From Microbacterium imperiale (GTDB lineage: Bacteria > Actinomycetota > Actinomycetes > Actinomycetales > Microbacteriaceae), in the NCBI RefSeq assembly GCF_017876655.1, contig NZ_JAGIOK010000001.1, positions 496,001 to 560,000 of the forward strand: a stretch of DNA of 64,000 nucleotides. The letters are read 5' to 3'. The translations under genes and the position numbers were made by a program. Of the stretch, positions 1-64,000 are shown piece by piece. Each line of letters opens with the position of its first letter. Positions within the stretch are counted from its first letter, which is position 1. The notes beneath the pieces were generated by a model. It was not told the DNA's origin. It saw nothing but the letters and a program-made list of their open reading frames with translations, and did not search any database.

Positions 1-714
1 GGTCTCGAAGCGGATGGCCGGGACGAAGCCCGCGCGCCCGCACACCTCGAGCAGGTGCCCCCGGCAGCGCGGGCACCCGGCGATCCAGTCCTCGTCGGCG
101 AGCGGGGCGATCTCGATCGGGCCGGCGCCGCCCGCGGCTGGGTGGTCGGCCGGCAGCACCGCGAGCAGCTCGTCGTAGCCGATCACCTCGGTATCGAGCC
201 CACGGGCGCTCTCGCCGTGCGGATCGCTGCGGTCGCCGGGGTAGCCGAATGTGAGCGCGATGTCGGCCCGGTCGGCGCGGACGTCCGCGATCGCCTCCGG
301 CGGCTCCGCCTCGACGTAGGTCAGCGTGAGCCCGGGCTCGGCCTGAGCGAGCCGATCCATCAGGCGCGGCAGCACCGTCGGCGACGCCGAGGGGAAACCG
401 ACCATGCGGACGGTTCCCGACCGCAGCCCGGCCAGCTCCGCGAGCTCTCCGGAAGCCGCCTCGATGACGGTCGCGACGGCGGCGGCGTGCCGGGCGATGA
501 CGCGGCCGGCCTCGGTCAGCCGCATCCGTCTTCCGACGCGTTCCACGACGGGTACTCCGAGCCGCTGCTCGAGCCGTTTGACCTGCTGACTCACCGCCGG
601 CTGACTGTAGCCGAGGGATGTCGCGGCGGCGGTGATCGAGCCGCCGTCGGCGATCGCGCGCACGATGCGCAGCTCGGCGACGTCGAGACGGTAGTCGGGG
701 GCGCTCATGCTCAT
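1..714 (-). CDS. LysR-family transcriptional regulator (3' end beyond window)
   Basis: Reading the minus strand gives an open frame with a typical LysR N-terminus: ELRIVRAIADGGSITAAATS followed by a recognition helix around SQPAVSQQVKRLEQRLG and a VERVGRRMRLTEAG wing. The C-terminal part is the effector-binding fold and is still open at base 1, so the gene is truncated by the window. Two in-frame ATGs (714 and 708) sit two codons apart; neither has a clear Shine-Dalgarno, so the start is uncertain by 6 bases. A CPRC pair lies near the edge. It is divergent from the class V aminotransferase gene at 789 and probably controls it, as is usual for divergent LysR pairs. The inducer is unknown. Confidence 0.9.
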   Translation of the reverse strand, partial: MSMSAPDYRLDVAELRIVRAIADGGSITAAATSLGYSQPAVSQQVKRLEQRLGVPVVERVGRRMRLTEAGRVIARHAAAVATVIEAASGELAELAGLRSGTVRMVGFPSASPTVLPRLMDRLAQAEPGLTLTYVEAEPPEAIADVRADRADIALTFGYPGDRSDPHGESARGLDTEVIGYDELLAVLPADHPAAGGAGPIEIAPLADEDWIAGCPRCRGHLLEVCGRAGFVPAIRFET

Positions 715-788
715 AGATAACTGGACGTGATGCTTTGCATGCAAGTCCTGCCGTAGACCAATACGTCGTGTTGATCGACGCTGGAACC
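715..788. promoter_or_regulatory. Divergent LysR/aminotransferase control region with palindrome
   Basis: This 74-bp gap separates the divergent LysR and aminotransferase genes. It contains a perfect 10-bp palindrome, TTGCATGCAA, at 735-744. LysR proteins usually bind dyads in such gaps, so this is the best candidate operator. No confident -35/-10 pair was seen. Confidence 0.45.
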
Positions 789-1838
789 ATGCAGACGACA
801 GCCCTCTCGCCCGACGAGCTCCACGGCGCGTTCACCGGTGCGCGCGGGTATCTCGCAGCCTGCAGCACCGGCCTGCCGACCCGCGATACGCGCGCAGCCG
901 TGCTCGCCGACCTCGACGCACGTCCCGACCTCCTTCATTACGCCGCGGTCGCGGAACGATGCCGCACGCACTTCGCGCGCCTGGTGACGACCTCGGCCGA
1001 CCGCGTCGCGCTCGGCTCGCAGACCTCGGTCATGGTCGGCATGATCGCCGCCTCGCTGCCCGACGGTGCCACCGTGCTGTGTCCGGAGGGCGAGTTCTCA
1101 TCGCTCGTGATGCCCTTCGCCCACGCCGGCCGGGGCATCCGCGTCCGCACCGTCCCGCTGGCCGACCTCGCCGACGGGATCGGGCCGGAAATCGACCTCG
1201 TGGCGTTCTCGATCGTCCAGTCCGCGACGGGCGAGGTCGCGGACGCCGACGCCATCGTCGACGCCGCCCGACGGCACGGGGCGAAGACCCTCTGCGACGC
1301 GACCCAGGCGGTGGGCTGGCTGCCCGTCCGGGCCGACGCCTTCGATGCCCTCGTCTGCCACGCCTACAAGTGGCTCTGCGCGCCGCGCGGCGTCGCGTTC
1401 CTGGCGTTGAGCGACGACTTCGCAGCGACCCTGCATCCCATTCACGCCGGCTGGTACGCCGGCGAGAACCCCTGGGCCGCGTGCTACGGAACCGACGCGT
1501 CGCTCGCGCGTTCGGCGCGACGATTCGACGTCTCACCCGCCTGGCAGGCGATGGTCGGCGCGGAACCCGCGCTCGCGATGTTCGCGGATGCCGACCCGGT
1601 CGCCCTCCACGCCCGCGTGACGGGCCTCGCGACGGCGTTCCGCACGCGCCTCGGCCTGCCCGAGCCGATGGTCCCCACACCGATCGTCACGTGGCCGGAC
1701 GCCGACGGCGCCGACCTCGCCCGACTGACCGCCGCGGGCATCGTCGCATCGGGTCGACGGGGCAACGCGCGCGTCGCCTTCCACGTCTTCAACGACGAGG
1801 GCGACGTCGAGGCGGCGGCGCTCGCTCTGCTCGGCTGA
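789..1838 (+). CDS. Class V PLP-dependent aminotransferase-like enzyme
   Basis: A 349-residue fold-type I PLP enzyme of the cysteine desulfurase/kynureninase-like class V group. The probable PLP-binding lysine lies in HAYKWLCAPRG (about residues 193-203), and the Asp of the cofactor pocket is in TLCDATQAVGWLP about 25 residues before it. An upstream in-frame TTG at 735 would add 18 poorly conserved residues and would lie inside the palindrome, so the ATG at 789 is preferred. It stands alone opposite a LysR gene and ends just before a convergent small membrane protein gene. Substrate is not deducible: desulfurase, selenocysteine lyase or an aminotransferase role are all possible. The C-terminus (ARVAFHVFNDEGDVE) is typical of the family. 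Confidence 0.85.
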   Translation: MQTTALSPDELHGAFTGARGYLAACSTGLPTRDTRAAVLADLDARPDLLHYAAVAERCRTHFARLVTTSADRVALGSQTSVMVGMIAASLPDGATVLCPEGEFSSLVMPFAHAGRGIRVRTVPLADLADGIGPEIDLVAFSIVQSATGEVADADAIVDAARRHGAKTLCDATQAVGWLPVRADAFDALVCHAYKWLCAPRGVAFLALSDDFAATLHPIHAGWYAGENPWAACYGTDASLARSARRFDVSPAWQAMVGAEPALAMFADADPVALHARVTGLATAFRTRLGLPEPMVPTPIVTWPDADGADLARLTAAGIVASGRRGNARVAFHVFNDEGDVEAAALALLG

Positions 1839-1860
1839 GGAGCGACGACGGCGTCGCGCG

Positions 1861-2037
1861 TCAGGCGACGAGCGCCCAGCCGGTCGACGCGAGGCCGTCG
1901 ACCATGTGCGACTGCCCGCCGAAGTCGATGCCGTCCGTGAAGAAACTGATGATCACCAGCGCGAACATCAGCGCGATCGAGAGGAAGAGGATCGCGCTCG
2001 ACACGAGGGCGATGATCAGCTGTGATCGGGGACTCAT
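1861..2037 (-). CDS. Small single-span membrane protein (hypothetical)
   Basis: A 58-residue protein with a basic N-terminus and a hydrophobic span at about residues 7-33, followed by a short polar tail ending GWALVA. The ATG at 2037 was chosen because the longer upstream reading is Arg/Gly-rich and overlaps noncoding-looking sequence. It is convergent with the aminotransferase gene. I do not recognise a family. Topology (one helix, short C-terminal tail) is all that can be read. Confidence 0.6.
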   Translation of the reverse strand: MSPRSQLIIALVSSAILFLSIALMFALVIISFFTDGIDFGGQSHMVDGLASTGWALVA

Positions 2038-2098
2038 GACACCACCGTGACAGGGTTCGCGCCCGGATCCAAATGCTTGCTCCCCCCGCGGGGAGCGG

Positions 2099-3373
2099 CT
2101 AGGTGCTGCGGGCGCGCCCCGACCCTGACCCGGCGACCGCCGGCCGCCGGACGAACAGCGCTCCCAACGAGACCAGCGCAACGATCGCGAGGGCGCTCGC
2201 GGCGAGCCCGGGATAGCCGATGATCCCCAGGACTCCCCCGGCCGCTGCCGCCCCCGCCGCCCCGACGACGTTCATGACGGCGTCGCTGCGCCCCTGACGC
2301 GCCGTCCGGTGCCGAGGCGACGACGCTTCGGTCAGCAGCGCCGAGCCGGCCACGGTCGCCGCACTCCAGCCGAGGCCCAGCAGGATGAGCGAGACGGTGA
2401 CCGCGGGGGCCGACTCCGCACCCCACGCGGCCACCACGAGTGCTGCGGCGAGCAGCAGCTGGCCGAGGAGGATCGTGGGCACCCGCCCGAGGCGGTCGGC
2501 CACCAGTCCGAACACCGGAGACAGCGCGTACATCCCGGCGATGTGCAGGCTGATCGTGAGCCCGACGACCGACAGGTCGGCCCCGTGATGGACCAGGTGC
2601 AGCGGTGTCATCGCCATGACCGAGACCATGACGCCGTGAGACCCCGCGATCGCGACGACGGCGTAGCGCGCCGTCGTCGGTCGGTCCGCGGGCGCGCTGT
2701 CCGCCGCCGGACCGGGCGCCTGCGTCGCGGCCGAGTCGCGCGCCACCAGCAACGGGTCGGGCCGCAGCGCAGCCAGGTACAGCGCGATCGCGAGCACCTG
2801 AGCGACAGCGGTGAACACGTACGGGCCGGTCAGCGGCGGCATCCCCAGAGCGTCGCCCAGGCGCTCGCCCGGACCGACGAGGTTCGGCCCGAGCACTGCA
2901 CCGAAGGTCGTCGCCCACACCACGACCGAGAGGTCACGACCCCGGGTGCGGTCGGTCGCGAGGTCGGTCGCCGCGAACCGCGACTGCAGGTTCGCCGCCT
3001 GCCCGGCACCGATCAGCGCGAACGCGACCAGCAGGATCGGGAAGGCACCGAGGGCCGTTCCGACCACCACGAGGCCGACCCCGGCCAGCGCCAGCGCCAT
3101 CCCCAGCGTCAGCGGGGGGCGCCGCCCCGCGCGCGAGGCGAACGACGCGAGCGGCACCGCGAGCAGCGCCGCGCCGAGGGTCACGGCCGCCGTGGGCAGG
3201 CCGGCCAGCGCCTCATCGCCGGTGATGCGCTCGGTGATGACGGCGCCCAGCGAGATCGTCGAGCCGAAGCCGATGCCACCCAGCACCTGGCCGAGCGACA
3301 GCACGAGGAGCGCACGGCGGCGGACGGCCTCTCGCGAGGCATCCGTCAGCGGGACAGCTGAGCGCTCAGGCAT
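2099..3373 (-). CDS. MFS transporter (12-span type)
   Basis: A 424-residue major facilitator protein with alternating hydrophobic segments over its whole length and an MFS-type loop motif SRAGRRPPL between predicted helices 2 and 3. A second, similar loop (ADRLGRVPTILLG) lies in the C-terminal half, as in a 6+6 helix transporter. The start at 3373 overlaps the stop of the upstream FAH gene by 8 bases, which suggests translational coupling. A longer in-frame reading into the FAH gene is rejected. It is the last gene of a minus-strand group with FAH, ilvE and leuB. The substrate is unknown; coupling to a FAH-type enzyme would fit export or uptake of an organic acid. Confidence 0.85.
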   Translation of the reverse strand: MPERSAVPLTDASREAVRRRALLVLSLGQVLGGIGFGSTISLGAVITERITGDEALAGLPTAAVTLGAALLAVPLASFASRAGRRPPLTLGMALALAGVGLVVVGTALGAFPILLVAFALIGAGQAANLQSRFAATDLATDRTRGRDLSVVVWATTFGAVLGPNLVGPGERLGDALGMPPLTGPYVFTAVAQVLAIALYLAALRPDPLLVARDSAATQAPGPAADSAPADRPTTARYAVVAIAGSHGVMVSVMAMTPLHLVHHGADLSVVGLTISLHIAGMYALSPVFGLVADRLGRVPTILLGQLLLAAALVVAAWGAESAPAVTVSLILLGLGWSAATVAGSALLTEASSPRHRTARQGRSDAVMNVVGAAGAAAAGGVLGIIGYPGLAASALAIVALVSLGALFVRRPAVAGSGSGRARST

Positions 3374-4130
3374 CCCGGACGATGTTGCGGAGGATGCCGA
3401 GACCGTCGATCTCGACTTCCACCACATCGCCCGCCACGAGCGGGCCGACGCCCGCCGGCGTTCCGGTCAGGATGACGTCGCCGGGCAGCAGGGTGAACGC
3501 CGCCGAGGCGTACGCGATGAGGTCGGCGATGCCGTGCACCATGTCGGTCAGCGGCGCGCGCTGCTTCTCCTCGCCATTGACGCGGGCCACGAGCTCGGCC
3601 TGTGCGGGGTCGAACTCGGTCTCGATCGCGGGGCCGAGGGGGCAGAAGGTGTCGAACCCCTTCGCGCGCGCCCACTGACCGTCGCTGCGCTGCAGGTCGC
3701 GAGCGGTGACGTCGTTGGCGATCGCATACCCGAACACGTGCTCGAGCGCATCATCCGCCGTCACGTTGCGGGTGACCTTGCCGATGACGACGGCCAGCTC
3801 GCCCTCGAAGTCGACCTGCTGCGACTGGGTCGGACGCACGATCGCGTCGCCGGGACCGATCACCGAGGTGTTCGGCTTGAAGAACAGCAGCGGCTCGGCG
3901 GGCACCTCGTTGCCGAACTCGGCGGCATGGTCGCGGTAGTTGCGACCCACCGCGATGATCTTCGACCGCGGGATGACGGGAGCCAGCAGCACGGCGTCGC
4001 CGAGGGCGACGCGCTCGCCTGTCGTGTCGTAGCCGGCGTACATCGGGTCGCCGGCCAGGGTGACGAGTTCGGTGCCGTCGAGGATGCCGTAGCGGATGGT
4101 CTCGTTGTGCGAGAAGCGAACGATCTTCAC
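3366..4130 (-). CDS. Fumarylacetoacetate hydrolase (FAH) family protein
   Basis: A 254-residue FAH-superfamily enzyme with the family's metal-binding glutamates in VDFEGELAVVIGK and the conserved IAVGRNYRDHAAEFG, FFKPNTS and GYAIANDVTARDLQ motifs. The family covers acylpyruvate hydrolases, 2-hydroxyhepta-2,4-diene-1,7-dioate isomerases and oxaloacetate decarboxylases, and sequence motifs alone do not separate them. It starts 2 bases downstream of the ilvE stop and overlaps the MFS start by 8 bases, so it is almost certainly co-transcribed with both. The C-terminus (GDVILTGTPAGVG..GDVVEVEIDGLG) is complete. Confidence 0.9.
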   Translation of the reverse strand: MKIVRFSHNETIRYGILDGTELVTLAGDPMYAGYDTTGERVALGDAVLLAPVIPRSKIIAVGRNYRDHAAEFGNEVPAEPLLFFKPNTSVIGPGDAIVRPTQSQQVDFEGELAVVIGKVTRNVTADDALEHVFGYAIANDVTARDLQRSDGQWARAKGFDTFCPLGPAIETEFDPAQAELVARVNGEEKQRAPLTDMVHGIADLIAYASAAFTLLPGDVILTGTPAGVGPLVAGDVVEVEIDGLGILRNIVRDA

Positions 4131-4132
4131 GG

Positions 4133-5239
4133 TCAGCCGTCCAGCCGCACGAGCCAGCCGTGCTTGTCTTCGCGCCGGCCGTACTGGATGTCGGTCAGCT
4201 CCTCCCGCAGCGACAGCGCGAGCTCGCCGACGGGCTGCTCGTCGAAGAAGTCGCGGCCCTTGAGCACGCCGATCGGCGTCACGACTGCGGCCGTGCCGCA
4301 GGCGAAGACCTCGACGATGTCACCGGAAGCCACACCCTGGCGCCACTCGTCGAGCGACACGGCCCGGCCCTCGACCTTGTGTCCGCGGTCACGGGCGAGC
4401 TGCAGGATCGAATCGCGCGTGATGCCCTCGAGGATCGAGTCGGACTGCGGCGTGACGATCGTGCCGTCCTTGTAGACGAACACGACGTTCATGCCGCCGA
4501 GCTCCTCGACGTTGCGGTCCTGATCGAGGAAGACGACCTGGTCGCACTCGTTCTCGTACGCCTCGGCCTGCGGCAGCAGGCTCGACGCGTAGTTGCCGCC
4601 GGTCTTGGCCGCGCCCGTGCCGCCCTTGCCGGCACGCGCGTAGTCCTCGCTCAGCCAGATGGAGACGGGCTTGACTCCCCCGGTGAAGTACGCACCCGCC
4701 GGGCTCGCGATGACGTAGTACGCGACCTTGTTCGCGGGGCGCACACCGAGGAACGCCTCCTTCGCGAACATGAACGGTCGCAGGTACAGCGACTGGTCGG
4801 CCCCCGAGGGCACCCAGTCGCCGTCGACGGCGATGAGTTCGCGCAGCGACTGGATGAACCACTCGACCGGCAGCTCAGGCAGCGCGAGGCGACGGGCCGA
4901 ACGCTGCAGCCGGCGGCCGTTCTGGTCGGGGCGGAAGGTGTGCACCGATCCGTCGGCGTGGCGGTAAGCCTTGATGCCCTCGAAGATCTCCTGCCCGTAG
5001 TGCAGTACGGCCGCGGCCGGGTCGAGCGAGATCGGACCGTAGGGCTGGACGCGGGGGCGGTGCCAGCCGCCGCGGACGGACCAGCAGATGTCGACCATGT
5101 GGTCGGTGAAGTGCGTGCCGAAGCCCGGGTTCGCGAGGATCTCGTCGCGGCGCGCGGGGGCGGCGGCGGCGAGGTTGCGGGTCACGGCGAACTCGAGCGG
5201 CTCGAGTCCGGCGTCGGGGTCGTTTTCGAGAAGAGTCAT
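4133..5239 (-). CDS. ilvE: Branched-chain amino acid aminotransferase
   Basis: A 368-residue fold-type IV PLP aminotransferase carrying out the last step of Leu, Ile and Val synthesis. The PLP lysine lies in GTGAAKTGGNYASSLL, and the family motifs YGQEIFEGIKAYRHADG, YLRPFMFA and the phosphate-binding EGITRDSILQLA are present. Length is normal for actinobacterial IlvE. It sits 39 bp downstream of leuB in the same direction, so the two pathway genes are likely one operon, with FAH and MFS genes following. Confidence 0.97.
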   Translation of the reverse strand: MTLLENDPDAGLEPLEFAVTRNLAAAAPARRDEILANPGFGTHFTDHMVDICWSVRGGWHRPRVQPYGPISLDPAAAVLHYGQEIFEGIKAYRHADGSVHTFRPDQNGRRLQRSARRLALPELPVEWFIQSLRELIAVDGDWVPSGADQSLYLRPFMFAKEAFLGVRPANKVAYYVIASPAGAYFTGGVKPVSIWLSEDYARAGKGGTGAAKTGGNYASSLLPQAEAYENECDQVVFLDQDRNVEELGGMNVVFVYKDGTIVTPQSDSILEGITRDSILQLARDRGHKVEGRAVSLDEWRQGVASGDIVEVFACGTAAVVTPIGVLKGRDFFDEQPVGELALSLREELTDIQYGRREDKHGWLVRLDG

Positions 5240-5278
5240 GTGTCGTCCAAGCGGGTGTGAGGCGAGGCGGTGTCCAGG

Positions 5279-6331
5279 CTACGCCTGCAGGCGTGCCACG
5301 ATCGCGTCGCCGATCTGTGGGGTGGAGCGGGCGTCCGAGGTGCGGGCGGCGATGTCGGTTTCGACGGCTCGGGTCACGCGTTCGGCGTGATCGCGCAGCC
5401 CGAGGTGATCGAGCATGAGCGCGACCGAGAGGATCGCTGCGGTCGGGTCGGCCTTCTGCTGACCCGCGATGTCGGGCGCCGATCCGTGGACGGGCTCGAA
5501 CATCGACGGGAACGCGCCGTCGGGGTTGATGTTCCCCGAAGCGGCGAGGCCGATGCCTCCGGTGACGGCGCCGGCCAAGTCGGTCAGGATGTCGCCGAAG
5601 AGGTTGTCGGTGACGATCACGTCGAAGCGGCCCGGGTTCGTGACCAGGAAGATCGTCGCCGCGTCGACGTGCAGGTAGTCTACGGCGACCTCGGGGTGCT
5701 CCGCGGCCACCTGGTCGACGATGCGCTTCCAGATGCCTCCCGCGTGCACCAGGACGTTGGTCTTGTGCACCAGCGTGAGCTTCTGTCGCCGGCGTTCGGC
5801 CAATGCGAAGGCATAGCGCACGACACGCTCGACTCCGAACGCGGTGTTGACGGAGGTCTCGTTCGCCACCTCGTGGGGTGTCCCCCGCCGGATCGAGCCG
5901 CCGTTGCCGACGTACGGCCCCTCCGTGCCCTCGCGAACGACGACGAAGTCGATGTCGCCCGGGTCGGCCAGCGGACCGGGGACGCCGGGGTACAGCTTCG
6001 ACGGGCGCAGGTTGACGTAGTGGTCGAGCTCGAACCGCAGCTTCAGCAGCAGTCCACGCTCGATGTTGCCGTCGCGCAGCCGCGGGTCGCCGGGCACGCC
6101 GCCGACAGCACCCAGGAGGATCGCGTCATGGTCTGCGATCGCCCCGAGGTCGTCGTCGGTGAGCGTGTCGCCGGTCTCGAGGAACCGGCCTGCCCCGAGT
6201 GAGAACCGGGTCTTGTCGAAAGCAACGTCCGACCCGGCGATCACGGCGTCGAGGACCTTCTCGGCCTCCGCGACGACCTCGGGTCCGATTCCATCGCCCG
6301 GGATGACGGCAAGCTTCACGACGCGTGACAT
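5279..6331 (-). CDS. leuB: 3-isopropylmalate dehydrogenase
   Basis: A 350-residue decarboxylating dehydrogenase that oxidises 3-isopropylmalate in leucine synthesis. It starts with the [10 protein letters not shown] signature, has the substrate arginines in [21 protein letters not shown], and the metal/cofactor segment [36 protein letters not shown] marks the NAD-binding loop. It is the first gene of the leuB-ilvE-FAH-MFS series on the minus strand; the 38-bp gap to the efflux gene upstream could hold its promoter. Confidence 0.97.
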
Positions 6332-6369
6332 CGCTCTCCTCGTTCTCGGCGGAGCGGCGCGTCGCTCGA

Positions 6370-7917
6370 TCAGTGATCGGCGCGCCGCGAGTGGGATCCT
6401 TTCAGCGTAGTGGCCGCGATGACGCCCGCGAGAACGACCAGCACGGCGCCGATCGTCGCGGTGACGGCGACGCCGGCGTCGAAGGCGTGCGCCGCGGCAT
6501 CCAGCAGTTCCGCACCGACGGGGGCCGGGAGATGCTGGGCGACGTTGACGGCTCCGGCGAGCGTCTCACGCGCCGCATCCGCGGCCTCGGCGGGCACGCC
6601 GGGCGGCACGACCATGCCGAAGCGGTACATGGCGGTCAGGATGCCGCCGAGCACGGCGGTTCCGAGCACGGCGCCGAGCTCGTACGCGGTCTCGGAGACG
6701 GCGCTGGCCGCTCCCGCCTTCGCCGGCGGCGCGCTGGCCAGCACGAGCTCGTTCGAGACCGTCTCGGCAGCGCCGATGCCCATGCCCAGCAGGGCGAAGG
6801 CGAGCACCAGCTCGATCATGCTGTCGGGGTCGGTGGCGGTGGCGATCACGATGTACCCGGCCGTCGAGAGGACGAGTGCGGCCGGGATGACGATACGCGG
6901 TGACACCCGTCGCGAGATCGGCACGACGCCGAGGCCCGAGATGATCATCATCGCCAGTCCGGGAACGAGCGCCAGCCCGGCCTGCAGGGGCGACAGGCCG
7001 ACGATCAGCTGCAGGTGCTGGGTGACGAAGTACAGGAACCCGACGAGCGAGACGACGCTGAGCAGGTTGACCAGGAGCGCGCCGCTGAAGGTACCGCGCG
7101 TGAACAGCCGCATGTCGAGCATCGGCGAACTCAGGCGCAGCTGACGGCGGACGAACAGCCAGCCGAAGACCAGGCCGACGCCCACGAGAACGGGAGGCAG
7201 GACACCCCAGCCCTTGACCGCGAACTCCTTGATCGCATACACGATGGGCACCATCGTGAGCATCGACAGCGCGATGCTCGTCGGGTCGATGCGCCCGGGG
7301 TGGGGGTCGCGACTCTCGGGCACCAGGAACGGCGCGAGGATGAGCAGCGGCACCAGCACCGGCACCGCCATCAGGAACACCGAGCCCCATGAGAAGTGCT
7401 CGAGCAGCAGACCGCCGACGATCGGTCCGAGCGCCGCCCCGGCGGAGAACATCGACGCCCATACGGCGATCGCCAGTCGCCGCTGATCGCGGTCGGTGAA
7501 GATGCTGCGCAGCAGCGACAGGGTCGACGGCATGAGCATCGCGCCGAAAACGCCCATCGAGGCGCGGGCGGCGATGAGCCACTCGGCGCTCGGGGCGAAT
7601 GCCGCCAGCGCCGAGACCGTCGCGAACCCGGTCGCACCGATGAGCAGCAGGCGCCGGCGACCGAAGCGATCGCCGAGCGACCCCATCGTCACCAGCAGGC
7701 CGGCGAGCACGAGGGGGTAGACGTCGATGATCCAGAGCTGCTGCGCGCTCGACGGGCTGAGCGCCCGCGCGATCTCGGGCAGCGCGAAGCTCAGCACCGT
7801 GTTGTCCACCGACACCAGCAGCACCGGCAGCATCAGCACGCCGAGTGCTGCCCACCCCCGCCAGTCGGCTCGCCTGCCGTGTCCGTCAGCGATCGCGATC
7901 TCTTCAGTCAACGTCAT
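6370..7917 (-). CDS. DHA2-type MFS drug efflux transporter
   Basis: A 515-residue protein with about 14 predicted membrane spans, as in the EmrB/QacA (DHA2) family. The N-terminal motif [16 protein letters not shown] (the motif D1 region) and the loop [16 protein letters not shown] (motif A) are clear, and the C-terminal half carries [19 protein letters not shown]. It is divergent from a TetR regulator (start 7980), the standard arrangement for an inducible efflux pump. The substrate is unknown; cationic compounds or antibiotics are typical for the family. Confidence 0.92.
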
Positions 7918-7979
7918 TTATTCACCGTCCAGCCGGTATAGTAACACTCGATGCGGCCGGACGGGAGAGGATGGAGAAC
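7918..7979. promoter_or_regulatory. Divergent control region of efflux gene and tetR
   Basis: This 62-bp gap must contain both promoters and the TetR operator. A TATAGT hexamer at 7937-7942 could be a -10 box for tetR, but no matching -35 was found. GTCCAGCCGG and GCGGCCGGAC flank it as an imperfect inverted repeat (7927-7936 and 7953-7962), a possible operator. GGGAGAGG at 7963-7970 is a good ribosome site for the ATG at 7980. Confidence 0.4.
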
Positions 7980-8525
7980 ATGAGTCGTCCCCCTCGAGCA
8001 CGCGGGAGCGTCCTCGACGCCTACGAGCAGCTGCTGATCACCGACGGCGCGCGCGGAGCGACGATGGATGCCGTCGCGGCGGCGGCCGGCGTCTCGAAAG
8101 GCGGCCTGCTCTACCACTACGCCTCGAAGGAGGCCCTCGAGTCGGCTCTGCTCGACCGCATGCTCGAGCTCGCCCGGCTCGACGTCGACGAGATGGCCGG
8201 CCACCCCGACGGCATCGTCGCCACGTACCTGCGGACATCCGTCATGGACGACAGCCCGCTCGACCGAGCCCTCCTGGCCGGCTCACGGCTCGCCCAGAGC
8301 GGCCACGCCGGCGCGAGCGCCGCGTTGCGTGACGTCCGCACCCTCTGGGAAGAGGCGCTGCGGCCCCACACCCGCGACGAGACCGCGCTGCAGCTCGTGC
8401 TGCTCGTCGGCGACGGTCTCTACTTCAACAACGCCCTCGGCGCCGGCGCGGTGGTCGGGCCGCTCCCCCAGGGCGAGGACTTCGAGGCGCTCGTCCGACT
8501 CGTGCTCGAAGCGGCGTCCGCCTGA
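7980..8525 (+). CDS. TetR-family repressor of the divergent efflux gene
   Basis: A 181-residue TetR protein. Residues about 9-55 form the HTH domain (GSVLDAYEQLLITDGARGAT, then VSKGGLLYHYASKEALESA with the typical LYHYF/Y-x-SK signature). The C-terminal ligand domain resembles the TetR C-terminal class found with MFS pumps. An in-frame ATG at 7971 directly abuts the purine tract, so 7980, with a 9-base spacing, is the better start. It probably represses the pump gene at 6370-7917 and itself. Confidence 0.9.
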   Translation: MSRPPRARGSVLDAYEQLLITDGARGATMDAVAAAAGVSKGGLLYHYASKEALESALLDRMLELARLDVDEMAGHPDGIVATYLRTSVMDDSPLDRALLAGSRLAQSGHAGASAALRDVRTLWEEALRPHTRDETALQLVLLVGDGLYFNNALGAGAVVGPLPQGEDFEALVRLVLEAASA

Positions 8526-8553
8526 TCGCACCGACGCCCCTGATCGCACCGAC
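8521..8553. repeat. Tandem 15-bp duplication at the tetR 3' end
   Basis: Two identical 15-base copies (8521-8535 and 8539-8553) repeat with an 18-base period. The first contains the tetR stop codon, so the second is a noncoding duplicate of the gene's last bases. Confidence 0.7.
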
Positions 8554-8599
8554 CCCACCGCGACGGGGCGCACGACCGAGCCGTGACCCCGCAACGACG

Positions 8600-8634
8600 A
8601 CGGCGGCGGCCGGGTCGCCCCGCGCCGCCGCCGT
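8600..8634. terminator. GC-rich hairpin between convergent tetR and serA
   Basis: An 11-bp perfect inverted repeat (8600-8610 with 8624-8634) lies between two convergent genes and could end transcription from either side. It lacks a T tract, as many actinobacterial terminators do. Confidence 0.5.
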
Positions 8635-8655
8635 GGTTGATCCGCGTGCCGCGGG

Positions 8656-10260
8656 TCAGACCTCGGTCAGCTCGATCTGGCGGAACAGATCCGCCGCGAC
8701 GGCTTCGCGCATCTCGTCGAGCAGGTGGTCGGGAACCGGCGAGTCGACGGTGAGCACCGACAGGGCGCGGCCCGAGGCGTCGGGTCGGGCCACCTGGAGA
8801 CCGGCGATGTTGATCCCCGCCTCGCCGAGCTTCTGCCCGTAGATCGCGACGATGCCGGGACGGTCGGCGTACCGCATCACGACGTGGTGGCGCTCGATCG
8901 GGACCTCGACCTCGTAGCCGTTGATGCCGACGACCTTCGGCACCATCCGGGTGCCGGCGAGCGTGCCCTCGACCGTGAGCACCGAACCGTCGGCGAGGGT
9001 GCCGCGGAGGATCGTGATGTTGCGGTACAGGGGGCTGTCGGACTCGACGATGAGACGGGTCTCGATCCCCCGCTGCTCGGCGAACAGCGGCGCGTTCACG
9101 TACGAGACGTTCTCGCTGACGATGTTCGTGAAGATGCCCTTCAGCGCGGCGAGGCGGTACACGCTCACGTCGTAGTCGGCGAGCTCGCCGCGCACCTCGA
9201 TGTCGAGGCTCGTGAGGGCGCTGGGCGCGAGGCCCGTGAAGATCTGGCCGAGCTGCTCGACGAGGGCGATGCCGGGGCGCACGAAGGGGTCGATGACCCC
9301 ACCGGCGACGTTGACGGCGTCGGGGACGAGGTCGCCCTCGAGCGCCAGCTTCACCGATTTGGCAACGGACACGCCGGCCTTCTCCTGCGCCTCGTCGGTC
9401 GACGCGCCGAGGTGGGGCGTCACGACGACGTTCGGCAGCGACAGCAGCGGGTACGCCGTGCCGTCCTCCTTCGGCGGCTCGGTCGTGAAGACGTCGAGCC
9501 CGGCGCCGGCGATCTCTCCGGTCGTGAGGGCGACGTACAGCGCCTCTTCGTCGATGAGACCACCGCGGGCGACGTTGACGACGTACGCGCTCTTCTTCAT
9601 GAGCGCGAACTGCGCGGTGCCGATCATGCCGGTCGTCTCGGGCGTGCGCGGCATGTGGATCGTGACGAAGTCGCTCTGCGCGAGCAGCTCGTCGAGGCTC
9701 AGCAGCTGCACGCCGAGCTGCTGCGCGCGCGTCGGGGTCACGTAGGGGTCGTACGCGACGACGGTCACGCCGAACGCCTGCAGCCGCGCGGCGATGAGAG
9801 CGCCGATGCGTCCGAGCCCGATGATGCCCACCGTCTTCTCGAACAGCTCGGTGCCCGTGAACGACGAGCGCTTCCACGCGCCCGTCGCCAGCGAAGCGTG
9901 CGCGGCGGGGATGTGACGCGCCAGGCTCAGGATGTGGCCGATCGTCAGCTCCGCCGCGGAGATGATGTTCGACGTCGGGGCGTTGACGACCATGACGCCC
10001 GCGGCGGTCGCCGCCTTGATGTCGACGTTGTCGAGTCCGACGCCGGCACGTGCGATGACCTTGAGCGACGGCGCAGCGGCGATCGCCTCGGCATCCATCT
10101 TCGTCGCCGAGCGGATGAGTACGGCGTGGGCGTCGGCGAGGGCCGGCAGCAGGGCTGCGCGATCCGCACCGTCGACCGAGCGGATCTCGAAATCAGGACC
10201 GAGCGCGTCGATCGTGGCGGGCGAGAGTTCTTCGGCGATGAGCACGACGGGCTGGGGCAC
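8656..10260 (-). CDS. serA: D-3-phosphoglycerate dehydrogenase
   Basis: A 534-residue enzyme for the first step of serine synthesis. The NAD-binding fold has TVGIIGLGRIGALIAARLQA; catalytic Arg/Glu/His are in NVARGGLIDEEAL, GLDVFTTEPP and TPHLGASTDEAQ. After about residue 310 comes the extra intervening domain of long (type I, M. tuberculosis-like) SerA, then a C-terminal ACT domain (RPGIVAIYGQKLGEAGINIA..), the site of serine feedback inhibition in that type. It stands alone on the minus strand, with 138 bp before the next upstream gene. Confidence 0.97.
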   Translation of the reverse strand: MPQPVVLIAEELSPATIDALGPDFEIRSVDGADRAALLPALADAHAVLIRSATKMDAEAIAAAPSLKVIARAGVGLDNVDIKAATAAGVMVVNAPTSNIISAAELTIGHILSLARHIPAAHASLATGAWKRSSFTGTELFEKTVGIIGLGRIGALIAARLQAFGVTVVAYDPYVTPTRAQQLGVQLLSLDELLAQSDFVTIHMPRTPETTGMIGTAQFALMKKSAYVVNVARGGLIDEEALYVALTTGEIAGAGLDVFTTEPPKEDGTAYPLLSLPNVVVTPHLGASTDEAQEKAGVSVAKSVKLALEGDLVPDAVNVAGGVIDPFVRPGIALVEQLGQIFTGLAPSALTSLDIEVRGELADYDVSVYRLAALKGIFTNIVSENVSYVNAPLFAEQRGIETRLIVESDSPLYRNITILRGTLADGSVLTVEGTLAGTRMVPKVVGINGYEVEVPIERHHVVMRYADRPGIVAIYGQKLGEAGINIAGLQVARPDASGRALSVLTVDSPVPDHLLDEMREAVAADLFRQIELTEV

Positions 10261-10398
10261 GGGCGATCCTCTGGAGCGAGCGCAGGGCGCGGAATGGGCG
10301 GTCGCCGCGACGGCCGACGGCGGTGCGGCGGGTCGTCTCAGCCTAGCGCGGCGCGTCCGGGCCCACCGACCGTGTGACGCCGCGCGACCCCAGCGGCC

Positions 10399-10749
10399 TC
10401 ATGTGGCGAGCAGCGAACCGCCCGCGGTGATGGAGTACGACAGGATGTTGAGCCAGAACACCGCGACGAGGCCCAGGCCCGCGAGCAGGAGCAGGGCGAA
10501 GGCGCCCGCGCGGCGCCGGTACCCGAGCGCGAAAGCAGCGGCGAAGACCAGGATCGGGAAGACGATCGCCGACCCCAGCACAGCCCACCCGGCGCCGTTG
10601 AGCCCGCGCACACCCGTCGCCTGCGTCACGAGGTGGCCGACCGCGACCCACACGGCGTAGGCGTAGAAGAGGCCGAACGCACCGGCGACGGTCGCGACGA
10701 GCCATGTCGGCGTGCGACGCCGGGTCGTGGGTGCGGATTCCGTCGTCAT
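10399..10749 (-). CDS. Small membrane protein, about three spans (hypothetical)
   Basis: A 116-residue protein with a Thr/Arg-rich N-terminus and three hydrophobic segments (about residues 17-38, 50-70 and 78-103). Its ATG overlaps the stop of the upstream gene in a TGATG junction, so the two are translationally coupled. The longer in-frame reading to 10830 lies inside the upstream gene and is rejected. I recognise no family. Both proteins of the pair share general architecture (polar N-terminus, several helices) and may act together. Confidence 0.7.
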   Translation of the reverse strand: MTTESAPTTRRRTPTWLVATVAGAFGLFYAYAVWVAVGHLVTQATGVRGLNGAGWAVLGSAIVFPILVFAAAFALGYRRRAGAFALLLLAGLGLVAVFWLNILSYSITAGGSLLAT

Positions 10750-11249
10750 CACAGCCCCGTTCCGAGCATCACGAAGGGCCACGGCACGAGAAGCACCGCG
10801 CCGGCGGCGAGCCAGGCGAACCGCTGCCACGACGGCCGCTCGCGAGTGAGCAGGAAGACGACGCCGAACCAGATCGCAGGCGCCGCGACGGCCACGATGA
10901 CCGCCGGCACGAAGGCCGTCGGCGCCACGATGAATCCCGCGATGCCGTTCAGCCGCAGGCCGCCGATGATCCAGCCGATCGTGTAGAGCAGGTAGATGCC
11001 GCCGAGGACGCCGAGCGACACCAGCGCCGCACTGCTCATGCCCCCATCGGCGTCGGCGCCGGACGAGGTCCGCGCCGGCTCCGAGTCTGCCGGCGACGGC
11101 GCGGGCGCCGACCTCGGTGTCGTCGTCAGCGCCGACGGGTCGGCTTTCGCGCGGCGCGGCACCGCGGTCTCGTCGGCCGCGGGCGCCGAGACGAGGGTGG
11201 GGTCGTCGTCTCCGGCCCAGCTCAGGGCGTCGTCGTCGCGGGGGCTCAC
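10749..11249 (-). CDS. Membrane protein with disordered N-terminus (hypothetical)
   Basis: A 166-residue protein starting at GTG (11249). The first 70 residues are acidic, then Pro/Ala/Ser-rich and look disordered. Three hydrophobic segments follow at about residues 73-96, 101-127 and 140-165. The stop overlaps the ATG of the next gene (TGATG). The function is unknown. Its order upstream of the 116-residue membrane protein and downstream of a Pro-rich secreted protein suggests cell-envelope genes. Confidence 0.65.
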   Translation of the reverse strand: MSPRDDDALSWAGDDDPTLVSAPAADETAVPRRAKADPSALTTTPRSAPAPSPADSEPARTSSGADADGGMSSAALVSLGVLGGIYLLYTIGWIIGGLRLNGIAGFIVAPTAFVPAVIVAVAAPAIWFGVVFLLTRERPSWQRFAWLAAGAVLLVPWPFVMLGTGL

Positions 11250-11301
11250 TCGTTCAGGGTAGCGCGGAGCGCCACGGGCGGGCCCGACGGTGCGTCACGC
11301 C

Positions 11302-12072
11302 TCATCGGCCGGGCCGCCGCCCGAAGAGCAGGCCGCCGCCGACCACGACGACGGCGGTCGTCGCGATGCCGAGCGCTCCTGCCCACGGGCCCCAGACGAT
11401 CGGTCGCGTCAGCGCGCTACCGGTCCTGCCGCTGAGGTCGCCGACCTGCACGGCATCCGTTCGTCCTGTCGCCCCCTCGGGCGCGATCGAGGCGTTGAGC
11501 TCCGCCGATCCCCCGACATCCGGCCCACCCTCGACGTGCACCGTCGCGGTCGGTTGCGGCACGGGCACCGGCGCCACCGCTGCTCGGCCCAGGCGCAGCA
11601 GCGCTCCGAGCCGCGCCGCGGCGCCCGCCGCGACCTGTGTGCCCGATTCGACCCGCGGCAGCTCGATGCCCGGCACGGGGACGGTCTCGTCCACCGGGAT
11701 GTCCGGCACCGGGACGGGCGGTGCCGGCGGGAGGGTCACCGTCGGTGCCGGCTCGGGCGCGGGTTCGGGAATCACGGGAGGAGGCGTTGTAGGCGCCGGC
11801 GCGGGGGTGACGGGCTCGGTCGGGGCCGGCTCCGGCGACTCCCCCGGCTGCGGTCCGTCATCGGCGGGATCCCCCGGCAACACGGGCGCCGGCAGCGGCG
11901 CACTGGGATCCGGGTCGGGAGTCGCGAGCGTGGTCTCAGCCCCCGCATAGCCCCAGACCGCCGCGCTGGGAACCGCGGCGACGCCGCAGCCCGCGATCAC
12001 CGCAGCGGTGAGCCCGGCCGCTTGCAGGCGCACGCGAGCGGACTGCTTCGTCGGGAGGGGCATACGTCCCAT
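11302..12072 (-). CDS. Proline-rich secreted protein with C-terminal membrane anchor
   Basis: A 256-residue protein. It has a basic N-terminus (about 1-17) and a hydrophobic signal segment ending near residue 40 (AAVWGYAGAETT). Residues about 47-140 are very rich in Pro, Glu/Asp, Thr and Ala. The C-terminus is a single helix (ALGIATTAVVVVGGGLL) with a basic tail FGRRPGR. This looks like a sortase substrate or a tail-anchored wall protein, but no LPxTG motif is visible, so plain membrane anchoring is the safer reading. It lies 30 bp after the ilvC terminator hairpin. Confidence 0.7.
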   Translation of the reverse strand: MGRMPLPTKQSARVRLQAAGLTAAVIAGCGVAAVPSAAVWGYAGAETTLATPDPDPSAPLPAPVLPGDPADDGPQPGESPEPAPTEPVTPAPAPTTPPPVIPEPAPEPAPTVTLPPAPPVPVPDIPVDETVPVPGIELPRVESGTQVAAGAAARLGALLRLGRAAVAPVPVPQPTATVHVEGGPDVGGSAELNASIAPEGATGRTDAVQVGDLSGRTGSALTRPIVWGPWAGALGIATTAVVVVGGGLLFGRRPGR

Positions 12073-12103
12073 CGTAAAACCTGCGCACCCGAGGGCAAGC
12101 CGA

Positions 12104-12132
12104 AAGCCCGGCCCCTGATGGGGACCGGGCTT
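12104..12132 (-). terminator. ilvC terminator hairpin
   Basis: A 12-bp inverted repeat (12104-12115 with 12120-12132, one bulged base, TGAT loop) lies 72 bases after the ilvC stop on the minus strand. It probably ends the ilvD-ilvB-ilvN-ilvC transcript. Confidence 0.75.
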
Positions 12133-12204
12133 CCGTGGCCGAGGCCGGACTCGGCGGGGTGTCGCCGAGGATCGGTTCGCACGCGCGACGACGTGCGAGT
12201 CGGG

Positions 12205-13266
<1,062 letters not shown>

Positions 13267-13776
13267 TCAGCCGCGCAGGACGCGCTCGGTGATGCTCTTG
13301 CCACCGCGGCCGATGGCGAGCAGCCCGGACTGAGCGAGCTCTTTGATGCCGAACGGCTCGAAGGCGCGCAGGATGGCATCGATCTTGCCCCGGTCGCCCG
13401 TGACCTCGACGACGAGTGCGTCAGGCGCGTAGTCGACGATCGCGGCGCGGAACAGGTTCGCGACCTCGATGACGTTCGAGCGGGTCTGGTTGTCCGCGCG
13501 CACCTTGATGAGGATGTGCTCGCGCTGCACCGACGACGAGAAGTCGAGCTCGACGATCTTGATGACGTTGACGAGCTTGTTCAGCTGCTTCGTCACCTGC
13601 TCGAGCGGCAGCTCCTCGACGTCGACGACGACCGTGATGCGCGAGAGGCCCGGCACCTCGGTCACCCCGACCGCGAGCGACTCGATGTTGAAGCCGCGGC
13701 GGGCGAACAGCCCCGCGACGCGGGTGAGCAGACCGGGCTTGTCCTCCACCAGGAGGCTCAGCACGTGGCGTGACAT
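13267..13776 (-). CDS. ilvN: Acetolactate synthase, small regulatory subunit
   Basis: A 169-residue regulatory subunit of acetohydroxyacid synthase. The N-terminal ACT domain (SRHVLSLLVEDKPGLLTRVA, then GLFARRGFNIESLAVG) binds valine for feedback inhibition in this family, and the C-terminal ALS_ss domain follows. The ATG at 13776 is one base after the ilvB stop (TGAGATG), with the ribosome site inside ilvB. A 22-residue upstream extension is rejected because it overlaps ilvB. Confidence 0.97.
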   Translation of the reverse strand: MSRHVLSLLVEDKPGLLTRVAGLFARRGFNIESLAVGVTEVPGLSRITVVVDVEELPLEQVTKQLNKLVNVIKIVELDFSSSVQREHILIKVRADNQTRSNVIEVANLFRAAIVDYAPDALVVEVTGDRGKIDAILRAFEPFGIKELAQSGLLAIGRGGKSITERVLRG

Positions 13777-13777
13777 C

Positions 13778-15580
13778 TCAGTCCTCCTCGTCGAATGCGG
13801 GCGCGTGCTCGCGGGCGTACTGGATGTAGCTGTTGCTGACACCCTGCGGGACCATCGGCCAGACCATCGCGTCGGCGCTCACGACGAAGTCGATCACGAC
13901 GGGGCGGTCGTTCGTCTCGAGGGCGAGCTTGATGGCGTCGTCGATCTGGTCCTCGGTCTCGACCCGGATCGCGAGGCAGCCGTAGGCCTCGCCGAGCTTG
14001 ACGAAGTCGGGGATGCGCGCGGTGCCGTGTCCGGTGTTGAGGTCGGTGTTCGAGTGGCGGCCGTCGAAGAACAGCGTCTGCCACTGGCGCACCATGCCGA
14101 GCGAGGAGTTGTTGATGATCGCGACCTTGATCGGGATCTGGTTGATGACGCAGGTGGCGAGCTCCTGGTTGGTCATCTGGAAGCAGCCGTCGCCGTCGAT
14201 CGCCCAGACGACGCGGTCGGGCTGAGCGACCTTCGCGCCCATCGCCGCGGGTACGGCGTAGCCCATCGTGCCGGCGCCGCCGGAGTTGAGCCACGAGTTC
14301 GGGCGCTCGTACTTGATGAACTGCGCCGCCCACATCTGGTGCTGTCCGACACCCGAGGCGTACACGCCCTCGGGTCCGGTGAGCTCACCGATGCGCTGGA
14401 TCACGTACTGCGGCGAAAGCAGGCCGTCGGTGGTCGGCGCGTAACCGAGCGGGAACTCCTCGCGGAGGCCGTCGAGGTAGGCCCACCACTCGGCGGTGTC
14501 GGGCCGGCCGTCGCCGATGACACCGCGGAACGCCGCCTCGAGGTCGACGAGCACGTCGCGCACGTCGCCCACGATCGGCACGTCGGCGAACCGGATCTTC
14601 GAGATCTCGGCCGGGTCGATGTCGACGTGGACGACCTTGGCGTGCGGCGCGAAGAGCGCGGCCTTGCCGGTGACACGGTCGTCGAAGCGCGCGCCGAGCG
14701 CGACGATGAGGTCGGACTCCTGCAGCGCGAGCACGGCGGGCACGGTGCCGTGCATACCGGGCATGCCCAGGTGCTGCGGGTGCGAGTCGGGGAACGCACC
14801 GCGTGCCATGAGCGTCGTCACGACGGGTGCGCCGGTCGCCTCGGCGAGGGTGAGCAGCTCGTCGGACGCGCGACCGCGGATGACGCCGCCACCCACGTAC
14901 AGCACGGGCTTCTGCGACTCGGCCAGCAGCTGCGCGGCGGCCTGGATCTGCTTGCCGTGGGCCTTGGTCACCGGCCGATACCCCGGCAGGTCGACCTTCG
15001 GCGGCCACACGAACGGTGCCGTGGCCTGCTGCGCGTCCTTCGTGATGTCCACCAGCACCGGGCCGGGACGCCCCGTCGAGGCGATCTCGAACGCGGCGGC
15101 GATGGCGCCGGGGATCTCCTCGGCGGTCTTCACCAGGAAGGAGTGCTTGGTGATGGGCATCGTGATGCCGACGATGTCGGCCTCCTGGAAGGCATCCGTT
15201 CCCATGAGGGTCGAGAACACCTGGCCCGTGATGCACACGAGCGGCACGGAGTCCATGTAGGCATCGGCGATCGCGGTGACGAGGTTGGTCGCGCCCGGGC
15301 CGGAGGTGGCGATGGCCACACCCGTCCGGCCGGATGCCGCGGCGTAGCCCTCGGCCGCATGGCCGGCGCCCTGCTCGTGACGGACGAGGATGTGGCGGAC
15401 CGCCTCGTCGTCCATGAGCGGGTCGTAGACGGGCATGATCGCACCGCCCGGCAGGCCGAAGACCTCGGAGACACCGAGATTGTCGAGCGAGCGGACGACC
15501 GCCTCGGCGCCCGAGATGACGGGAGCGGACGGGGTGCGGGACGGCGGCCGGGGAATGGCCGCGGAGATGTCGGTGGACAT
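13778..15580 (-). CDS. ilvB: Acetolactate synthase, large catalytic subunit
   Basis: A 600-residue ThDP enzyme. The catalytic glutamate is in [18 protein letters not shown], the FAD domain spans the middle, and the ThDP/Mg motif [21 protein letters not shown] is near residue 460. It joins two pyruvates, or pyruvate with 2-oxobutyrate. The start at 15580 gives the usual short, Ser/Pro-rich lead; an in-frame extension to 15691 would overlap ilvD and is rejected. It lies 46 bp after ilvD and is coupled to ilvN. Confidence 0.98.
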
Positions 15581-15626
15581 GGTGGTGAACCTCGCTGAAG
15601 AAGAGGAGTCGATGTCGGTGCCGAAG

Positions 15627-17333
15627 TCAGCCGGTGGTCGCGCCCTCCGCGGCGGAACGCACGAGCTTGGAGTACTTGGCCAGAACGCCACGGGTATAGC
15701 GCGGGGGAAGAGGTGCCCAGCCGTCTCGGCGGGCGTTCAGCTCAGCCTCATCGACGAGTAGGTCGAGGGAGCGAGCCGCGATATCGACCCGTATCAGATC
15801 ACCATCGCGCACGAATGCGATGGGACCTGCGTCCACCGCTTCGGGTGCTATGTGGCCGATGCACAGGCCGGTTGTGCCGCCTGAGAATCGCCCGTCCGTC
15901 AAGAGTAGTACATCTTTTCCGAGACCAGCGCCCTTGATGGCGGCCGTGATGGCCAGCATCTCGCGCATGCCCGGACCGCCCTTGGGGCCCTCGTAACGGA
16001 TGACGATCACCGAACCCGGTTCGATCTCGCCATTGGCGACGGCATCCATCGCGGCGCGCTCGCGCTCGAACACGCGCGCGGGGCCCTCGAACACGGCGGC
16101 GTCGAAGCCGGCGGTCTTGACGACGGCACCCTCGGGGGCGAGCGAGCCGTGCAGGATCGTGATGCCGCCACTGGCGTGGATCGGGTCGTCGAAGCGGTGG
16201 ATGACCTTGCCGTCGAGCGGCTCGGGGTCGAGGTCGCGAAGGTTCTCGGCCAGAGTCTTGCCCGTCACCGTCAGTGCGTCGCCGTGCAGCAGACCCTCGT
16301 CGAGCATCGCCTTCATGACGACCGGGATGCCGCCGTGGCGGTCGACGTCGTTCATGACGTACTGGCCGAACGGCTTCATGTCGGCCACGTGCGGCGTCTT
16401 GTCGCCGATGCGGTTGAAGTCGTGCAGGCTCAGGTCCACCTCGGCCTCGCGGGCGATGGCCAGGAGGTGCAGGACGGCGTTGGTGGAGCCGCCGAGGGCC
16501 ATGACGAGGGCGATCGCGTTCTCGAAGGCTTCCTTCGTCAGGATGTCCTTCGTCGTGATGCCCTGGCGCAGGAGGTTCACGACGGCCTCGCCGGAGCGGT
16601 GGGCGTAGTAGTCGCGGCGCCGGTCGGCGGAGGGCGGAGCGGCCGAGCCGGGCAGGCTGAGACCCAGCGCCTCGCCGACGGAGGCCATCGTGTTCGCGGT
16701 GTACATGCCACCGCACGCGCCTTCGCCCGGGACGATCGCGCACTCGATGCGCTTGAGGTCGGCTTCGCTCATCTTTCCGGCGCGGCAGGCTCCGACGCCC
16801 TCGAACGAGTCGATGATCGTGACGTCCTTCTCGGTGCCGTCGCTGAGCTTGACCCAGCCCGGCATGGTCGAGCCGGCGTACAGGAAGACGCTCGAGAGGC
16901 CCAGGCGCGCGCTGGCCATCATCATGCCGGGGATCGACTTGTCGCAGCCGGCGAGCAGCACGGTGCCGTCCAGACGCTCGGCCATGATGACGGCCTCGAC
17001 GGAGTCGGCGATGACCTCGCGCGAGACGAGCGAGAAGTGCATGCCCTCGTGGCCCATCGAGATGCCGTCCGAGACCGAGATGGTGCCGAACTGCAGCGGG
17101 TAGCCGCCGCCGGCGTGCACGCCCTCTTTGGCGCCCTGCGCGAGCCGGTCGAGGCTCAGGTTGCAGGGGGTGATTTCGTTCCAGCTCGAGGCGATGCCGA
17201 TCTGGGGCTTGTCCCAGTCCTCGTCGCCCATGCCGACGGCACGCAGCATGCCTCGGGAGGTCGTGGCTTCGATGCCGTCGGTGACGGCACGACTGCGGGG
17301 CTTGATGTCGATGGTCTCGGAGCTGTCGGGCAT
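15627..17333 (-). CDS. ilvD: Dihydroxy-acid dehydratase
   Basis: A 568-residue Fe-S dehydratase of the IlvD/Edd family. The cluster cysteines are at [28 protein letters not shown] and the N-terminal TPCNLSLD; the end has [21 protein letters not shown]. It is the first gene of the ilvD-ilvB-ilvN-ilvC block and follows otsB by 29 bp. Oddity: codon use changes sharply near 15935. The last 100 or so codons use AAA, CTA, TTG, ATA, GTA and GGT, which are rare in the first 470 codons and in neighbouring genes, although the protein sequence stays conserved. This suggests a recombined 3' segment. Confidence 0.97.
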
Positions 17334-17362
17334 GCTCGAATTCTATGCCCGGCGGCCCGGGG

Positions 17363-18154
17363 TCATCGGCCCGCGCGGGCCTCGGCGAGCCGGCTCAGCA
17401 GGGCCGCGAGCTCGGCGGCGTCGGCCACCCGGTAGGCCGCGACGCTCTCTCCCCCGCCGACGCGGATGCCGATGTCGCCGGCCCCGAGCGACGCGAGAGC
17501 GTCCTCGTCGGTGACATCGTCGCCGGCGAAGAGCACGACGTCCGCATCGACCAGCTCGCGCAGTCGGCGGATCGCGGCGTCCTTGCCCTCGTGGCGCGAG
17601 GCGAACTCGAGGATGTCCTGGCCCGTCCGGCGACGCCACTCGGGCGCCTCGGCTCGCACGAGGTCGTCGATGCGCGCCGCGGCCTCGGCCGCTCGCTCGG
17701 GATCGCTCAGCCGCGTGTGCAGCGCGAATCCGAATCGCTTGCGCTCGATCCAGGCGCCCGCCGTGTCGGCGATGATCGCCTCGGCGCGGTCGGCCAGCGT
17801 GTCGCGCAGCGAGCCGGCGTCGTCCGCATCAGCGTCGTCGGCGCCGCCGGGGTGCCAGAACTCGGCGCCGTGCGATCCGGCCAGGTGGATGCGCGAATCC
17901 GGCTCGCGCTCGGAGATCTCGGCGAGGTGGGCGAGCGTGCGCCCCGAGACCAGCGCGACGGTCGTGTCGGGCAGCGACGACAGCCGTGTCAGCGCATCGC
18001 GGGCCTCGGGCAGCATCCGTGCCGACATCGGCTCGTCCACGAGGGGTGCGAGCGTGCCGTCGAAATCGAGGGCCACGAGCAGGTGGCGTGCGTCGGTGCC
18101 GAGCGCAAGCGCCGTCGCGAGCTCGCCGGAAGGGCTGGGCGACGAGTCGCTCAT
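17363..18154 (-). CDS. otsB: Trehalose-6-phosphate phosphatase
   Basis: A 263-residue HAD-superfamily phosphatase. The nucleophile motif is LLVALDFDGTLAPLVDEP, the second motif ALVSGRT, and the Mg site LFAGDDVTDEDAL. It removes phosphate from trehalose-6-phosphate. Its ATG overlaps the otsA stop by 4 bases (ATGA), so the two genes are coupled and the operon makes trehalose from UDP- or GDP-glucose and glucose-6-phosphate. ilvD follows closely downstream and may share the transcript. Confidence 0.95.
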   Translation of the reverse strand: MSDSSPSPSGELATALALGTDARHLLVALDFDGTLAPLVDEPMSARMLPEARDALTRLSSLPDTTVALVSGRTLAHLAEISEREPDSRIHLAGSHGAEFWHPGGADDADADDAGSLRDTLADRAEAIIADTAGAWIERKRFGFALHTRLSDPERAAEAAARIDDLVRAEAPEWRRRTGQDILEFASRHEGKDAAIRRLRELVDADVVLFAGDDVTDEDALASLGAGDIGIRVGGGESVAAYRVADAAELAALLSRLAEARAGR

Positions 18155-19614
18155 GCTTCCCTCTGCTCCTCATCGACGGTCGAGACCGAACGCGTCGTGA
18201 CGCCGTGTCCGCGAGCGGCCGCCGTCAGCGCATCGAGAAAGAGCCGCGACCAGTCGTCGACGTCGTGCTCTCGCACCCGTTTGCGCAGGGCGCGCATCCG
18301 GCGCCCCTGCTCGGCCGTCGGCATCTCGACGGCGCGGACGATCGCGTCCTTGAGGCCGTCGATGTCGTGCGGGTTGATCCTGACCGCGCTCGCGAGCTCG
18401 TCGGCGGCGCCGGCGAACTCGCTGAGCACCAGCACGCCCTTGTTGTCGACGCGGCTGGCGACGTACTCCTTCGCGACGAGGTTCATCCCGTCGCGCAGGG
18501 CGGTGACGAGCATCACGTCGGCCGCGAGGTACAGCGCGACCATCTCTTCGCGCGGGAAGGCCTGATGCATGTATCGGATGGCACTGTGACCCCAGGTGTC
18601 GTTGTCACCGTTGATGCGGGCGACGGTGAGCTCGATCTCGTCGCGCAGCTGGACGTAGGACTCGACGCGCTCGCGGCTCGGGCTCGCGACCTGCACGAGC
18701 GTGACGTCCTCGACGCTCAGACGGCCGTCCTCGATGAGCTCGCCGAAGGCCTTGAGACGGTGGCGGATGCCCTTGGTGTAGTCGAGGCGGTCGACGCCGA
18801 GCAACACCTTCTTGGGGTTGCCCAGATCCTCGCGGATCTCGGCTGCCCGCGCCTGGATGTCGGGGCGCTGAGCGAGCTCGATGTAGTCGTCGGTCGAGAT
18901 CGAGATCGGGAAGGCCTTCGCCAGCGCCGTCCGGTGCCCGCCGTCCGAGGTGGGCACGCGGATGCCACTGGCCCGGGTCTCGTACCGCAGCTGACGACGG
19001 ACCGCCCGAGCGAAGTTGCCGGCGTCGGCGACGCGCTGGAAACCGATGACGTCGGCGCCGAGGAGGCCCTCGAGCACCTGCTTGCGCCACGGCAGCTGGG
19101 AGTACAGCCCGTAGGCGGGGAACGGGATGTGGTGGAAGTACCCGATCGTCAGGTCGGGGCGCATGTCGCGCAGGAGCTTGGGCACGAGCTGCAGCTGATA
19201 GTCCTGCACCCAGACCGTGCCACCCTCCGCCGCGATGGCGGCCGTCGCCTCGGCGAAGCGGAGGTTCACGCGCTGGTAGGCCTCCCACCAGTTGCGGCGG
19301 TACCGGGGCGCGGCGATGACGTCGTGGTAGAGCGGCCAGATGGTGTCGTTCGAGAAACCCTCGTAGTAGTCGGCGACGTCATCGGCCGACAACGGGACGG
19401 GAACCAGGTGCATCCCGTCGAACTCGAAGGGCTCAAATTCGAGATCGGCCTTGCCCGGCCAGCCGACCCACGCCCCCTCGGTGCTGCGCATGACCGGCTC
19501 GAGGGCGGTGACGAGTCCTCCCGGCGAGCGACGCCACTCGCCTCCGTCACCACCATCCGTGTTCCGGTCAACCGGCAGGCGGTTGGCGACGACGACGAAA
19601 TCAGCGGTGCTCAT
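18151..19614 (-). CDS. otsA: Trehalose-6-phosphate synthase
   Basis: A 487-residue GT20 glycosyltransferase with the family hallmarks FVVVANRLPVDR, GTVWVQDYQLQLVPKLLRDM, IGYFHHIPFP and GVDRLDYTKGIRHRLKAF, and the nucleotide-sugar segment ALRDGMNLVAKEYVASR. Full length. It is the first gene of the otsA-otsB pair. The ATG at 19614 is followed upstream by 81 bp shared with a divergent small membrane gene. Trehalose is a stress protectant and cell-envelope precursor in actinobacteria. Confidence 0.97.
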   Translation of the reverse strand: MSTADFVVVANRLPVDRNTDGGDGGEWRRSPGGLVTALEPVMRSTEGAWVGWPGKADLEFEPFEFDGMHLVPVPLSADDVADYYEGFSNDTIWPLYHDVIAAPRYRRNWWEAYQRVNLRFAEATAAIAAEGGTVWVQDYQLQLVPKLLRDMRPDLTIGYFHHIPFPAYGLYSQLPWRKQVLEGLLGADVIGFQRVADAGNFARAVRRQLRYETRASGIRVPTSDGGHRTALAKAFPISISTDDYIELAQRPDIQARAAEIREDLGNPKKVLLGVDRLDYTKGIRHRLKAFGELIEDGRLSVEDVTLVQVASPSRERVESYVQLRDEIELTVARINGDNDTWGHSAIRYMHQAFPREEMVALYLAADVMLVTALRDGMNLVAKEYVASRVDNKGVLVLSEFAGAADELASAVRINPHDIDGLKDAIVRAVEMPTAEQGRRMRALRKRVREHDVDDWSRLFLDALTAAARGHGVTTRSVSTVDEEQREA

Positions 19615-19695
19615 GCATGCCTCCAGGCTGCGATCGGCGGTGCGTCCAGCCTAGCGGCGCGCCTTCGCCCCTCCGCGGGCGACTACGTTTGTGCT

Positions 19696-19950
19696 ATGCG
19701 CAAGTACCTCTTCGGCACCGGTCTCCTCTCGTCGATCACCGGCGGCATCACGCTGCTGCGCGCCGCCCGCAGCGACGAGCCCTTCACCTGGCGCACAGCG
19801 CTGGCCTGGCTCAGCTGGGCCATCACGTTCGCTCTCGCGATCGGCGCAGTGGTCGACAGCTACCGTGCCGCCCGCGGCAAACTGATCGACGGCGACTCGA
19901 GCGTCGACCGCGACAAGCTGTTCCGCGAGCGCGTCAAGCGCAACGGCTGA
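19696..19950 (+). CDS. Small membrane protein (hypothetical)
   Basis: An 84-residue protein, probably with a hydrophobic hairpin at about residues 8-22 and a clearer span at 38-53, then a charged tail (DRDKLFRERVKRNG). The ATG at 19696 is chosen because the long in-frame reading upstream runs antisense through otsA. It is divergent from otsA and convergent with the thiolase gene. No family is recognised. Confidence 0.7.
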   Translation: MRKYLFGTGLLSSITGGITLLRAARSDEPFTWRTALAWLSWAITFALAIGAVVDSYRAARGKLIDGDSSVDRDKLFRERVKRNG

Positions 19951-19987
19951 CGCGGGGCGCTCATCCGCCCGCGGCTGAGCGGGTGCC

Positions 19988-21172
19988 TCAGCGGGTGAGG
20001 ATGAGCGCTTCGCCCTGACCGCCGCCGCCGCAGAGGCCGGCCGCGGCGGTTCCGCCGCCGCGACGCGCCAGCTCGTGGGCGAGGTGGACCACCAGACGCG
20101 CTCCGGATGCCCCGATGGGGTGCCCGAGGGCGATCCCGCCACCGTCGACGTTGACGATCTCGGCCGAGACACCGAGCCGGCGCACCGACGCGGCCACGAC
20201 CGCGCCGAACGCCTCGTTGATCTCGATCAGGTCGAGATCGGATGCCGCGATCCCCTGCTTCGCCAGGGCTCGCTCGATCGCCGCGGCGGGCTGCTCGTGC
20301 AGCGAGTTGTCGGGCCCGGCGACCTGTCCGTTGGCGCCGACCGCGGCGAGCACCGCCCACCCTTCGCGCTCGGCCCGCTCGCGGGTGGTGAGCACGACGG
20401 CAGCGGCTCCGTCGGAGATCTGCGACGCGTTGCCCGCGGTGATCGATCCGTCCGCCGAGAAGGCCGGGCGCAGGCGGGCGAGCGTCTCGACGGTCGTGTC
20501 GGGGCGCACGCCCTCGTCGGTGTCGACGAGCACCGGCTCACCGCGCCGCTGCGGCACCGAGACCGGAGCGATCTCGGCGTCGAAACGTCCCGCCCCGGCG
20601 GCGGCCGCGGCGCGCTGGTGCGACCGCGCGGCTGCCGCGTCCTGGTCCTCGCGCGACACCGAGAAGCGGGGGTTGAGCCGCTCGGTGGACGCTCCCATGC
20701 TTTCGCGGTCGTAGGCGTCGGTGAGGCCGTCGAACGCGGCGTGATCGAGCACCTCGACCGAGCCGTAGCCCCAGCCCGAGCGTGAACCCGGCAGCAGGTG
20801 CGGTGCGCGGCTCATGGACTCCATGCCACCCGCGACGACGACTTCGGCGTCGCCGAGCGCGATCATCCGAACGCCGTCGATGATCGCCGTCAGACCGGAC
20901 AGGCAGACCTTGTTGACGCTCGACGCGGGGACGTCCCATCCGATTCCGCCCGCAAGCGCGGCCTGGCGCGCCGGGTTCTGGCCGTTGCCGGCGGGAAGCA
21001 CCTGACCCATGATCACGGCGTCGACGGTTGCCGCGGGAACGCCCGAGCGCTCGAGGGCCGCGGCGATCGCCGTGCCGCCGAGCTCGGGCGCCGAGACGCT
21101 CGACAGAGCGCCCTGCAGGCGGCCCTGCGGCGTGCGGGCGGCGGCGACGATGACGATGTCGGGCGTGGTCAT
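19988..21172 (-). CDS. Acetyl-CoA C-acyltransferase (thiolase)
   Basis: A 394-residue thiolase. The acyl-accepting cysteine is in SSVNKVCLSGLTAI (about residue 87). The C-terminal catalytic His and Cys are in GGGIALGHPIGASGARL and GLCGGGGQGEALIL. This motif set and length fit biosynthetic acetoacetyl-CoA thiolases (AtoB/PhaA-like) as well as beta-oxidation enzymes, so direction is undetermined. It is monocistronic, convergent with the small gene at 19696 and divergent from the DUF222-HNH gene. Confidence 0.93.
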   Translation of the reverse strand: MTTPDIVIVAAARTPQGRLQGALSSVSAPELGGTAIAAALERSGVPAATVDAVIMGQVLPAGNGQNPARQAALAGGIGWDVPASSVNKVCLSGLTAIIDGVRMIALGDAEVVVAGGMESMSRAPHLLPGSRSGWGYGSVEVLDHAAFDGLTDAYDRESMGASTERLNPRFSVSREDQDAAAARSHQRAAAAAGAGRFDAEIAPVSVPQRRGEPVLVDTDEGVRPDTTVETLARLRPAFSADGSITAGNASQISDGAAAVVLTTRERAEREGWAVLAAVGANGQVAGPDNSLHEQPAAAIERALAKQGIAASDLDLIEINEAFGAVVAASVRRLGVSAEIVNVDGGGIALGHPIGASGARLVVHLAHELARRGGGTAAAGLCGGGGQGEALILTR

Positions 21173-21276
21173 CCCCCCAGCCTACGAGCGTCGCGACGAC
21201 GGTGGGGCGCCCGGCGCCGATGCACGCGAACCGATGTGGAGAAGCGCATCGCGGTGTCCGAGGTTCGTGGGAACAT

Positions 21277-21292
21277 TCGAACATGTCTTCGA
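21277..21292 (+). promoter_or_regulatory. LexA (SOS)-box-like operator over the DUF222-HNH start
   Basis: The sequence TCGAACATGTCTTCGA matches the actinobacterial SOS box TCGAAC-N4-GTTCGA at 11 of 12 fixed positions. The ATG of the HNH gene (21283-21285) lies inside it, so LexA bound here would block transcription start or elongation at the gene's first codon. Confidence 0.65.
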
Positions 21293-22743
21293 GTGCGGGG
21301 TTTGGCAGCGACGCGGATGCCGCCGCGCTGGCCGCGCTCGTCACGGATGCGGAGGGCGCGGTCGATGTGGTCCGCGCGGGTCAGATCCGCGAGGTGAGGG
21401 TGCTGGCTGCGGCGGGCCGACTCGCGCAGCAGCAAGCCGCGGGGGCGTCGGAGCGGGTGAAGAGCCATGAGATGGCGTTACGCGGGATCGCGGCGGAGCT
21501 TGCCGGGGTGTTCGCGGCGACCGATCGCACGCTGCAACGCCGGATCGACGAGGCGCAGGACCTGGTCGAGAACTATCCGGCGACGATGAACGCGTGGGAA
21601 GCGGGACGCATCAGCCGGGGGCATGTCCGGGCGATCCAGGACGCCGGGTGCGTCGTGCCCGCCGAAGCGAGGGGCGAGTTCGAGCGGGCGGCGATCGAGC
21701 GGTGCGAGGGCGAGACGCCCAACCGGGTGCGGGACGCGCTGATGCACTTGGCGGAGAGACTGCATCCGCGGTCGTTCACCGAGCGGCATGAGGCGGCTGC
21801 GGCGGGCCGGTGCGTGCGGGTGCAGCCCGGACCCGACGGAATGTCCGACCTGATCGCGACGCTGCCGACCGTGATCGCCGAAGGGGTGGTCGACCGGCTC
21901 ACACGGCAGGCCCGGGAGATCATCAACGCCCGACCTCAAGCGGAGGCGGCGGAGGTGACCGACACGGATGCCGCGACGCTCACGAGCCCGGATGCCGCGG
22001 CGTACGGCATCGCCGATGCCGACGGCTCGAGGATCGGCGACACCGCTGAACAGCACGGATCGTCGTTCGCCGCCGACAACCGCACGATCGACCAAGTCCG
22101 GGCCGATGTGTTCGCCGACCTGCTGCTCGCCGGAACGCCGTCACTCGACCCGACCGATACGGGAGACGGCGAGGGCACGCTCGGCGCGATTCGGGCGAAG
22201 GTGCAGGTCGTCGTGCCCGCGCTCGCCCTCACCGGCGAGGACGACCGGCCGGCCGATCTCGTGGGCCGCTCCCCCATCGATGCAGCGACCGCGCGTGAAT
22301 TGGCCGGTGAGAACACCGCCTGGGACCGACTCCTCACCCACCCCGTCACCGGGACCGTGCTGGAATGCGACGCCTACCAACCCACCGCCGCGATGAGACG
22401 GCTGCTGCGGGCGCGAGACCGGCACTGCCGATTCCCCGGATGCCGCCAACCCGCCATTCGGTGCGAGATCGACCACACCCACGCGGCATCCGACGGCGGA
22501 CCCACCCACGTCGGGAACCTCGCCCACCTCTGCAAACGACATCACGACGTGAAGCACCACACCCGGTGGCGCGTGAGACAGCTGACGGGAGGACTACTCG
22601 TGTGGACCTCGCCCACCGGAAGGGTCTACCGCGAAGACGCACCCCGACCGCTCGTCGCGTTCACGATCGAAGCGGGGCCGCCGCCTCCCCCGGGCGCGAG
22701 CGCGCAATGCGCGCGGACGCCCGAGGCACCCCCGCCATTCTGA
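21283..22743 (+). CDS. DUF222 / HNH endonuclease domain protein (13E12-repeat family)
   Basis: A 486-residue protein. Residues about 15-330 form the mainly helical DUF222 region (RAGQIREVRVLAAAG.., then GRISRGHVRAIQDAG). A C-terminal HNH nuclease follows, with two CxxC-like zinc ligands and the catalytic set in CRFPGCRQPAIRCEIDHTHA, then AHLCKRHHDVKHH. The last 40 residues are Pro-rich. An upstream in-frame ATG at 21202 is rejected. This family is abundant in actinobacteria, its role is unresolved (mobile or DNA-damage-linked nuclease), and several mycobacterial members are known to carry SOS boxes. Confidence 0.9.
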   Translation: MSSSAGFGSDADAAALAALVTDAEGAVDVVRAGQIREVRVLAAAGRLAQQQAAGASERVKSHEMALRGIAAELAGVFAATDRTLQRRIDEAQDLVENYPATMNAWEAGRISRGHVRAIQDAGCVVPAEARGEFERAAIERCEGETPNRVRDALMHLAERLHPRSFTERHEAAAAGRCVRVQPGPDGMSDLIATLPTVIAEGVVDRLTRQAREIINARPQAEAAEVTDTDAATLTSPDAAAYGIADADGSRIGDTAEQHGSSFAADNRTIDQVRADVFADLLLAGTPSLDPTDTGDGEGTLGAIRAKVQVVVPALALTGEDDRPADLVGRSPIDAATARELAGENTAWDRLLTHPVTGTVLECDAYQPTAAMRRLLRARDRHCRFPGCRQPAIRCEIDHTHAASDGGPTHVGNLAHLCKRHHDVKHHTRWRVRQLTGGLLVWTSPTGRVYREDAPRPLVAFTIEAGPPPPPGASAQCARTPEAPPPF

Positions 22744-22823
22744 TCGGCCGCAGAGCGCCCGTTCGACATCGAACGCGTCGCGTGCAGCCGCGCGGCCGCG
22801 GAGGAAACGAAGGCCGCGCAACA

Positions 22824-22865
22824 CACGAAGGCCCCGCAACTGGCGAGAGTTGCGGGGCCTTCGTG
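22824..22865. terminator. tRNA-Lys terminator, 18-bp perfect stem
   Basis: A perfect 18-bp inverted repeat (22824-22841 with 22848-22865) with a 6-base loop lies 1 base past the tRNA CCA end on the minus strand. It is also downstream of the DUF222-HNH gene and could stop transcription from both sides. Confidence 0.85.
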
Positions 22866-22866
22866 C

Positions 22867-22942
22867 TGGTGCACCCCCTGGGACTCGAACCCAGAACCCA
22901 CTGATTAAGAGTCAGTTGCTCTGCCGATTGAGCTAGAGGTGC
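22867..22942 (-). tRNA. tRNA-Lys (anticodon CTT), CCA encoded
   Basis: On the minus strand the sequence folds as a cloverleaf. The acceptor GCACCTC pairs with GGGGTGC; the D arm is TAGCTCAATCGGCAGAGCA. The anticodon arm CTGACTCTTAATCAG carries CTT, and the T arm is GGGTTCGAGTCCC. The discriminator A at 22870 is followed by an encoded CCA (22869-22867). Confidence 0.97.
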
Positions 22943-23039
22943 AGGCTGTTCGCAGTGAAGCGAACCGAGGAGAAACGTTACCACCTCGCGACGGGTCTCG
23001 CGAATCGGGGGAAAGCCGCGCGCGTCGTATCCTGGACCC

Positions 23040-23885
23040 GTGACCCCCACCACCCCGGATCGGGCCGACCCGATCGTCGATGACCTGAGCGCGGATCTGA
23101 CGCTCGCCCTGCGCCTTGCCGACGCAGCGGACGCCGTCAGCATGGCCCGCTTCGACGCCGCCGACCTCGACATCAAGGTCAAGGCCGACGCGTCGCACGT
23201 CACTGAGGCCGACCTCGCGACCGAGCGAGCAATCCGCGAGCTGCTCGCGGCAGAACGCCCGGGTGACGGCATCCTCGGCGAGGAGTACGGCACCTCGGGT
23301 GGCACGCGGCGCCAGTGGATCATCGATCCCATCGACGGCACCGCCAACTACCTCAAGGGCATCCCGATGTGGACCACCCTCATCGCTCTGGCGATCGACG
23401 GTGTGCCGCGTGTCGGCGTCGCGAGCCAGCCAGCCATCGGGCGACGCTGGTGGGCCGCCACGGGTCACGGCGCCTGGACGAACGTCCCCGGCGAGACCGA
23501 GCCGCGACGGATCTTCGTCTCGGCGGTCGACGACATCGCGCAATCCAGCATCAGCTTCCAGAGCCTGCGCCAGTGGGACGAGGTGGGTCGTGCCGACCAG
23601 CTGCTCGCCCTCTCGCGCCGCGTGTGGCGCGACCGCGGCTACGGGGATGCCTGGCCCTACATGCTGCTCGCCGAGGGGCGCCTCGAGTTCGTCGCGGAGT
23701 TCGGCGTGAAGGAGTACGACATCGCCGCTCACGTGCCGATCGTGACCGAGGCGGGCGGCCGTTTCACCGACATCGACGGCAACGAGACCCTGTCGACGCG
23801 ATCGGCCCTCGCGACCAACGGCACGCTGCACGCGACCTACCTCGAGATGCTCGGCGAGACCCGCGGCCTGGGAGCGGACGCGTGA
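23040..23885 (+). CDS. hisN: Inositol-monophosphatase family enzyme, likely histidinol-phosphatase
   Basis: A 281-residue Mg-dependent phosphatase of the IMPase superfamily. The metal motifs are ADLATERAIRELL (with VTEAD before it), GEEYG, WIIDPIDGTANYLKG and the C-terminal KEYDIAAHVPIVTEAGG. Motif spacing and the NYLKGIPMW segment resemble the actinobacterial HisN-type histidinol-phosphatase rather than SuhB or CysQ, but this is a family-level judgement. It starts at GTG (23040), and its stop overlaps the GTG of the lipoprotein gene (GTGA). No other his gene is nearby. Confidence 0.8.
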   Translation: MTPTTPDRADPIVDDLSADLTLALRLADAADAVSMARFDAADLDIKVKADASHVTEADLATERAIRELLAAERPGDGILGEEYGTSGGTRRQWIIDPIDGTANYLKGIPMWTTLIALAIDGVPRVGVASQPAIGRRWWAATGHGAWTNVPGETEPRRIFVSAVDDIAQSSISFQSLRQWDEVGRADQLLALSRRVWRDRGYGDAWPYMLLAEGRLEFVAEFGVKEYDIAAHVPIVTEAGGRFTDIDGNETLSTRSALATNGTLHATYLEMLGETRGLGADA

Positions 23886-24445
23886 GCCGCCGAGATCGCC
23901 GGTCGGTCGTCGCGCTCGGCCTGATCGCGGGCCTCGGGCTGCTCGCCGGCTGCGGCGCTCCGGCGCCGGCCCAGACGACCCCACCCGCCGAAGCCGTCCC
24001 GTCGTCGCCGGTCGCGACGCCGCAGGCCACCGCCTCCGAGCCGGCCCTTCCCGACCCGACGTGCGAGAACATCATCCGGTCGGCCAGCTTCGAGGAGCTC
24101 GAATCGCAGGGGTGGGAGTACAAGCAGGAGCCTTTCCTCATCGGCGAGATGCCGATCGAGGGCGGGGTGTCGTGCCTGTGGGCGAACCCCGCCGAGCCGG
24201 GCGGCAACATCCTGCAGTTCGGCTGGGCCCCGCTCACCGCGGAAGAGACGACCGAGGCCGAGCAGTCGCTCGAGTCCGCCGGCTGGATCCGCGAGGAAGG
24301 CGATGACGGCGTGTACCTGACGGAAGACCCGGCGTTCGCCCTGAACATCGACGCCGACGGCTACGGCATGACCTACTTCTTCGGCGACGGCTACGTGCAG
24401 GTCGCCGATGTCAAGCAGGGCCTCGTCGTCATCGAACGGCGCTGA
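23882..24445 (+). CDS. Putative lipoprotein (hypothetical)
   Basis: A 187-residue protein with an Arg-rich N-terminus, a hydrophobic segment and a lipobox GLLAGC with Cys about residue 24. An Ala/Pro/Thr linker (about 25-60) leads to a compact domain with two cysteines (PTCENII and VSCLWANP) and acidic surface segments. It is translationally coupled to hisN by a GTGA overlap. The in-frame reading further upstream runs through hisN in another frame and is rejected. The function is unknown; it is probably anchored outside the membrane. Confidence 0.8.
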   Translation: MSRRDRRSVVALGLIAGLGLLAGCGAPAPAQTTPPAEAVPSSPVATPQATASEPALPDPTCENIIRSASFEELESQGWEYKQEPFLIGEMPIEGGVSCLWANPAEPGGNILQFGWAPLTAEETTEAEQSLESAGWIREEGDDGVYLTEDPAFALNIDADGYGMTYFFGDGYVQVADVKQGLVVIERR

Positions 24446-24446
24446 G

Positions 24447-24821
24447 ATGATCGACACCATCACCGACGTGGCCGATCGCATCCGGGACGCCGAAATCGCG
24501 CTGCTTACGTCCTCCGTACGCCAGGACGCTCGACGGCTGCGTGAGCTGCTGCATCCCGATTTCACCGAGATCGGGAGATCGGGACGCATGTGGACTCGTG
24601 CCGACCTGCTCGTCGACCTCGTCGAGGAGCCGACGCGAGCGACTCCCGATACCGACGAGTGGACGTTCCAGCCGCTCGGCGCGGACGCCGTTCTGGTGAC
24701 GTTCCGCGTGATCGCCGGCAGCCGCATCAGCCGTCACTCGTCCATCTGGGACACCACCGGCGATGAGCCGACCCTGCGCTTCCATCAGGGCACGGATCTG
24801 TCCGACGGCACTCGGCCATAG
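24447..24821 (+). CDS. DUF4440 / SnoaL-like small protein
   Basis: A 124-residue protein beginning one base after the lipoprotein stop (TGAGATG). The pattern IRDAEIALLTSSVRQDARRL, then LLHPDFTEIGRSGRMW and a run of beta strands ending SSIWDTTGDEPTLRFHQGT, fits the NTF2-like cone fold of DUF4440 proteins. These are usually small ligand-binding or accessory enzymes; no substrate can be named. It is probably the third gene of the hisN transcript. Confidence 0.75.
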   Translation: MIDTITDVADRIRDAEIALLTSSVRQDARRLRELLHPDFTEIGRSGRMWTRADLLVDLVEEPTRATPDTDEWTFQPLGADAVLVTFRVIAGSRISRHSSIWDTTGDEPTLRFHQGTDLSDGTRP

Positions 24822-24882
24822 AACTCTCATCCACCGACGTCAAGGACGTGCGCCGTTCGAGCGACGAGAGCACAATCGAGGC

Positions 24883-25041
24883 ATGCCTGCACTTGCGATC
24901 ATCCTCATCATCATCGGCATCGCGCTGCTGTTCACCGGAATCTTCGTCGAGGCGGTGAAGTTCCTGCTGTTCGTCGGCATCGCGCTCATCATCCTCGCCG
25001 TCATCGCCTGGCTGATGCGCTCGATCCGCAACAAGACCTGA
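24883..25041 (+). CDS. Two-span small membrane protein (hypothetical)
   Basis: A 52-residue, almost wholly hydrophobic protein (two helices, about residues 3-22 and 26-46) ending in a basic tail WLMRSIRNKT. The reading upstream of the ATG at 24883 is polar and unrelated. It is followed within 20 bases by a strong hairpin. Its function is unknown; similar tiny membrane proteins are frequent next to stress genes in this family of bacteria. Confidence 0.65.
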   Translation: MPALAIILIIIGIALLFTGIFVEAVKFLLFVGIALIILAVIAWLMRSIRNKT

Positions 25042-25058
25042 ACCCCGCCCGCACGACG

Positions 25059-25100
25059 AAGGGGCCCGAGAATCGCGATCACGCGACTCTCGGGCCCCTT
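25059..25100. terminator. Long hairpin: native tmRNA terminator displaced by the element
   Basis: A 19-bp stem with one mismatch (25059-25077 with 25082-25100, ATCA loop). It lies 5 bases outside the left 32-bp repeat. In the uninterrupted chromosome it would stand 19 bases after the tmRNA 3' end on the minus strand, so it is most likely the original ssrA terminator. It can now serve the 52-residue gene on the plus strand and the integrase on the minus strand. Confidence 0.8.
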
Positions 25101-25105
25101 CTGCT

Positions 25106-25137
25106 GCGACAGCGGCAATGGTGGAGATGGGGGGAAT
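25106..25137. repeat. att-left direct repeat of the integrative element
   Basis: This 32-base sequence is identical to 35447-35478. It duplicates the last 19 bases of tmRNA including CCA plus 13 bases of downstream DNA. Flanking bases differ on both sides, which fixes the limits of identity. Confidence 0.95.
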
Positions 25138-25166
25138 ATGCCGATCCTCGCCGCGACCCGTTCTCC

Positions 25167-26354
25167 CTACTGGCGTGAGGGGCTGCCGGTCCGCGAGGAG
25201 TCCGCGAGAGTCTCGCTGATCAGCTTCGAGAGGGCCGTGCGAGCCCTCGAGTCGGGGCCACGAAACTGCGCCGCGTAGATGTCCAGCGTGAGGCTGGGGT
25301 CCTTGTGCCCGAGCTGTCGCTGCACCGTGACGACGTCGCACCCGGCGTTGATCATCCCGCCAGCTGCGTAGTGGCGCAGGTTGTGGAACTTCGTGTCGAC
25401 GCCTGCAGCAGCTCGGGTGCGTGTCCACTCCGCCTCGAATGCGCGGGGCCACATCGGACCGAGCCCGCCAGCAGGGATCGGGTAGGCGATGTCGACGAGA
25501 CCGTCGGGGAGGATGCGGCCGGGAAGCAGCCAGTCCGCCTCGCCGTGCGTGCCATGCTGCGCGACGTGCACGCCGATGCGGGCCACGAGCTCGGGCGGGA
25601 TGAGGACGTCTCGAGCTGACCCGTACTTCGGCGGACGGATCTCGATTGCCTTCGACAGTGAGGCGTTGCGTTGCACCTGCCGACGCACTCGGATCACTCC
25701 CCCATCGCTGTCAATGTCGGCGAGGGTGAGCCCGCAGATCTCCCCGAGACGGAGCCCAGCGAATGCGGCGATGGCCACCGCGATCGCGAACGGCGTGCCG
25801 TCTGCCGCGCTTAGGAGCGCTCGGACGTCACGTCCCTCGGGGAACACCGGTCCGTGAGCCTGTGGGGCGCCTGCGACTGTAGAGCGGTTCCTCGAGAGGG
25901 CGGGGCCCTTTACGCCCGCGGCGGGGTTCGCTGCGATACGCTTGTCGCTCACAGCGCCGTTGAGGATCGCCCCCAGGTGCATGAGGCGGGTCTTGATCGT
26001 GCGAGGCGCGAGCTGCCGGTCGACCATCGCTCGCATGTACTTCTCGACGTCGGCGCGCTTGATCGAGTCGAGGCGACGTTCGCGCATGCCGCAGTCGTCG
26101 ACGACGAGTCTCATCTGGCGGTGCGTCGACGATGTCCAGTCTTTCCGAGCTGCCCACTCGTCGAAGTAGGCGCCGAGGAGGATCTTCCCGCGGCCAGGGT
26201 CGACGTACATGCCGGTCACGACGGATGTGGTGACCTCGTCGAGCCACGTCTGCGCCTCGCGTTTCAGCTTGAAGTGGCGCGCGTGCTCCTTGCCGTCGGC
26301 GTCCCGGTATCGGGCCCGCCAGACCCCGTCAGGACGTTGCTTGATCGACGCCAC
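25167..26354 (-). CDS. Tyrosine-type integrase
   Basis: A 395-residue phage integrase. It opens with an AP2-like arm-binding domain (VASIKQRPDGVWRARYRDAD), has a SAM-like core-binding domain (about 75-165), and a catalytic domain. Catalytic residues: Arg in GLRLGEICGL, His-x-x-Arg in HNLRHYAAGG, His in LGHKDPS and the tyrosine in TLDIYAAQF. The GTG at 26354, two bases after the repressor stop (TGAGGTG), is preferred. The frame continues upstream inside the repressor gene, where it is not conserved-looking. It lies 29 bases from the left att repeat and presumably acts on the tmRNA site. Confidence 0.95.
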   Translation of the reverse strand: MASIKQRPDGVWRARYRDADGKEHARHFKLKREAQTWLDEVTTSVVTGMYVDPGRGKILLGAYFDEWAARKDWTSSTHRQMRLVVDDCGMRERRLDSIKRADVEKYMRAMVDRQLAPRTIKTRLMHLGAILNGAVSDKRIAANPAAGVKGPALSRNRSTVAGAPQAHGPVFPEGRDVRALLSAADGTPFAIAVAIAAFAGLRLGEICGLTLADIDSDGGVIRVRRQVQRNASLSKAIEIRPPKYGSARDVLIPPELVARIGVHVAQHGTHGEADWLLPGRILPDGLVDIAYPIPAGGLGPMWPRAFEAEWTRTRAAAGVDTKFHNLRHYAAGGMINAGCDVVTVQRQLGHKDPSLTLDIYAAQFRGPDSRARTALSKLISETLADSSRTGSPSRQ

Positions 26355-26355
26355 C

Positions 26356-27039
26356 TCAGAACGGCACGCCTGGGTAGAGGATCGGCTCGTCGATCGCGAC
26401 GCCGTACGAACGGAGCTGCCGATCCACTTCGTAGAGTTCGGCTCGGAAATCGCGAACTCTGATGCGCAGGGTATCGAGGTCGTTGGGCAAGAAGCCCCCA
26501 CGGATGACCTCGCCGCGCGATGCCGCGCGATCAACGTCGAGCAGGTGCTGCTCGTGGGCGGCGAGAGCATACGCCGCGGACGCTCGCTGATCGAGCAGCT
26601 TCTGGATCAGCGTGAGTTTGTATGCGTCGTCTGAGACGTGCAGCGGACTCAGGTCGTCGGCATCGTCCGGGCCCTGCACCGTGGTTCGGTAGCTCATCTC
26701 GCTGGCGAGTCGCGAGCCACCGAACCACGATCGAGCGAGGACCTGCCCCGTCGTCGTGCTCGCATAGCTCTCGGGTGCGCTCGTGTCACCTAGGGGGACC
26801 AGGTCGTACGGACGCCTCAGATCGAAGACGAGGTCTGCCGGGCTCACGCCGAGGACGAGAGCAAGCGCGATGAGCTGCTGCACGGTCACGTCCCTCTTGC
26901 GCCCGTTCTCGAGGTTGGCGATGACCGACCGGGTCAGGCCGAGCCCGGCGCGAGCTGCGAGTTCCTCGCCGCTGATCTTGAGCATGCGGCGATACTTCGC
27001 GACCTGGTAGCCGAGCGCGGGGGGTTCTAGTTCATCCAC
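26356..27039 (-). CDS. XRE-family repressor-like protein of the element
   Basis: A 227-residue protein. The N-terminal Cro/C1 HTH (about 10-70) is clear: VAKYRRMLKISGEELAARAG, then LTRSVIANLENGRKRDVTVQ. The remaining two thirds have no motif I recognise: a helix-rich part around DDAYKLTLIQKLLDQRAS and a C-terminal RVRDFRAELYEVDRQLRSYG. It is divergent from the excisionase-like gene and immediately upstream of int, the usual immunity position. A promoter predicted at 27049-27077 would start transcription within a few bases of the ATG, so the mRNA may be leaderless. Confidence 0.85.
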   Translation of the reverse strand: MDELEPPALGYQVAKYRRMLKISGEELAARAGLGLTRSVIANLENGRKRDVTVQQLIALALVLGVSPADLVFDLRRPYDLVPLGDTSAPESYASTTTGQVLARSWFGGSRLASEMSYRTTVQGPDDADDLSPLHVSDDAYKLTLIQKLLDQRASAAYALAAHEQHLLDVDRAASRGEVIRGGFLPNDLDTLRIRVRDFRAELYEVDRQLRSYGVAIDEPILYPGVPF

Positions 27040-27125
27040 GCACTACACAGTATGGGCGAGTCTGTGTTACTGTCCAACCCGACACAGATCAGCTCGATTT
27101 GTGTCTGAGGCCATAGGAGGCACCG
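27040..27125. promoter_or_regulatory. Element immunity control region with four operator half-sites
   Basis: Alternating half-sites related to ACACAG/CTGTGT occur at 27045-27050, 27062-27067 (inverted), 27081-27086 and 27100-27105 (inverted), spaced 17-19 bases apart. On the minus strand TTGGAC (27077-27072) and CATACT (27054-27049) with a 17-base spacer form a good sigma-70 promoter for the repressor, overlapping two half-sites. AGGAGG at 27115-27120 serves the plus-strand gene. Confidence 0.7.
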
Positions 27126-27308
27126 GTGGAAGACAAGATCCTGTTCGTGAACGAGGCAGCAGCTCGGCTGCGCCGCTCCCCCGAGCAGCTGCGCTACATG
27201 ATGACCCAGGGCACCGCGCCGAAGCACGCGAAGATCGCGGGACGCATCTGCTTTCGCGAGTCCGATATCCAGGCGTTCATCGACGCCGCGTTCGCTGAGG
27301 CCGTCTGA
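27126..27308 (+). CDS. Excisionase-like / AlpA-type HTH protein
   Basis: A 60-residue protein of the MerR/Xis winged-helix type: FVNEAAARLRRSPEQLRYMM is the helix-turn-helix, RICFRESDIQAFIDAAF the typical wing and last helix. It starts at GTG with AGGAGG five bases upstream. It is the first gene of the plus-strand transcript, divergent from the repressor, where lambda-like elements keep cro or xis. It could be a recombination directionality factor or an early activator. Confidence 0.75.
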   Translation: MEDKILFVNEAAARLRRSPEQLRYMMTQGTAPKHAKIAGRICFRESDIQAFIDAAFAEAV

Positions 27309-27327
27309 CATGCCCGACACAAAAACA

Positions 27328-27357
27328 GCCCCCGAAGCCGGCCAGGGCTTCGAGGGC
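27328..27357. other. Hairpin before the second early gene
   Basis: A 12-bp stem with one mismatch (27328-27339 with 27346-27357) follows an A-rich stretch and precedes the ATG at 27382. On the minus strand it is followed by a short T tract. It could be a terminator or an RNA element limiting the early transcript. Confidence 0.5.
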
Positions 27358-27381
27358 CAGAACCCCGAAGGGATCAATCTC

Positions 27382-28179
27382 ATGAGCAAGGTAGCACGGG
27401 AGCAGCGCGCGGCGAAGGCGCGGCCCGGGACGATCGCAGCGGACCCGCGGATCGACATCTTCGACACGCCGACCGAGGCCACGATGTACGACGAACCGGA
27501 GCGGAAGGTCGAGTACGTCGATCCTTCCGAGCACCTGTCTGCTGAGGAGATCGCGGCGATGCCGCTGTGGTTCCGCTCGTCGTCGTCGCCCGTGCAGGTG
27601 TGGCGGTCGATGGACGGCACCTGGTGGCGGGACTCCGGTCATCTGCGCATCCAGCTGTGCAAGGACGGGGTGCGACGGTTTGTGCTCTTCCTGTCAGACG
27701 GCGCGACGCGCACGGACCTCAAGCATTTGCTCGACACGGTACACCGGCATCGTGCGGGCAAGACCCGCCGCGCCTGGCGGCAACACTCCGCCGGCTTCGG
27801 GGGTTCGGGTGACGACCTGACGTTCTCGCTCGCGTTCCACCATCGCGAGTACGCCGACCCGTACACGCACCGCGAGACCGATCTCGAGGTCGCCGTCTGC
27901 GACGAGCCGCTGTGCGGCGCGGACTGGCACGACGGGTACGGCACGCACGAGGCGGATTCAGTGACACGGAAGTTGCCCGAGGGCCGCGGCCGCTACCAGA
28001 TCTCTGTGACGAGGATGCCGGAGGCCGGCGAACCGTGGAAGGTCGACGTCTTCTCGGATGAGTTCTTCGGCACGCCGGAGGACGTGGCCCTGTTCGTGTC
28101 CGATCTGCAGTGGATGTCGGAGACCTGCCGGCGCGCGAATGAGAGCGCCGTGGAGCGTACAGAGCGGACGGTGGCGTGA
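27382..28179 (+). CDS. Element protein of unknown function
   Basis: A 265-residue protein from the ATG at 27382; an in-frame ATG at 27310 would add 24 residues and translate the hairpin, with no ribosome site. Features: a charged N-terminus, LSAEEIAAMPLWFRSS, a Trp-rich segment (VWRSMDGTWWRDSGHLRIQL), a cysteine pair CDEPLCGADWHDGYG, and a C-terminal EDVALFVSDLQWMSETCRRA. The beta-rich middle suggests a compact ligand- or DNA-associated fold, but no family is recognised. Its stop overlaps the next start (TGATG). Confidence 0.65.
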   Translation: MSKVAREQRAAKARPGTIAADPRIDIFDTPTEATMYDEPERKVEYVDPSEHLSAEEIAAMPLWFRSSSSPVQVWRSMDGTWWRDSGHLRIQLCKDGVRRFVLFLSDGATRTDLKHLLDTVHRHRAGKTRRAWRQHSAGFGGSGDDLTFSLAFHHREYADPYTHRETDLEVAVCDEPLCGADWHDGYGTHEADSVTRKLPEGRGRYQISVTRMPEAGEPWKVDVFSDEFFGTPEDVALFVSDLQWMSETCRRANESAVERTERTVA

Positions 28180-28478
28180 TGACACGAGGGAAGCCGCAGA
28201 ACGCGTCAGCGAGCGGCACAGCACTCGCCACGACCATCTCTGTGTCGACGGTGCTCCCGACCGCGCGGCGTGAGGGTGTCGTGGTGCTCGGGGTCGGCGG
28301 GCAGACGCTCGAGCTGCCGTCGTCGGAGGCGTTCGACCTGCAGCGCCGGATCCTGTCCGCGACGATCGCGGTGCAGCGGGCCGGTGTGCAGGTCGAGGCG
28401 ACACGGAAGGCGAAGGAACAGCGCGAGCTCCGTCGTGCGGCATCCGTCGACGAGGCACTGCGGAAGCACGATGGCTGA
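28179..28478 (+). CDS. Small element protein (hypothetical)
   Basis: A 99-residue protein with a low-complexity Ser/Thr/Ala N-terminus, a short beta region (GVVVLGVGGQTLELPS) and a long charged helix (SEAFDLQRRILSATIAVQRA, then ..EATRKAKEQRELRRAAS). GTG at 28176 is an alternative start one codon earlier. The stop overlaps the start of the replication-like gene by 8 bases. No family is recognised. Confidence 0.6.
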   Translation: MTRGKPQNASASGTALATTISVSTVLPTARREGVVVLGVGGQTLELPSSEAFDLQRRILSATIAVQRAGVQVEATRKAKEQRELRRAASVDEALRKHDG

Positions 28479-28992
28479 CGCACGCATCCCCGAGCGATAC
28501 CTCGTCGACCGCCGCATCATGCGACTGTCGGACGCCGAACGCTCGAGCTTGTTCCTCGCGACGCTGTGGTCGGTATCCAATCGCACCGACGGGCGTATCG
28601 AGCGAGGTGACCTCGCGATCATCCCGATGTTCCGTGAGGCTGCCGTGCACACACTCGTCGTCCAAGGGCTCTGGGTCGAGGACGGGCCAGACGCGTGGGT
28701 AATCGTCGACTACGAACGCGACCAGACGTCACGTAGTCAGTTCGAGGTCATGGAGAACACCCGCCGTCGGGAACGCGAGAAGAAGCAACGTCAGCGCCTG
28801 AAGCAGGGTGTCCCGGGGGACAGTCCCGGGGGACAGTCCCGGGGGACATCACAGGATAGGCAAGGCCAGGCTAGGCAAGGCGAGGAAGGCCAGGAGATAG
28901 CCGAAGGCGTCGATGTAGGAACAGGCGAGGTTCACGAGTGGCCCGTGCGGGTGCCGGGTGAGCAGTTCGTTCAGGATGAGGTGCCGTGGTGA
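28471..28992 (+). CDS. Putative replication-initiation protein of the element
   Basis: A 173-residue protein. The N-terminal 90 residues (ERYLVDRRIMRLSDAERSSL, FLATLWSVSNRTDGRIERGD) look like the winged-helix N-domain of phage replisome-organiser proteins. A basic linker NTRRREREKKQRQRLKQG follows, then a Gly/Gln-rich stretch encoded by tandem repeats, and a short acidic tail. Position in the early region fits replication, and iteron-like repeats inside the gene strengthen this, as in lambda O. The assignment is inference, with no catalytic motif. Confidence 0.5.
   Translation: MADARIPERYLVDRRIMRLSDAERSSLFLATLWSVSNRTDGRIERGDLAIIPMFREAAVHTLVVQGLWVEDGPDAWVIVDYERDQTSRSQFEVMENTRRREREKKQRQRLKQGVPGDSPGGQSRGTSQDRQGQARQGEEGQEIAEGVDVGTGEVHEWPVRVPGEQFVQDEVPW
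28811..28848 (+). repeat. Three tandem 13-bp iteron-like repeats
   Basis: The unit TCCCGGGGGACAG occurs at 28811-28823, 28824-28836 and 28837-28848 (the last lacks the final G). Thirteen is not a multiple of three, so each copy is read in a different frame, which argues for DNA-level selection. The copies may be the element's replication origin. Confidence 0.6.
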
Positions 28993-29348
28993 GCGGGCGG
29001 GTGGACGCGCGCACGTCTGGGCAGCGGCTTTCGGATGAGGCTGCGCGGCGCCGTCGGGAGCTACGGGAGGAGCAGGCGCGGCACGAGGACACCCGGCTGT
29101 TGCTGCACAACGCGAATCGGCTTTTGTTGCAGGTGGCTCTCTGCGATCGTCTCGCCGATCCGCGGGACTTCGAGCTCATCGTCGGCGTGGACCGGGCCGT
29201 CGACGATCGCGGCGCCATCGTCTGGGCGCGCGTCGAGGTCCTGGTGGAGGTGCTGTTGCAGGAGCGGCCGCACCTCGCCGCGCCGGTCGACGACGCTCCG
29301 TGGCGGCGTGGGTCGACGGCGCTAAAGTGGATGGCGGCGGGATCGTGA
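28989..29348 (+). CDS. Element protein of unknown function
   Basis: A 119-residue protein beginning at GTG with a GTGA overlap to the previous stop. The N-terminal half is a strongly charged predicted coiled coil (SDEAARRRRELREEQARHED), then LLLHNANRLLLQVALCDRL and a region rich in Asp/Val. No family is recognised. The charged helix could mediate oligomerisation. Confidence 0.55.
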   Translation: MSGRVDARTSGQRLSDEAARRRRELREEQARHEDTRLLLHNANRLLLQVALCDRLADPRDFELIVGVDRAVDDRGAIVWARVEVLVEVLLQERPHLAAPVDDAPWRRGSTALKWMAAGS

Positions 29349-29416
29349 CAGGCCAGGGGCCGGCGTCCACAGCCACGGAGCCCAGGGGGCAACGCGCGAC
29401 AGGCCAGGGGCCGGCG
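29347..29416 (+). repeat. Pair of 19-bp direct repeats, 51 bp apart
   Basis: The 19 bases at 29347-29365 recur exactly at 29398-29416 between two element genes. Both are G/C-rich and lie upstream of the GGAGG ribosome site of the next gene. They could be a recombination scar or a regulator site. Confidence 0.6.
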
Positions 29417-29446
29417 CGGCAGTCGTTCAGACACCCGGAGGCCTCC

Positions 29447-29785
29447 GTGTCCCACCCCACTCACTACGGGATCGAGTCCGATCCCACGTTCGATCCCCGC
29501 ATCCTCCTGAACGGGTCACCCGTCGTCGCTGTCGCTGGCGCTCGCCGGGTGACCCGGAAGGACTTCACCGACCGTCTCGGGCTGCCGGAGTCGGCGTCGA
29601 ACGCGCAGTTCCTGGCCGCGCTAGACGCCCGTCTCGGCCGCAGCGCGCAGTCGGCGCCGTCCCCCTCCGCTGATGAGCAGCTCTACGCCCGGGTCACGGG
29701 CCGCGCGCTCGACCGTGAGGGTGCAGCGCCCGCGCTGAGCGAGGAGTCGCTCTGGGATCGGCTGTTCGAGAAGACGGGAGCCTGA
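29447..29785 (+). CDS. Putative late structural accessory protein of the element
   Basis: A 112-residue protein starting at GTG (29447) with GGAGG at 29437-29441. The sequence has HPTHYGIESDPTFDPRILLN, a segment TRKDFTDRLGLPESASNAQF and an acidic end. It lies 2 bases before the DUF2190 decoration gene. In tailed phages this place is often held by a capsid protease or scaffold, but no protease motif is visible. The longer in-frame reading from 29300 crosses the repeats and is rejected. Confidence 0.55.
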   Translation: MSHPTHYGIESDPTFDPRILLNGSPVVAVAGARRVTRKDFTDRLGLPESASNAQFLAALDARLGRSAQSAPSPSADEQLYARVTGRALDREGAAPALSEESLWDRLFEKTGA

Positions 29786-29787
29786 TC

Positions 29788-30150
29788 ATGGCGAAGTCGT
29801 ATCTGCCCCTGTTCCGTCCCGGCCAGACCGTCACCTTCGGAGTGACGGCTGCTGTCACCGCAGGCACCCCGGTCGAGGTCGGGAGCATCGACATGTCGGT
29901 TGCTCCTGCAGCGGAGCGCTCGGCGAAGGTCGTCGGCGTCGCCGGCCACGACGCTGCCATCGGCGACAAGGTCACGGTCGAGGTCGGCAAGCCGATCCAC
30001 GAGCTGACCGCCTCGGGTGCCGTCACCCGTGGCCAGCGTCTCGAGGCGGCAGGGGGCGGCAAGGTCCGCACCCTCGCAGCCGGGGCCGCGGTCTACCTCG
30101 CCCTCACGTCCGCCGTAGAGGGATCTCACGTGAAGGCGATGGTCCTCTGA
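29788..30150 (+). CDS. DUF2190-like capsid decoration protein
   Basis: A 120-residue beta-rich protein: YLPLFRPGQTVTFGVTAAVT, then AAERSAKVVGVAGHDAAIGD and a closing AAVYLALTSAVEGSHVKAM. This pattern is typical of DUF2190 capsid-decoration proteins of actinophages, which bind outside the capsid after expansion. Its stop overlaps the next start (TGATG). No capsid gene is next to it in this element, so it would need a helper's capsid or be a relic. Confidence 0.75.
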   Translation: MAKSYLPLFRPGQTVTFGVTAAVTAGTPVEVGSIDMSVAPAAERSAKVVGVAGHDAAIGDKVTVEVGKPIHELTASGAVTRGQRLEAAGGGKVRTLAAGAAVYLALTSAVEGSHVKAMVL

Positions 30151-31043
30151 TGCGCCGCATGACTGCACCCCAGCTCCAAGTTGGCGGCGCGATGGAGTTC
30201 GTCGAGATCTGCCGATCGTTCGACGTCGAACCGCCCGCCGCGCTGGTCCGTGGCCTCGAGTTGCTCGACATCGCGGACGAGTTCCGTGACGACCGGCCGC
30301 TTCCCAGGCTTCTCGACCTCGCGCCGGAGGAGGTCGGGCCCCTCATTACGGATCTCTCGATTCGGCGGCACGCCGGCAGCGGAGCCCTGAATCCGGACGG
30401 CCTGGCCACCGGAGCGAGCGCCTTCGCGGAGAAGCTCCTCGCCGAGATGCGCGAAGCGACGCTCCCCGAGCTAGACCGAATCGTCTCGGACCTCCGGCCC
30501 CGGTTCGACGAGCTCGCGAAGCCCCTGCTCGTCGCCGCTCAGGAGCACGGCTTCACGAGTGCGACGACGTCGGATGACGTGATCACGCAGTCCCCGGCAG
30601 CCATCGAGGCATGGAGAGCCCTGCGCCACGCAGAGGCCGCCCTCGAGCCCATCGCGGACGTCTGGCGCTCGATGACGACGATCTTCGCCGTCGAACCGAC
30701 CCGATCAACGCTGCCCACGGCTCACCAGCACAACAGCCAGCACAGCGTGAACTTCTCGGTCTGCTTCGCAGCCGGCGAGAACTGGTCGCTCGACGAGGGA
30801 TTCGTGACCTCGCAGTATCGCTCGCACCTCGACTGGCTCGCCATTGCGGCTCGCGGCCTCCGCCTGAACAGCCCGACTGAGGTCGGGGAGAAGATCGCGA
30901 CGCGCGATCGGCAGCAGCGCGCAGCCGCTGTCGCCGCGGCCGAGGCGAACCGGGCCGACCGTGACGCCGAGAACGCCGCTTTCGCCGCGGCGCTCGACGC
31001 CGCACCCTCCGCCGCAGCGATCGCGCGCGTGGGTCGCGGCTGA
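30150..31043 (+). CDS. Element protein of unknown function, mostly helical
   Basis: A 297-residue protein, mostly helical and acidic in the first half (VEPPAALVRGLELLDIADEF) with an Ala-rich charged C-terminal helix (RQQRAAAVAAAEANRADRDA). An ATG at 30159 is an alternative start; 30150 is coupled to the preceding stop. It lies where head-tail genes are expected but shows no recognisable connector or capsid motif. The C-terminal Ala/Arg helix is a candidate for a coiled coil. Confidence 0.6.
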   Translation: MRRMTAPQLQVGGAMEFVEICRSFDVEPPAALVRGLELLDIADEFRDDRPLPRLLDLAPEEVGPLITDLSIRRHAGSGALNPDGLATGASAFAEKLLAEMREATLPELDRIVSDLRPRFDELAKPLLVAAQEHGFTSATTSDDVITQSPAAIEAWRALRHAEAALEPIADVWRSMTTIFAVEPTRSTLPTAHQHNSQHSVNFSVCFAAGENWSLDEGFVTSQYRSHLDWLAIAARGLRLNSPTEVGEKIATRDRQQRAAAVAAAEANRADRDAENAAFAAALDAAPSAAAIARVGRG

Positions 31044-31154
31044 TCCCCTGATTCCGGGCTCGCTGCCCGCCCGCCGTCCTTTCCGGTTGGGGCCTGCGAG
31101 TCCGGCGGTGGTGAGCATCGGACGTCCGCACCGCGGGAGTCTCACCACCCCTTA

Positions 31155-31188
31155 TGAGGGGCTGACGCTGGGCGGGGTCAGCCCCTCA
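31155..31188 (+). terminator. Hairpin upstream of the tape measure gene
   Basis: A perfect 12-bp stem (31155-31166 with 31177-31188, 10-base loop) lies in the 183-bp gap before the tape measure gene. There is no T tract. It may separate early and late transcription or protect an mRNA end. Confidence 0.45.
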
Positions 31189-31226
31189 ACCACACCCACG
31201 AGCGCACACACACGAGAGAGCAGATC

Positions 31227-33980
31227 ATGACCTACCGCGCCGGTGAAGTCGAAGTCCTCCTGACCGTCAACGACAAGGATCTCTCCCGGGCCGACAAGAA
31301 CGTCGAGGCCACCGGGAAGAAGATCGAGAAGAACCCCCTCAAGGTGAAGGCGGATACCGCGGACGCCCTCGAAAGACTTGATCGAGTCACGGACGAAGCG
31401 AAGAAGCTCGTCTCGAAGGACGTCGCCCTGCAGGTGAATGCCCGCATCGAGGGAGCGGAGAAAAACCTCGACCGGACGCAGAAACGCCTCGAGTACCTCC
31501 GTTCGGTGGAGACGGAACTCGACGTGTCCGCCGACATCCGTCGGGCGGAACGCAGCCTCTCCCGGATCGAGAGTCAGGTCGACGCGCTCAAGCGGGCGCG
31601 GGCGACGATGGAAGTCGACGTCGCCGACGAGGGGGCTCGGCAGAAGCTCCGGGCCGTCGCGGACTATGCCGGCGAAGCGGGCAGCGCCGGCGGAGAAGAC
31701 GCAGGAGAAAACCTCGCGAGCGGCATCGTCGGGGCGCTCGCATCGATCCCCATCGCAGGCGCCGTCGTCGGGATCGGATACGCGGCCGGCCAGGCGCTCC
31801 GGGAAGCGTTCGAGAACGGCCTGCAGGTCGAAGCCGGGTACGACCGCCTCGCGGCTCTCACCGGCCTCAGCGACATGAACGCCCTGCGCGTCGGCCGCGG
31901 CGCCGCCGAAGCCTACGCGGCGGGGTTCGGCGAGTCGATCGAGTCGAACATGGATCTCACCCGACTCGCCATTCAGTTCGACCTCATCGACGCGGAAGCG
32001 ACAACTCAGCAGTCGCAGAAGGTCGTTGAGGGGCTCGCCGGTATCGCTGACGTTCTCGGGGAAGACGTCCAGCCCGTCGCGCGGGCGGTGACGCAACTTC
32101 TCCGCAGCGGCCTTGCGCGGTCAGCGCAGGAAGCTTTCGACATCCTCGCGACCGGTCAGCGGGAAGGTGTGAATCTCAGCGAGGACCTTCTCGACACGCT
32201 GTCGGAGTACGCGTCGACCTTCGAGTCGATCGGTCTCACCGGTGGGCAGACGCTCGGGCTGCTCAACCAGGGCCTGCAGGCCGGCGCGCCGAATACCGAC
32301 TTCTTCGCTGATGCGCTCCGCGAGCTCGGCATCCGGATTCGCGAAGGCGACGACGCGACGGCCGGATTCCTCGGCCAGCTGGGACTTCTCCCCGATGAGA
32401 TGCAGAGAGCGTTCGTCGAAGGCGGGCCAGCGGCGCGAGACGCGTTGGACGCGATCTTCGATCGCCTGCGCGATACCGACCCGGTCGACCGGAACCGGAT
32501 CGCTGTCGGCCTGCTCGGCACCCAGTTCGAGGACCTGCAGCTCGACCTCTCGAGGATCGACCTCAGCAACGCCGAGGAACAGCTCGACGGGGTCGCCGGC
32601 TCCGCACAGCGCATGTTCGACACGCTCGCCGACAACGACGCCAGCAAGATCGAGCAGGCACGGCGAAGCATCGAGGTCGCCGCGCAGGGCATCCAAGGGG
32701 CCCTCGCGTCCGCGTTCGCTGAACCCCTGGGAGACGCAGCCGACTGGATCGCTTCCAACCGGGGCCCGGTCCTGCAGTTCTTCCGGGACCTCGTCAACGG
32801 CGCCCTCGACTTCGGCATCGCAGCGAACACCGCCGTCGGCGACTTCGTCTCGGGACCGCTCGAGCAGATGGTCGAGGGACTCAAGAACGCCCGGCGGATC
32901 ATCGCTCCCTTCGCAGACACGACCGAGCTCGACGAGTTGCAGGACTCGATGCGGGCGTTCGGCGACAGCACGGATGCCGGGAACGAGAAGCTCGAGGAGA
33001 TGCGGGACCGGTTCAACGAGTTCATCGATCCTCAGATCATCCTCGGGGAGCTGAGTGACCGAAGCCGGGACTTCGCCTCGGCGCTCGACTCCATCACCGC
33101 GGCGCAGGACGGCAGTGCTGAGGCGGCGACGGCTCTCGGAGATCAGACTCGTGCGGCGGTTGATGCTCTGTACGCGCAGCAGACCGCGGCGACGAGCGCC
33201 GGCCAGGGACAGAGCGAGCTATCGGAACTGTGGCGGAACGGCGCCGGAGCGCTCAGCGAGCAACTGCGGGCGATGGGACTGACCGAACTGCAGACGTGGC
33301 AGCTCATCGCTGCGTATGCCGGCATCCCGGAGTCGGAGATCACCGAGATTCTCTCGAACGCGCCCGACGAGCAGTCGAAGGTGCAGGCACTTGTCGATCG
33401 AGTGAACACGATCCCTGACGGTGAGACGACCATCTACGCCGACACCTCACCCGCCGAAGAGGCCATCCGCGCCCTTCGCTCGAGCATCTCTGCCGGCGCC
33501 ACTCTCGGCGTAGCGGTGGCGACGTCGGGCGGTATCCCGCGCGCGAACGGCGGTCCGATCATCGGTCCCGGCGGTCCTCGCGACGACCTCGTGCCCGTCA
33601 TGGCCTCGAACGGTGAGCACATGCTCACCGCCGCGGAGGTCAGAGCCGCGGGCGGGCACGGCGCGATCTACCGTCTTCGTCGAATGCTCGCGGACGGTGC
33701 GCTGCATCTAGCTGGAGGCGGCCCGGTGGAGAAGGTGCCCTCCGCGACCTGGCAGACGGCGCCTCCGGTCGAGCCGGGTGACGTTGCAACCTATCGCGTG
33801 GTCGCCGGTCAGCGCATCCGCGTCGACGGCGACCGCGCGGAACCGGCCCGCGTCGACGGCGACCGCGCGGTGATCGAGATTCATCACCACGGCGACAACT
33901 ACTCCTACGACCCGAGCGATATCGCTCGAGAGCAGCGTGAGCATCTCGCCCGCGCACTCGACGCCCACGGCCTCGGCTGA
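31227..33980 (+). CDS. Phage tail tape measure protein
   Basis: A 917-residue protein, the longest in the element. It has the family layout: a long coiled-coil N-terminus (about 1-140, many Glu/Lys/Arg heptads), a hydrophobic Gly/Ala segment (SIPIAGAVVGIGYAAGQAL, about 175-195), a helical middle, and the C-terminal GGIPRANGGPIIGPGGPRDD.. Gly-rich motif followed by LVPVMASNGEHMLTAAEV. Length sets tail length in siphophages. It appears intact. There are no chaperone, tube or baseplate genes beside it. Confidence 0.93.
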   Translation: MTYRAGEVEVLLTVNDKDLSRADKNVEATGKKIEKNPLKVKADTADALERLDRVTDEAKKLVSKDVALQVNARIEGAEKNLDRTQKRLEYLRSVETELDVSADIRRAERSLSRIESQVDALKRARATMEVDVADEGARQKLRAVADYAGEAGSAGGEDAGENLASGIVGALASIPIAGAVVGIGYAAGQALREAFENGLQVEAGYDRLAALTGLSDMNALRVGRGAAEAYAAGFGESIESNMDLTRLAIQFDLIDAEATTQQSQKVVEGLAGIADVLGEDVQPVARAVTQLLRSGLARSAQEAFDILATGQREGVNLSEDLLDTLSEYASTFESIGLTGGQTLGLLNQGLQAGAPNTDFFADALRELGIRIREGDDATAGFLGQLGLLPDEMQRAFVEGGPAARDALDAIFDRLRDTDPVDRNRIAVGLLGTQFEDLQLDLSRIDLSNAEEQLDGVAGSAQRMFDTLADNDASKIEQARRSIEVAAQGIQGALASAFAEPLGDAADWIASNRGPVLQFFRDLVNGALDFGIAANTAVGDFVSGPLEQMVEGLKNARRIIAPFADTTELDELQDSMRAFGDSTDAGNEKLEEMRDRFNEFIDPQIILGELSDRSRDFASALDSITAAQDGSAEAATALGDQTRAAVDALYAQQTAATSAGQGQSELSELWRNGAGALSEQLRAMGLTELQTWQLIAAYAGIPESEITEILSNAPDEQSKVQALVDRVNTIPDGETTIYADTSPAEEAIRALRSSISAGATLGVAVATSGGIPRANGGPIIGPGGPRDDLVPVMASNGEHMLTAAEVRAAGGHGAIYRLRRMLADGALHLAGGGPVEKVPSATWQTAPPVEPGDVATYRVVAGQRIRVDGDRAEPARVDGDRAVIEIHHHGDNYSYDPSDIAREQREHLARALDAHGLG

Positions 33981-34006
33981 CGGACCCGCCGAATAGGCTC
34001 ACATCC

Positions 34007-34252
34007 GTGGATGCTCTCACCTGCCCGCGTTGCCTCGGGCCCCTCGACGACGAACTGCTCGAGGAGCCCGAGGAGATGCGGGGCCCATCGTACGTAGACG
34101 AGAACGACACACTCGTCTGCATGGACTGTCGACTCGATGAAGCGGCCAGGATGGCTGCGAAAGCTCGCAACATCCCGCTCGAAGAGTGGCCGATCCTCGA
34201 TGGCCCACACGACTACATCCTGACCTTCGAGCTCGACCCCGACAAGCGCTGA
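34007..34252 (+). CDS. Small CxxC zinc-ribbon-like protein
   Basis: An 81-residue acidic protein with two Cys pairs (TCPRCLGPLDD and VCMDCRLDEA) 32 residues apart, as in a zinc ribbon, then a charged helix. It starts at GTG (34007), 27 bases after the tape measure stop. The family is unknown; such small zinc proteins are common morons in phages. Confidence 0.65.
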   Translation: MDALTCPRCLGPLDDELLEEPEEMRGPSYVDENDTLVCMDCRLDEAARMAAKARNIPLEEWPILDGPHDYILTFELDPDKR

Positions 34253-34543
34253 AACGTCGGTACGCGTTCCACCGCGATCCGCTCAGCAACGCTCCCTGAC
34301 CCCACCCCGCCAAGAATCCAGCAACACGGCAGGAGGGGGGACCACCACGGGGGAGGTGTTCCTCTCCCCCCGGATTGGTTGTCCCGTTTTCCGCCACCCC
34401 CCTCCGGCCAGATTCCGCGGGTTCATGCGGCTGGGGGCGTCACAGAGCCCCCCTTATCGCGCTCCCAAACCGCACCCAAACCGACCTCAGATCGGCCGTC
34501 AGCGAGGCGCACAGCACTCGCCACGGCACATAGCATCGTGCCC
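34253..34543. other. Gene-free stretch of the element
   Basis: These 291 bases lack a convincing gene. They contain G/C homopolymer runs, an imperfect hairpin at about 34350-34371 (GGGGGAG..CTCCCCC) and, near the end, a short repeat of GCACAGCACTCGCCACG that resembles bases 28216-28232 of the early region. They may hold a promoter for the HTH gene at 34544. Confidence 0.5.
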
Positions 34544-35026
34544 ATGACTGACGAGCTAGAGGCGCTCATTCGGGCTGACGCGCAGAGGTATCTCGATGAG
34601 GGTTCGGTGCGCGACTTCGAGATGGGAATGCGGAAATCGCGCGCGATCCACGCGGCGGCCGCGATCTACCTCGAGGCGAAGATCCGCATGGAGACGGAGA
34701 AGGCGATCGCGAAGGCTCAGGCTGAATTCGAAGCCGAGCTGGACGCCGAGTTCGACTACGAGCACACGGGAGAGCTGGTGGAAGATGCGTCCGCTGAACG
34801 TCTCGAGTACATGACCGAGCTTGAGGTCGCGGAGTATCTGAAGGTGCCCGTCGCGACGCTGCGGGACTGGCGCCGCAAGGATGCGGTCAAGGTGCTCCCG
34901 TTCCACAAGATCGGGCGACTCATTCGCTACGAGCGCGGCGAGGTCGATGCTGCTATGCGTGCTGGGCGGGTAGAAGGTGGAAACAACTTGCCAGCTGGGG
35001 CTTCTGTGTCCATCGAGCCCCACTGA
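34544..35026 (+). CDS. HTH (excisionase/MerR-like) DNA-binding protein
   Basis: A 160-residue protein. Residues 1-85 are acidic and helical, with a long Glu-rich helix (RMETEKAIAKAQAEFEAELD). The last 75 residues carry a winged helix of the Xis/MerR class: MTELEVAEYLKVPVATLRDW, then KIGRLIRYERGEVDAAMRAG. The fusion of an acidic N-terminus to such a domain is unusual. It could be the true excisionase or a late regulator near the right end. Confidence 0.7.
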   Translation: MTDELEALIRADAQRYLDEGSVRDFEMGMRKSRAIHAAAAIYLEAKIRMETEKAIAKAQAEFEAELDAEFDYEHTGELVEDASAERLEYMTELEVAEYLKVPVATLRDWRRKDAVKVLPFHKIGRLIRYERGEVDAAMRAGRVEGGNNLPAGASVSIEPH

Positions 35027-35051
35027 GTGGGCTGCAACAGCAGGACGAGGC

Positions 35052-35318
35052 TTATCCGACGGATGTGAGTGAGCGCCAGCGTCCGCCGTGATCGCGCACG
35101 ACGTCCTCCCGCTTCCCCCGATCGGTGCGCATGCTCGCCCGCCAGTACGCGAGGAGAACGTCCTCCCGCACCAGGCGGACCCGCTGCCCGTCGCGGATGC
35201 CCCACGTCATCTGCATGCCGTCGACCTGCCACCGGATGATCGTGCGCTTTGCACGCTGCACACGAGCTGCGGCCTCGCGGTAGGTGTAGAGACGGTGATC
35301 GTCGGGCTCGAGCTCCAT
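35052..35318 (-). CDS. Small HTH protein at the right end of the element
   Basis: An 88-residue protein with a second winged-helix signature: HRLYTYREAAARVQRAKRTI, then GIRDGQRVRLVREDVLLAYW. The ATG at 35318 is chosen because the upstream reading runs into the att hairpin. It is the only minus-strand gene at this end. This position next to the right att site fits an excision factor. Confidence 0.65.
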   Translation of the reverse strand: MELEPDDHRLYTYREAAARVQRAKRTIIRWQVDGMQMTWGIRDGQRVRLVREDVLLAYWRASMRTDRGKREDVVRDHGGRWRSLTSVG

Positions 35319-35398
35319 GACGAGCAGTATGCCGTGTCGGTCGAGTCCGCACCCAGTCCGCAGAGTGTCCACAAACGCACCCGAACGAGCCATAACGC

Positions 35399-35439
35399 AC
35401 TGTGCGGGAACCGTTGAATTTCCGCGGTCCCCGCACAGT
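35399..35439. terminator. Element-borne hairpin downstream of tmRNA
   Basis: A 14-bp inverted repeat with one mismatch (35399-35412 with 35426-35439) lies 20 bases after the tmRNA 3' end on the minus strand, just inside the right att repeat. It replaces the displaced native terminator (25059-25100), which stood 19 bases from the same end. Confidence 0.7.
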
Positions 35440-35446
35440 ACTTGAA

Positions 35447-35478
35447 GCGACAGCGGCAATGGTGGAGATGGGGGGAAT
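35447..35478. repeat. att-right direct repeat within tmRNA
   Basis: The 32-base copy identical to 25106-25137. Bases 35460-35478 are the last 19 nucleotides of mature tmRNA, so integration leaves the tmRNA sequence unchanged. Confidence 0.95.
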
Positions 35479-35829
35479 CGAACCCCCGTCCATCGCTGAG
35501 ATACGGCGTCTTCTCCGGGCGCAGTCTGTAGAGGCGTTCTGCTCGGCCCCGACTTTCAGTACAGACACATAAGTCGACGGGCCCAGTCCGGGAAGAGTCC
35601 CGCGTGACGTCCGGACGCCGTCACGCAGCAAGATCCCTAGATGACGCCAGGGTCCGTGGCGGGATCACACACGGTCTGACGGACTATCGGGCTCGCTTAT
35701 GCAGCGAGGGCGAAGTCAGTGCGCTTGGATTCGGCACTTATTGGTTTGCAGAGAGCGTTAACGAGATAACTCTGCATCCTCGGCCCGCTTCTCGCCGACA
35801 CACAGGCGATGTCGAAACCGATCATCCCC
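35460..35829 (-). ncRNA. ssrA: tmRNA
   Basis: A 370-nt transfer-messenger RNA. The 5' end GGGGATGATCGGTTTCGAC and 3' end CATCTCCACCA form the tRNA-like acceptor (GGGGATG with CATCTCC, one G-U), and GGGGGTTCGATTCCCCC is the T arm. The mRNA-like part ends ..SKRTDFALAA followed by TAA (35699-35697). If the resume codon is the GCT at 35756-35754, the tag is ALCKPISAESKRTDFALAA, but that first codon is inferred. CCA is encoded. smpB lies 1 kb away. The last 19 nt are also the att site of the element. Confidence 0.95.
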
Positions 35830-35961
35830 ATGAGCCTTCGCGTGAAGGGCCGCTGTCGCACTGTGGAGTTGTTCCCTCGGATGCCGCAGCACCCGAGCAC
35901 TACAGACTACAACCGATCGCGTTCCCACGCCATTCCCGGGGCCGCGGCCTAGAGTCGGGTC

Positions 35962-36624
35962 ATGGCCGACATCCTCATCTCCGTCCGCGGTGAAGCCGAG
36001 CAGCGCACGGCTCCCGAGCTCGCATTGGTCTCTGCCAGCGTGTCGACCGAGGGCGCCGAGCGCGAGGAGGTCGTCGCCCGCGCGAGCGCTTCGGCCGCGA
36101 CCGTACGCGACCGGCTCGGCGAGCTGCACGAGCGCGGCTCCGTGACGGCGTGGTCGAGCGGCACGACGTCGGTCTGGTCCGACCGCCCGTGGGAGGGCGA
36201 CGCCCGGGCGTCGGAGATGCGCCACCACGCGACCATCGACTTCACGGCGACGTTCGGCGACGTGGCCGCGCTCGGGGAATGGGTCAGCGCCCTCGCCGAC
36301 GACGCGAACCTCCGCATCTCGAATGTCGACTGGCGGCTCTCTTCCGCCACCCGCACGCGCATCGAACGAGAGCTCGCCACGACCGCCGTCGGCGTCGCCG
36401 TCTCGCGCGCCTCGGCCTACGCCGCCGCCCTTGGCCTCGGCACCGTCGAGCCCGCCGAGATCGCCGACGTCGGACTGTTGAGCGGTGCGGATGCCGCGCC
36501 CCCGGCGCCCGCGTTCGCTCGAGCGGCTCTGCTGTCGGCCGACGGCGGAAGCGGAGGAATCGACCTGCGCCCCACCGAGATCGTCGTCTCGGCAGCCGTC
36601 GAAGGGCGCTTCACCGCTCGGTGA
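35962..36624 (+). CDS. SIMPL (DUF541) domain protein
   Basis: A 220-residue protein. The start ADILISVRGEAEQRTAPELA and the segment LVSASVSTEGAEREEVVARA are the SIMPL/DUF541 pattern; the end has TEIVVSAAVEGRF. There is no signal peptide, so it is probably cytoplasmic, unlike many secreted members. The protein family's role is poorly defined (stress-related, oligomeric). It is convergent with smpB. Confidence 0.85.
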   Translation: MADILISVRGEAEQRTAPELALVSASVSTEGAEREEVVARASASAATVRDRLGELHERGSVTAWSSGTTSVWSDRPWEGDARASEMRHHATIDFTATFGDVAALGEWVSALADDANLRISNVDWRLSSATRTRIERELATTAVGVAVSRASAYAAALGLGTVEPAEIADVGLLSGADAAPPAPAFARAALLSADGGSGGIDLRPTEIVVSAAVEGRFTAR

Positions 36625-36687
36625 GCCCGTCCGTGAGGCAGGGGGCGCCGGACTTCCTCGACGGAGGACGCTGCCGCCAGCGAGCGG

Positions 36688-37164
36688 TTACTCGCCGAGG
36701 CGGTTCCGGGAGCGCATGGCCCGCTCGGCCTCGCGCTTGTCCTCACGCTCGCGGATCGTCTGCCGCTTCTCGAACTCGCGCTTGCCCTTCGCGACCGCGA
36801 TCTCGACCTTGGCGCGCCCGTCCGAGAAGTACAACCGCAGCGGCACGAGCGTGTAGCCGCCTGCGCTGACGGCGTGCGAGAGCTTGATGATCTCCTCTTT
36901 GTGCAGCAGGAGCTTGCGCGTTCGCTTGGCGGCGTGGTTCGTCCAGTGACCCTGCGAGTACTCGGGGATGTTCACCGCGTCGAGGAACGCCTGTCCGTTG
37001 TCGATGTACGCGTACCCGTCGGTGAGGTTGGCGCGGCCCTGGCGCAGCGACTTCACCTCGGTGCCGGTCAGTACGAGACCGGCCTCGTAGGTCTTCTCGA
37101 TGGCGTAGTCGTGGCGGGCGCGCTTGTTGCTCGCGACGAGCTTCTCACCCTGTTCCCTCGGCAT
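36688..37164 (-). CDS. smpB: SsrA-binding protein
   Basis: A 158-residue partner of tmRNA that delivers it to stalled ribosomes. Hallmarks: [49 protein letters not shown] and [17 protein letters not shown] with the basic C-terminal tail that enters the mRNA channel. The order ftsE-ftsX-smpB, with ssrA nearby, is common in actinobacteria and keeps the trans-translation genes together. Confidence 0.97.
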
Positions 37165-37242
37165 GGCGCGCCTCCTTCCTGTGCTGCACGGACGCAGCCC
37201 TACAGTCTACGGGCAGCGGGGGGCGCGAGTCGACGTCCGTCG

Positions 37243-38157
37243 TCAGGTGCGCAGCCAGCGGCGGATCGCGAAGCCCGCCGAGACCGCCGCGAGCAGGACG
37301 CCCAGCACGATGACGGCCGGCACCACGAGCGCGACGTCGCCGAGATTCACCCAGTTCGTCACGAAGTCGATCTGCGACGACAGGTACTGCCCCACCCCGA
37401 CTTGCACCATCGCGACGATCGCGGCGCTGGCCAGCGCCGATCCGATCAGCGCAGCGAAGACACCCTCGAGGATGAACGGCGTCTGGATGAACCGGTTGGA
37501 CGCGCCGACGAGGCGCATGATGCCGAGCTCGCGCCGCCGGGCGTAGGCGGACAGTCGGATGGTCGTGGCGATCAGCAGCACCGCGGCGATGAGCATGAGG
37601 CCCGCGATACCGATGGCCACGTAGGTCGCGACGGTCAGCGCCGAGAAGAGCGGATCGAGGTACTGCAACTGATTCGCGACCTCTTCGACGCCGTCGAAGT
37701 CCTTGAATGCCTCGCTGATGACATCGCTCTGCGCGGGATCAACGAGGTTCACCCAGTACGTGTTGTTGAGCTGCTCGGCGCTGACGAACTCGGAGTAGTC
37801 CTGCCCCATGAGGTTCAGGACGTTGTCGTACGCCTCTTGGCTGCTCTCGAATCGCACGCCGCTGACGACGCCCTCGAGCGCGGGAGACGACAGCCGTTCG
37901 GCGACGGCCGCGAGCTGCTCCTCGGTGGCGGCACCGTCGGCGCAGTTCTGCACCGTCGCATCTTCACGGCACATGTAGACGGCGACCTGAGCGCGATCGA
38001 CCCAGTAGTCCTTCGTCTTGCCGATCTGCATCTGCATGAGCATCGCGGCACCCACGAACGTCAGCGACACGAACGTCACGAGCACGACCGAGATCACCAT
38101 CGAGGCGTTGCGGCGCAGTCCCGTCAGGGCCTCGCCGAGGATCAGACCGACTCTCAT
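37243..38157 (-). CDS. ftsX: Cell division protein FtsX
   Basis: A 304-residue membrane protein with four spans (one near residues 22-45, three in the last third) and a large extracellular domain between spans 1 and 2 holding two cysteines (MCREDATVQNCADG). The FtsX-type MacB-like fold is supported by SAYARRRELGIMRLVGASNR. Its ATG overlaps the ftsE stop (ATGA). With FtsE it activates peptidoglycan hydrolases at the septum or side wall. Confidence 0.96.
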   Translation of the reverse strand: MRVGLILGEALTGLRRNASMVISVVLVTFVSLTFVGAAMLMQMQIGKTKDYWVDRAQVAVYMCREDATVQNCADGAATEEQLAAVAERLSSPALEGVVSGVRFESSQEAYDNVLNLMGQDYSEFVSAEQLNNTYWVNLVDPAQSDVISEAFKDFDGVEEVANQLQYLDPLFSALTVATYVAIGIAGLMLIAAVLLIATTIRLSAYARRRELGIMRLVGASNRFIQTPFILEGVFAALIGSALASAAIVAMVQVGVGQYLSSQIDFVTNWVNLGDVALVVPAVIVLGVLLAAVSAGFAIRRWLRT

Positions 38158-39131
38158 GACGTGGGCCCCACTTCGTCGCCCCGGTCATCCTTCTGACCGA
38201 GACCCAGCTTCTTGGCGACGTCGGGCAGACCGAGCCCCGCCAGGTCGATGTCGGGCGCGACGATCGGAATCGCACGCGTGGATTCGCCGACGGGCGGCGG
38301 CGGCTCCGAGACGGTCTCGGGCTGCTCGGGCACGTGCGCCGCCGGAGGCGTCTCGGCGATCTCTCGCTGCAGCTCCAGGACCGCGGTCAGCGCGGCGACG
38401 GCGGCGGCGCCCTTCACCGGCTCGGGCTTGAGGCTCGGCAGCGCGGAGGTGTCGCCGTATCCGCCGCCCACCTCGTCGCGGACCATGACGCCGCCGCTGA
38501 GCTCGATGACGCGGCGCTGCATCTGGTCGACGAAGCCGGCCTCGTGCGTGGCCATGACGACGGTGGTGCCGTTGGCGTTGATGCGCGCCAGCAGCTGCAT
38601 GATGTCGACGGATGTCGCGGGGTCGAGGTTTCCGGTGGGCTCATCGGCGAGCAGCACCTGCGGCCGGTTCACGATGGCACGGGCGATCGCCACGCGCTGC
38701 TGCTCACCGCCCGAAAGCTCGTGCGGCAGGCGCTTCTCCTTGCCGGCGAGGCCGACGAGCGCCAGCGCCTCGGGCACCGCCTGCGAGATGAACGCTCGGG
38801 ACGAGCCGATGACCTGCAGCGTGAACGCGACGTTCTGGAACACCGTCTTGTTGGGCAGCAGCCGGAAGTCCTGGAAGACGGCGCCGATGTGTCGCCGGAA
38901 GTACGGAACCTTCCGCGTCGACAGGCCCCGCAGGTCGCGGCCGAGGACGACGACGCGCCCCTCGCTCGCGACGTCCTCGCGGAGGATCATCCGCAGACAC
39001 GACGACTTGCCCGATCCGGACGCGCCGACGAGGAAGACGAACTCGCCGCGCTGGATCTCGAAGTCGACGTCGCTGAGCGCGGGCTTCGAGGTGCCGCGAT
39101 ACCGCTTGCTGACGTGTTCGAACCGGATCAT
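38154..39131 (-). CDS. ftsE: Cell division ATP-binding protein FtsE with long C-terminal extension
   Basis: A 325-residue ABC ATPase. Walker A is GASGSGKSS, the signature [14 protein letters not shown], Walker [14 protein letters not shown], and the H-loop MATHEAGF. FtsE usually ends near residue 230. Here about 95 further residues follow (from [19 protein letters not shown]), rich in Pro, Glu and Ala, with PPPPVGE and a closing charged segment [16 protein letters not shown]. The extension is likely disordered and could bind a partner. It is coupled to ftsX by ATGA. Confidence 0.96.
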
Positions 39132-39212
39132 GACTCGACGAGCCTAAGCGGCGGTGCGGCGGAACGAGGACGCGACACCCGCGCGGCGCGGCATCCGCAC
39201 CTCAGGGGTTGA

Positions 39213-40325
39213 TCAGGCGTCGTCGTCTTTGCGCTTGCGCCAGCGGATGCCGGCGGCGATGAAGCCGTCGAGGTCGCCGTCGAACACGGTGGACGGGTTG
39301 CCGACCTCGTGACCGGTGCGCAGGTCCTTCACGAGCTGCTGGCCGTAGAGGAAGTACGAGCGCATCTGGTCGCCCCAGCTCGCGGTGATCGTGCCCGCCA
39401 GCTCCTTCTTCTTCGCGGCCTCCTCCTCGCGCTGCAGCAGCATGAGGCGGGTCTGCAGGACCCGCATCGCGGCGGCGCGGTTCTGGATCTGCGACTTCTC
39501 GTTCTGCATCGACACGACGATGCCCGTCGGGATGTGCGTGATGCGCACGGCGGAGTCGGTGGTGTTGACCGACTGACCCCCGGGGCCGGACGAGCGGAAG
39601 ACGTCGACGCGGATGTCGTTCTCGGGAACGTCGACCTCCTGCGCCTCCTCCATCACGGGGATGACCTCGACGGCTGCGAAGCTCGTCTGGCGCTTGTCGG
39701 CCGAACCGAAGGGGCTGATGCGCGCGAGGCGGTGCGTACCGGCCTCGACCGAGAGCGTTCCGTAGGCGTAGGGCGCATCGACCTCGAACGTCGCCGACTT
39801 GATCCCGGCGCCCTCGGCATACGAGGTGTCCATGATCTTGACGGGGTACTTGTGACGCTCGGCCCAGCGCAGGTACATGCGCAGCAGCATGTCGGCGAAG
39901 TCGGTGGCGTCGTCGCCTCCCGCGCCGGAGCGGATCGTCACGACGGCGGAGCGCTCGTCGTACTCGCCGTCGAGCAGGGTCTGGACCTCGAGCTGACCGA
40001 TGACGTCCTCGAGCTGGGCGAGCTCCTTGCGGGCCTCGTCCGCGGACTCCTCGTCGTCCATCTCGACAGCGAGCTCGACGAGCACGTCGAGATCGTCGAG
40101 GCGGCGCTCGACGTCGGTGACGCGTTTGAGCTCGGCCTGGCGGTGGCTCAGAGCACTCGTGACCTTCTGCGCCTTCTCGACGTCGTCCCACAGGTCGGGG
40201 GCGCCGGCCTCTTCGGACAGGCGCGCGATCTCGGCCTGGAGCGCCTCGACGTCGACCACGGCCTGGATGTCGGCGAACGTGGAGCGCAAGGCCTGGATGT
40301 CGGCGGAGATATCGAATTCGAGCAT
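39213..40325 (-). CDS. prfB: Peptide chain release factor 2
   Basis: A 370-residue release factor. The GGQ motif is in [20 protein letters not shown], and the stop-codon reading motif is [15 protein letters not shown] (SPF type, UGA/UAA specific). The gene is one continuous frame with no internal TGA near codon 26, so it lacks the autoregulatory frameshift of many other bacteria. This is usual for high-GC actinobacteria. It is divergent from the MFS gene at 40351, 25 bp away. Confidence 0.97.
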
Positions 40326-40350
40326 GGCACTCCAGAGTAACGTGGAAGAG

Positions 40351-41640
40351 ATGCCAGCCAGCGACGCGAACGAGCCGATCCGACGAGTTCTCTGGCGACT
40401 CGCCCCGATGATCTACGGGCCCACGACCCTCTTCGGCCTCGGCGAAGGCGCCGTCATCCCCCTGATCCCGGTCATCGCGGTCCAGCTCGGGGCCGACGTC
40501 GCAACCTCCGCGCTCGTCGCCTCCGCCCTCGTCGTCGGCCAGCTCTGCGGCAACATCCCCGCGGGGTGGGCCGTCGCGCGCATCGGCGAACGCGCCACCA
40601 TGATCATCGCGGGCCTGCTCGCCCTCGTCGGCCTCGGCGCGATGGCCCTCGCGCCCGCGCTCGGCGTCTTCGCGGCATCCGTCTTCCTCATCGGCATCTG
40701 CGCGGCCGCTTTCGGGGTCGCCCGTCACGCGTTCATGACGACGCGCGTGCCGCTGACATTCCGGGCCCGCGCGCTGTCGCTGCTGGGCGGAAGCTTCCGG
40801 CTCGGCATGTTCGTGGGCCCGTTCATCGCGGCGGCGCTGCTGTGGATCTTCGGCGACGAGCATGCGACGATCTGGTTCTTCGGCATCTGCCTGATCGCGA
40901 TGATCGTCCTCGTCGCGTTCGGGCCCGAGCCCGAGAAGCGGCTGGGTCCGCCGCCCGCGGTCGCGCGCACCGTCGACGGCGAGGCGATCACCACCGCCCC
41001 CGTCCGCACGCGGCGCACGCCCGGCACCGGCGTCGTCCGGACGGCCTGGCGCAATCGCGACGTCCTCGCACGGCTGGGCGTCGCGGCAGCGTCGCTCTCG
41101 GCGTTGCGCTCGACCCGCCAGGTGCTGCTGCCCTTGTGGGGTGTCGCGATCGGACTGGACGGGTCGACGATCGCCCTCGTGGTCGGCGTCTCGGGAGCGA
41201 TCGACTTCGCGCTCTTCTACGCCAGCGGACAGGTCATGGACCGGTTCGGCCGGCTCTGGGCCGCCCTGCCGGCGATGCTCCTGATGAGTTCCGGGTTGAT
41301 CGCTCTGGGACTGACGGCAGCCAGCGAGCAGCCGGAACTGTGGTTCGCGCTGTTCGCGGCCGTCCTCGGCGTCGGCAACGGCCTGTCGAGCGGCATCCTG
41401 CTGACCCTCGGGGCGGACGTCGCGCCCGTCGCGAATCCGGCGCCCTTCCTCGGGTCGTGGCGCACGCTCACCGACGCCGGCGGCGCCGCCGCTCCGCTGC
41501 TGGTGTCGGGCATCACCGCGATCGCGTCGTTGCCGGTCGCGGCAGCGGTCATGGGCGGCGTCGGGCTGGTGGGGGCGATCGGGTTCATCCGCTGGGTACC
41601 GCGGTTCGTGCCGCGCGCGCGGAACGGAGATCGACCATGA
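40351..41640 (+). CDS. MFS transporter
   Basis: A 429-residue MFS protein with about 12 spans. The loop [16 protein letters not shown] follows helix 2, and a central loop (about 185-225) is rich in Pro/Arg. The ATG at 40351 follows GGAAGAG; the long in-frame extension upstream is antisense to prfB and is rejected. The stop overlaps the next gene's start by 4 bases (ATGA). This couples it to the GH114 lipoprotein, an unusual partner suggesting a sugar or oligosaccharide substrate. That last point is inference. Confidence 0.85.
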
Positions 41641-42533
41641 GACGAACGCGCCGCAGCACCTTCGCCCCGCCCGCCCGGACGGCCTTCGCCGCGGGGGCCC
41701 TCCTCCTCGCGCTCACCGCGCTCGTCGGCTGCTCCAGCGCAGGAACGGATGCCGCTCCCGCGAGCACGAAAGACGCCGGCGAGGTCTCCGCGGACGCATC
41801 TCCGGCGGTCGAGGTCGTCCGGCCGCCCGCCGGCGCGCAACCGGACTATCAGCTGGGCGGCGCGTACGAGCCGGCCGCCGGCGTCGGAATCGTGGGGCGC
41901 GACCGCGAAGCCGAACCCGCGGAGGGCCGCTACTCCATCTGCTACGTCAACGGCTTCCAGACGCAGCCGAACGAGCGACAGCTGTGGGACCCCGAGCTGC
42001 TCGTTACCGTCGATGGCGAGCCGCTCGTCGACCCCGACTGGCCCGACGAGATCCTGCTCGACACCTCGACGGCCGAGAAGCGCGACCGCATCCTCGCGCT
42101 CGTGGAGCCGTGGATCCGGGGCTGCGCGGCGGCGGGCTTCGACGCCGTCGAGTTCGACAACCTCGACTCGTTCACCCGCTCCGAGGGCCTGCTCGACATC
42201 GACGGCAACCTCGCCCTCGCAAGCGCCTTCGTCGCCGTCGCCCACGACGCGGGACTCGCGGCGGGCCAGAAGAACGCCGCGGAGCACGCGCCCCTTCTGC
42301 GCGATGAGGCGGGCTTCGACTTCGCCGTCGTCGAGGAGTGCGCGGCGTACAGCGAGTGCGGCGACTACACCGCCGTCTACGGCGATGCGCTGATCGACAT
42401 CGAGTACACCGACAACCTGCCGCGGGCGTGGTCGGAGATCTGCGACGATCCGGAGACGCCGCGTTCGGTCGTCCTGCGCGACCGCGCGCTCACCGTGGCC
42501 GGCGATCCCGAACACGTCGCCGCGCATTGCTGA
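41637..42533 (+). CDS. GH114-type lipoprotein (endo-alpha-1,4-polygalactosaminidase family)
   Basis: A 298-residue lipoprotein. An Arg-rich start, hydrophobic segment and lipobox ALVGC give Cys32 as the lipid site; an Ala/Asp/Pro linker follows. The catalytic domain has the GH114 pattern: SICYVNGFQTQPNERQLWDP, DEILLDTSTAEKRDRILAL, FDAVEFDNLDSFTRSEG and a late DIEYTDNLPRAW. PelA of the Pel exopolysaccharide system has a related hydrolase domain. It lies directly upstream of the GT2 synthase and is coupled to the MFS gene, so a role in trimming that polymer is plausible. Confidence 0.85.
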   Translation: MRRTRRSTFAPPARTAFAAGALLLALTALVGCSSAGTDAAPASTKDAGEVSADASPAVEVVRPPAGAQPDYQLGGAYEPAAGVGIVGRDREAEPAEGRYSICYVNGFQTQPNERQLWDPELLVTVDGEPLVDPDWPDEILLDTSTAEKRDRILALVEPWIRGCAAAGFDAVEFDNLDSFTRSEGLLDIDGNLALASAFVAVAHDAGLAAGQKNAAEHAPLLRDEAGFDFAVVEECAAYSECGDYTAVYGDALIDIEYTDNLPRAWSEICDDPETPRSVVLRDRALTVAGDPEHVAAHC

Positions 42534-42625
42534 GGCACATCTTCGTCTGACACATCGTCGCCACGCAAGCCGTTTCGTGCCACTCTGGGCAGCCGGATAA
42601 GTTGTCGAGCGACCGAGGGAGATCG

Positions 42626-44632
42626 ATGGTCTTCGAGACGACCGTGCACCGACAGGAGACGCGACGCGAGAACATGCGCCGCGCCCGGTCGGCGACGCGC
42701 CGGATGGCGCTGATCCGTCTCGTCATCGTGCTCGCCGCCGCCTCGGGCATCAACTACATCGCCTGGCGCTGGCTGGCTTCCGTCAACTGGGAAGCGTGGT
42801 GGATCGCCGTACCGCTCGTGGTCGCCGAGACGTACAGCCTCATCGACTCGCTGATCTTCGCGCTCGGGGCGTGGCGGCTGCGCGAGCGCCATGACGCTCC
42901 CCCCATCACCCGTCCGGTCACTGTCGACGTGCTCGTGACAACGTACAACGAGCCGCTCGACCTCGTCATGCGCACCGCCCGGGCGGCTCTCGAGATCCGG
43001 TACCCGCACCAGACCTGGATCCTCGACGACGGCGACCGCCCCGAGCTCCGGGCCCTCGCCGAGGCCGAGGGCATCGGCGTCATCACCCGCTCGCAGGCCT
43101 GGCGCGACCGGCCGCGGCACGCCAAGGCCGGCAACCTCAACAACGCCCTCATGGTCACCGAGGGCGAGTTCCTGCTCATCCTCGACGCCGATCAGATCCC
43201 CAAGCCGCAGATCCTCGACCGCACGCTGGGGTGGTTCGAGGACGATGGCGTCGCGCTGGTGCAGACGCCGCAGTGGTTCGTCAACGTTCCCCCGAGCGAC
43301 CCTCTCGGCAGCCAGGCGCCCCTCTTCTATGGCCCGATCCAGCAGTCGAAGGACGGTTGGAACGCCGCCTTCTTCTGCGGCTCCAACGCGATCCTGCGGC
43401 GCGAGGCGCTCATGCAGCTGGGCGTGTCGCGATACGTCGACGAGGTCACCCTCGCCGTCAACCGCGGTGTCCGATCGTCGCGCCGCATCCTCACCCGGGC
43501 TCGCCAGGAGCACGGCGACGATCCGCGGATCGCGGCGGCGCTCGACGCGGTGGGCGCGGCCCTCGACGAGGTCAAGGTGGAGATCGCCCGCGGCGACGCT
43601 CTGGCGGACGTGACCTACGCCTTCCAGGCCCGCATCGATCGGGTGCGCCGCGAACTCACCGATCAGGACCTGGCGAGCGTCCGCGATGAGCTGCGCGCCC
43701 TCGCCGAGATCACCGGCGACACCGAAGCGCTCGCGGTCATCGACGAGGTGACCCTCGACGCCCTCGGTGACCGCAGCCTCTCGCCGCTCGGCGCACTGGA
43801 ATCGATCAGCATGCTGGTCTCGTCGTTCGAGGTCGGCCGCGACGAAGAGGCTCAGGCGATCATGCCGCTGGCCACCATCTCGGTCACCGAGGACATGGCG
43901 ACCTCCATGCGACTGCACGGCCTCGGCTGGAAATCCGTCTACCACGACGAGGTGCTCGCGGTGGGTTTGGCCCCCGAGGACCTGCCGACCATGCTCACGC
44001 AGCGACTGCGCTGGGCGCAGGGCACGATGCAGGTGATGTTCCGCGAGAACCCGCTCGTGCAGCGCGGCCTGAGCTGGGGCCAGCGCATCATGTACTTCGG
44101 CACGATGTGGAGCTATCTGGCCGGTTTCGCGGGGCTGGTGTACATCGCCGCGCCGGTGCTGTACCTCTCGTTCGGCGTCATGCCGGTGCAGGCCTGGAGC
44201 GTGGACTTCTTCGTCCGCTTCATCCCGTTCTTCGTGCTCAACCAGCTGCTGTTCCTCGTCGTCGCCAACGGCAGACCGACATGGCGCGGCGCGCAGTACT
44301 CGCTGGCGCTGTTCCCGGTGTGGATCCGATCCGTGACGACGGCGTTCGGCAACGTCTACCGCGGCCGCGCGCTCGGCTTCTCGGTCACACCCAAGACACG
44401 CGCGGCCGAGGGACGTCCCCGGTGGGATCTCGTGCGGCCTCAGCTCATCGCCATGGCCGCGCTGGTGCTCTCGCTCGTCGCGGTCGCCATCCGCTACGCG
44501 GTGGGGCAGGCCGAGGGAATCGCGCCGCTCGTCAACATCGTCTGGGTGCTGTACGACCTCATGGTGTTCAGCATCATCATCCGCGCCGTGCTCTACACGC
44601 CGCCCTCGGACCTCGAACTGAAGGAGAACTGA
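42626..44632 (+). CDS. BcsA-like GT2 glycosyltransferase with a helical insertion
   Basis: A 668-residue processive polysaccharide synthase. Two N-terminal spans (about 27-50, 57-82) precede the GT2 domain with TTYNEP, DDGDRPE, ILDADQIPKP, the acceptor motif TEDMA (about 421-425) and QRLRWAQG (about 459-466). Four to six further spans follow. Between CGSNAILRREAL (251-262) and ISVTEDM (418-424) lie about 155 residues where BcsA has far fewer; roughly 145 of these (270-415) are charged and helical. There is no PilZ domain. GAGGGAGA at 42614-42621 favours the ATG at 42626. The product is unknown. Confidence 0.9.
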   Translation: MVFETTVHRQETRRENMRRARSATRRMALIRLVIVLAAASGINYIAWRWLASVNWEAWWIAVPLVVAETYSLIDSLIFALGAWRLRERHDAPPITRPVTVDVLVTTYNEPLDLVMRTARAALEIRYPHQTWILDDGDRPELRALAEAEGIGVITRSQAWRDRPRHAKAGNLNNALMVTEGEFLLILDADQIPKPQILDRTLGWFEDDGVALVQTPQWFVNVPPSDPLGSQAPLFYGPIQQSKDGWNAAFFCGSNAILRREALMQLGVSRYVDEVTLAVNRGVRSSRRILTRARQEHGDDPRIAAALDAVGAALDEVKVEIARGDALADVTYAFQARIDRVRRELTDQDLASVRDELRALAEITGDTEALAVIDEVTLDALGDRSLSPLGALESISMLVSSFEVGRDEEAQAIMPLATISVTEDMATSMRLHGLGWKSVYHDEVLAVGLAPEDLPTMLTQRLRWAQGTMQVMFRENPLVQRGLSWGQRIMYFGTMWSYLAGFAGLVYIAAPVLYLSFGVMPVQAWSVDFFVRFIPFFVLNQLLFLVVANGRPTWRGAQYSLALFPVWIRSVTTAFGNVYRGRALGFSVTPKTRAAEGRPRWDLVRPQLIAMAALVLSLVAVAIRYAVGQAEGIAPLVNIVWVLYDLMVFSIIIRAVLYTPPSDLELKEN

Positions 44633-44635
44633 CCC

Positions 44636-44971
44636 ATGATCGATCTCGATATCGACGTGCGAGACAACGGTCGGGTCGTGCGACCGCACGGCCGCCTCAC
44701 GATGGTGTCGGCGCGCGAGTTCCGCGAGCGGGTCAACGAGGAGATCAGCGCCGCCCCCGACTCCCTTGTGGTCGTCGACCTGTCGGATCTGCAGTTCATC
44801 GACTCGTCGGGGCTGGGCGCGCTCGTGGCCTGCCTGAAGTCGGCGCGCCAAGCCGGCGGGGACCTGCGCCTCGCGGCGCCCACCGAGCAGATCACCATGG
44901 TGCTCGGCCTGACCAACCTCGACCGCGTCCTGCGGCCCCGCGCGACCGTCGAGGAGGCCCTCGGTGGCTGA
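44636..44971 (+). CDS. STAS-domain anti-sigma-factor antagonist
   Basis: A 111-residue SpoIIAA/RsbV-like protein. The strand-helix pattern ends in the phosphorylation motif FIDSSGLGALV with the target serine at about 58. It begins 3 bases after the GT2 stop and overlaps the kinase-like gene by 8 bases, so synthase, antagonist and kinase are translated together. Unphosphorylated antagonists bind the cognate ATPase in this family; here the released partner may be the synthase itself rather than a sigma factor, since no sigma gene is present. Confidence 0.93.
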   Translation: MIDLDIDVRDNGRVVRPHGRLTMVSAREFRERVNEEISAAPDSLVVVDLSDLQFIDSSGLGALVACLKSARQAGGDLRLAAPTEQITMVLGLTNLDRVLRPRATVEEALGG

Positions 44972-45383
44972 CAAGATCGAGCGCTCGCTCCTCGCGGACG
45001 TCTCGCTCGAGAGCGTCGAAGCGGTCCACGACCTGCTCCTGGAATGGTTCGAGGAAGTCGGCGAGGTCGACCCCCGGGTCCGGTTCGCGTTCGAGACCGC
45101 CGTCGTCGAGATCGCCGGCAACATCGTCGAGCACACCGTTGCCGCTCAGGGTGCCGAAGGACGCCACTTCACGGTCGAGCTCGTTGCCGATGAGGCGGCG
45201 TTGACGGCCACGTTCCAGGATGACGCTCAGCCGGCGGAGCTGGACCTCAGCGCGGTGACGATGGCGGAAGAGGGCGCCGAGGACGGCCGTGGGCTCGCCC
45301 TCGCGCTCGCCAGCGTCGACCGGCTGGAGTACCGCCACGAGGGCGGGCGGAACATCTGGAGCATCGAGTGCCGCCGAGGCTGA
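44964..45383 (+). CDS. RsbW/SpoIIAB-type ATPase (serine kinase of the STAS protein)
   Basis: A 139-residue HATPase_c_2 protein. The N box is FETAVVEIAGNIVEH with Glu49 and Asn53; the G2 motif is EDGRGLALALASVD. The G1 motif reads DDAQP rather than DxGxG, a modest departure. It starts at GTG with GAGGAGG at 44951-44957. It should phosphorylate the STAS serine, while the PP2C enzyme at 47882-49075 removes the phosphate. No sigma factor is adjacent. Confidence 0.92.
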   Translation: MADKIERSLLADVSLESVEAVHDLLLEWFEEVGEVDPRVRFAFETAVVEIAGNIVEHTVAAQGAEGRHFTVELVADEAALTATFQDDAQPAELDLSAVTMAEEGAEDGRGLALALASVDRLEYRHEGGRNIWSIECRRG

Positions 45384-47857
45384 AGCGCGCGCTCGGCCGC
45401 CTCCTCTCGGCGATCGGCTTGGTCGTCGCCGCGCTGCTCATCGCAGCGCCCGCCGCCCATGCGGCCGTCGGCGACCCGGCGGACGACGGGCTGTGGTGGG
45501 GCGCCGAACTGGACTGGGGCGCCGACGGCCCCGACGGGTACGCCGATCGCCTCGGCGAGACGCCGGCGATGTACTCCATCCGATTGGCCTACCCGCTCGA
45601 CGAGCGGGCGCGGCAGGACTGGATGCGCGCGGCCACCTCCGCATCCGCTCAGGGAGCCGTGCTCGTGCTGAGCATGGAGCCCGGCATCAAGCTGAATGAT
45701 CTCACCGCCGACGACGCCGACACCTTCAACGAGATGCTCGAGAGGGTGCACCGTGACTACGGCACCCACCAGCTCGTCCGGTTCGCACCCGAGATGAACG
45801 GCTCGTGGGAGGAGTGGGGACAGCAGCCCCGCGAGTTCGTGCGTGCTTTCGAGACGGTCGCCGACGCGGTGCACGACGGGGACTCGGATGCCGAGATGGT
45901 ATGGGCCCCCTCCTACGGGGCGGGCTACCCGTTCGAGCGGGCGGACGGACGACTCGAGGATCTGACGGCGACGGACCGCCGGCTGCTCGACACGGACGGC
46001 GACGGTCTGCTCACCGAAGCCGACGACCCCTACGGTCCGTACTTCCCCGACCCCGACGCCGTCGACCGCGTCGGGCTCACGATGTTCTACTTCGGCAAAG
46101 GCGAGGCCGGCGCCGCCGCGGGGCGCGACGTGCCGTTGCAGGCGAACGAAGCGCCCGAACCGGGCGAGGTCGCCGAGCGCTTCGCCGAACGCTGGGGCTA
46201 CACGGTGCCGCAGTCCGAGTCCTTCTACGACCGCTTCGTGGTCGGCGAGGATCGTCCGCTGCTGCTCGACACCGGGGCTCTGTACGACCCCTCCCTGCCC
46301 GGCGACTCCGAACTCGCGGTCAAACAGGGCTGGTGGGAGCAGGTGCTGGCCGAAGCGGCATCCCGCCCTCGCCTGAACGCGATCACCTGGCTCGAGACGG
46401 TCCGGCGCGAGGCCGAGGCCGGCGCGAACGAGGTGGACTGGCGGGTGACCGCCTCGAGCGAGCTCGCTGCTGCGTTGCGGACCGACCTCGACGCCGCCGA
46501 CGTCCGGTGGGGCCCGATTACCCAGGTGATCACCCCGCAGCAGGGATCGGCGAGCACCGTGCAGGTACGCCAGGGCAACAACGAGATGAACTGGATCACG
46601 GGCAGCGCAGCCGTGCTCGCCGTCGCCTACCTCATCTCGGGGATCGTGGGACGGCTGCGCCCCGCCTGGCGCTATCCGGACGATTCGGCCACGCGTGACC
46701 TGCGGATCGACATGGTGCGCGGGTTCGTCATCATCGTCGTCGTCGTCACGCACATCGAGGTGCTCAGCCCGTATTCGCTGGCATCGCTCAACGTCATCGG
46801 TGCGATCACCGGTGCGGAGCTGTTCGTCCTGCTCAGCGGCATCGTGCTCGGGATGGTCTTCCCGGCAGCGATCAGACGCGGAGGCGAGTGGGCGGCAGCT
46901 GTGGGCGCGTGGGCCCGGGCGCGCAAGCAGTACCTCGTCGCGCTGGCCGTCATCCTTCTCGTGTTCATCCTGAGCTTCGTGCCGTTCATCGACGCCACGC
47001 CGGTCACGACGTTCACCGACCGCGGCACCGGAGCCGACGGCGAAGCGACGACGGGCCGGGTCTACGACCTGTATCCGAACGCGGATCGCCTGCTCGACTA
47101 CCCCCCGCCCTGGTACGCCGTGCGCCAGTTCCTCCTGCTCGAGATGGGGCCCTGGCCCTTCAACATCATGGGCCTGTTCGTCGTCCTGAGCCTGGCGTAT
47201 CCCGCCATCATGTGGCTCATCAAACGGCGGATGTGGTGGCTCGTGCTCGCCGCCAGCTGGGGCCTGTACGCCGTGCACGTATTCGTCCCCGACTTCGCGC
47301 CGCTGCCGTCGCAGTTCAACGCGGTGTTCCCGCTGCTGGCCTGGCAGGTGCTGTTCACGCACGGGCTCGTCATCGGGTACTACCGGCGGCAGATCATCGC
47401 CGCGCTCACCTCGCGGCCCGGCAAGATCCTGGTCGGCGTGTTCGTCGTCACGTACGCCGGGTTCCTGGTCTACCTGTGGGCGGGCGACCGCTTCGGGTTC
47501 ACGCCGACGCCCTTCCCCGCGGACCTCTACGGGATGCTGTACGACTCGGGCTACCAGCGCATCGACCTGCACTGGGGCCGGCTCATCGACCTGCCGCTCG
47601 TCCTCGTCAGCAGCTACGCGGTGCTGACGGTCGCGTGGAAGCCGATCGACAAGATCATGGGCTGGCTCTGGATCCCCCTCGGCCAGGCGAGTCTGTACGT
47701 GTTCATCGTGCACGTGTTCTTCGTGCTGGCCGTCGCCAACATCCCCGGTCTCGACCGCGAGAGTTTCTGGCAGGGAACGCTCATCCACACCGCTGTAATC
47801 GCCATCATCCTGGTGATGGTGAAGCGGAAGTTCCTGTTCTCGGTCATTCCCCGCTGA
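45368..47857 (+). CDS. GH26-like glycosidase domain fused to an OpgC-type acyltransferase
   Basis: An 829-residue two-part protein. A signal-anchor (about 10-32) precedes a (beta/alpha)8-like domain (35-380) with VRFAPEMNGSWEEWG, where Glu142 is the likely acid/base. An EF-hand-type loop DTDGDGLLTEAD is at 208-219. Where the nucleophile Glu is expected, the sequence reads LLLDTGALY. After a span at 409-429 comes a ten-span OpgC/acyltransferase domain from RDLRIDMVRGF. It overlaps the kinase gene by 16 bases, with GGAG as ribosome site. It probably acts outside the cell, cutting and acylating the GT2 product; that is inference. Confidence 0.85.
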   Translation: MPPRLKRALGRLLSAIGLVVAALLIAAPAAHAAVGDPADDGLWWGAELDWGADGPDGYADRLGETPAMYSIRLAYPLDERARQDWMRAATSASAQGAVLVLSMEPGIKLNDLTADDADTFNEMLERVHRDYGTHQLVRFAPEMNGSWEEWGQQPREFVRAFETVADAVHDGDSDAEMVWAPSYGAGYPFERADGRLEDLTATDRRLLDTDGDGLLTEADDPYGPYFPDPDAVDRVGLTMFYFGKGEAGAAAGRDVPLQANEAPEPGEVAERFAERWGYTVPQSESFYDRFVVGEDRPLLLDTGALYDPSLPGDSELAVKQGWWEQVLAEAASRPRLNAITWLETVRREAEAGANEVDWRVTASSELAAALRTDLDAADVRWGPITQVITPQQGSASTVQVRQGNNEMNWITGSAAVLAVAYLISGIVGRLRPAWRYPDDSATRDLRIDMVRGFVIIVVVVTHIEVLSPYSLASLNVIGAITGAELFVLLSGIVLGMVFPAAIRRGGEWAAAVGAWARARKQYLVALAVILLVFILSFVPFIDATPVTTFTDRGTGADGEATTGRVYDLYPNADRLLDYPPPWYAVRQFLLLEMGPWPFNIMGLFVVLSLAYPAIMWLIKRRMWWLVLAASWGLYAVHVFVPDFAPLPSQFNAVFPLLAWQVLFTHGLVIGYYRRQIIAALTSRPGKILVGVFVVTYAGFLVYLWAGDRFGFTPTPFPADLYGMLYDSGYQRIDLHWGRLIDLPLVLVSSYAVLTVAWKPIDKIMGWLWIPLGQASLYVFIVHVFFVLAVANIPGLDRESFWQGTLIHTAVIAIILVMVKRKFLFSVIPR

Positions 47858-47881
47858 GCGGCGTCTCGGTGCGCGGCCGGA

Positions 47882-49075
47882 TCAGCGCACCGAGACGACC
47901 ACCGCGGTGACGTCATCGTCGATCACGTGCTCCGACACCCGGATCGCGAGCTGGTCGAAGAAGGCCTCGGCCTCACGGGCGCGCCGCAGGTCCTCGCCGA
48001 TGAGGCGAAGGCTCTCGAGCGTGCAGTCGTAGGCGTCGAGGGCGCCGTCCGACACACTCACGATCAGGTCCCCCGAAGCGACGGTCGTCTCCCCCGCCTC
48101 CCAGGCGGCGTCAGCGGGACGCAGGCCCAGCGGCAGGTTGCGCGAGCTCAACCGCTCGGTCGAGCCGTCGGGTCGCAGCAGCAGGGTCAGGCCGTGCCCG
48201 GCGTCGACGTAGGCGACGCGGCCCGAGCGCGGATCGATGACGGCATGGAAGAGGGTCGCGAACGTCTCGCGGTAGCGGGGCTCGTGACGCGCGAACTCCT
48301 CGACCGAGAGCATCGCCTCGACGGGCTCGAGGTGCGCACGGTCCTGCAGCGCGGCGATGAGCTCTTCGGCGAAGCCGCCCGCCAGCTCGCCCTTGCCCAT
48401 GACGTCGGCCAGCGTCACGATGATGCGATCGCCCACCTGCTGCCAGCTGCTGCGGTCGCCGCTGACACGGCCGTACGGGATGGCCAGCGACGCCAGGCGC
48501 ACCTCGCCGCCCGCCAGCTGATCCGCGCGCGCCGTGGCTGCCGCAGGATCGCGCTCGTTCGCCGCGGGGTCGCCCGGGGCGGCGGCATCCGGGTCGTCTG
48601 CGGGGTCGTCCATCCGCATCTCGGCCTGCGCCCACAGACCGAGCTGCTCGAACGCCTCGCGGTCGGACTCGGTGAGCTCGCGCGGCGACGAGTCGAGCAG
48701 GCACAGGGTGCCGACGGTCTCCCCGGCTTCGGTGTGGATCGGGTAGCCGGCGTAGAACCGGATGCCGTGCTCGGCGACGATCGCCCGGTCGGCGAACCGC
48801 GGATCGGCGCGGCCGTCGGGCACCTCGAGAACGGCCGGCTGCTTGACGGCCTCACCGCAGAAGGAGTCCTCGATGGGCGTGTGCCGGAAGTTCGAGGTGG
48901 ACGGCTGCGACTTCGTGAAGACCGTCTCGGAGTTCACGACGTTCATGACCGCGAAGTCGACCTGGAAGCGCTCGCGCGCGAGCCGGGTGATGCGGTCGAA
49001 GCGCTCCTCGGGCGGACTGTCCATCAGTCCCAGCCGTGCGACGGCTTCGTCGTTGGATGCGATCTGCTGAGTCAT
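47882..49075 (-). CDS. GAF-PP2C (SpoIIE-type) serine phosphatase
   Basis: A 397-residue protein. Residues 15-155 are a GAF sensor (RFQVDFAVMNVVNSETVFTK, SFCGEAV, FYAGYPI, GTLCLLDS). An acidic linker leads to a PPM phosphatase with metal residues in LADVMGKGELAG, VSDGALDAY and DDDVTAVVV. The ATG at 49075 has GGAGGGGGAG upstream; a start at 49132 is rejected. It is convergent with the polysaccharide operon and is the obvious phosphatase for the STAS protein. The GAF part resembles redox or light-sensing ones; the ligand is unknown. Confidence 0.92.
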   Translation of the reverse strand: MTQQIASNDEAVARLGLMDSPPEERFDRITRLARERFQVDFAVMNVVNSETVFTKSQPSTSNFRHTPIEDSFCGEAVKQPAVLEVPDGRADPRFADRAIVAEHGIRFYAGYPIHTEAGETVGTLCLLDSSPRELTESDREAFEQLGLWAQAEMRMDDPADDPDAAAPGDPAANERDPAAATARADQLAGGEVRLASLAIPYGRVSGDRSSWQQVGDRIIVTLADVMGKGELAGGFAEELIAALQDRAHLEPVEAMLSVEEFARHEPRYRETFATLFHAVIDPRSGRVAYVDAGHGLTLLLRPDGSTERLSSRNLPLGLRPADAAWEAGETTVASGDLIVSVSDGALDAYDCTLESLRLIGEDLRRAREAEAFFDQLAIRVSEHVIDDDVTAVVVSVR

Positions 49076-49126
49076 GAGTGGGCTCCCCCTCCACGCATAG
49101 TCCGTTCTCCGACCATATCCATCGTG

Positions 49127-49149
49127 GCCCACCCGGAAAGGGGGTGGGC
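49127..49149. terminator. Hairpin between the tad operon and the PP2C gene
   Basis: An 8-bp perfect stem (49127-49134 with 49142-49149, 6-base loop) lies 25 bases past the last tad gene stop on the minus strand. It likely ends the tad transcript before the PP2C promoter. Confidence 0.55.
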
Positions 49150-49173
49150 GCGTTCCGGACTATTTGGGGCACC

Positions 49174-49611
49174 TCACTGCAGCACGGTTCGGCTGGTCGC
49201 GGTCGCCTCGATCCGCACTCCCTCGGGTACGAACAGCGTCGACACCGGCGGATGCCAGGTCGTCGCGACGGTCACGCGCGCGGACAGGCCGTCGGGGCTG
49301 TCCGCACGTACCAGCGCCGCGCCGGGGGTCGCGCCGACAACCTGCCGAGCCAGATCCTCGACCGCGCCCCGATCGAGACGAGCGGATGCCGCGCCCCCGT
49401 CGACCACGACCGTGAAGCCGTCCGCAGCGGCCAGGGCAGCGGCATCCGCCACGGTGTCGGCGTGCTTGCGGGCGAGGTACAGGCTCGACGCGTCGATGGT
49501 GACGAGCACGAGCACGACCGCCAGCGCCGCGTATCCGAGCGCGAGGATCAGCACGCTGCCGTCCTCCTCCCGACGCAGAGCGCTGCCACGGCAGGGCGAG
49601 CGGTGGCTCAT
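49174..49611 (-). CDS. TadG/Rv3654c-like pilus-locus protein
   Basis: A 145-residue protein. Basic N-terminus, then EDGSVLILALGYAALAVVLV, a single span typical of the TadE/TadG pseudopilin class, and an AHA-type repeat (ADTVADAAALAAADGF) common in helicase/secretion-like TadG proteins. The rest is an extracellular beta-rich domain. The ATG at 49611 overlaps the preceding stop by 4 bases; the longer reading is antisense-like and rejected. Confidence 0.8.
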   Translation of the reverse strand: MSHRSPCRGSALRREEDGSVLILALGYAALAVVLVLVTIDASSLYLARKHADTVADAAALAAADGFTVVVDGGAASARLDRGAVEDLARQVVGATPGAALVRADSPDGLSARVTVATTWHPPVSTLFVPEGVRIEATATSRTVLQ

Positions 49612-50087
49612 CGCGTCCCCCAGAGGCGCGACATCCGCTGCACCGCGACCGCCTCGACGGGAACTCGTGCCCAGCGGTCGAGCCCGAGCACCGGCGGCAG
49701 CAGTGGCAGCGGCACCTCCGTGCGCGCCGTCACGGTGACGAGGCCTCCGGCCTGGGGGCAGGCGCCCGAGGTCGGGCACGAGACGCTCAGGTCGATGGCG
49801 CCCGCCTCGACGCCATACTCGTCGGCTATCGCCTGGGCGATGCGTTCAGCGCGCCCGTCCGCGGCATCCGGTCCGCTCGCGAGGGCGATCGCGCGAGCGA
49901 CGTGCCGCGCCGTGGCTTGAGTGGCCCACGCGTGGGTCTGCACGACGCCTAACGCGACCGCGAGGTACGCGATCGGGACGAGCAGGATCAGCCCGGCGAC
50001 CAGGAACTCCAACGACGCCGACCCTTCCTCGGTCGGACGGACCGCCCGGGCCCACCGGCCCTCAACCGGTCTCGTCGGCCGGCGCAT
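49608..50087 (-). CDS. TadE-like pilus-locus protein
   Basis: A 159-residue protein with the pseudopilin-type start EEGSASLEFLVAGLILLVPI and a following extracellular part with two cysteines (SVSCPTSGACPQAGG) able to form a disulfide. It starts inside the previous gene (26-base overlap) and its stop overlaps the next start. TadE-like minor pilins initiate or tip Flp pili. Confidence 0.85.
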   Translation of the reverse strand: MRRPTRPVEGRWARAVRPTEEGSASLEFLVAGLILLVPIAYLAVALGVVQTHAWATQATARHVARAIALASGPDAADGRAERIAQAIADEYGVEAGAIDLSVSCPTSGACPQAGGLVTVTARTEVPLPLLPPVLGLDRWARVPVEAVAVQRMSRLWGTR

Positions 50088-50448
50088 GGGCTGTCACCTC
50101 CCACCCGCCGGGTATTCCGAGCAGACCGACGAGCGGCACCGTGACGCGCAGCGACACCTCGATCGCCGGGTAGCCGCGCGATGAGGTGCGGCGCACGTCG
50201 GCCCCCTGGACGAGTTCCCCTCCGATCGTCCGGGCGACGATCTCGCGCGCCCGATCGCCGCCTGCGTCGTCGGGTACGTCGGCGAGCGACGCGTGGTAGG
50301 CCCCGTCGATCGCGGCGTCATGCGCCACTGCCCGCACGTAGACGGCGAGCGCGACTTGGAGGACGCCGAGGGTGAGGACGGTGAGCAGCGCGCCGACCAT
50401 CACGAACTCCGCGGCCGCCGAGCCCCGCTCATCCGAAGCGAGCCTCAC
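50062..50448 (-). CDS. TadE-family pilus-locus protein
   Basis: A 128-residue TadE-like protein: DERGSAAAEFVMVGALLTVL gives a prepilin-like Glu-5 motif and one span, then a small extracellular domain. It starts at GTG (50448), one base after the upstream gene's stop. It forms a tightly packed pair with the next TadE-like gene. Confidence 0.85.
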   Translation of the reverse strand: MRLASDERGSAAAEFVMVGALLTVLTLGVLQVALAVYVRAVAHDAAIDGAYHASLADVPDDAGGDRAREIVARTIGGELVQGADVRRTSSRGYPAIEVSLRVTVPLVGLLGIPGGWEVTAHAPADETG

Positions 50449-50449
50449 G

Positions 50450-50641
50450 TCACAGCCCCGACACCCGCGCGATCGCCTGCTCGAAGAGGTTCGACAGCGC
50501 CGGTCCGGCGAGCGCCCAGATCACGACGACGAGCCCCGCCGTCATGAGGGTGACGAGCACCCAGCCGGGGACGTCGCCGCGATCGTCCTCGCGCAGGGTC
50601 GGGTGTGTGCGGGCGAGGGCCGCCCGTCGGGAAGCACGCAT
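50450..50641 (-). CDS. Small Flp-pilin/DUF4244-like membrane protein
   Basis: A 63-residue protein with an Arg-rich N-terminus (MRASRRAALARTHP), an acidic stretch and one span GWVLVTLMTAGLVVVIWALA, ending in an amphipathic helix. Placement between TadC and TadE-like genes is where the Flp pilin or the related DUF4244 protein sits in actinobacteria. The classical Flp processing motif is not obvious, so the pilin role is tentative. Confidence 0.6.
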   Translation of the reverse strand: MRASRRAALARTHPTLREDDRGDVPGWVLVTLMTAGLVVVIWALAGPALSNLFEQAIARVSGL

Positions 50642-50661
50642 GCTTCTCCTCTCTCTCAGGG

Positions 50662-51579
50662 TCAGATCCCCAGCCGCAGCATGACGATGCCGGGGAAGAC
50701 GGCGAACAGGACCGACAGAGGCAGCACGAGGAAGACCAGTGGCAGCAGCATGAGGATCTCCTTGCGCCCGCCCTGTTCGATGAGACCGCGCTTGGCGTCC
50801 TCGCGCGCGTCCGCCGCCTGCGCCTGCAGCACCTGGGCCAGCGGCGCACCGCGGTCGATCGCGGCGACGAGCTGGTCGACCGCGCGCCCGACGCTCGCGA
50901 CGTCGGCGGTGCGGGCGAGATCGCGGAGGGCATCGGTCAGCATCGAGCCGGTCGTCGTGGCGAGCACGGCATCGCGTACCTGAACCGTCAGCTCACCGGC
51001 ACCGATCTCGCCCACGCGACGAAGAGCGTCGAGCAGGCTCTCTCCCGCCGCGAGACACAGTGCCAAGAATTCGAGCACCATCGGCACGTCCTCGCGGATG
51101 CGGCGCAGTCGCCGGCGCGCGGCGGCGACGAGCATCAGGTGCGACGCGAGCACGGCGCCGCAGGCGGTCGCGACCGGCAGCAGCGCGGTGCCGGCCCACG
51201 CCTGTCCCGCGACGGCGAGCGCCACGACCGCGCCCGCTCCCCCGAACAGACCGACGAGACCCGCGAACAGCTGCCGCGCGCGGAAGCCCGTCACCGAGAC
51301 CGACCACCCGGCCTGGCGGAGCAGCCGCTGCGCCGAGGCGGTGTCGCCGACGGCCTCGATCCATCGCCTCGGTCCCCTCATCCAGCCCGCCGCCCCCGGG
51401 ACGACGGGCTCCAGAGGTGTGAGTCCCCGGGGGTCGGCGATGTCGCGGACATACGGCGCGATGCGGCGCGCGAGCGTGGGCGCCGCCCAGCGCGGCATCC
51501 GTGTCGCCATCAGCAGCACACCCGCTGCCATTGCGGCACCGAGCAGCACCGACACGGCCGCATCCGTCGCGGCGGTCAT
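50662..51579 (-). CDS. tadC: TadC-like type II secretion F-domain protein
   Basis: A 305-residue inner-membrane platform protein. A T2SSF domain (EDVPMVLEFLALCLAAGESL, then QLVAAIDRGAPLAQVL) follows two N-terminal spans, and a last span ends the protein. Its ATG overlaps the tadB stop by 4 bases. With TadB it forms the membrane base of the Flp pilus machine. Confidence 0.88.
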   Translation of the reverse strand: MTAATDAAVSVLLGAAMAAGVLLMATRMPRWAAPTLARRIAPYVRDIADPRGLTPLEPVVPGAAGWMRGPRRWIEAVGDTASAQRLLRQAGWSVSVTGFRARQLFAGLVGLFGGAGAVVALAVAGQAWAGTALLPVATACGAVLASHLMLVAAARRRLRRIREDVPMVLEFLALCLAAGESLLDALRRVGEIGAGELTVQVRDAVLATTTGSMLTDALRDLARTADVASVGRAVDQLVAAIDRGAPLAQVLQAQAADAREDAKRGLIEQGGRKEILMLLPLVFLVLPLSVLFAVFPGIVMLRLGI

Positions 51580-52439
51580 CGCGTCCACCGCCGCGGCTCG
51601 GGCAAGCGGCCGATGCGCAGCATCATCCGGTACGCGCTGAACGACACCGCGGCCCCCACGAGGATGAGGACACCGCCCTCGGGACTCCCGTAGGCGCGCG
51701 CACCCTCGGGGCGCAGCGCGAGCAGGGTGAGGATCACCCACGGCGCGACGAGCCCCAGCACCGCGGCGCCGTGGATCCAGGACTGGCGCGCCTCGATCTC
51801 GGACCGCAGCGTCGACTCGGTCCGCACCGACGTGGCGAGCGCCCGCAGCACCGGGACGAGCTCGGAGCCGCCCACCTGACGGGCCATCCGCAGCGTCTCG
51901 ATGATGCGATCGGCGACCGGGTCGGCAAGGGTCGCCTGCAGGCGCGCGGCGCTGGAGTCGAAGTGACCGGATGCCGCGATATCGCGGGCGAATCCGCGGA
52001 ACGCCGCGCGCAGCGGCGGCGGACCGTTCTCGGCGACCGAGGCGAGGGCGTCGGGCAGGGACATGCCCGCGCGCACCGATGCGATGAGCAGGTCGCAGAC
52101 GTCCGTCCACAGGGCTCGGCGAGCGCGGCGGATGCGACGCGCTCGTGCCCGCAGCCACGCGGTCGGGGCGACGGCACCCCCGGTTCCCGCAACCGCACCG
52201 ACCGCCGGCACCGCAGTGACCAGCCACGCGGTCGCCGCCGCGAGCGCCGCCGCGCCGATGCTGAACACGACGAGCCGCCCGCCCGGCGCGTGCGCGAACC
52301 CGGCAGCCTGAAGGAGGGCCTGCGTCCGACCATCACCGGCCCGCGCGCGCCGTACCCTCGGCTCGCGGCGTGGCCAGACCCACGGAGAAACACCGAGCAC
52401 CACTCCGGCGCCCAGCAGAGCACCCCAGACGACGGTCAC
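51576..52439 (-). CDS. tadB: TadB-like type II secretion F-domain protein
   Basis: A 287-residue platform protein with two N-terminal spans, a T2SSF domain (TDVCDLLIASVRAGMSLPDA, then ETLRMARQVGGSELVPVL) and a C-terminal span. The GTG at 52439 overlaps the tadA stop (GTGA). The same frame stays open upstream into tadA, so automatic callers may join it to the tadA N-terminus; that is an artefact of the tadA frameshift. Confidence 0.87.
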   Translation of the reverse strand: MTVVWGALLGAGVVLGVSPWVWPRREPRVRRARAGDGRTQALLQAAGFAHAPGGRLVVFSIGAAALAAATAWLVTAVPAVGAVAGTGGAVAPTAWLRARARRIRRARRALWTDVCDLLIASVRAGMSLPDALASVAENGPPPLRAAFRGFARDIAASGHFDSSAARLQATLADPVADRIIETLRMARQVGGSELVPVLRALATSVRTESTLRSEIEARQSWIHGAAVLGLVAPWVILTLLALRPEGARAYGSPEGGVLILVGAAVSFSAYRMMLRIGRLPEPRRWTR

Positions 52440-53615
52440 GGCCGGCTCCGGTAGACCGGCTTCACGACGATCTCGCCGTCGACCACCGCCCCGGTCGGCG
52501 CGGCGATCTCCGCGACTCGGCGCCGCCCGTCCGGATGGCGTTCGCAGTGCACGACGAGATCGACCGAGGCGGCGAGCGCCGCGCGTACGAAGGCGAGGTC
52601 GATGTTGCGGCCGGCCAGCAGTGGCAGCGCGGAGAGCTTGCGCAGCGCGTCTGACGCGGAGTTCGCGTGGATGGTCGCCGCCCCCGGCACTCCCGTGTTG
52701 AGCGCGAGCACCAGGTCGAGCGCCTCGGCGTCGCGCACCTCGCCGATCACGAGCCGGTCGGGACGCATCCGCAGCGCTTCCTTCACCAGCCGCCGCAGCG
52801 ACCTCGCCGCCGCCTTCCAGACTCGGCTGGCGGGCTTGGAGGGCGACGGTGTCGGGAAGGTCGACAGCGAGCTCGAACGTCTCCTCGACCGTGATGACGC
52901 GGTGCTCGGACGGGCCGGCTCCGACGAGCGCGCTGAGCATAGTCGTCTTGCCCGCGTGCGTGGCCCCCGAGACGACGATCGTGCATCCCCCCGCGACGGC
53001 TGCGCGCAGCATATCCGCCTCGCGCTGCGGCAGCGACCCCAGGGCGACGAGGTCATCGAGGGTGCGGTGGCTGCGCAGGAACTTCCGGACGTTCACCGCC
53101 CAGTGCCGAGTGATGTCGGGGATCGCGACGTGCAGGCGGGAACCGTCAGGGAGGGATGCGTCGGCGAACGGCTGGCTCAGGTCGACGCGGCGCCCCGTCG
53201 CGTGCAGCATCCGTTCGGCCAGGTCGCGCACCTGCGCCTCGGTCAGCGTCAGCGCGACCCGCTCGCTGCGTCCGCCCCGCGCCACGAAGATGCGGTCGGG
53301 GGCGTTGATCCACAGCTCCTCGACGCTCGGGTCATCCAGCAGCGCCTGCAGCGGCCCGTACCCCGACAAGGTCGCGAGGACCTGCCGCACCATCGACGCC
53401 TCGTCGTCCACCGGCGCCGCGCCGCGCGCGAGCGCGAAGTCGTTGTGATGACGCACCTCGGCCGCCGTCACCCGCTCCGCCGCATCCGGATGCTGCCCCG
53501 GGTCGATGCCCTCAGCGCGCAACCGGTCGCGCACCCGATCGATGAGGGCGAGCGCCGGCGGCGCCGACGCGACCGAGGACGACGGAAACGACTGCGGGAA
53601 GCTCACCCGCAGCAT
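52436..53615 (-). pseudogene. tadA: tadA pilus ATPase, frameshifted
   Basis: A CpaF/TadA-type secretion ATPase in two frames. The first frame has the N-domain, LSGYGPLQALLDDPSVEELW, Walker A VVSGATHAGKTTMLSALV and TVEETFELAVDLPDTVALQA. At about 52799-52805 the frame is lost, and the second frame continues with SLRRLVKEALRMRPDRLVIG (Walker B), GVPGAATIHANSASDAL and the stop at 52436. Two bases (TC) appear missing after GAGGTC, or one added. The rest is well preserved, so this is a recent mutation or a sequencing error. Start 53615 is uncertain; a GTG at 53606 is an alternative. Confidence 0.85.
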
Positions 53616-53703
53616 CCTGCTCAGACGCTGCGCAGAGCGTCGGGAAGTTTCCACAAGCGAGGTCGGTGGTACCCGAGAGGAATCGTGAACGATTCGTAAC
53701 ACT

Positions 53704-53724
53704 TACGAAACACTCCGTTTCGTA
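53704..53724. promoter_or_regulatory. TetR operator: perfect 8-5-8 inverted repeat
   Basis: TACGAAAC and GTTTCGTA flank ACTCC and form a perfect dyad 10 bases before the tetR start codon. The size and place are typical of a TetR autoregulatory operator. A further related half-site, ATTCGTAA, lies at 53692-53699. Confidence 0.75.
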
Positions 53725-53734
53725 TCGTGAACTC

Positions 53735-54349
53735 ATGGCATCAGCGACAACGGACAAGCAGGGCCGGCCTACCGACGAGGACCTCACGCGCCGCATTCTC
53801 TCGGCGGCGGCCGACCTCCTCGGCACGCAGGGCTACCAGCAGCTGAGCGTCGAGCGGGTCGCCAAGACCGTCGGATGCGGCAAGACCGCCATCTATCGCC
53901 GCTACCCCGACAAGGGCGCTCTCGTTGCGGCGACCCTGCGCGCGCAGGTGGAGGTCGGCCAGGCCCCGGACCACGGCGACGTCCGCGCCGACCTGCTCGA
54001 GCACGCCCTGCAGAACCAGCGCAACCAACAGCTGTCGCCTCAGCAGCGCAACGGCCTGCAGGCGATGTTCGAGCCCGACGTCTTCCCCGCCCTGTGGGAG
54101 TCGTTCTTCCGGCACCGCCGCCAGCAGGGCGTCGACATCATCGACCGGGCCGTCGCGCGCGGCGAACTGCCCGCCGACGTCCACCACGACATCCTCCTCG
54201 ACACCATCGCCGGGCTCACCCTGTACCGGCAGTCGGTGAAGCGCATCCACCTCGATCAGCACCACTACGTCGACATCATCGACGCCCTCGTCACCAGCCC
54301 GCCCAGTCGACTGCCCGACGCCGATGAACAGGTCCCGCATGTCCCCTGA
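53735..54349 (+). CDS. TetR-family regulator
   Basis: A 204-residue TetR protein. HTH at about 17-62: EDLTRRILSAAADLLGTQGY, then VERVAKTVGCGKTAIYRRYP with the IYRRYPDK signature. The C-terminal part is the TetR_C_11/16-like helical domain. The ATG at 53735 is preferred over 53666, which would translate the operator. It overlaps the MFS start by 11 bases and so forms a self-regulated operon with the transporter and the M20 hydrolase. Confidence 0.92.
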   Translation: MASATTDKQGRPTDEDLTRRILSAAADLLGTQGYQQLSVERVAKTVGCGKTAIYRRYPDKGALVAATLRAQVEVGQAPDHGDVRADLLEHALQNQRNQQLSPQQRNGLQAMFEPDVFPALWESFFRHRRQQGVDIIDRAVARGELPADVHHDILLDTIAGLTLYRQSVKRIHLDQHHYVDIIDALVTSPPSRLPDADEQVPHVP

Positions 54350-55772
54350 TTCCCCTCCTCTCACTCAGTCCATGCCGAAGGTCAGCGTCCGCGCCGTCGT
54401 CGGCTTCCTCGTCTTCTGCGAGCTCGCCAGCGGGTTCGTGCAGGGCTTCTACGCTCCACTCCTCGGCGAGATCGCCGGCCACCTGCAGGTGTCGGATGCC
54501 GACATCACCTGGTTCCTCACCGTGCAGACCCTCGCCGCCGCGGTGTGCGTGCCGCTGCTGTCGAAGCTCGGCGACATCTTCGGGCACCGCCGGATGCTGC
54601 GCATCGCCGTCATCGCGGTGCTGATCGGCACCGTCGTGACCGCCTTCCTGCCGAGCTACCCGATCGTGCTGATCGCCCGCATCCTCGTCGGGCCGCTCGC
54701 CGTCTGGCTGCCGCTCGAGATCGCCCTCGTGCACAGCCGCATCAAGGGCGAGACGGCGCGCACCTCGATCGGCCTGCTCGTGTCGTGCCTTACCGGCGGC
54801 GCGATCCTCGGCACCATCTCGGCCGGGCTGTTCTCGGCGCTCCTGCCGAGCCTCACGCTCGTGCTGCTGATCCCCGTCGTCTTCGTCGCCGTCAGCGTCT
54901 ACGCCGTGTTCTTCAAGGTTCCCGAGTCGACCTCGCGCACCGACGCGCGCATCGACGTCCTCGGCTTCGTCGGCATCGGCCTGGCGATGGTGCTGCTGCT
55001 GTTCGGACTGCGCCTCGCCTCGAGCGAAGGATTCACGGCGCCGGCCACCGTCGCGACCCTGGGCGCCGCTGTCGTCGTGTTCGTCCTCTGGGTGCTGTGG
55101 GAGCTGCGCTCGCCCTCGCCGGCCATCGACGTGCGACTGATCGTCTCGCCGCGCCTGGGACCGGTGTATCTGACGGCGTTCCTGTTCGGCATGGTCATGT
55201 TCGGCATGCAGGCGCCCACGACGACCTTCCTCACCGCCGACCCGGTCGACACCGGCTACGGGTTCGCGGCCACCGCGGGAACCGCCTCGGCCGTGACCGC
55301 CGTCGTCACGATCCTCGCAACCGTCGGGGCGGCGACCTTCGCGCCGATCGCGCGCCGGGTCGGCATCCGCACCGTCCTCGTCACGGGCGCACTCGCCGCG
55401 GCATCCGGCTTCCTCATCCAGATCGCCTTCCACGACCACCTGTGGCAGATCTTCCTGGTCTCGGCCGTCAACGGCATCGGCATGGGCTTCCTGCTCGGCG
55501 CGCTGCCGGCGCTCGTGGCCGAACTCGCCCCGAGCGATTCGACGGGCATCGCGACCGGCGTCTACAACTCGCTCCGCACGCTCGGCGGCTCGACCGCCGG
55601 TGCCGCCTTCGCCGTCGTGCTCGCGGGCTTCACCGCGTCGGGCGCGCTGCACTCGACGATCCAGGGCTATCTGACCATCTGGGGCATCTGCGCCGGCGCG
55701 TTCCTCGTCGCCGCCGTGGCCCTGTCGTTCATGCGCATGCCGCGCGCCACCGAACCCGTCACGAAAGGCTGA
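54339..55772 (+). CDS. MFS transporter (DHA2-like)
   Basis: A 477-residue transporter with about 14 spans and the motif A loop SKLGDIFGHRRMLRIAV. The end of the N-terminal half has RIDVLGFVGIGLAMVLLLF, a DHA2 feature. An ATG at 54324 is a possible earlier start. It is coupled to tetR and lies 2 bases before the M20 gene, so the three act together: perhaps the pump exports, or the hydrolase processes, the same amide. Confidence 0.88.
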   Translation: MSPDSPPLTQSMPKVSVRAVVGFLVFCELASGFVQGFYAPLLGEIAGHLQVSDADITWFLTVQTLAAAVCVPLLSKLGDIFGHRRMLRIAVIAVLIGTVVTAFLPSYPIVLIARILVGPLAVWLPLEIALVHSRIKGETARTSIGLLVSCLTGGAILGTISAGLFSALLPSLTLVLLIPVVFVAVSVYAVFFKVPESTSRTDARIDVLGFVGIGLAMVLLLFGLRLASSEGFTAPATVATLGAAVVVFVLWVLWELRSPSPAIDVRLIVSPRLGPVYLTAFLFGMVMFGMQAPTTTFLTADPVDTGYGFAATAGTASAVTAVVTILATVGAATFAPIARRVGIRTVLVTGALAAASGFLIQIAFHDHLWQIFLVSAVNGIGMGFLLGALPALVAELAPSDSTGIATGVYNSLRTLGGSTAGAAFAVVLAGFTASGALHSTIQGYLTIWGICAGAFLVAAVALSFMRMPRATEPVTKG

Positions 55773-55774
55773 CC

Positions 55775-56968
55775 ATGCAGACCCCCGACTTCACGGCCGA
55801 CGCCGTCGCGATCCTCCCCGAGCTCGTCTCGCTGCGCCGATCGCTCCACGCCGACCCCGAGCTCGGCCTCGACCTGCCGCGCACGCAGCAGCGCGTGCTC
55901 GACGCCCTCGCGGGCCTGCCCCTCGAGGTCACGACGGGCGACAAGACCACCTCGGTCGTCGCTGTCCTTCGCGGCGCGTTGCCCGGACCTACGGTGCTGC
56001 TGCGCGGCGACATGGACGCACTGCCCATCGACGAGGCGACCGGCCTCGAATACGCCTCGTCCAACGGCGCCATGCACGCCTGCGGGCACGACCTGCACAC
56101 CGCTGGCCTCGTCGGCGCCGCGAAGCTCCTGTCCGCCCGGCGCGATGAGCTGCACGGCTCGGTCGTATTCATGTTCCAGCCCGGCGAGGAGGGGCACGGC
56201 GGGGCGAAGATCATGCTCGACGAGGGACTGCTGGATGCCGCCGGCGAGCGGCCCGTCGCCGCCTACGCGGTCCACGTGGCACCGGGACCGCGCGGCGTCT
56301 TCGCCACACGGAGCGGCGCCGTCGCCGCGGGGTCGAACCAGCTGTTCGTCACCGTCAACGGCCGGGGCGGGCACGGGTCGCAGCCGCACCAGACGCTCGA
56401 CCCGGTGCCGGTGGCCGCCGAGATCGTCCTGGCGCTGCAGTCCTTCGTCACGCGGAGGTTCGACGCCTTCGACCCGGTGGTCCTCTCGGTGACCCGCCTG
56501 TCGACGGGCGACGGCGCGGTCAACGTCATCCCCGAGCGCGTCGAGATCGCCGCCACCGTGCGCAACATGTCCGCCGCTTCCCTCGCGATCCTGCAGGAGG
56601 GCCTGCCCCGCGTGATCGAGGGCATCGCGGCGGCCCACGGGCTGAGCGCGGACGTCGACTTCGAGACGATGTACCCCGTCACGGTGAACGATGCCGGCGA
56701 GACCGAGGCGACCCTCGCCGAGCTGCGCCGGACGTTCGGCGAGCAGCGGGTCATGGTCATGCCCTCGCCGATGATGGGGTCGGAGGACTTCGCCTTCGTC
56801 CTGGCGGAGGTGCCGGGCACGTTCATCGCGCTCATGACCTCGCCCGAGGGAACCGACCTGCGCACCGTCGAGTGGAACCACTCCCCCCGCGTCGTGTTCG
56901 ACGACGCGGTGCTCGGCGATCAGGCCGCCGCACTGGCATCCGTCGCCTTCGCCCGCACGGCGCGCTGA
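55775..56968 (+). CDS. M20-family metal-dependent amidohydrolase
   Basis: A 397-residue di-metal hydrolase of the M20D group (hippurate/N-acyl-amino-acid/IAA-amide hydrolases). Metal and catalytic residues are in LLRGDMDALPID, HACGHDLHTAGL, QPGEEGHGGAKIM and YAVHVAPGPRG, and the C-terminal PSPMMGSEDFAFVL. The lid domain is in the middle (about 185-300). The longer frame upstream lies within the MFS gene and is rejected. Cytoplasmic. It presumably cleaves an N-acylated compound handled by the adjacent transporter. Confidence 0.92.
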   Translation: MQTPDFTADAVAILPELVSLRRSLHADPELGLDLPRTQQRVLDALAGLPLEVTTGDKTTSVVAVLRGALPGPTVLLRGDMDALPIDEATGLEYASSNGAMHACGHDLHTAGLVGAAKLLSARRDELHGSVVFMFQPGEEGHGGAKIMLDEGLLDAAGERPVAAYAVHVAPGPRGVFATRSGAVAAGSNQLFVTVNGRGGHGSQPHQTLDPVPVAAEIVLALQSFVTRRFDAFDPVVLSVTRLSTGDGAVNVIPERVEIAATVRNMSAASLAILQEGLPRVIEGIAAAHGLSADVDFETMYPVTVNDAGETEATLAELRRTFGEQRVMVMPSPMMGSEDFAFVLAEVPGTFIALMTSPEGTDLRTVEWNHSPRVVFDDAVLGDQAAALASVAFARTAR

Positions 56969-56986
56969 CGGGCGCGGGCCGTCCGC

Positions 56987-57928
56987 TCAGCCGAGCAGTT
57001 CGATCCCGAACCCGGCGACGACGGCCCGCACCTCGGTCAGGTAACGCTGGGCCTGCTCGGTCAGCGGGATCGCGGTGTGGCCGATCCAGCCGATCTCGAT
57101 GCGCTCGTCGACATCGAGCGGCACGGCGACGATCTCGGGGTCGAGATCATCGCTGATGATTCCCGTCGAGATCGTGTAGCCGTCGAGACCGATCATGAGG
57201 TTGAAGATCGTCGCGCGGTCGGACACGCGGATCTCCTGCGTGCTCGAGAGCGTCGAGAGGATCTCCTCGGCGAAGTAGAACGAGTTGTTCGCGCCCTGAT
57301 CGAAGGTCAGCCGCGGCAGGTCGGCCAGATCATCGAGCGTTGCGCGCGTGCGCGAGGCGAGCGGATTCCGCCGTGACACGAAGATGTGCGGCTCGGCCAC
57401 GAACAGCGGGTGGAACGCGAGGTTCGACTCGCGCAGCAGCTTGTCGATGACGTTGCGGTTGAAGTCGTTGCGGAACAGGATGCCGAGCTCGCTGCGGAGC
57501 GTCCGGACATCCTCGATGATGTCCCACGTCCGGGTCTCGCGCAGCGAGAACTCGTACTCGGGCGCGCCCGTGCTCTTCACCATGCGCACGAACGCGTCGA
57601 CCGCGAATGAATAGTGCTGGGTCGAGACGCCGAGAAGCCGGCGCGACGGCGGCCGCCCGAGGTATCGCTGCTCGAGCAGCTCGGCCTGCTCGACGACCTG
57701 ACGCGCGTACCCGAGGAACTCGACGCCGTCGGGAGTGAGAGTGACTCCGCGGGCCGAGCGGACGAGCAGGTCGCGTCCGACCCGGCTCTCGAGATCCTTC
57801 ATCGCCGCCGACATCGTGGGCTGCGCGACGTACAGGAGGTCGGATGCCGCCGAGATCGAGCCCTCGGCGGCGACCTCGATGAAGTACTGCAGCTGCTGCA
57901 GAGTGATTCCGCTGCGACGTCCGGCCAT
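56987..57928 (-). CDS. LysR-family regulator of mesX-mesD (putative)
   Basis: A 313-residue LysR protein. HTH: LQQLQYFIEVAAEGSISAAS, then VAQPTMSAAMKDLESRVGRD. The effector domain (about 95-300) is complete. It is divergent from the methionine synthase pair across a gap with a LysR-type box, so control of mesXD is likely. The ligand is unknown. Sequence features such as SAAMKDLE resemble CysB/MetR-like LysR proteins of Gram-positives. Confidence 0.9.
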   Translation of the reverse strand: MAGRRSGITLQQLQYFIEVAAEGSISAASDLLYVAQPTMSAAMKDLESRVGRDLLVRSARGVTLTPDGVEFLGYARQVVEQAELLEQRYLGRPPSRRLLGVSTQHYSFAVDAFVRMVKSTGAPEYEFSLRETRTWDIIEDVRTLRSELGILFRNDFNRNVIDKLLRESNLAFHPLFVAEPHIFVSRRNPLASRTRATLDDLADLPRLTFDQGANNSFYFAEEILSTLSSTQEIRVSDRATIFNLMIGLDGYTISTGIISDDLDPEIVAVPLDVDERIEIGWIGHTAIPLTEQAQRYLTEVRAVVAGFGIELLG

Positions 57929-57938
57929 AGCCAGAGAC

Positions 57939-57954
57939 TATGCCACACGATAGC
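57939..57954. promoter_or_regulatory. LysR-type box between lysR and mesX
   Basis: CTAT and ATAG separated by 8 bases form the T-N11-A dyad recognised by LysR proteins. It starts 11 bases from the lysR start codon and 92 bases before the mesX start. Confidence 0.55.
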
Positions 57955-58046
57955 GAGGGCAGATTACCCGATGACCTGGCCGCACCCGCACCATGGACAC
58001 ACCACCGCCCACACGCCCCCGGGGGCTCGGCTTCGATTGGCTGCTC

Positions 58047-59039
58047 ATGGCGAACGACTTCACGTTCCACATCACCACGACGCGCTTCGACGAGGACTAC
58101 TCGCCGTCGGCGAGCTCGCGCATCACCACGAACTTCGCCAACCTCGCGCGCGGCGAGCGCCGCCGCGACAACCTGCGCCGCGCCCTCGCGATGATCGACG
58201 CCCGCCTCAACGACCTCGCCCGCGCCGACAACCCCACAGCGGATCGCTATACGGCCGAGCTCGACATCGTGTCGGCACAGCTGCGGTTCGCGGACGCCGG
58301 CGACGACCGGGAGTTCCCGCTGCTCGAGGTGCTCGACATCAACATCGTCGACCGGCGGACCGGCGAGCGCCACCACGGCATCGTCGGCAACAACTTCTCG
58401 TCGTACCTGCGCGACTACGACTTCAGCATCCTGCTGCCGTCGGCGCAGCGGACAGCAGGCGAGTTCGTCGTCCCGGAGGACTTCGGCGACCTGCACGGCA
58501 AGCTCTTCCAGCACTTCCTGGAATCGGACGCCTACCGAGAGCGCTTCCCCCAGTCGCCCGTGGTGTGCATCAGCGTCTCGACCAGCCGGACCTACCGTCG
58601 CAACGGCAACCGTCACCCCGTGCTCGGCGTCGAGTACGAGCAGGATTCCTTCTCGCTCACCGACGAGTACTTCGCGAAGATGGGCCTGCAGGTGCGCTAC
58701 TTCATGCCCCGCGGCAGCGCGGCGCCCCTCGCCTTCTACTTCCGCGGCGACCTGTGCGGCGACTACACCGACCTGCAGCTGATCGCGACGATCAGCACGA
58801 TGGAGACGTTCCAGAAGATCTACCGCCCCGAGATCTACAACGCCGCCTCCCCCGCCGGCGACGTCTACCGCCCCTCTCTCGAACGCGACGACTTCTCGCG
58901 CACCGATATCACCTACGACCGCGTCGAGCGCAGTCAGCTCGCGGCCACGCAGGGCAAGTACGCCGAGGAGCACTTCGTCGCACCCCACCGCCAGGTGCTG
59001 AACCGGTGGGCCGCGCGCTACCCGGCGACAGCCCGTTGA
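58047..59039 (+). CDS. mesX: DUF1852 protein MesX (required for MesD methionine synthase)
   Basis: A 330-residue DUF1852 protein: MANDFTFHITTTRFDEDYSP, RITTNFANLARGERRRDNLR, GIVGNNFSSYLRDYDFSILL and FYFRGDLCGDYTDLQLIATI. An in-frame ATG at 57993 would add 18 Pro-rich residues; the family normally begins at the MANDFTF segment, so 58047 is chosen. DUF1852 (MesX) is required by MesD-type methionine synthases, a folate-independent family described from genome-wide fitness data. It precedes mesD by 17 bases. Confidence 0.85.
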   Translation: MANDFTFHITTTRFDEDYSPSASSRITTNFANLARGERRRDNLRRALAMIDARLNDLARADNPTADRYTAELDIVSAQLRFADAGDDREFPLLEVLDINIVDRRTGERHHGIVGNNFSSYLRDYDFSILLPSAQRTAGEFVVPEDFGDLHGKLFQHFLESDAYRERFPQSPVVCISVSTSRTYRRNGNRHPVLGVEYEQDSFSLTDEYFAKMGLQVRYFMPRGSAAPLAFYFRGDLCGDYTDLQLIATISTMETFQKIYRPEIYNAASPAGDVYRPSLERDDFSRTDITYDRVERSQLAATQGKYAEEHFVAPHRQVLNRWAARYPATAR

Positions 59040-59056
59040 GCCGCGAGGAATCATCC

Positions 59057-60109
59057 ATGACGAACACGCTCCTCCCCACCTCGATCGTCGGCAGCCTGCC
59101 CAAGCCGTCCTGGCTGGCCAAACCCGAGGTGCTGTGGTCACCGTGGGAGCTCGACGGCGACACCCTGGCCGAGGGCAAGCACGACGCCCTGCGCGCCGCC
59201 GCCCACGAACAGCGCCGGCGCGGGATCGACATCGTCAGCGACGGCGAGCAGACACGCCAGCACTTCGTCACGACCTTCATCGAGCATCTCGACGGCGTCG
59301 ACTTCGAGAACCGCGAGACGGTGCGGATCCGCGACCGCTACGACGCGAGCGTGCCGACGGTGGTCGGTGCCGTGAGCCGCCGCCGGCCCGTCTTCGTCGA
59401 CGACGCCGCGTTCCTGCGCCGGCAGACCGACCAGCCGATCAAGTGGGCGCTTCCCGGCCCGATGACGATGATCGACACGCTCTCGGACCGGCATTACCGC
59501 AGCCGCGAGAAGCTCGCGTGGGAGTTCGCGACGATCCTCAATCAGGAGGCGCGGGAGCTCGAGGCCGCGGGGGTCGACATCATCCAGTTCGACGAGCCCG
59601 CGTTCAACGTGTTCTTCGACGAGATGAGAGATTGGGGCATCGCCACGCTCGAGCGGGCCGCCGAAGGCCTGTGCGCCGAGACGGTGGTCCACATCTGCTA
59701 CGGCTACGGCATCGAGGCCAACAACGCCTGGAAGGCGACCCTCGGCCCGGAGTGGCGGCAGTACGAGGAGTCGTTCCCGCTCCTGCAGCGCTCGACGATC
59801 GACGTCGTGTCGCTCGAGAGCCACCACTCGCATGTGCCGATCGACCTCATCGAGCTCATCCGCGGCAAGAAGGTGATGCTGGGGGCCATCGATGTGGCCA
59901 GCCACGACGTCGAGTCGCCGCAGGAGGTCGCCGACACGCTGCGTCGAGCCCTGGAGTTCGTCGATGCCGACAACCTGATCCCGAGCACCAACTGCGGCAT
60001 GGCCCCGCTCCCCCGGCAGGTGGCGTTCGAGAAGCTCAGCGCCCTCGTCGCCGGTGCCGACATCGTCCGAGCGGAACTCGCCCGAGAGAGCACGGTGTCC
60101 GCACCCTGA
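59057..60109 (+). CDS. mesD: MesD-type core methionine synthase (folate-independent)
   Basis: A 350-residue protein corresponding only to the C-terminal catalytic half of MetE. N-terminal PTSIVGSLPKPSWLA, substrate residues DIVSDGEQTRQHFVT, and the zinc-binding His and Cys in VVHICYGYG, ESHHS and STNCGMAPLP. It lacks the N-terminal folate-binding half of MetE (about 750 residues), so it should use another methyl donor. With MesX it forms the MesX-MesD pair. LysR divergent regulation suggests sulphur or methionine control. Confidence 0.88.
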   Translation: MTNTLLPTSIVGSLPKPSWLAKPEVLWSPWELDGDTLAEGKHDALRAAAHEQRRRGIDIVSDGEQTRQHFVTTFIEHLDGVDFENRETVRIRDRYDASVPTVVGAVSRRRPVFVDDAAFLRRQTDQPIKWALPGPMTMIDTLSDRHYRSREKLAWEFATILNQEARELEAAGVDIIQFDEPAFNVFFDEMRDWGIATLERAAEGLCAETVVHICYGYGIEANNAWKATLGPEWRQYEESFPLLQRSTIDVVSLESHHSHVPIDLIELIRGKKVMLGAIDVASHDVESPQEVADTLRRALEFVDADNLIPSTNCGMAPLPRQVAFEKLSALVAGADIVRAELARESTVSAP

Positions 60110-60222
60110 CCCTCTCGGCGGCGACCGCCGCCGCCGCCGCCGCCGGGCGATTATCCCCGGTCCCCCGCGCCCGCTGCCCCGTCGTCATGGGCGCACACTG
60201 GCGGCGGAAGGACGGTGATCCC

Positions 60223-61056
60223 GTGATCTCGATCCCGGCAGCGCTCAGCGCCCAGGCCGACAACGGCATCCACAAGGTCGACGGTATGGGCTCTCCCGGT
60301 CGGTTCACCGTCTCGGGCATGCTCGCCGGCGCCTATATCGGCGTCGGCGTCGTGCTGATGGTCAGCGCCGCCGGCCCGCTGGCGGCCGCCGGCTCGGGAT
60401 GGGGCAAGCTCGTGTCGGGCCTCGTCTTCGGCGTCGCGCTCACGATCGTCCTCGTCGCCGGCGGCGAACTCGTCACCTCGTCGATGATGACGCTGCCGCA
60501 GGCAGCCCTGATGCGCGCGATCGGCCCGGGCCGGGCCGCCGCGGCGATGCTCTGGACCTTCGGCGCCAACCTGCTCGGCTCGGTCCTCTTCGCCGCTCTC
60601 GTCGTCGCGTCCGGCGTCCTTCGCAGCAATCCCGCTGCCGGCAGCATGATGACCGACATGCTCGCCGCGAAGGCCCACGAGGGTCCCGTCGAACTGTTCG
60701 CGCGCGGCATTCTCTGCAACGTGCTCGTCTGCGCCGCCGTGTGGATGACGGTGCGGCTGCGCAGCGAGACAGCGCGTGTCCTCGTCGTGTTCGCCGCGAT
60801 CCTCGCCTTCATCACCTCGGGCTTCGAGCACGTCGTGGCCAACATGACGACCTTCACGATCGGACTGCTGACGGGCGACCCCTCCGCCACCCTCGCCGGG
60901 TTCGCACTCAACCTGGCGCTGGTCGGCGCGGGCAACCTCGTCGGTGGCGGGCTGATCATCGGAGCCGGCTACTGGTTCGCGGGGGGATCACCGCGGGTTC
61001 GGGATGTCCCGAAATCTGCGCCGCGGGCGCAGATCGGAGAGGTCTCGGCTGGTTAG
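60223..61056 (+). CDS. Formate/nitrite transporter (FNT) family channel
   Basis: A 277-residue pentameric-channel protein with six spans. Typical FNT segments: GMLAGAYIGVGVVLM, GGELVTSSMMTLP, ILCNVLVCAAVWMTVRLRS and FITSGFEHVVANMTTFTIGL. GTG at 60223 has GGAAGGA upstream; an ATG at 60187 is an alternative start. The family carries formate, nitrite or hydrosulphide. Its place beside methionine-synthesis genes would suit hydrosulphide or formate, but this is speculative. A short charged tail ends the protein. Confidence 0.88.
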   Translation: MISIPAALSAQADNGIHKVDGMGSPGRFTVSGMLAGAYIGVGVVLMVSAAGPLAAAGSGWGKLVSGLVFGVALTIVLVAGGELVTSSMMTLPQAALMRAIGPGRAAAAMLWTFGANLLGSVLFAALVVASGVLRSNPAAGSMMTDMLAAKAHEGPVELFARGILCNVLVCAAVWMTVRLRSETARVLVVFAAILAFITSGFEHVVANMTTFTIGLLTGDPSATLAGFALNLALVGAGNLVGGGLIIGAGYWFAGGSPRVRDVPKSAPRAQIGEVSAG

Positions 61057-61068
61057 ACTGAGCCGTCC

Positions 61069-61150
61069 GCGGGAGTGGTGGAATTGGCAGACACGCAGGA
61101 TTTAGGTTCCTGTGCCTCACGGCGTGTGGGTTCAAGTCCCACCTTCCGCA
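61069..61150 (+). tRNA. tRNA-Leu (anticodon TAG)
   Basis: The acceptor GCGGGAG pairs with CTTCCGC. The anticodon arm CAGGATTTAGGTTCCTG carries TAG, a variable arm TGCCTCACGGCGT gives the class II length (82 nt), and the T arm is GTGGGTTCAAGTCCCAC. Discriminator A at 61150; CCA is not encoded. It reads CUA leucine codons. Confidence 0.95.
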
Positions 61151-61201
61151 CGGAACGGGCGTTCGCCCGCCCCGGAGTCATCCTCTCCCGACGGGAAAAC
61201 C

Positions 61202-62014
61202 GTGCATCAGATCGCTCTCATCCCCTGGCTCGACCCCGCCACCATCATCAGTGCGGCCGGCCCCTGGGCTCTGCTCGTGGTGTGCTTCATCGTCTTCGCC
61301 GAGACGGGCCTGCTCGTCGGCTTCCTGCTGCCCGGCGACACGCTGCTGATCATGGCGGGCCTGCTCTCGAACCCCGTCACGCACGCACCCCACGGCGTCT
61401 TCGGGATCAACGTGTGGCTCGTGGCGCTGCTCATCGGACTGTCCGCCTTCCTCGGCGGTGAAGTCGGCTACGTCATCGGACGCAAGGGCGGTCCCGCGGT
61501 CTTCGAGCGGAAGGAGAGCGGCCTGTTCAGCCGGCGCAACGTCGAGCGGACGAACGCCTTCTTCGAGCGGTACGGCGGGGTCACCGTCATCCTCGCCCGC
61601 TTCGTCCCCATCGTTCGCACCTTCGCACCCGTCGCGGCCGGCGTCGGCAAGATGCCGTGGCACCGGTACACGCTGTACAACCTCATCGGCGCGGTGCTCT
61701 GGGGCTTCGGCCTGACGATGCTCGGCTACCTCGTGAGCCTCATCCCCGGCGTCGGCGGGTTCGTGGCGAAGTACATCGACGTGATCCTGCTCGTGGCGGT
61801 GCTCGGCACCGTGATCTTCATCGTGTGGCACTACTTCGCAGAGAAGCGGAAGTCGAAGAAGGCGATGGCCGCCGGTCCCGACGACTACACCGATGCGGAC
61901 GAAGCGCAGGAGCTCGTCCTCGACCGCGAGGTCTTCGAACAGCACCCCCAGCCGCACCCGCAGGGGCGCCGCGTCGGTCCCCCCGCGGGCCGGCACGAGC
62001 CTCCCCGCGTCTGA
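61202..62014 (+). CDS. DedA-family membrane protein
   Basis: A 270-residue DedA (SNARE-associated) protein. It has the re-entrant loops ETGLLVGFLLPGDTLLIMAG and RYGGVTVILARFVPIVRTFA with the conserved GxGxGDTL and RFxPxxR motifs, four to five spans, and a charged C-terminal tail rich in Asp/His/Pro. It starts at GTG (61202), just after tRNA-Leu. DedA proteins are lipid-flippase or membrane-homeostasis factors. The stop abuts the ku gene on the opposite strand with no gap. Confidence 0.92.
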   Translation: MHQIALIPWLDPATIISAAGPWALLVVCFIVFAETGLLVGFLLPGDTLLIMAGLLSNPVTHAPHGVFGINVWLVALLIGLSAFLGGEVGYVIGRKGGPAVFERKESGLFSRRNVERTNAFFERYGGVTVILARFVPIVRTFAPVAAGVGKMPWHRYTLYNLIGAVLWGFGLTMLGYLVSLIPGVGGFVAKYIDVILLVAVLGTVIFIVWHYFAEKRKSKKAMAAGPDDYTDADEAQELVLDREVFEQHPQPHPQGRRVGPPAGRHEPPRV

Positions 62015-62968
62015 TCAGGACGCCTTCGCGCTCTTCTTGGCGGCCGGCTTCTTCGCGGTCGACTTCTTCGCCGTCGACGAGCCCGCCGACTTCTTCGCGG
62101 TGCTCTTGTCCGACCCCGCGTCCTCGTCGGTGTCGTCGGACGATCGCGAGGCCGAGCCACCGCCGCCGGACGACCCGCCGCGCGCCGCACGGCTGCGCTC
62201 GACGCTGGCCCGCAGCGCCTCCATCAGGTCGATGACCTCGCCGCCGTCCTTGTCGCCCTGCTCGCCGAACGTCTCCGAGGTGTCGAGCGCATCACCCTTC
62301 TCGAGCTTCGCGTCGATGAGGGTGCGCAGCTCCTCCTGGTACTCGTCGGTGAACGACGCCGGGTCGAAGTCGCTCGAGAAGCTCTCGACGAGGGATGCCG
62401 ACAGCTCCAGCTCCTTCGCCGAGATGCGCACCGACTCGTCGAGCGACGGGAACGCCGCCTCGCGCACCTCGTCGGCCCACAGCAGCGTCTGCAGCACCAA
62501 GACGTCGCCACGCACGCGCAACGCGGCCAGGCGGGTCTTCTGGCGCAGCGAGAAGCGGACGATCGCGGTGCGGTCGGTCTGCTCGAGCGTCTTGCGCAGC
62601 AGCACGTACGACTTGGGCGAGGACGAGTCGGGCTCGAGGTAGTACGCCTTGTCCAGCGTCAGCAGGTCGATCTGCTCGCTCGGCACGAACTCCACGACAT
62701 CGATCTCGCGGCTGCGCTCGGACGGCAGCGATGCCAGATCCTCCTTCGTCAGCACGACCGTGCGATCGCCGTCGTCGTATGCGCGGTCGATGTCGGCGTA
62801 CGGGACGACTTCGCCATCGATCTCGCAGATGCGCTGGTACCGGATGCGGCCGCCGTCGGCGTTGTGCACCTGGTGCAGCGGGACGTCGTGGTCCTCGGTC
62901 GCCGAGTAGACCTTCACCGGCACGTTGACGAGCCCGAAGGTCAGGGCGCCTTTCCAGATCGATCTCAT
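62015..62968 (-). CDS. ku: Ku DNA-end-binding protein
   Basis: A 317-residue bacterial Ku. MRSIWKGALTFGLVNVPVKV, EVVPYADIDRAY, FVPSEQIDLLTLDKAYYLEP and SFSSDFDPASFTDEYQEEL are all family segments. The last 60 residues are Ser/Lys/Ala-rich with KKSA/TAKK repeats, an extended basic tail that promotes DNA binding in actinobacterial Ku. The ATG at 62968 matches the family start. It is divergent from ligD and forms the end-joining pair. Confidence 0.97.
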   Translation of the reverse strand: MRSIWKGALTFGLVNVPVKVYSATEDHDVPLHQVHNADGGRIRYQRICEIDGEVVPYADIDRAYDDGDRTVVLTKEDLASLPSERSREIDVVEFVPSEQIDLLTLDKAYYLEPDSSSPKSYVLLRKTLEQTDRTAIVRFSLRQKTRLAALRVRGDVLVLQTLLWADEVREAAFPSLDESVRISAKELELSASLVESFSSDFDPASFTDEYQEELRTLIDAKLEKGDALDTSETFGEQGDKDGGEVIDLMEALRASVERSRAARGGSSGGGGSASRSSDDTDEDAGSDKSTAKKSAGSSTAKKSTAKKPAAKKSAKAS

Positions 62969-63029
62969 GAGAGCAGTACACACCGCAACCACCCTCCGCG
63001 ACCAGCGGGTGGCGCAATAGCCTGTGGTC

Positions 63030-64000
63030 GTGGCAGGAGAGCAGACGGTGCGGGTCGACGGACGCCGCCTGCGCCTGTCGAACCTCGACAAGGTGCTCTA
63101 CCCCGCCACCGGCACCACCAAGGGCGAGGTCATCGCCTACTTCTCGCGCATCGCCCCGCTGATGCTGCCGCATCTCGACCGGCGACCGGTGACCCGCAAG
63201 CGCTGGCCCGAGGGCGTCGAGCAGCCCGACTTCTTCGCCAAGGATCTGGAGCGAGGAGCTCCGACCTGGCTCCCCCGCCTGCCGATCGACCACTCCAGCG
63301 GCTCGAAGGACTATCCCCTGGTCGAAGAGGTGGCCTCGCTCGTCTACCTCGCCCAGGTCGCGAGCCTCGAGCTGCACGTGCCCCAGTGGCGCTTCACGGA
63401 TGCCGGTGCGCGCGGCACCCCCGACCGGCTCGTGCTCGACCTCGACCCGGGTCCCGGGGTCGGGCTGGCGGAGTGCGCCGAGGTGGCGCGGTGGGTGCGC
63501 GACATCCTCGCGGGCATGGGCATGGAGCTGTTCCCCGTCACCAGCGGCAGCAAGGGCATCCACCTCTACGCCGCGCTGACCGGCGATCAGACGAGCGATC
63601 AGGCGTCGGCGTTCGCGAAGGAACTCGCCCGCGCGCTCGAGGCAGACCACCCCGACCTCGTCATCAGTCAGATGACGCGCAGCGCGCGTGCCGGCAAGGT
63701 GTTCCTCGACTGGAGTCAGAACAACGGGTCGAAGACCACGATCGCGCCGTACTCGCTGCGCGGCCGCACCGAGCCCACGGTCGCCGCCCCGCGCACGTGG
63801 GACGAGCTCGACGACCCCGGGCTGCGCCACCTGAGCTTCGACGAGATGCTCGAGCGCGCCGACCGCGTCGGCGATCTGCTGGCCCCTCTCGCCCCGCGCC
63901 GCACGGCACCCCTGGCGCCCTATCTCGCCAAGAGATCGGCGGAGCGCACACCCGAGCCCATGCCGACGGCGGCCGCGCCGGCCCGGCCCGGCGACGCACC
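63030..64000 (+). CDS. ligD: ATP-dependent DNA ligase LigD, polymerase domain (truncated by window)
   Basis: The frame is open to the right edge. It encodes a LigD primase/polymerase domain: RRLRLSNLDKVLYPATGTTK, VTRKRWPEG, the metal-binding RLVLDLDPG and VTSGSKGIHLYAAL, then KVFLDWSQNNGSKTTIAPYS. GTG at 63024 is an alternative start two codons earlier. The polymerase domain is first, so phosphoesterase and ligase domains probably follow outside the window. With Ku it repairs double-strand breaks by end joining. Confidence 0.95.
   Translation, partial: MAGEQTVRVDGRRLRLSNLDKVLYPATGTTKGEVIAYFSRIAPLMLPHLDRRPVTRKRWPEGVEQPDFFAKDLERGAPTWLPRLPIDHSSGSKDYPLVEEVASLVYLAQVASLELHVPQWRFTDAGARGTPDRLVLDLDPGPGVGLAECAEVARWVRDILAGMGMELFPVTSGSKGIHLYAALTGDQTSDQASAFAKELARALEADHPDLVISQMTRSARAGKVFLDWSQNNGSKTTIAPYSLRGRTEPTVAAPRTWDELDDPGLRHLSFDEMLERADRVGDLLAPLAPRRTAPLAPYLAKRSAERTPEPMPTAAAPARPGDA

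Follow-up and report, generated by a model that had tools for sequence, protein, structure and literature searches.

A BcsA-like polysaccharide synthase linked to partner-switching proteins in Microbacterium imperiale and other Actinobacteria

Results

The window analysed here is a stretch of 64,000 nucleotides from the genome of M. imperiale (NZ_JAGIOK010000001.1, positions 496,001 to 560,000). It carries a gene for a BcsA-like processive synthase followed by genes for a STAS protein, an RsbW/SpoIIAB-type HATPase and a GH26-like/OpgC protein (Table 1). The STAS gene starts after a 3-nt gap past the GT2 stop, the HATPase start overlaps the STAS end by 8 nt, and the start of the GH26-like/OpgC gene overlaps the HATPase end by 16 nt; the GAF-SpoIIE phosphatase gene is convergent with this group. 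All Pfam scores of the locus proteins (Cellulose_synt, STAS, HATPase_c_2, OpgC_C, SpoIIE and GAF) exceed the cut-offs. The coupling of a synthase to a STAS antagonist and an RsbW-type kinase, with a GAF-PP2C phosphatase lying convergently, was thus correctly described by the original prediction.

Table 1. Features of the synthase locus (positions in the window)
Feature	Position	Strand	Basis or remark
GH114	41637-42533		just upstream of the 42626..49075 range
GT2 BcsA-like processive synthase, 668 aa	42626..44632	+	Pfam Cellulose_synt 63.2 bits; PDB sequence match; Foldseek
GT2 helical insertion, residues about 267-414	43424..43867	+	sequence comparison with BcsA; AlphaFold helices
STAS protein, 111 aa	44636..44971	+	Pfam PF01740 73.7 bits
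STAS Ser57 codon in DSSGLG, presumed phosphorylated serine	44804..44806	+	sequence
RsbW/SpoIIAB-type HATPase_c_2, 139 aa, GTG start	44964..45383	+	PF13581 43.9 bits
GH26-like/OpgC protein, GTG start; secreted or membrane	45368..47857	+	PF10129 (OpgC_C) 178.4 bits
GAF-SpoIIE PP2C-type phosphatase, 397 aa; GAF 22-148, SpoIIE 215-396	47882..49075	-	Pfam SpoIIE 94.1, GAF 66.9 bits

The synthase contains the D,D,TED,QRLRW motifs and has the GT2 core and transmembrane helices of the BcsA type; its residues 29-266 and 415-649 match BcsA in a PDB sequence search, and E. coli BcsA 9b8v is its top structural match (Foldseek). It scores 332 bits against the NCBI CelA equivalog, under the 699-bit cut-off. 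A Pfam scan to E 0.1 found no PilZ domain in it, at the C-terminus or elsewhere, and the eight scanned proteins of the locus and its surroundings include no BcsB partner. Between FFCGS and TED the protein carries an insertion that BcsA lacks, the distance being 171 in the window compared with 24 in Methylobacterium BcsA. AlphaFold models this region as helices (259-296, 300-322, 326-363 and 387-399), with low confidence from about residue 360 on.

Neighbourhoods were read in two sets that overlap in genomes (for example, L014 and L157), and contig ends cut off some of the loci. The family set is a draw of 398 genomes from the larger family of the window's genome (Microbacteriaceae), in which 79 GT2 matches were listed and, after split matches in 6 genomes had been joined by coordinates, 73 places remained, read mostly 6 kb to each side. 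The named set comprises 80 loci, the best 80 of 569 confirmed stretches, read up to 10 kb to each side. In the family set, 65 of the 73 synthases have an HATPase gene nearby on their own strand, 64 have a STAS gene immediately downstream (plus L119, fused but scored below the threshold), and 57 loci contain a PP2C gene. In the named set, STAS is adjacent in 60/80, HATPase is present in 76/80 and PP2C stands somewhere in the locus in 65/80. Gene order is kept in most loci read, and in relatives the PP2C gene is often upstream of and codirectional with GT2, in contrast to its convergent position in the window. The synthase occurs in 27 of 85 family genera and the kinase in 25 of those 27; the genome table reads 65/6/25/302 (398 family genomes) and the genus table, counted by hand, 25/2/3/55 (Fisher 5e-16), neither being corrected for descent. 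As judged from these genomes, the link between switch and synthase is real, and the module is conserved with its neighbour. The locus itself is patchy: it was found at E 1e-100 in 2 of 396 genomes from across the phylum and, within the genus, in 2 of the 9 genomes listed, the window's own included in both. A relative on a cyanobacterial plasmid from Nostoc (L218) has a STAS protein with DSSG, a SpoIIE protein and an HATPase near its synthase; nothing of this kind was found in the viral contigs and phages searched.

Other arrangements exist. In 14 named Curtobacterium loci (among the best 80 of 569), the synthase is followed by HATPase without STAS; all eight of these genomes that were searched have STAS elsewhere, and in all four regions read it lies next to a second HATPase. 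Three Arthrobacter genomes carry the STAS/HATPase/PP2C trio away from the synthase, and the trio was also found without a nearby synthase, so that it can have other outputs.

The three regulators have the hallmarks of RsbUVW/SpoIIA-type partner switching, namely a STAS protein with the DSxG serine, an HATPase_c_2 protein with N and G boxes, and a SpoIIE-type PP2C. The PDB matches of the STAS protein are TM1442 and SpoIIAA-type antagonists, and its Ser57 holds the position of SypA Ser56; DS[ST]G is present in 120 of the 124 synthase-adjacent STAS proteins scored (both sets, duplicates included). By family, the HATPase is a serine kinase. Among 141 GT2-linked copies aligned, duplicates again included, the N-box Glu and Asn and the G2 Gly are kept in all, and the G1 Asp is kept in 117, the window's among them, and missing in 24. 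The phosphatase shows, by eye, what we take to be the metal-binding Asp motifs. The HATPase is the genome's only PF13581 match in a short frame, and the genome encodes one stand-alone STAS protein (PF01740).

The original prediction had counted a glycosidase-acyltransferase and a GH114 hydrolase as completing a set of six genes. The former consists of a GH26-like domain (about residues 42-390) and an OpgC acyltransferase domain (443-818). GH26 structures are the top Foldseek matches of the N-terminal domain in its AlphaFold model (TM by target 0.65-0.69 for the first six), and Pfam called no glycosidase domain in the window's protein. In what we assume to be the GH26 catalytic motif, the Glu of FAPEMNG is present in the window and is Gln in four Curtobacterium rows, and the presumed nucleophile position looks unlike Glu in the alignment. 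Because Pfam made no call and at least one of the two catalytic glutamates does not look conserved, glycosidase activity is doubtful; the acyltransferase assignment and the GH26-like fold stand. Relatives of this protein occur in just 40 of 73 family loci and 38 of 80 named loci (best 80 of 569). The GH114 gene overlaps the preceding MFS gene (ATGA). With the window's own GH114 protein as the query, no locus other than the window's had GH114 next to the synthase (0/80 named loci, best 80 of 569; 1/73 family loci); it is a bystander, and GH114 and MFS were rejected as parts of the system. The co-occurrence survey thus bears out the synthase-STAS-kinase linkage, commonly with PP2C, and not the six genes as one set.

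Sigma-like proteins were sought in the loci with three query proteins. None was found in the 73 family loci (mostly 6 kb to each side), and the five in the 80 named loci (best 80 of 569) are all at least 5.4 kb from GT2, in agreement with the predicted lack of a sigma factor. The window's genome has seven sigma-70 region 2 matches, which by eye comprise a SigA type, five ECF types and a FliA type in a flagellar cluster; no SigB/SigF-type sigma factor was recognised among them. Apart from the synthases, 51 HATPase matches were found; in the 16 loci read, STAS is present in 16, PP2C in 13 and an ECF sigma gene in one, about 4 kb away. In this part of the matches, an occurrence of the regulators with a sigma gene, one element of the original refuting condition, was confined to that one locus.

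In a FastTree phylogeny of GT2 (154 rows, being 152 of 153 loci and two outgroups; rows of 500 residues or fewer dropped), five genomes of two genera (L118-L122) form a clade with support 0.999. Genome-wide searches in these five revealed no stand-alone kinase (no PF13581 match in a frame under 322 aa) and no full-length SpoIIE phosphatase; only partial SpoIIE matches were found, two of which (G620 and G572) exceed the family cut-off and were read as putative PrpC-type PP2C. STAS is kept in all five, fused to the synthase C-terminus in two and adjacent in three. The fusions in L118 and L119 are single open frames with Pfam STAS above the cut-off; the profile used for scoring missed L119, whose motif was read separately from the sequence. 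P0121 (Pseudoclavibacter sp. 13-3) equals L118, and P0122 is a third fusion copy. Two further candidates were rejected: in P0124, synthase similarity ends at about residue 517 and the stretch up to STAS looks out of frame, and the tail of P0123 likewise appears, by eye, to be read out of frame.

The first serine of DSSG, the presumed phosphosite, is replaced in all five STAS proteins of the clade, whereas the 120 from other synthase-adjacent loci keep DS[ST]G; the second serine is kept in two of the five (TASG in L120 and L121). L124 (G597) breaks this rule: kinase and SpoIIE were not found by the same searches, yet an adjacent STAS carries DSSG. In the five synthases of the kinase-less clade, FFCGS and TED are 133-134 apart, against 167-196 in the other loci measured. 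Because of this difference, the insertion, which is real by sequence comparison, stays a candidate dock for the switch. As the correlated loss of kinase, phosphatase and phosphosite is confined to one clade, it is a single evolutionary event. The absence may instead be ancestral, as the clade branches first among actinobacterial GT2 proteins under a distant root; the complete switch beside the Nostoc synthase argues against this.

Discussion

From gene content and conservation, we consider it somewhat probable that the partner switch sets synthase activity post-translationally, with unphosphorylated STAS as the direct effector and a counterpart of PilZ control of BcsA. The GT2 protein would make and export a polysaccharide, which the OpgC protein probably acylates outside the cell. 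On sensing a ligand, the GAF-PP2C phosphatase would dephosphorylate STAS Ser57; unphosphorylated STAS would bind the cytosolic face of the synthase, perhaps at its C-terminus or helical insertion, and turn it on, and phosphorylation by the HATPase would turn it off. We favour STAS as the effector because it is fused to GT2 in some genomes and because its phosphosite is replaced where the kinase was lost and STAS persists; SypA and SiaC, discussed below, serve as precedents. The predicted direct action on the synthase is therefore retained in modified form, the effector being more likely STAS than the kinase. Points that weigh against the STAS model are the origin of the correlated loss in a single event, the two partial SpoIIE matches of the clade that exceed the cut-off, TASG in L120 and L121, L124, the Curtobacterium and Arthrobacter arrangements and the trio without a synthase. 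The 24 HATPases without the G1 Asp also weigh against it: outside the clade, DS[ST]G is retained by the adjacent STAS proteins that were scored, and the serine and an active kinase are therefore not tightly tied.

The HATPase might itself bind the helical insertion of GT2 and hold the synthase inactive until unphosphorylated STAS titrates it away. In Curtobacterium it is indeed the HATPase that stays beside GT2, and the insertion is shorter where the kinase is missing; under such a scheme, however, STAS should be useless without a kinase, and it persists, fused or adjacent, in all five kinase-less genomes and adjacent in L124, which makes this reading rather unlikely. We regard as more improbable still that the module steers transcription by way of a sigma or transcription factor encoded at an unlinked site, in which case sharing an operon would just ensure that switch and output are expressed together. 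RsbW-type kinases are classically anti-sigma factors, ECF and FliA-type factors exist in the window's genome, and the trio occurs away from synthases, but the lack of a recognised SigB/SigF type, the absence of sigma genes from the 73 loci and the fusion of STAS to the synthase speak against it. Finally, the patchy distribution could suggest neighbours brought together by chance or hitch-hiking. This is barely credible, since it is already contradicted by the survey, with the kinase present in nearly all synthase-bearing genera, gene order mostly kept and the fusion.

Like BcsA with PilZ, which is under c-di-GMP control, the fusion adds a C-terminal cytosolic regulatory domain to a synthase core, assuming as we do that PilZ is C-terminal in BcsA; unlike BcsA-PilZ, STAS takes that place in L118 and L119, PilZ is not matched, and an extra insertion precedes TED. 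The B. subtilis RsbU/RsbV/RsbW-SigB and SpoIIAA/SpoIIAB/SpoIIE systems use the same three protein families, and no sigma factor was found here. As in the SypA/SypE system of Vibrio fischeri, STAS has a conserved serine (SypA Ser56); according to excerpts of two papers, SypA controls symbiosis-polysaccharide-dependent biofilm, its unphosphorylated form is active, an S56A form stays active, and its action lies below transcription, the target being unknown (PMC8256260, PMC10120452), and the available part of a further paper names none (PMC12369376). SypE, however, unites kinase and phosphatase activities in a single multi-domain response regulator, whereas here these roles fall to two proteins, the kinase and the GAF phosphatase, and STAS is coupled to the synthase or fused with it. 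The partner switch HmpU/HmpV/HmpW of Nostoc is tied to motility and polysaccharide, with an unknown target in the portion of PMC8256260 at hand; compared by description, a BcsA-like synthase is a neighbour here and none is shown for Hmp. In Pseudomonas, the SiaABCD switch reportedly includes a small phosphoprotein, SiaC, that binds an enzyme and activates it (an extract of PMC7647112, citing Chen et al.), but that target is a diguanylate cyclase and the phosphosite Thr68, in contrast to the polysaccharide synthase proposed here. The open-licence literature searched yielded no description of a synthase that has STAS, HATPase and PP2C proteins of its own, which agrees with the original statement that a described system of this exact composition was not known.

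The targets of SypA and HmpV, polysaccharide partner switches both, are an open question in the consulted parts of PMC8256260 and PMC10120452. In the present loci, gene order ties the switch to a single enzyme, and the fusion and the clade lacking the phosphosite make the target directly testable. We suggest tentatively, with less than even confidence, that STAS proteins may serve processive polysaccharide synthases as regulatory subunits, both in Actinobacteria and on at least one Nostoc plasmid (L218), that STAS phosphorylation may replace the c-di-GMP/PilZ role, and that a synthase may be the kind of target missing for SypA and HmpV. If true, this would represent sigma-independent and c-di-GMP-independent gating of a BcsA-like synthase, spread over many actinobacterial genera.

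Organization of the synthase locus

Within positions 42626-49075 of the window, the GT2, STAS, HATPase and OpgC-domain genes form one run in which neighbours overlap or nearly touch. The genome carrying them measures 3.17 Mb, and the highest-ranking named relatives of its synthase belong to Microbacterium.

Features of the locus and its surroundings
Feature	Position in the window	Length	Remarks
GT2 synthase	ends 44632	668 aa	
STAS protein	starts 44636	111 aa	
Stand-alone HATPase		139 aa	overlaps STAS gene by 8 nt
Large protein with OpgC acyltransferase domain		829 aa	gene overlaps HATPase gene by 16 nt
GAF-SpoIIE phosphatase		397 aa	opposite strand, reading toward the other four genes
Tad/Flp pilus genes	49174-53702, minus strand		directly behind phosphatase; Tad-like, TadE, T2SSF, T2SSE domains
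Prophage or prophage remnant	25167-33980		three of the five scanned proteins match integrase, head scaffolding and tail tape measure
tmRNA gene	35460-35829		near prophage region

The BcsA match covers GT2 residues 29-266 and 415-649 and leaves the intervening stretch without a match. The FFCGS-TED distance, a length measure of this helical insertion, is 171 residues in the window GT2 against 24 in Methylobacterium BcsA, and 167-196 in the other loci measured, one clade (L118-L122) apart. The AlphaFold model (mean pLDDT 77) contains long helices at 259-296, 300-322 and 326-363; confidence is low between roughly residues 360 and 420, and the top Foldseek matches of the model are BcsA and plant CesA structures. 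GT2 gave no PilZ match in a Pfam profile scan, and its score with the NCBI cellulose-synthase model (332 bits) falls below the cut-off of 699, so cellulose is not established as the polymer. In one Nesterenkonia locus (L073) the synthase frame is broken into two.

The N-terminal part of the OpgC protein has a GH26-enzyme-like fold, with a lichenase and a xylanase among the first matches (AlphaFold, Foldseek), and six proteins scanned from other loci (L049, L063, L071, L118, L119 and L121), each the product of a separate gene, match the GH26 family. At the positions that we take to be the catalytic glutamates, one residue is Gln in the four Curtobacterium rows and the other does not look like Glu; as aligned, these positions make hydrolysis by the GH26-like domain doubtful.

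Conservation of the synthase with its switch

Among the named loci, the best 80 of 569 stretches confirmed in a GTDB genome scan, STAS lies directly downstream of GT2 in 60, HATPase is found in 76 and PP2C occurs at any place within the fetched stretch in 65; the most frequent order is PP2C, GT2, STAS, HATPase. A draw of 398 genomes from the window's family, some of them common to the 80-locus set, yielded 73 synthases in 71 genomes. The neighbourhood survey upheld the link between switch and synthase, with HATPase nearby on the same strand in 65 of the 73 loci, STAS immediately downstream in 64, PP2C in 57 and all three, with STAS downstream, in 55. By hand count, 25 genera have synthase and HATPase, 2 synthase alone, 3 HATPase alone and 55 neither (Fisher 5e-16, without correction for descent). 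Phylum-wide, few genomes carry the locus (2/396, the window's own included).

The original prediction had also stated that no sigma factor is present, and this was borne out: searches with three own-genome sigma proteins found none around the 73 family synthases, where flanks of mostly 6 kb were covered. With flanks of up to 10 kb, the 80 named loci gave five, none closer than 5.4 kb to the synthase. Sigma-70 region 2 matches number seven in the window's genome, by eye one SigA, five ECF and one FliA type, the last flanked by flagellin and further flagellar genes. The window STAS and HATPase are its only stand-alone PF01740 and only short-frame PF13581 matches, respectively. A second SpoIIE-type phosphatase, with membrane helices by eye, lies elsewhere (G000:C1:1586894-1587436; L001, L104) and could be another input to the single stand-alone STAS.

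A clade with apparent loss of the kinase

Eight of the 73 family synthases have no HATPase nearby, and five of these, L118-L122 from two genera, group in a single clade (support 0.999). PF13581 matches in these five genomes occur only in frames of at least 322 aa, and the SpoIIE matches are all partial (about positions 103-191), two of them exceeding the cut-off, which we read as apparent loss of the stand-alone kinase and the RsbU-type phosphatase. The losses count as a single event across the five genomes. STAS is retained in all five: it is fused in one frame to the synthase C-terminus in L118 and L119 (Pfam STAS 26.4 and 23.0 bits; cut-off 22.6), and in L120-L122 it stands immediately downstream as a gene of its own. 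In the fusions the second-position G+C dip runs on in frame, and identity between the two species is 82% and 70% in the STAS blocks against 48% in the linker, which argues against a frameshift. A database search for the fusion returned two proteins, that of L118 (Pseudoclavibacter sp. 13-3) and another copy.

The first serine of the DSSG motif, which corresponds to the phosphorylated serine of SypA, is replaced in all five members (TPAG in L118/L119, TASG in L120/L121, TAAG in L122), the second being kept in L120 and L121; DS[ST]G is kept in the 120 other synthase-adjacent STAS scored. The FFCGS-TED distance in the five synthases is 133-134. One exception, L124, keeps DSSG although the same searches found no kinase and no SpoIIE there; L123 and L125 retain DS[ST]G, and their genomes contain a short-frame HATPase at another place.

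Other arrangements of the switch

In the 14 named Curtobacterium loci GT2 is followed by HATPase, with no STAS or PP2C in the locus. All eight genomes of this type that were searched carry a strong STAS elsewhere and full-length SpoIIE matches, and this STAS adjoins a second HATPase in all four regions read. A putative regulator flanks this pair in L106-L109. Three Arthrobacter genomes have a synthase locus without STAS and HATPase and a PP2C-STAS-HATPase trio elsewhere. Of the HATPase matches, 51 lie away from any synthase; we read 16 of these loci (L126-L141, of the window's family), and all 16 have STAS with DSSG and 13 have PP2C. As to whether the regulators occur elsewhere with a sigma factor, one of the 16 has an ECF sigma gene about 4 kb away. 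The trio is thus a unit that can move and may serve other outputs.

In all 141 GT2-linked HATPases the N-box Glu and Asn are conserved, as is the G2 Gly. The G1-box aspartate is missing in 24 (23 named loci among L051-L091, plus L181), so their kinase activity is uncertain; DS[ST]G is kept in the adjacent STAS scored. Four loci (L203, L208, L213 and L217) have a STAS-HATPase-PP2C set upstream of the synthase and a second STAS downstream, and several HATPase matches sit in frames some 550 aa long, which suggests HATPase-PP2C fusions.

Evidence from another phylum is one case, a plasmid locus of Nostoc sp. UHCC 0926 (L218), whose synthase is 43% identical over aligned pieces and has its insertion at a different place in the protein. 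This cyanobacterial cluster, at positions 6059-16238, comprises genes for GH26-like, DUF3131, GT2, PIG-L, STAS, SpoIIE and HATPase proteins. The DUF3131 and GH26-like genes (the latter 19.2 bits, slightly below the cut-off) lie upstream of the synthase; STAS (FIDSSGLGAL), SpoIIE (other strand) and HATPase_c_2 lie within about 6 kb downstream.

Discussion

Retention and fusion of STAS after kinase loss indicate that STAS plays a role at the synthase independent of the kinase, and loss of the presumed phosphosite serine would lock it unphosphorylated. BcsA carries PilZ as its C-terminal regulatory domain, whereas the GT2-STAS fusion has STAS in that place. Direct contact of the HATPase itself with the synthase could also occur, and is kept alive by the Curtobacterium loci and by the shortened insertion of the kinase-less clade.

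An effector role for STAS resembles known systems. SypA is reported to be active when unphosphorylated, as is S56A, and to act below transcription on an unknown target (PMC8256260, PMC10120452); PMC12369376 agrees on this level of action. SiaC, a small switch protein acting on an enzyme as proposed for the locus STAS, is reported to bind and activate the enzyme SiaD (PMC7647112). Together with this fit, the kinase-independent role makes it most likely that STAS would be the effector of the synthase, the HATPase its off-switch and the GAF phosphatase its on-switch.

Partner switches acting on enzymes are already known; a search of open-licence papers turned up no synthase described as having a STAS, HATPase and PP2C of its own. 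The locus offers a testable candidate for a missing partner-switch target.
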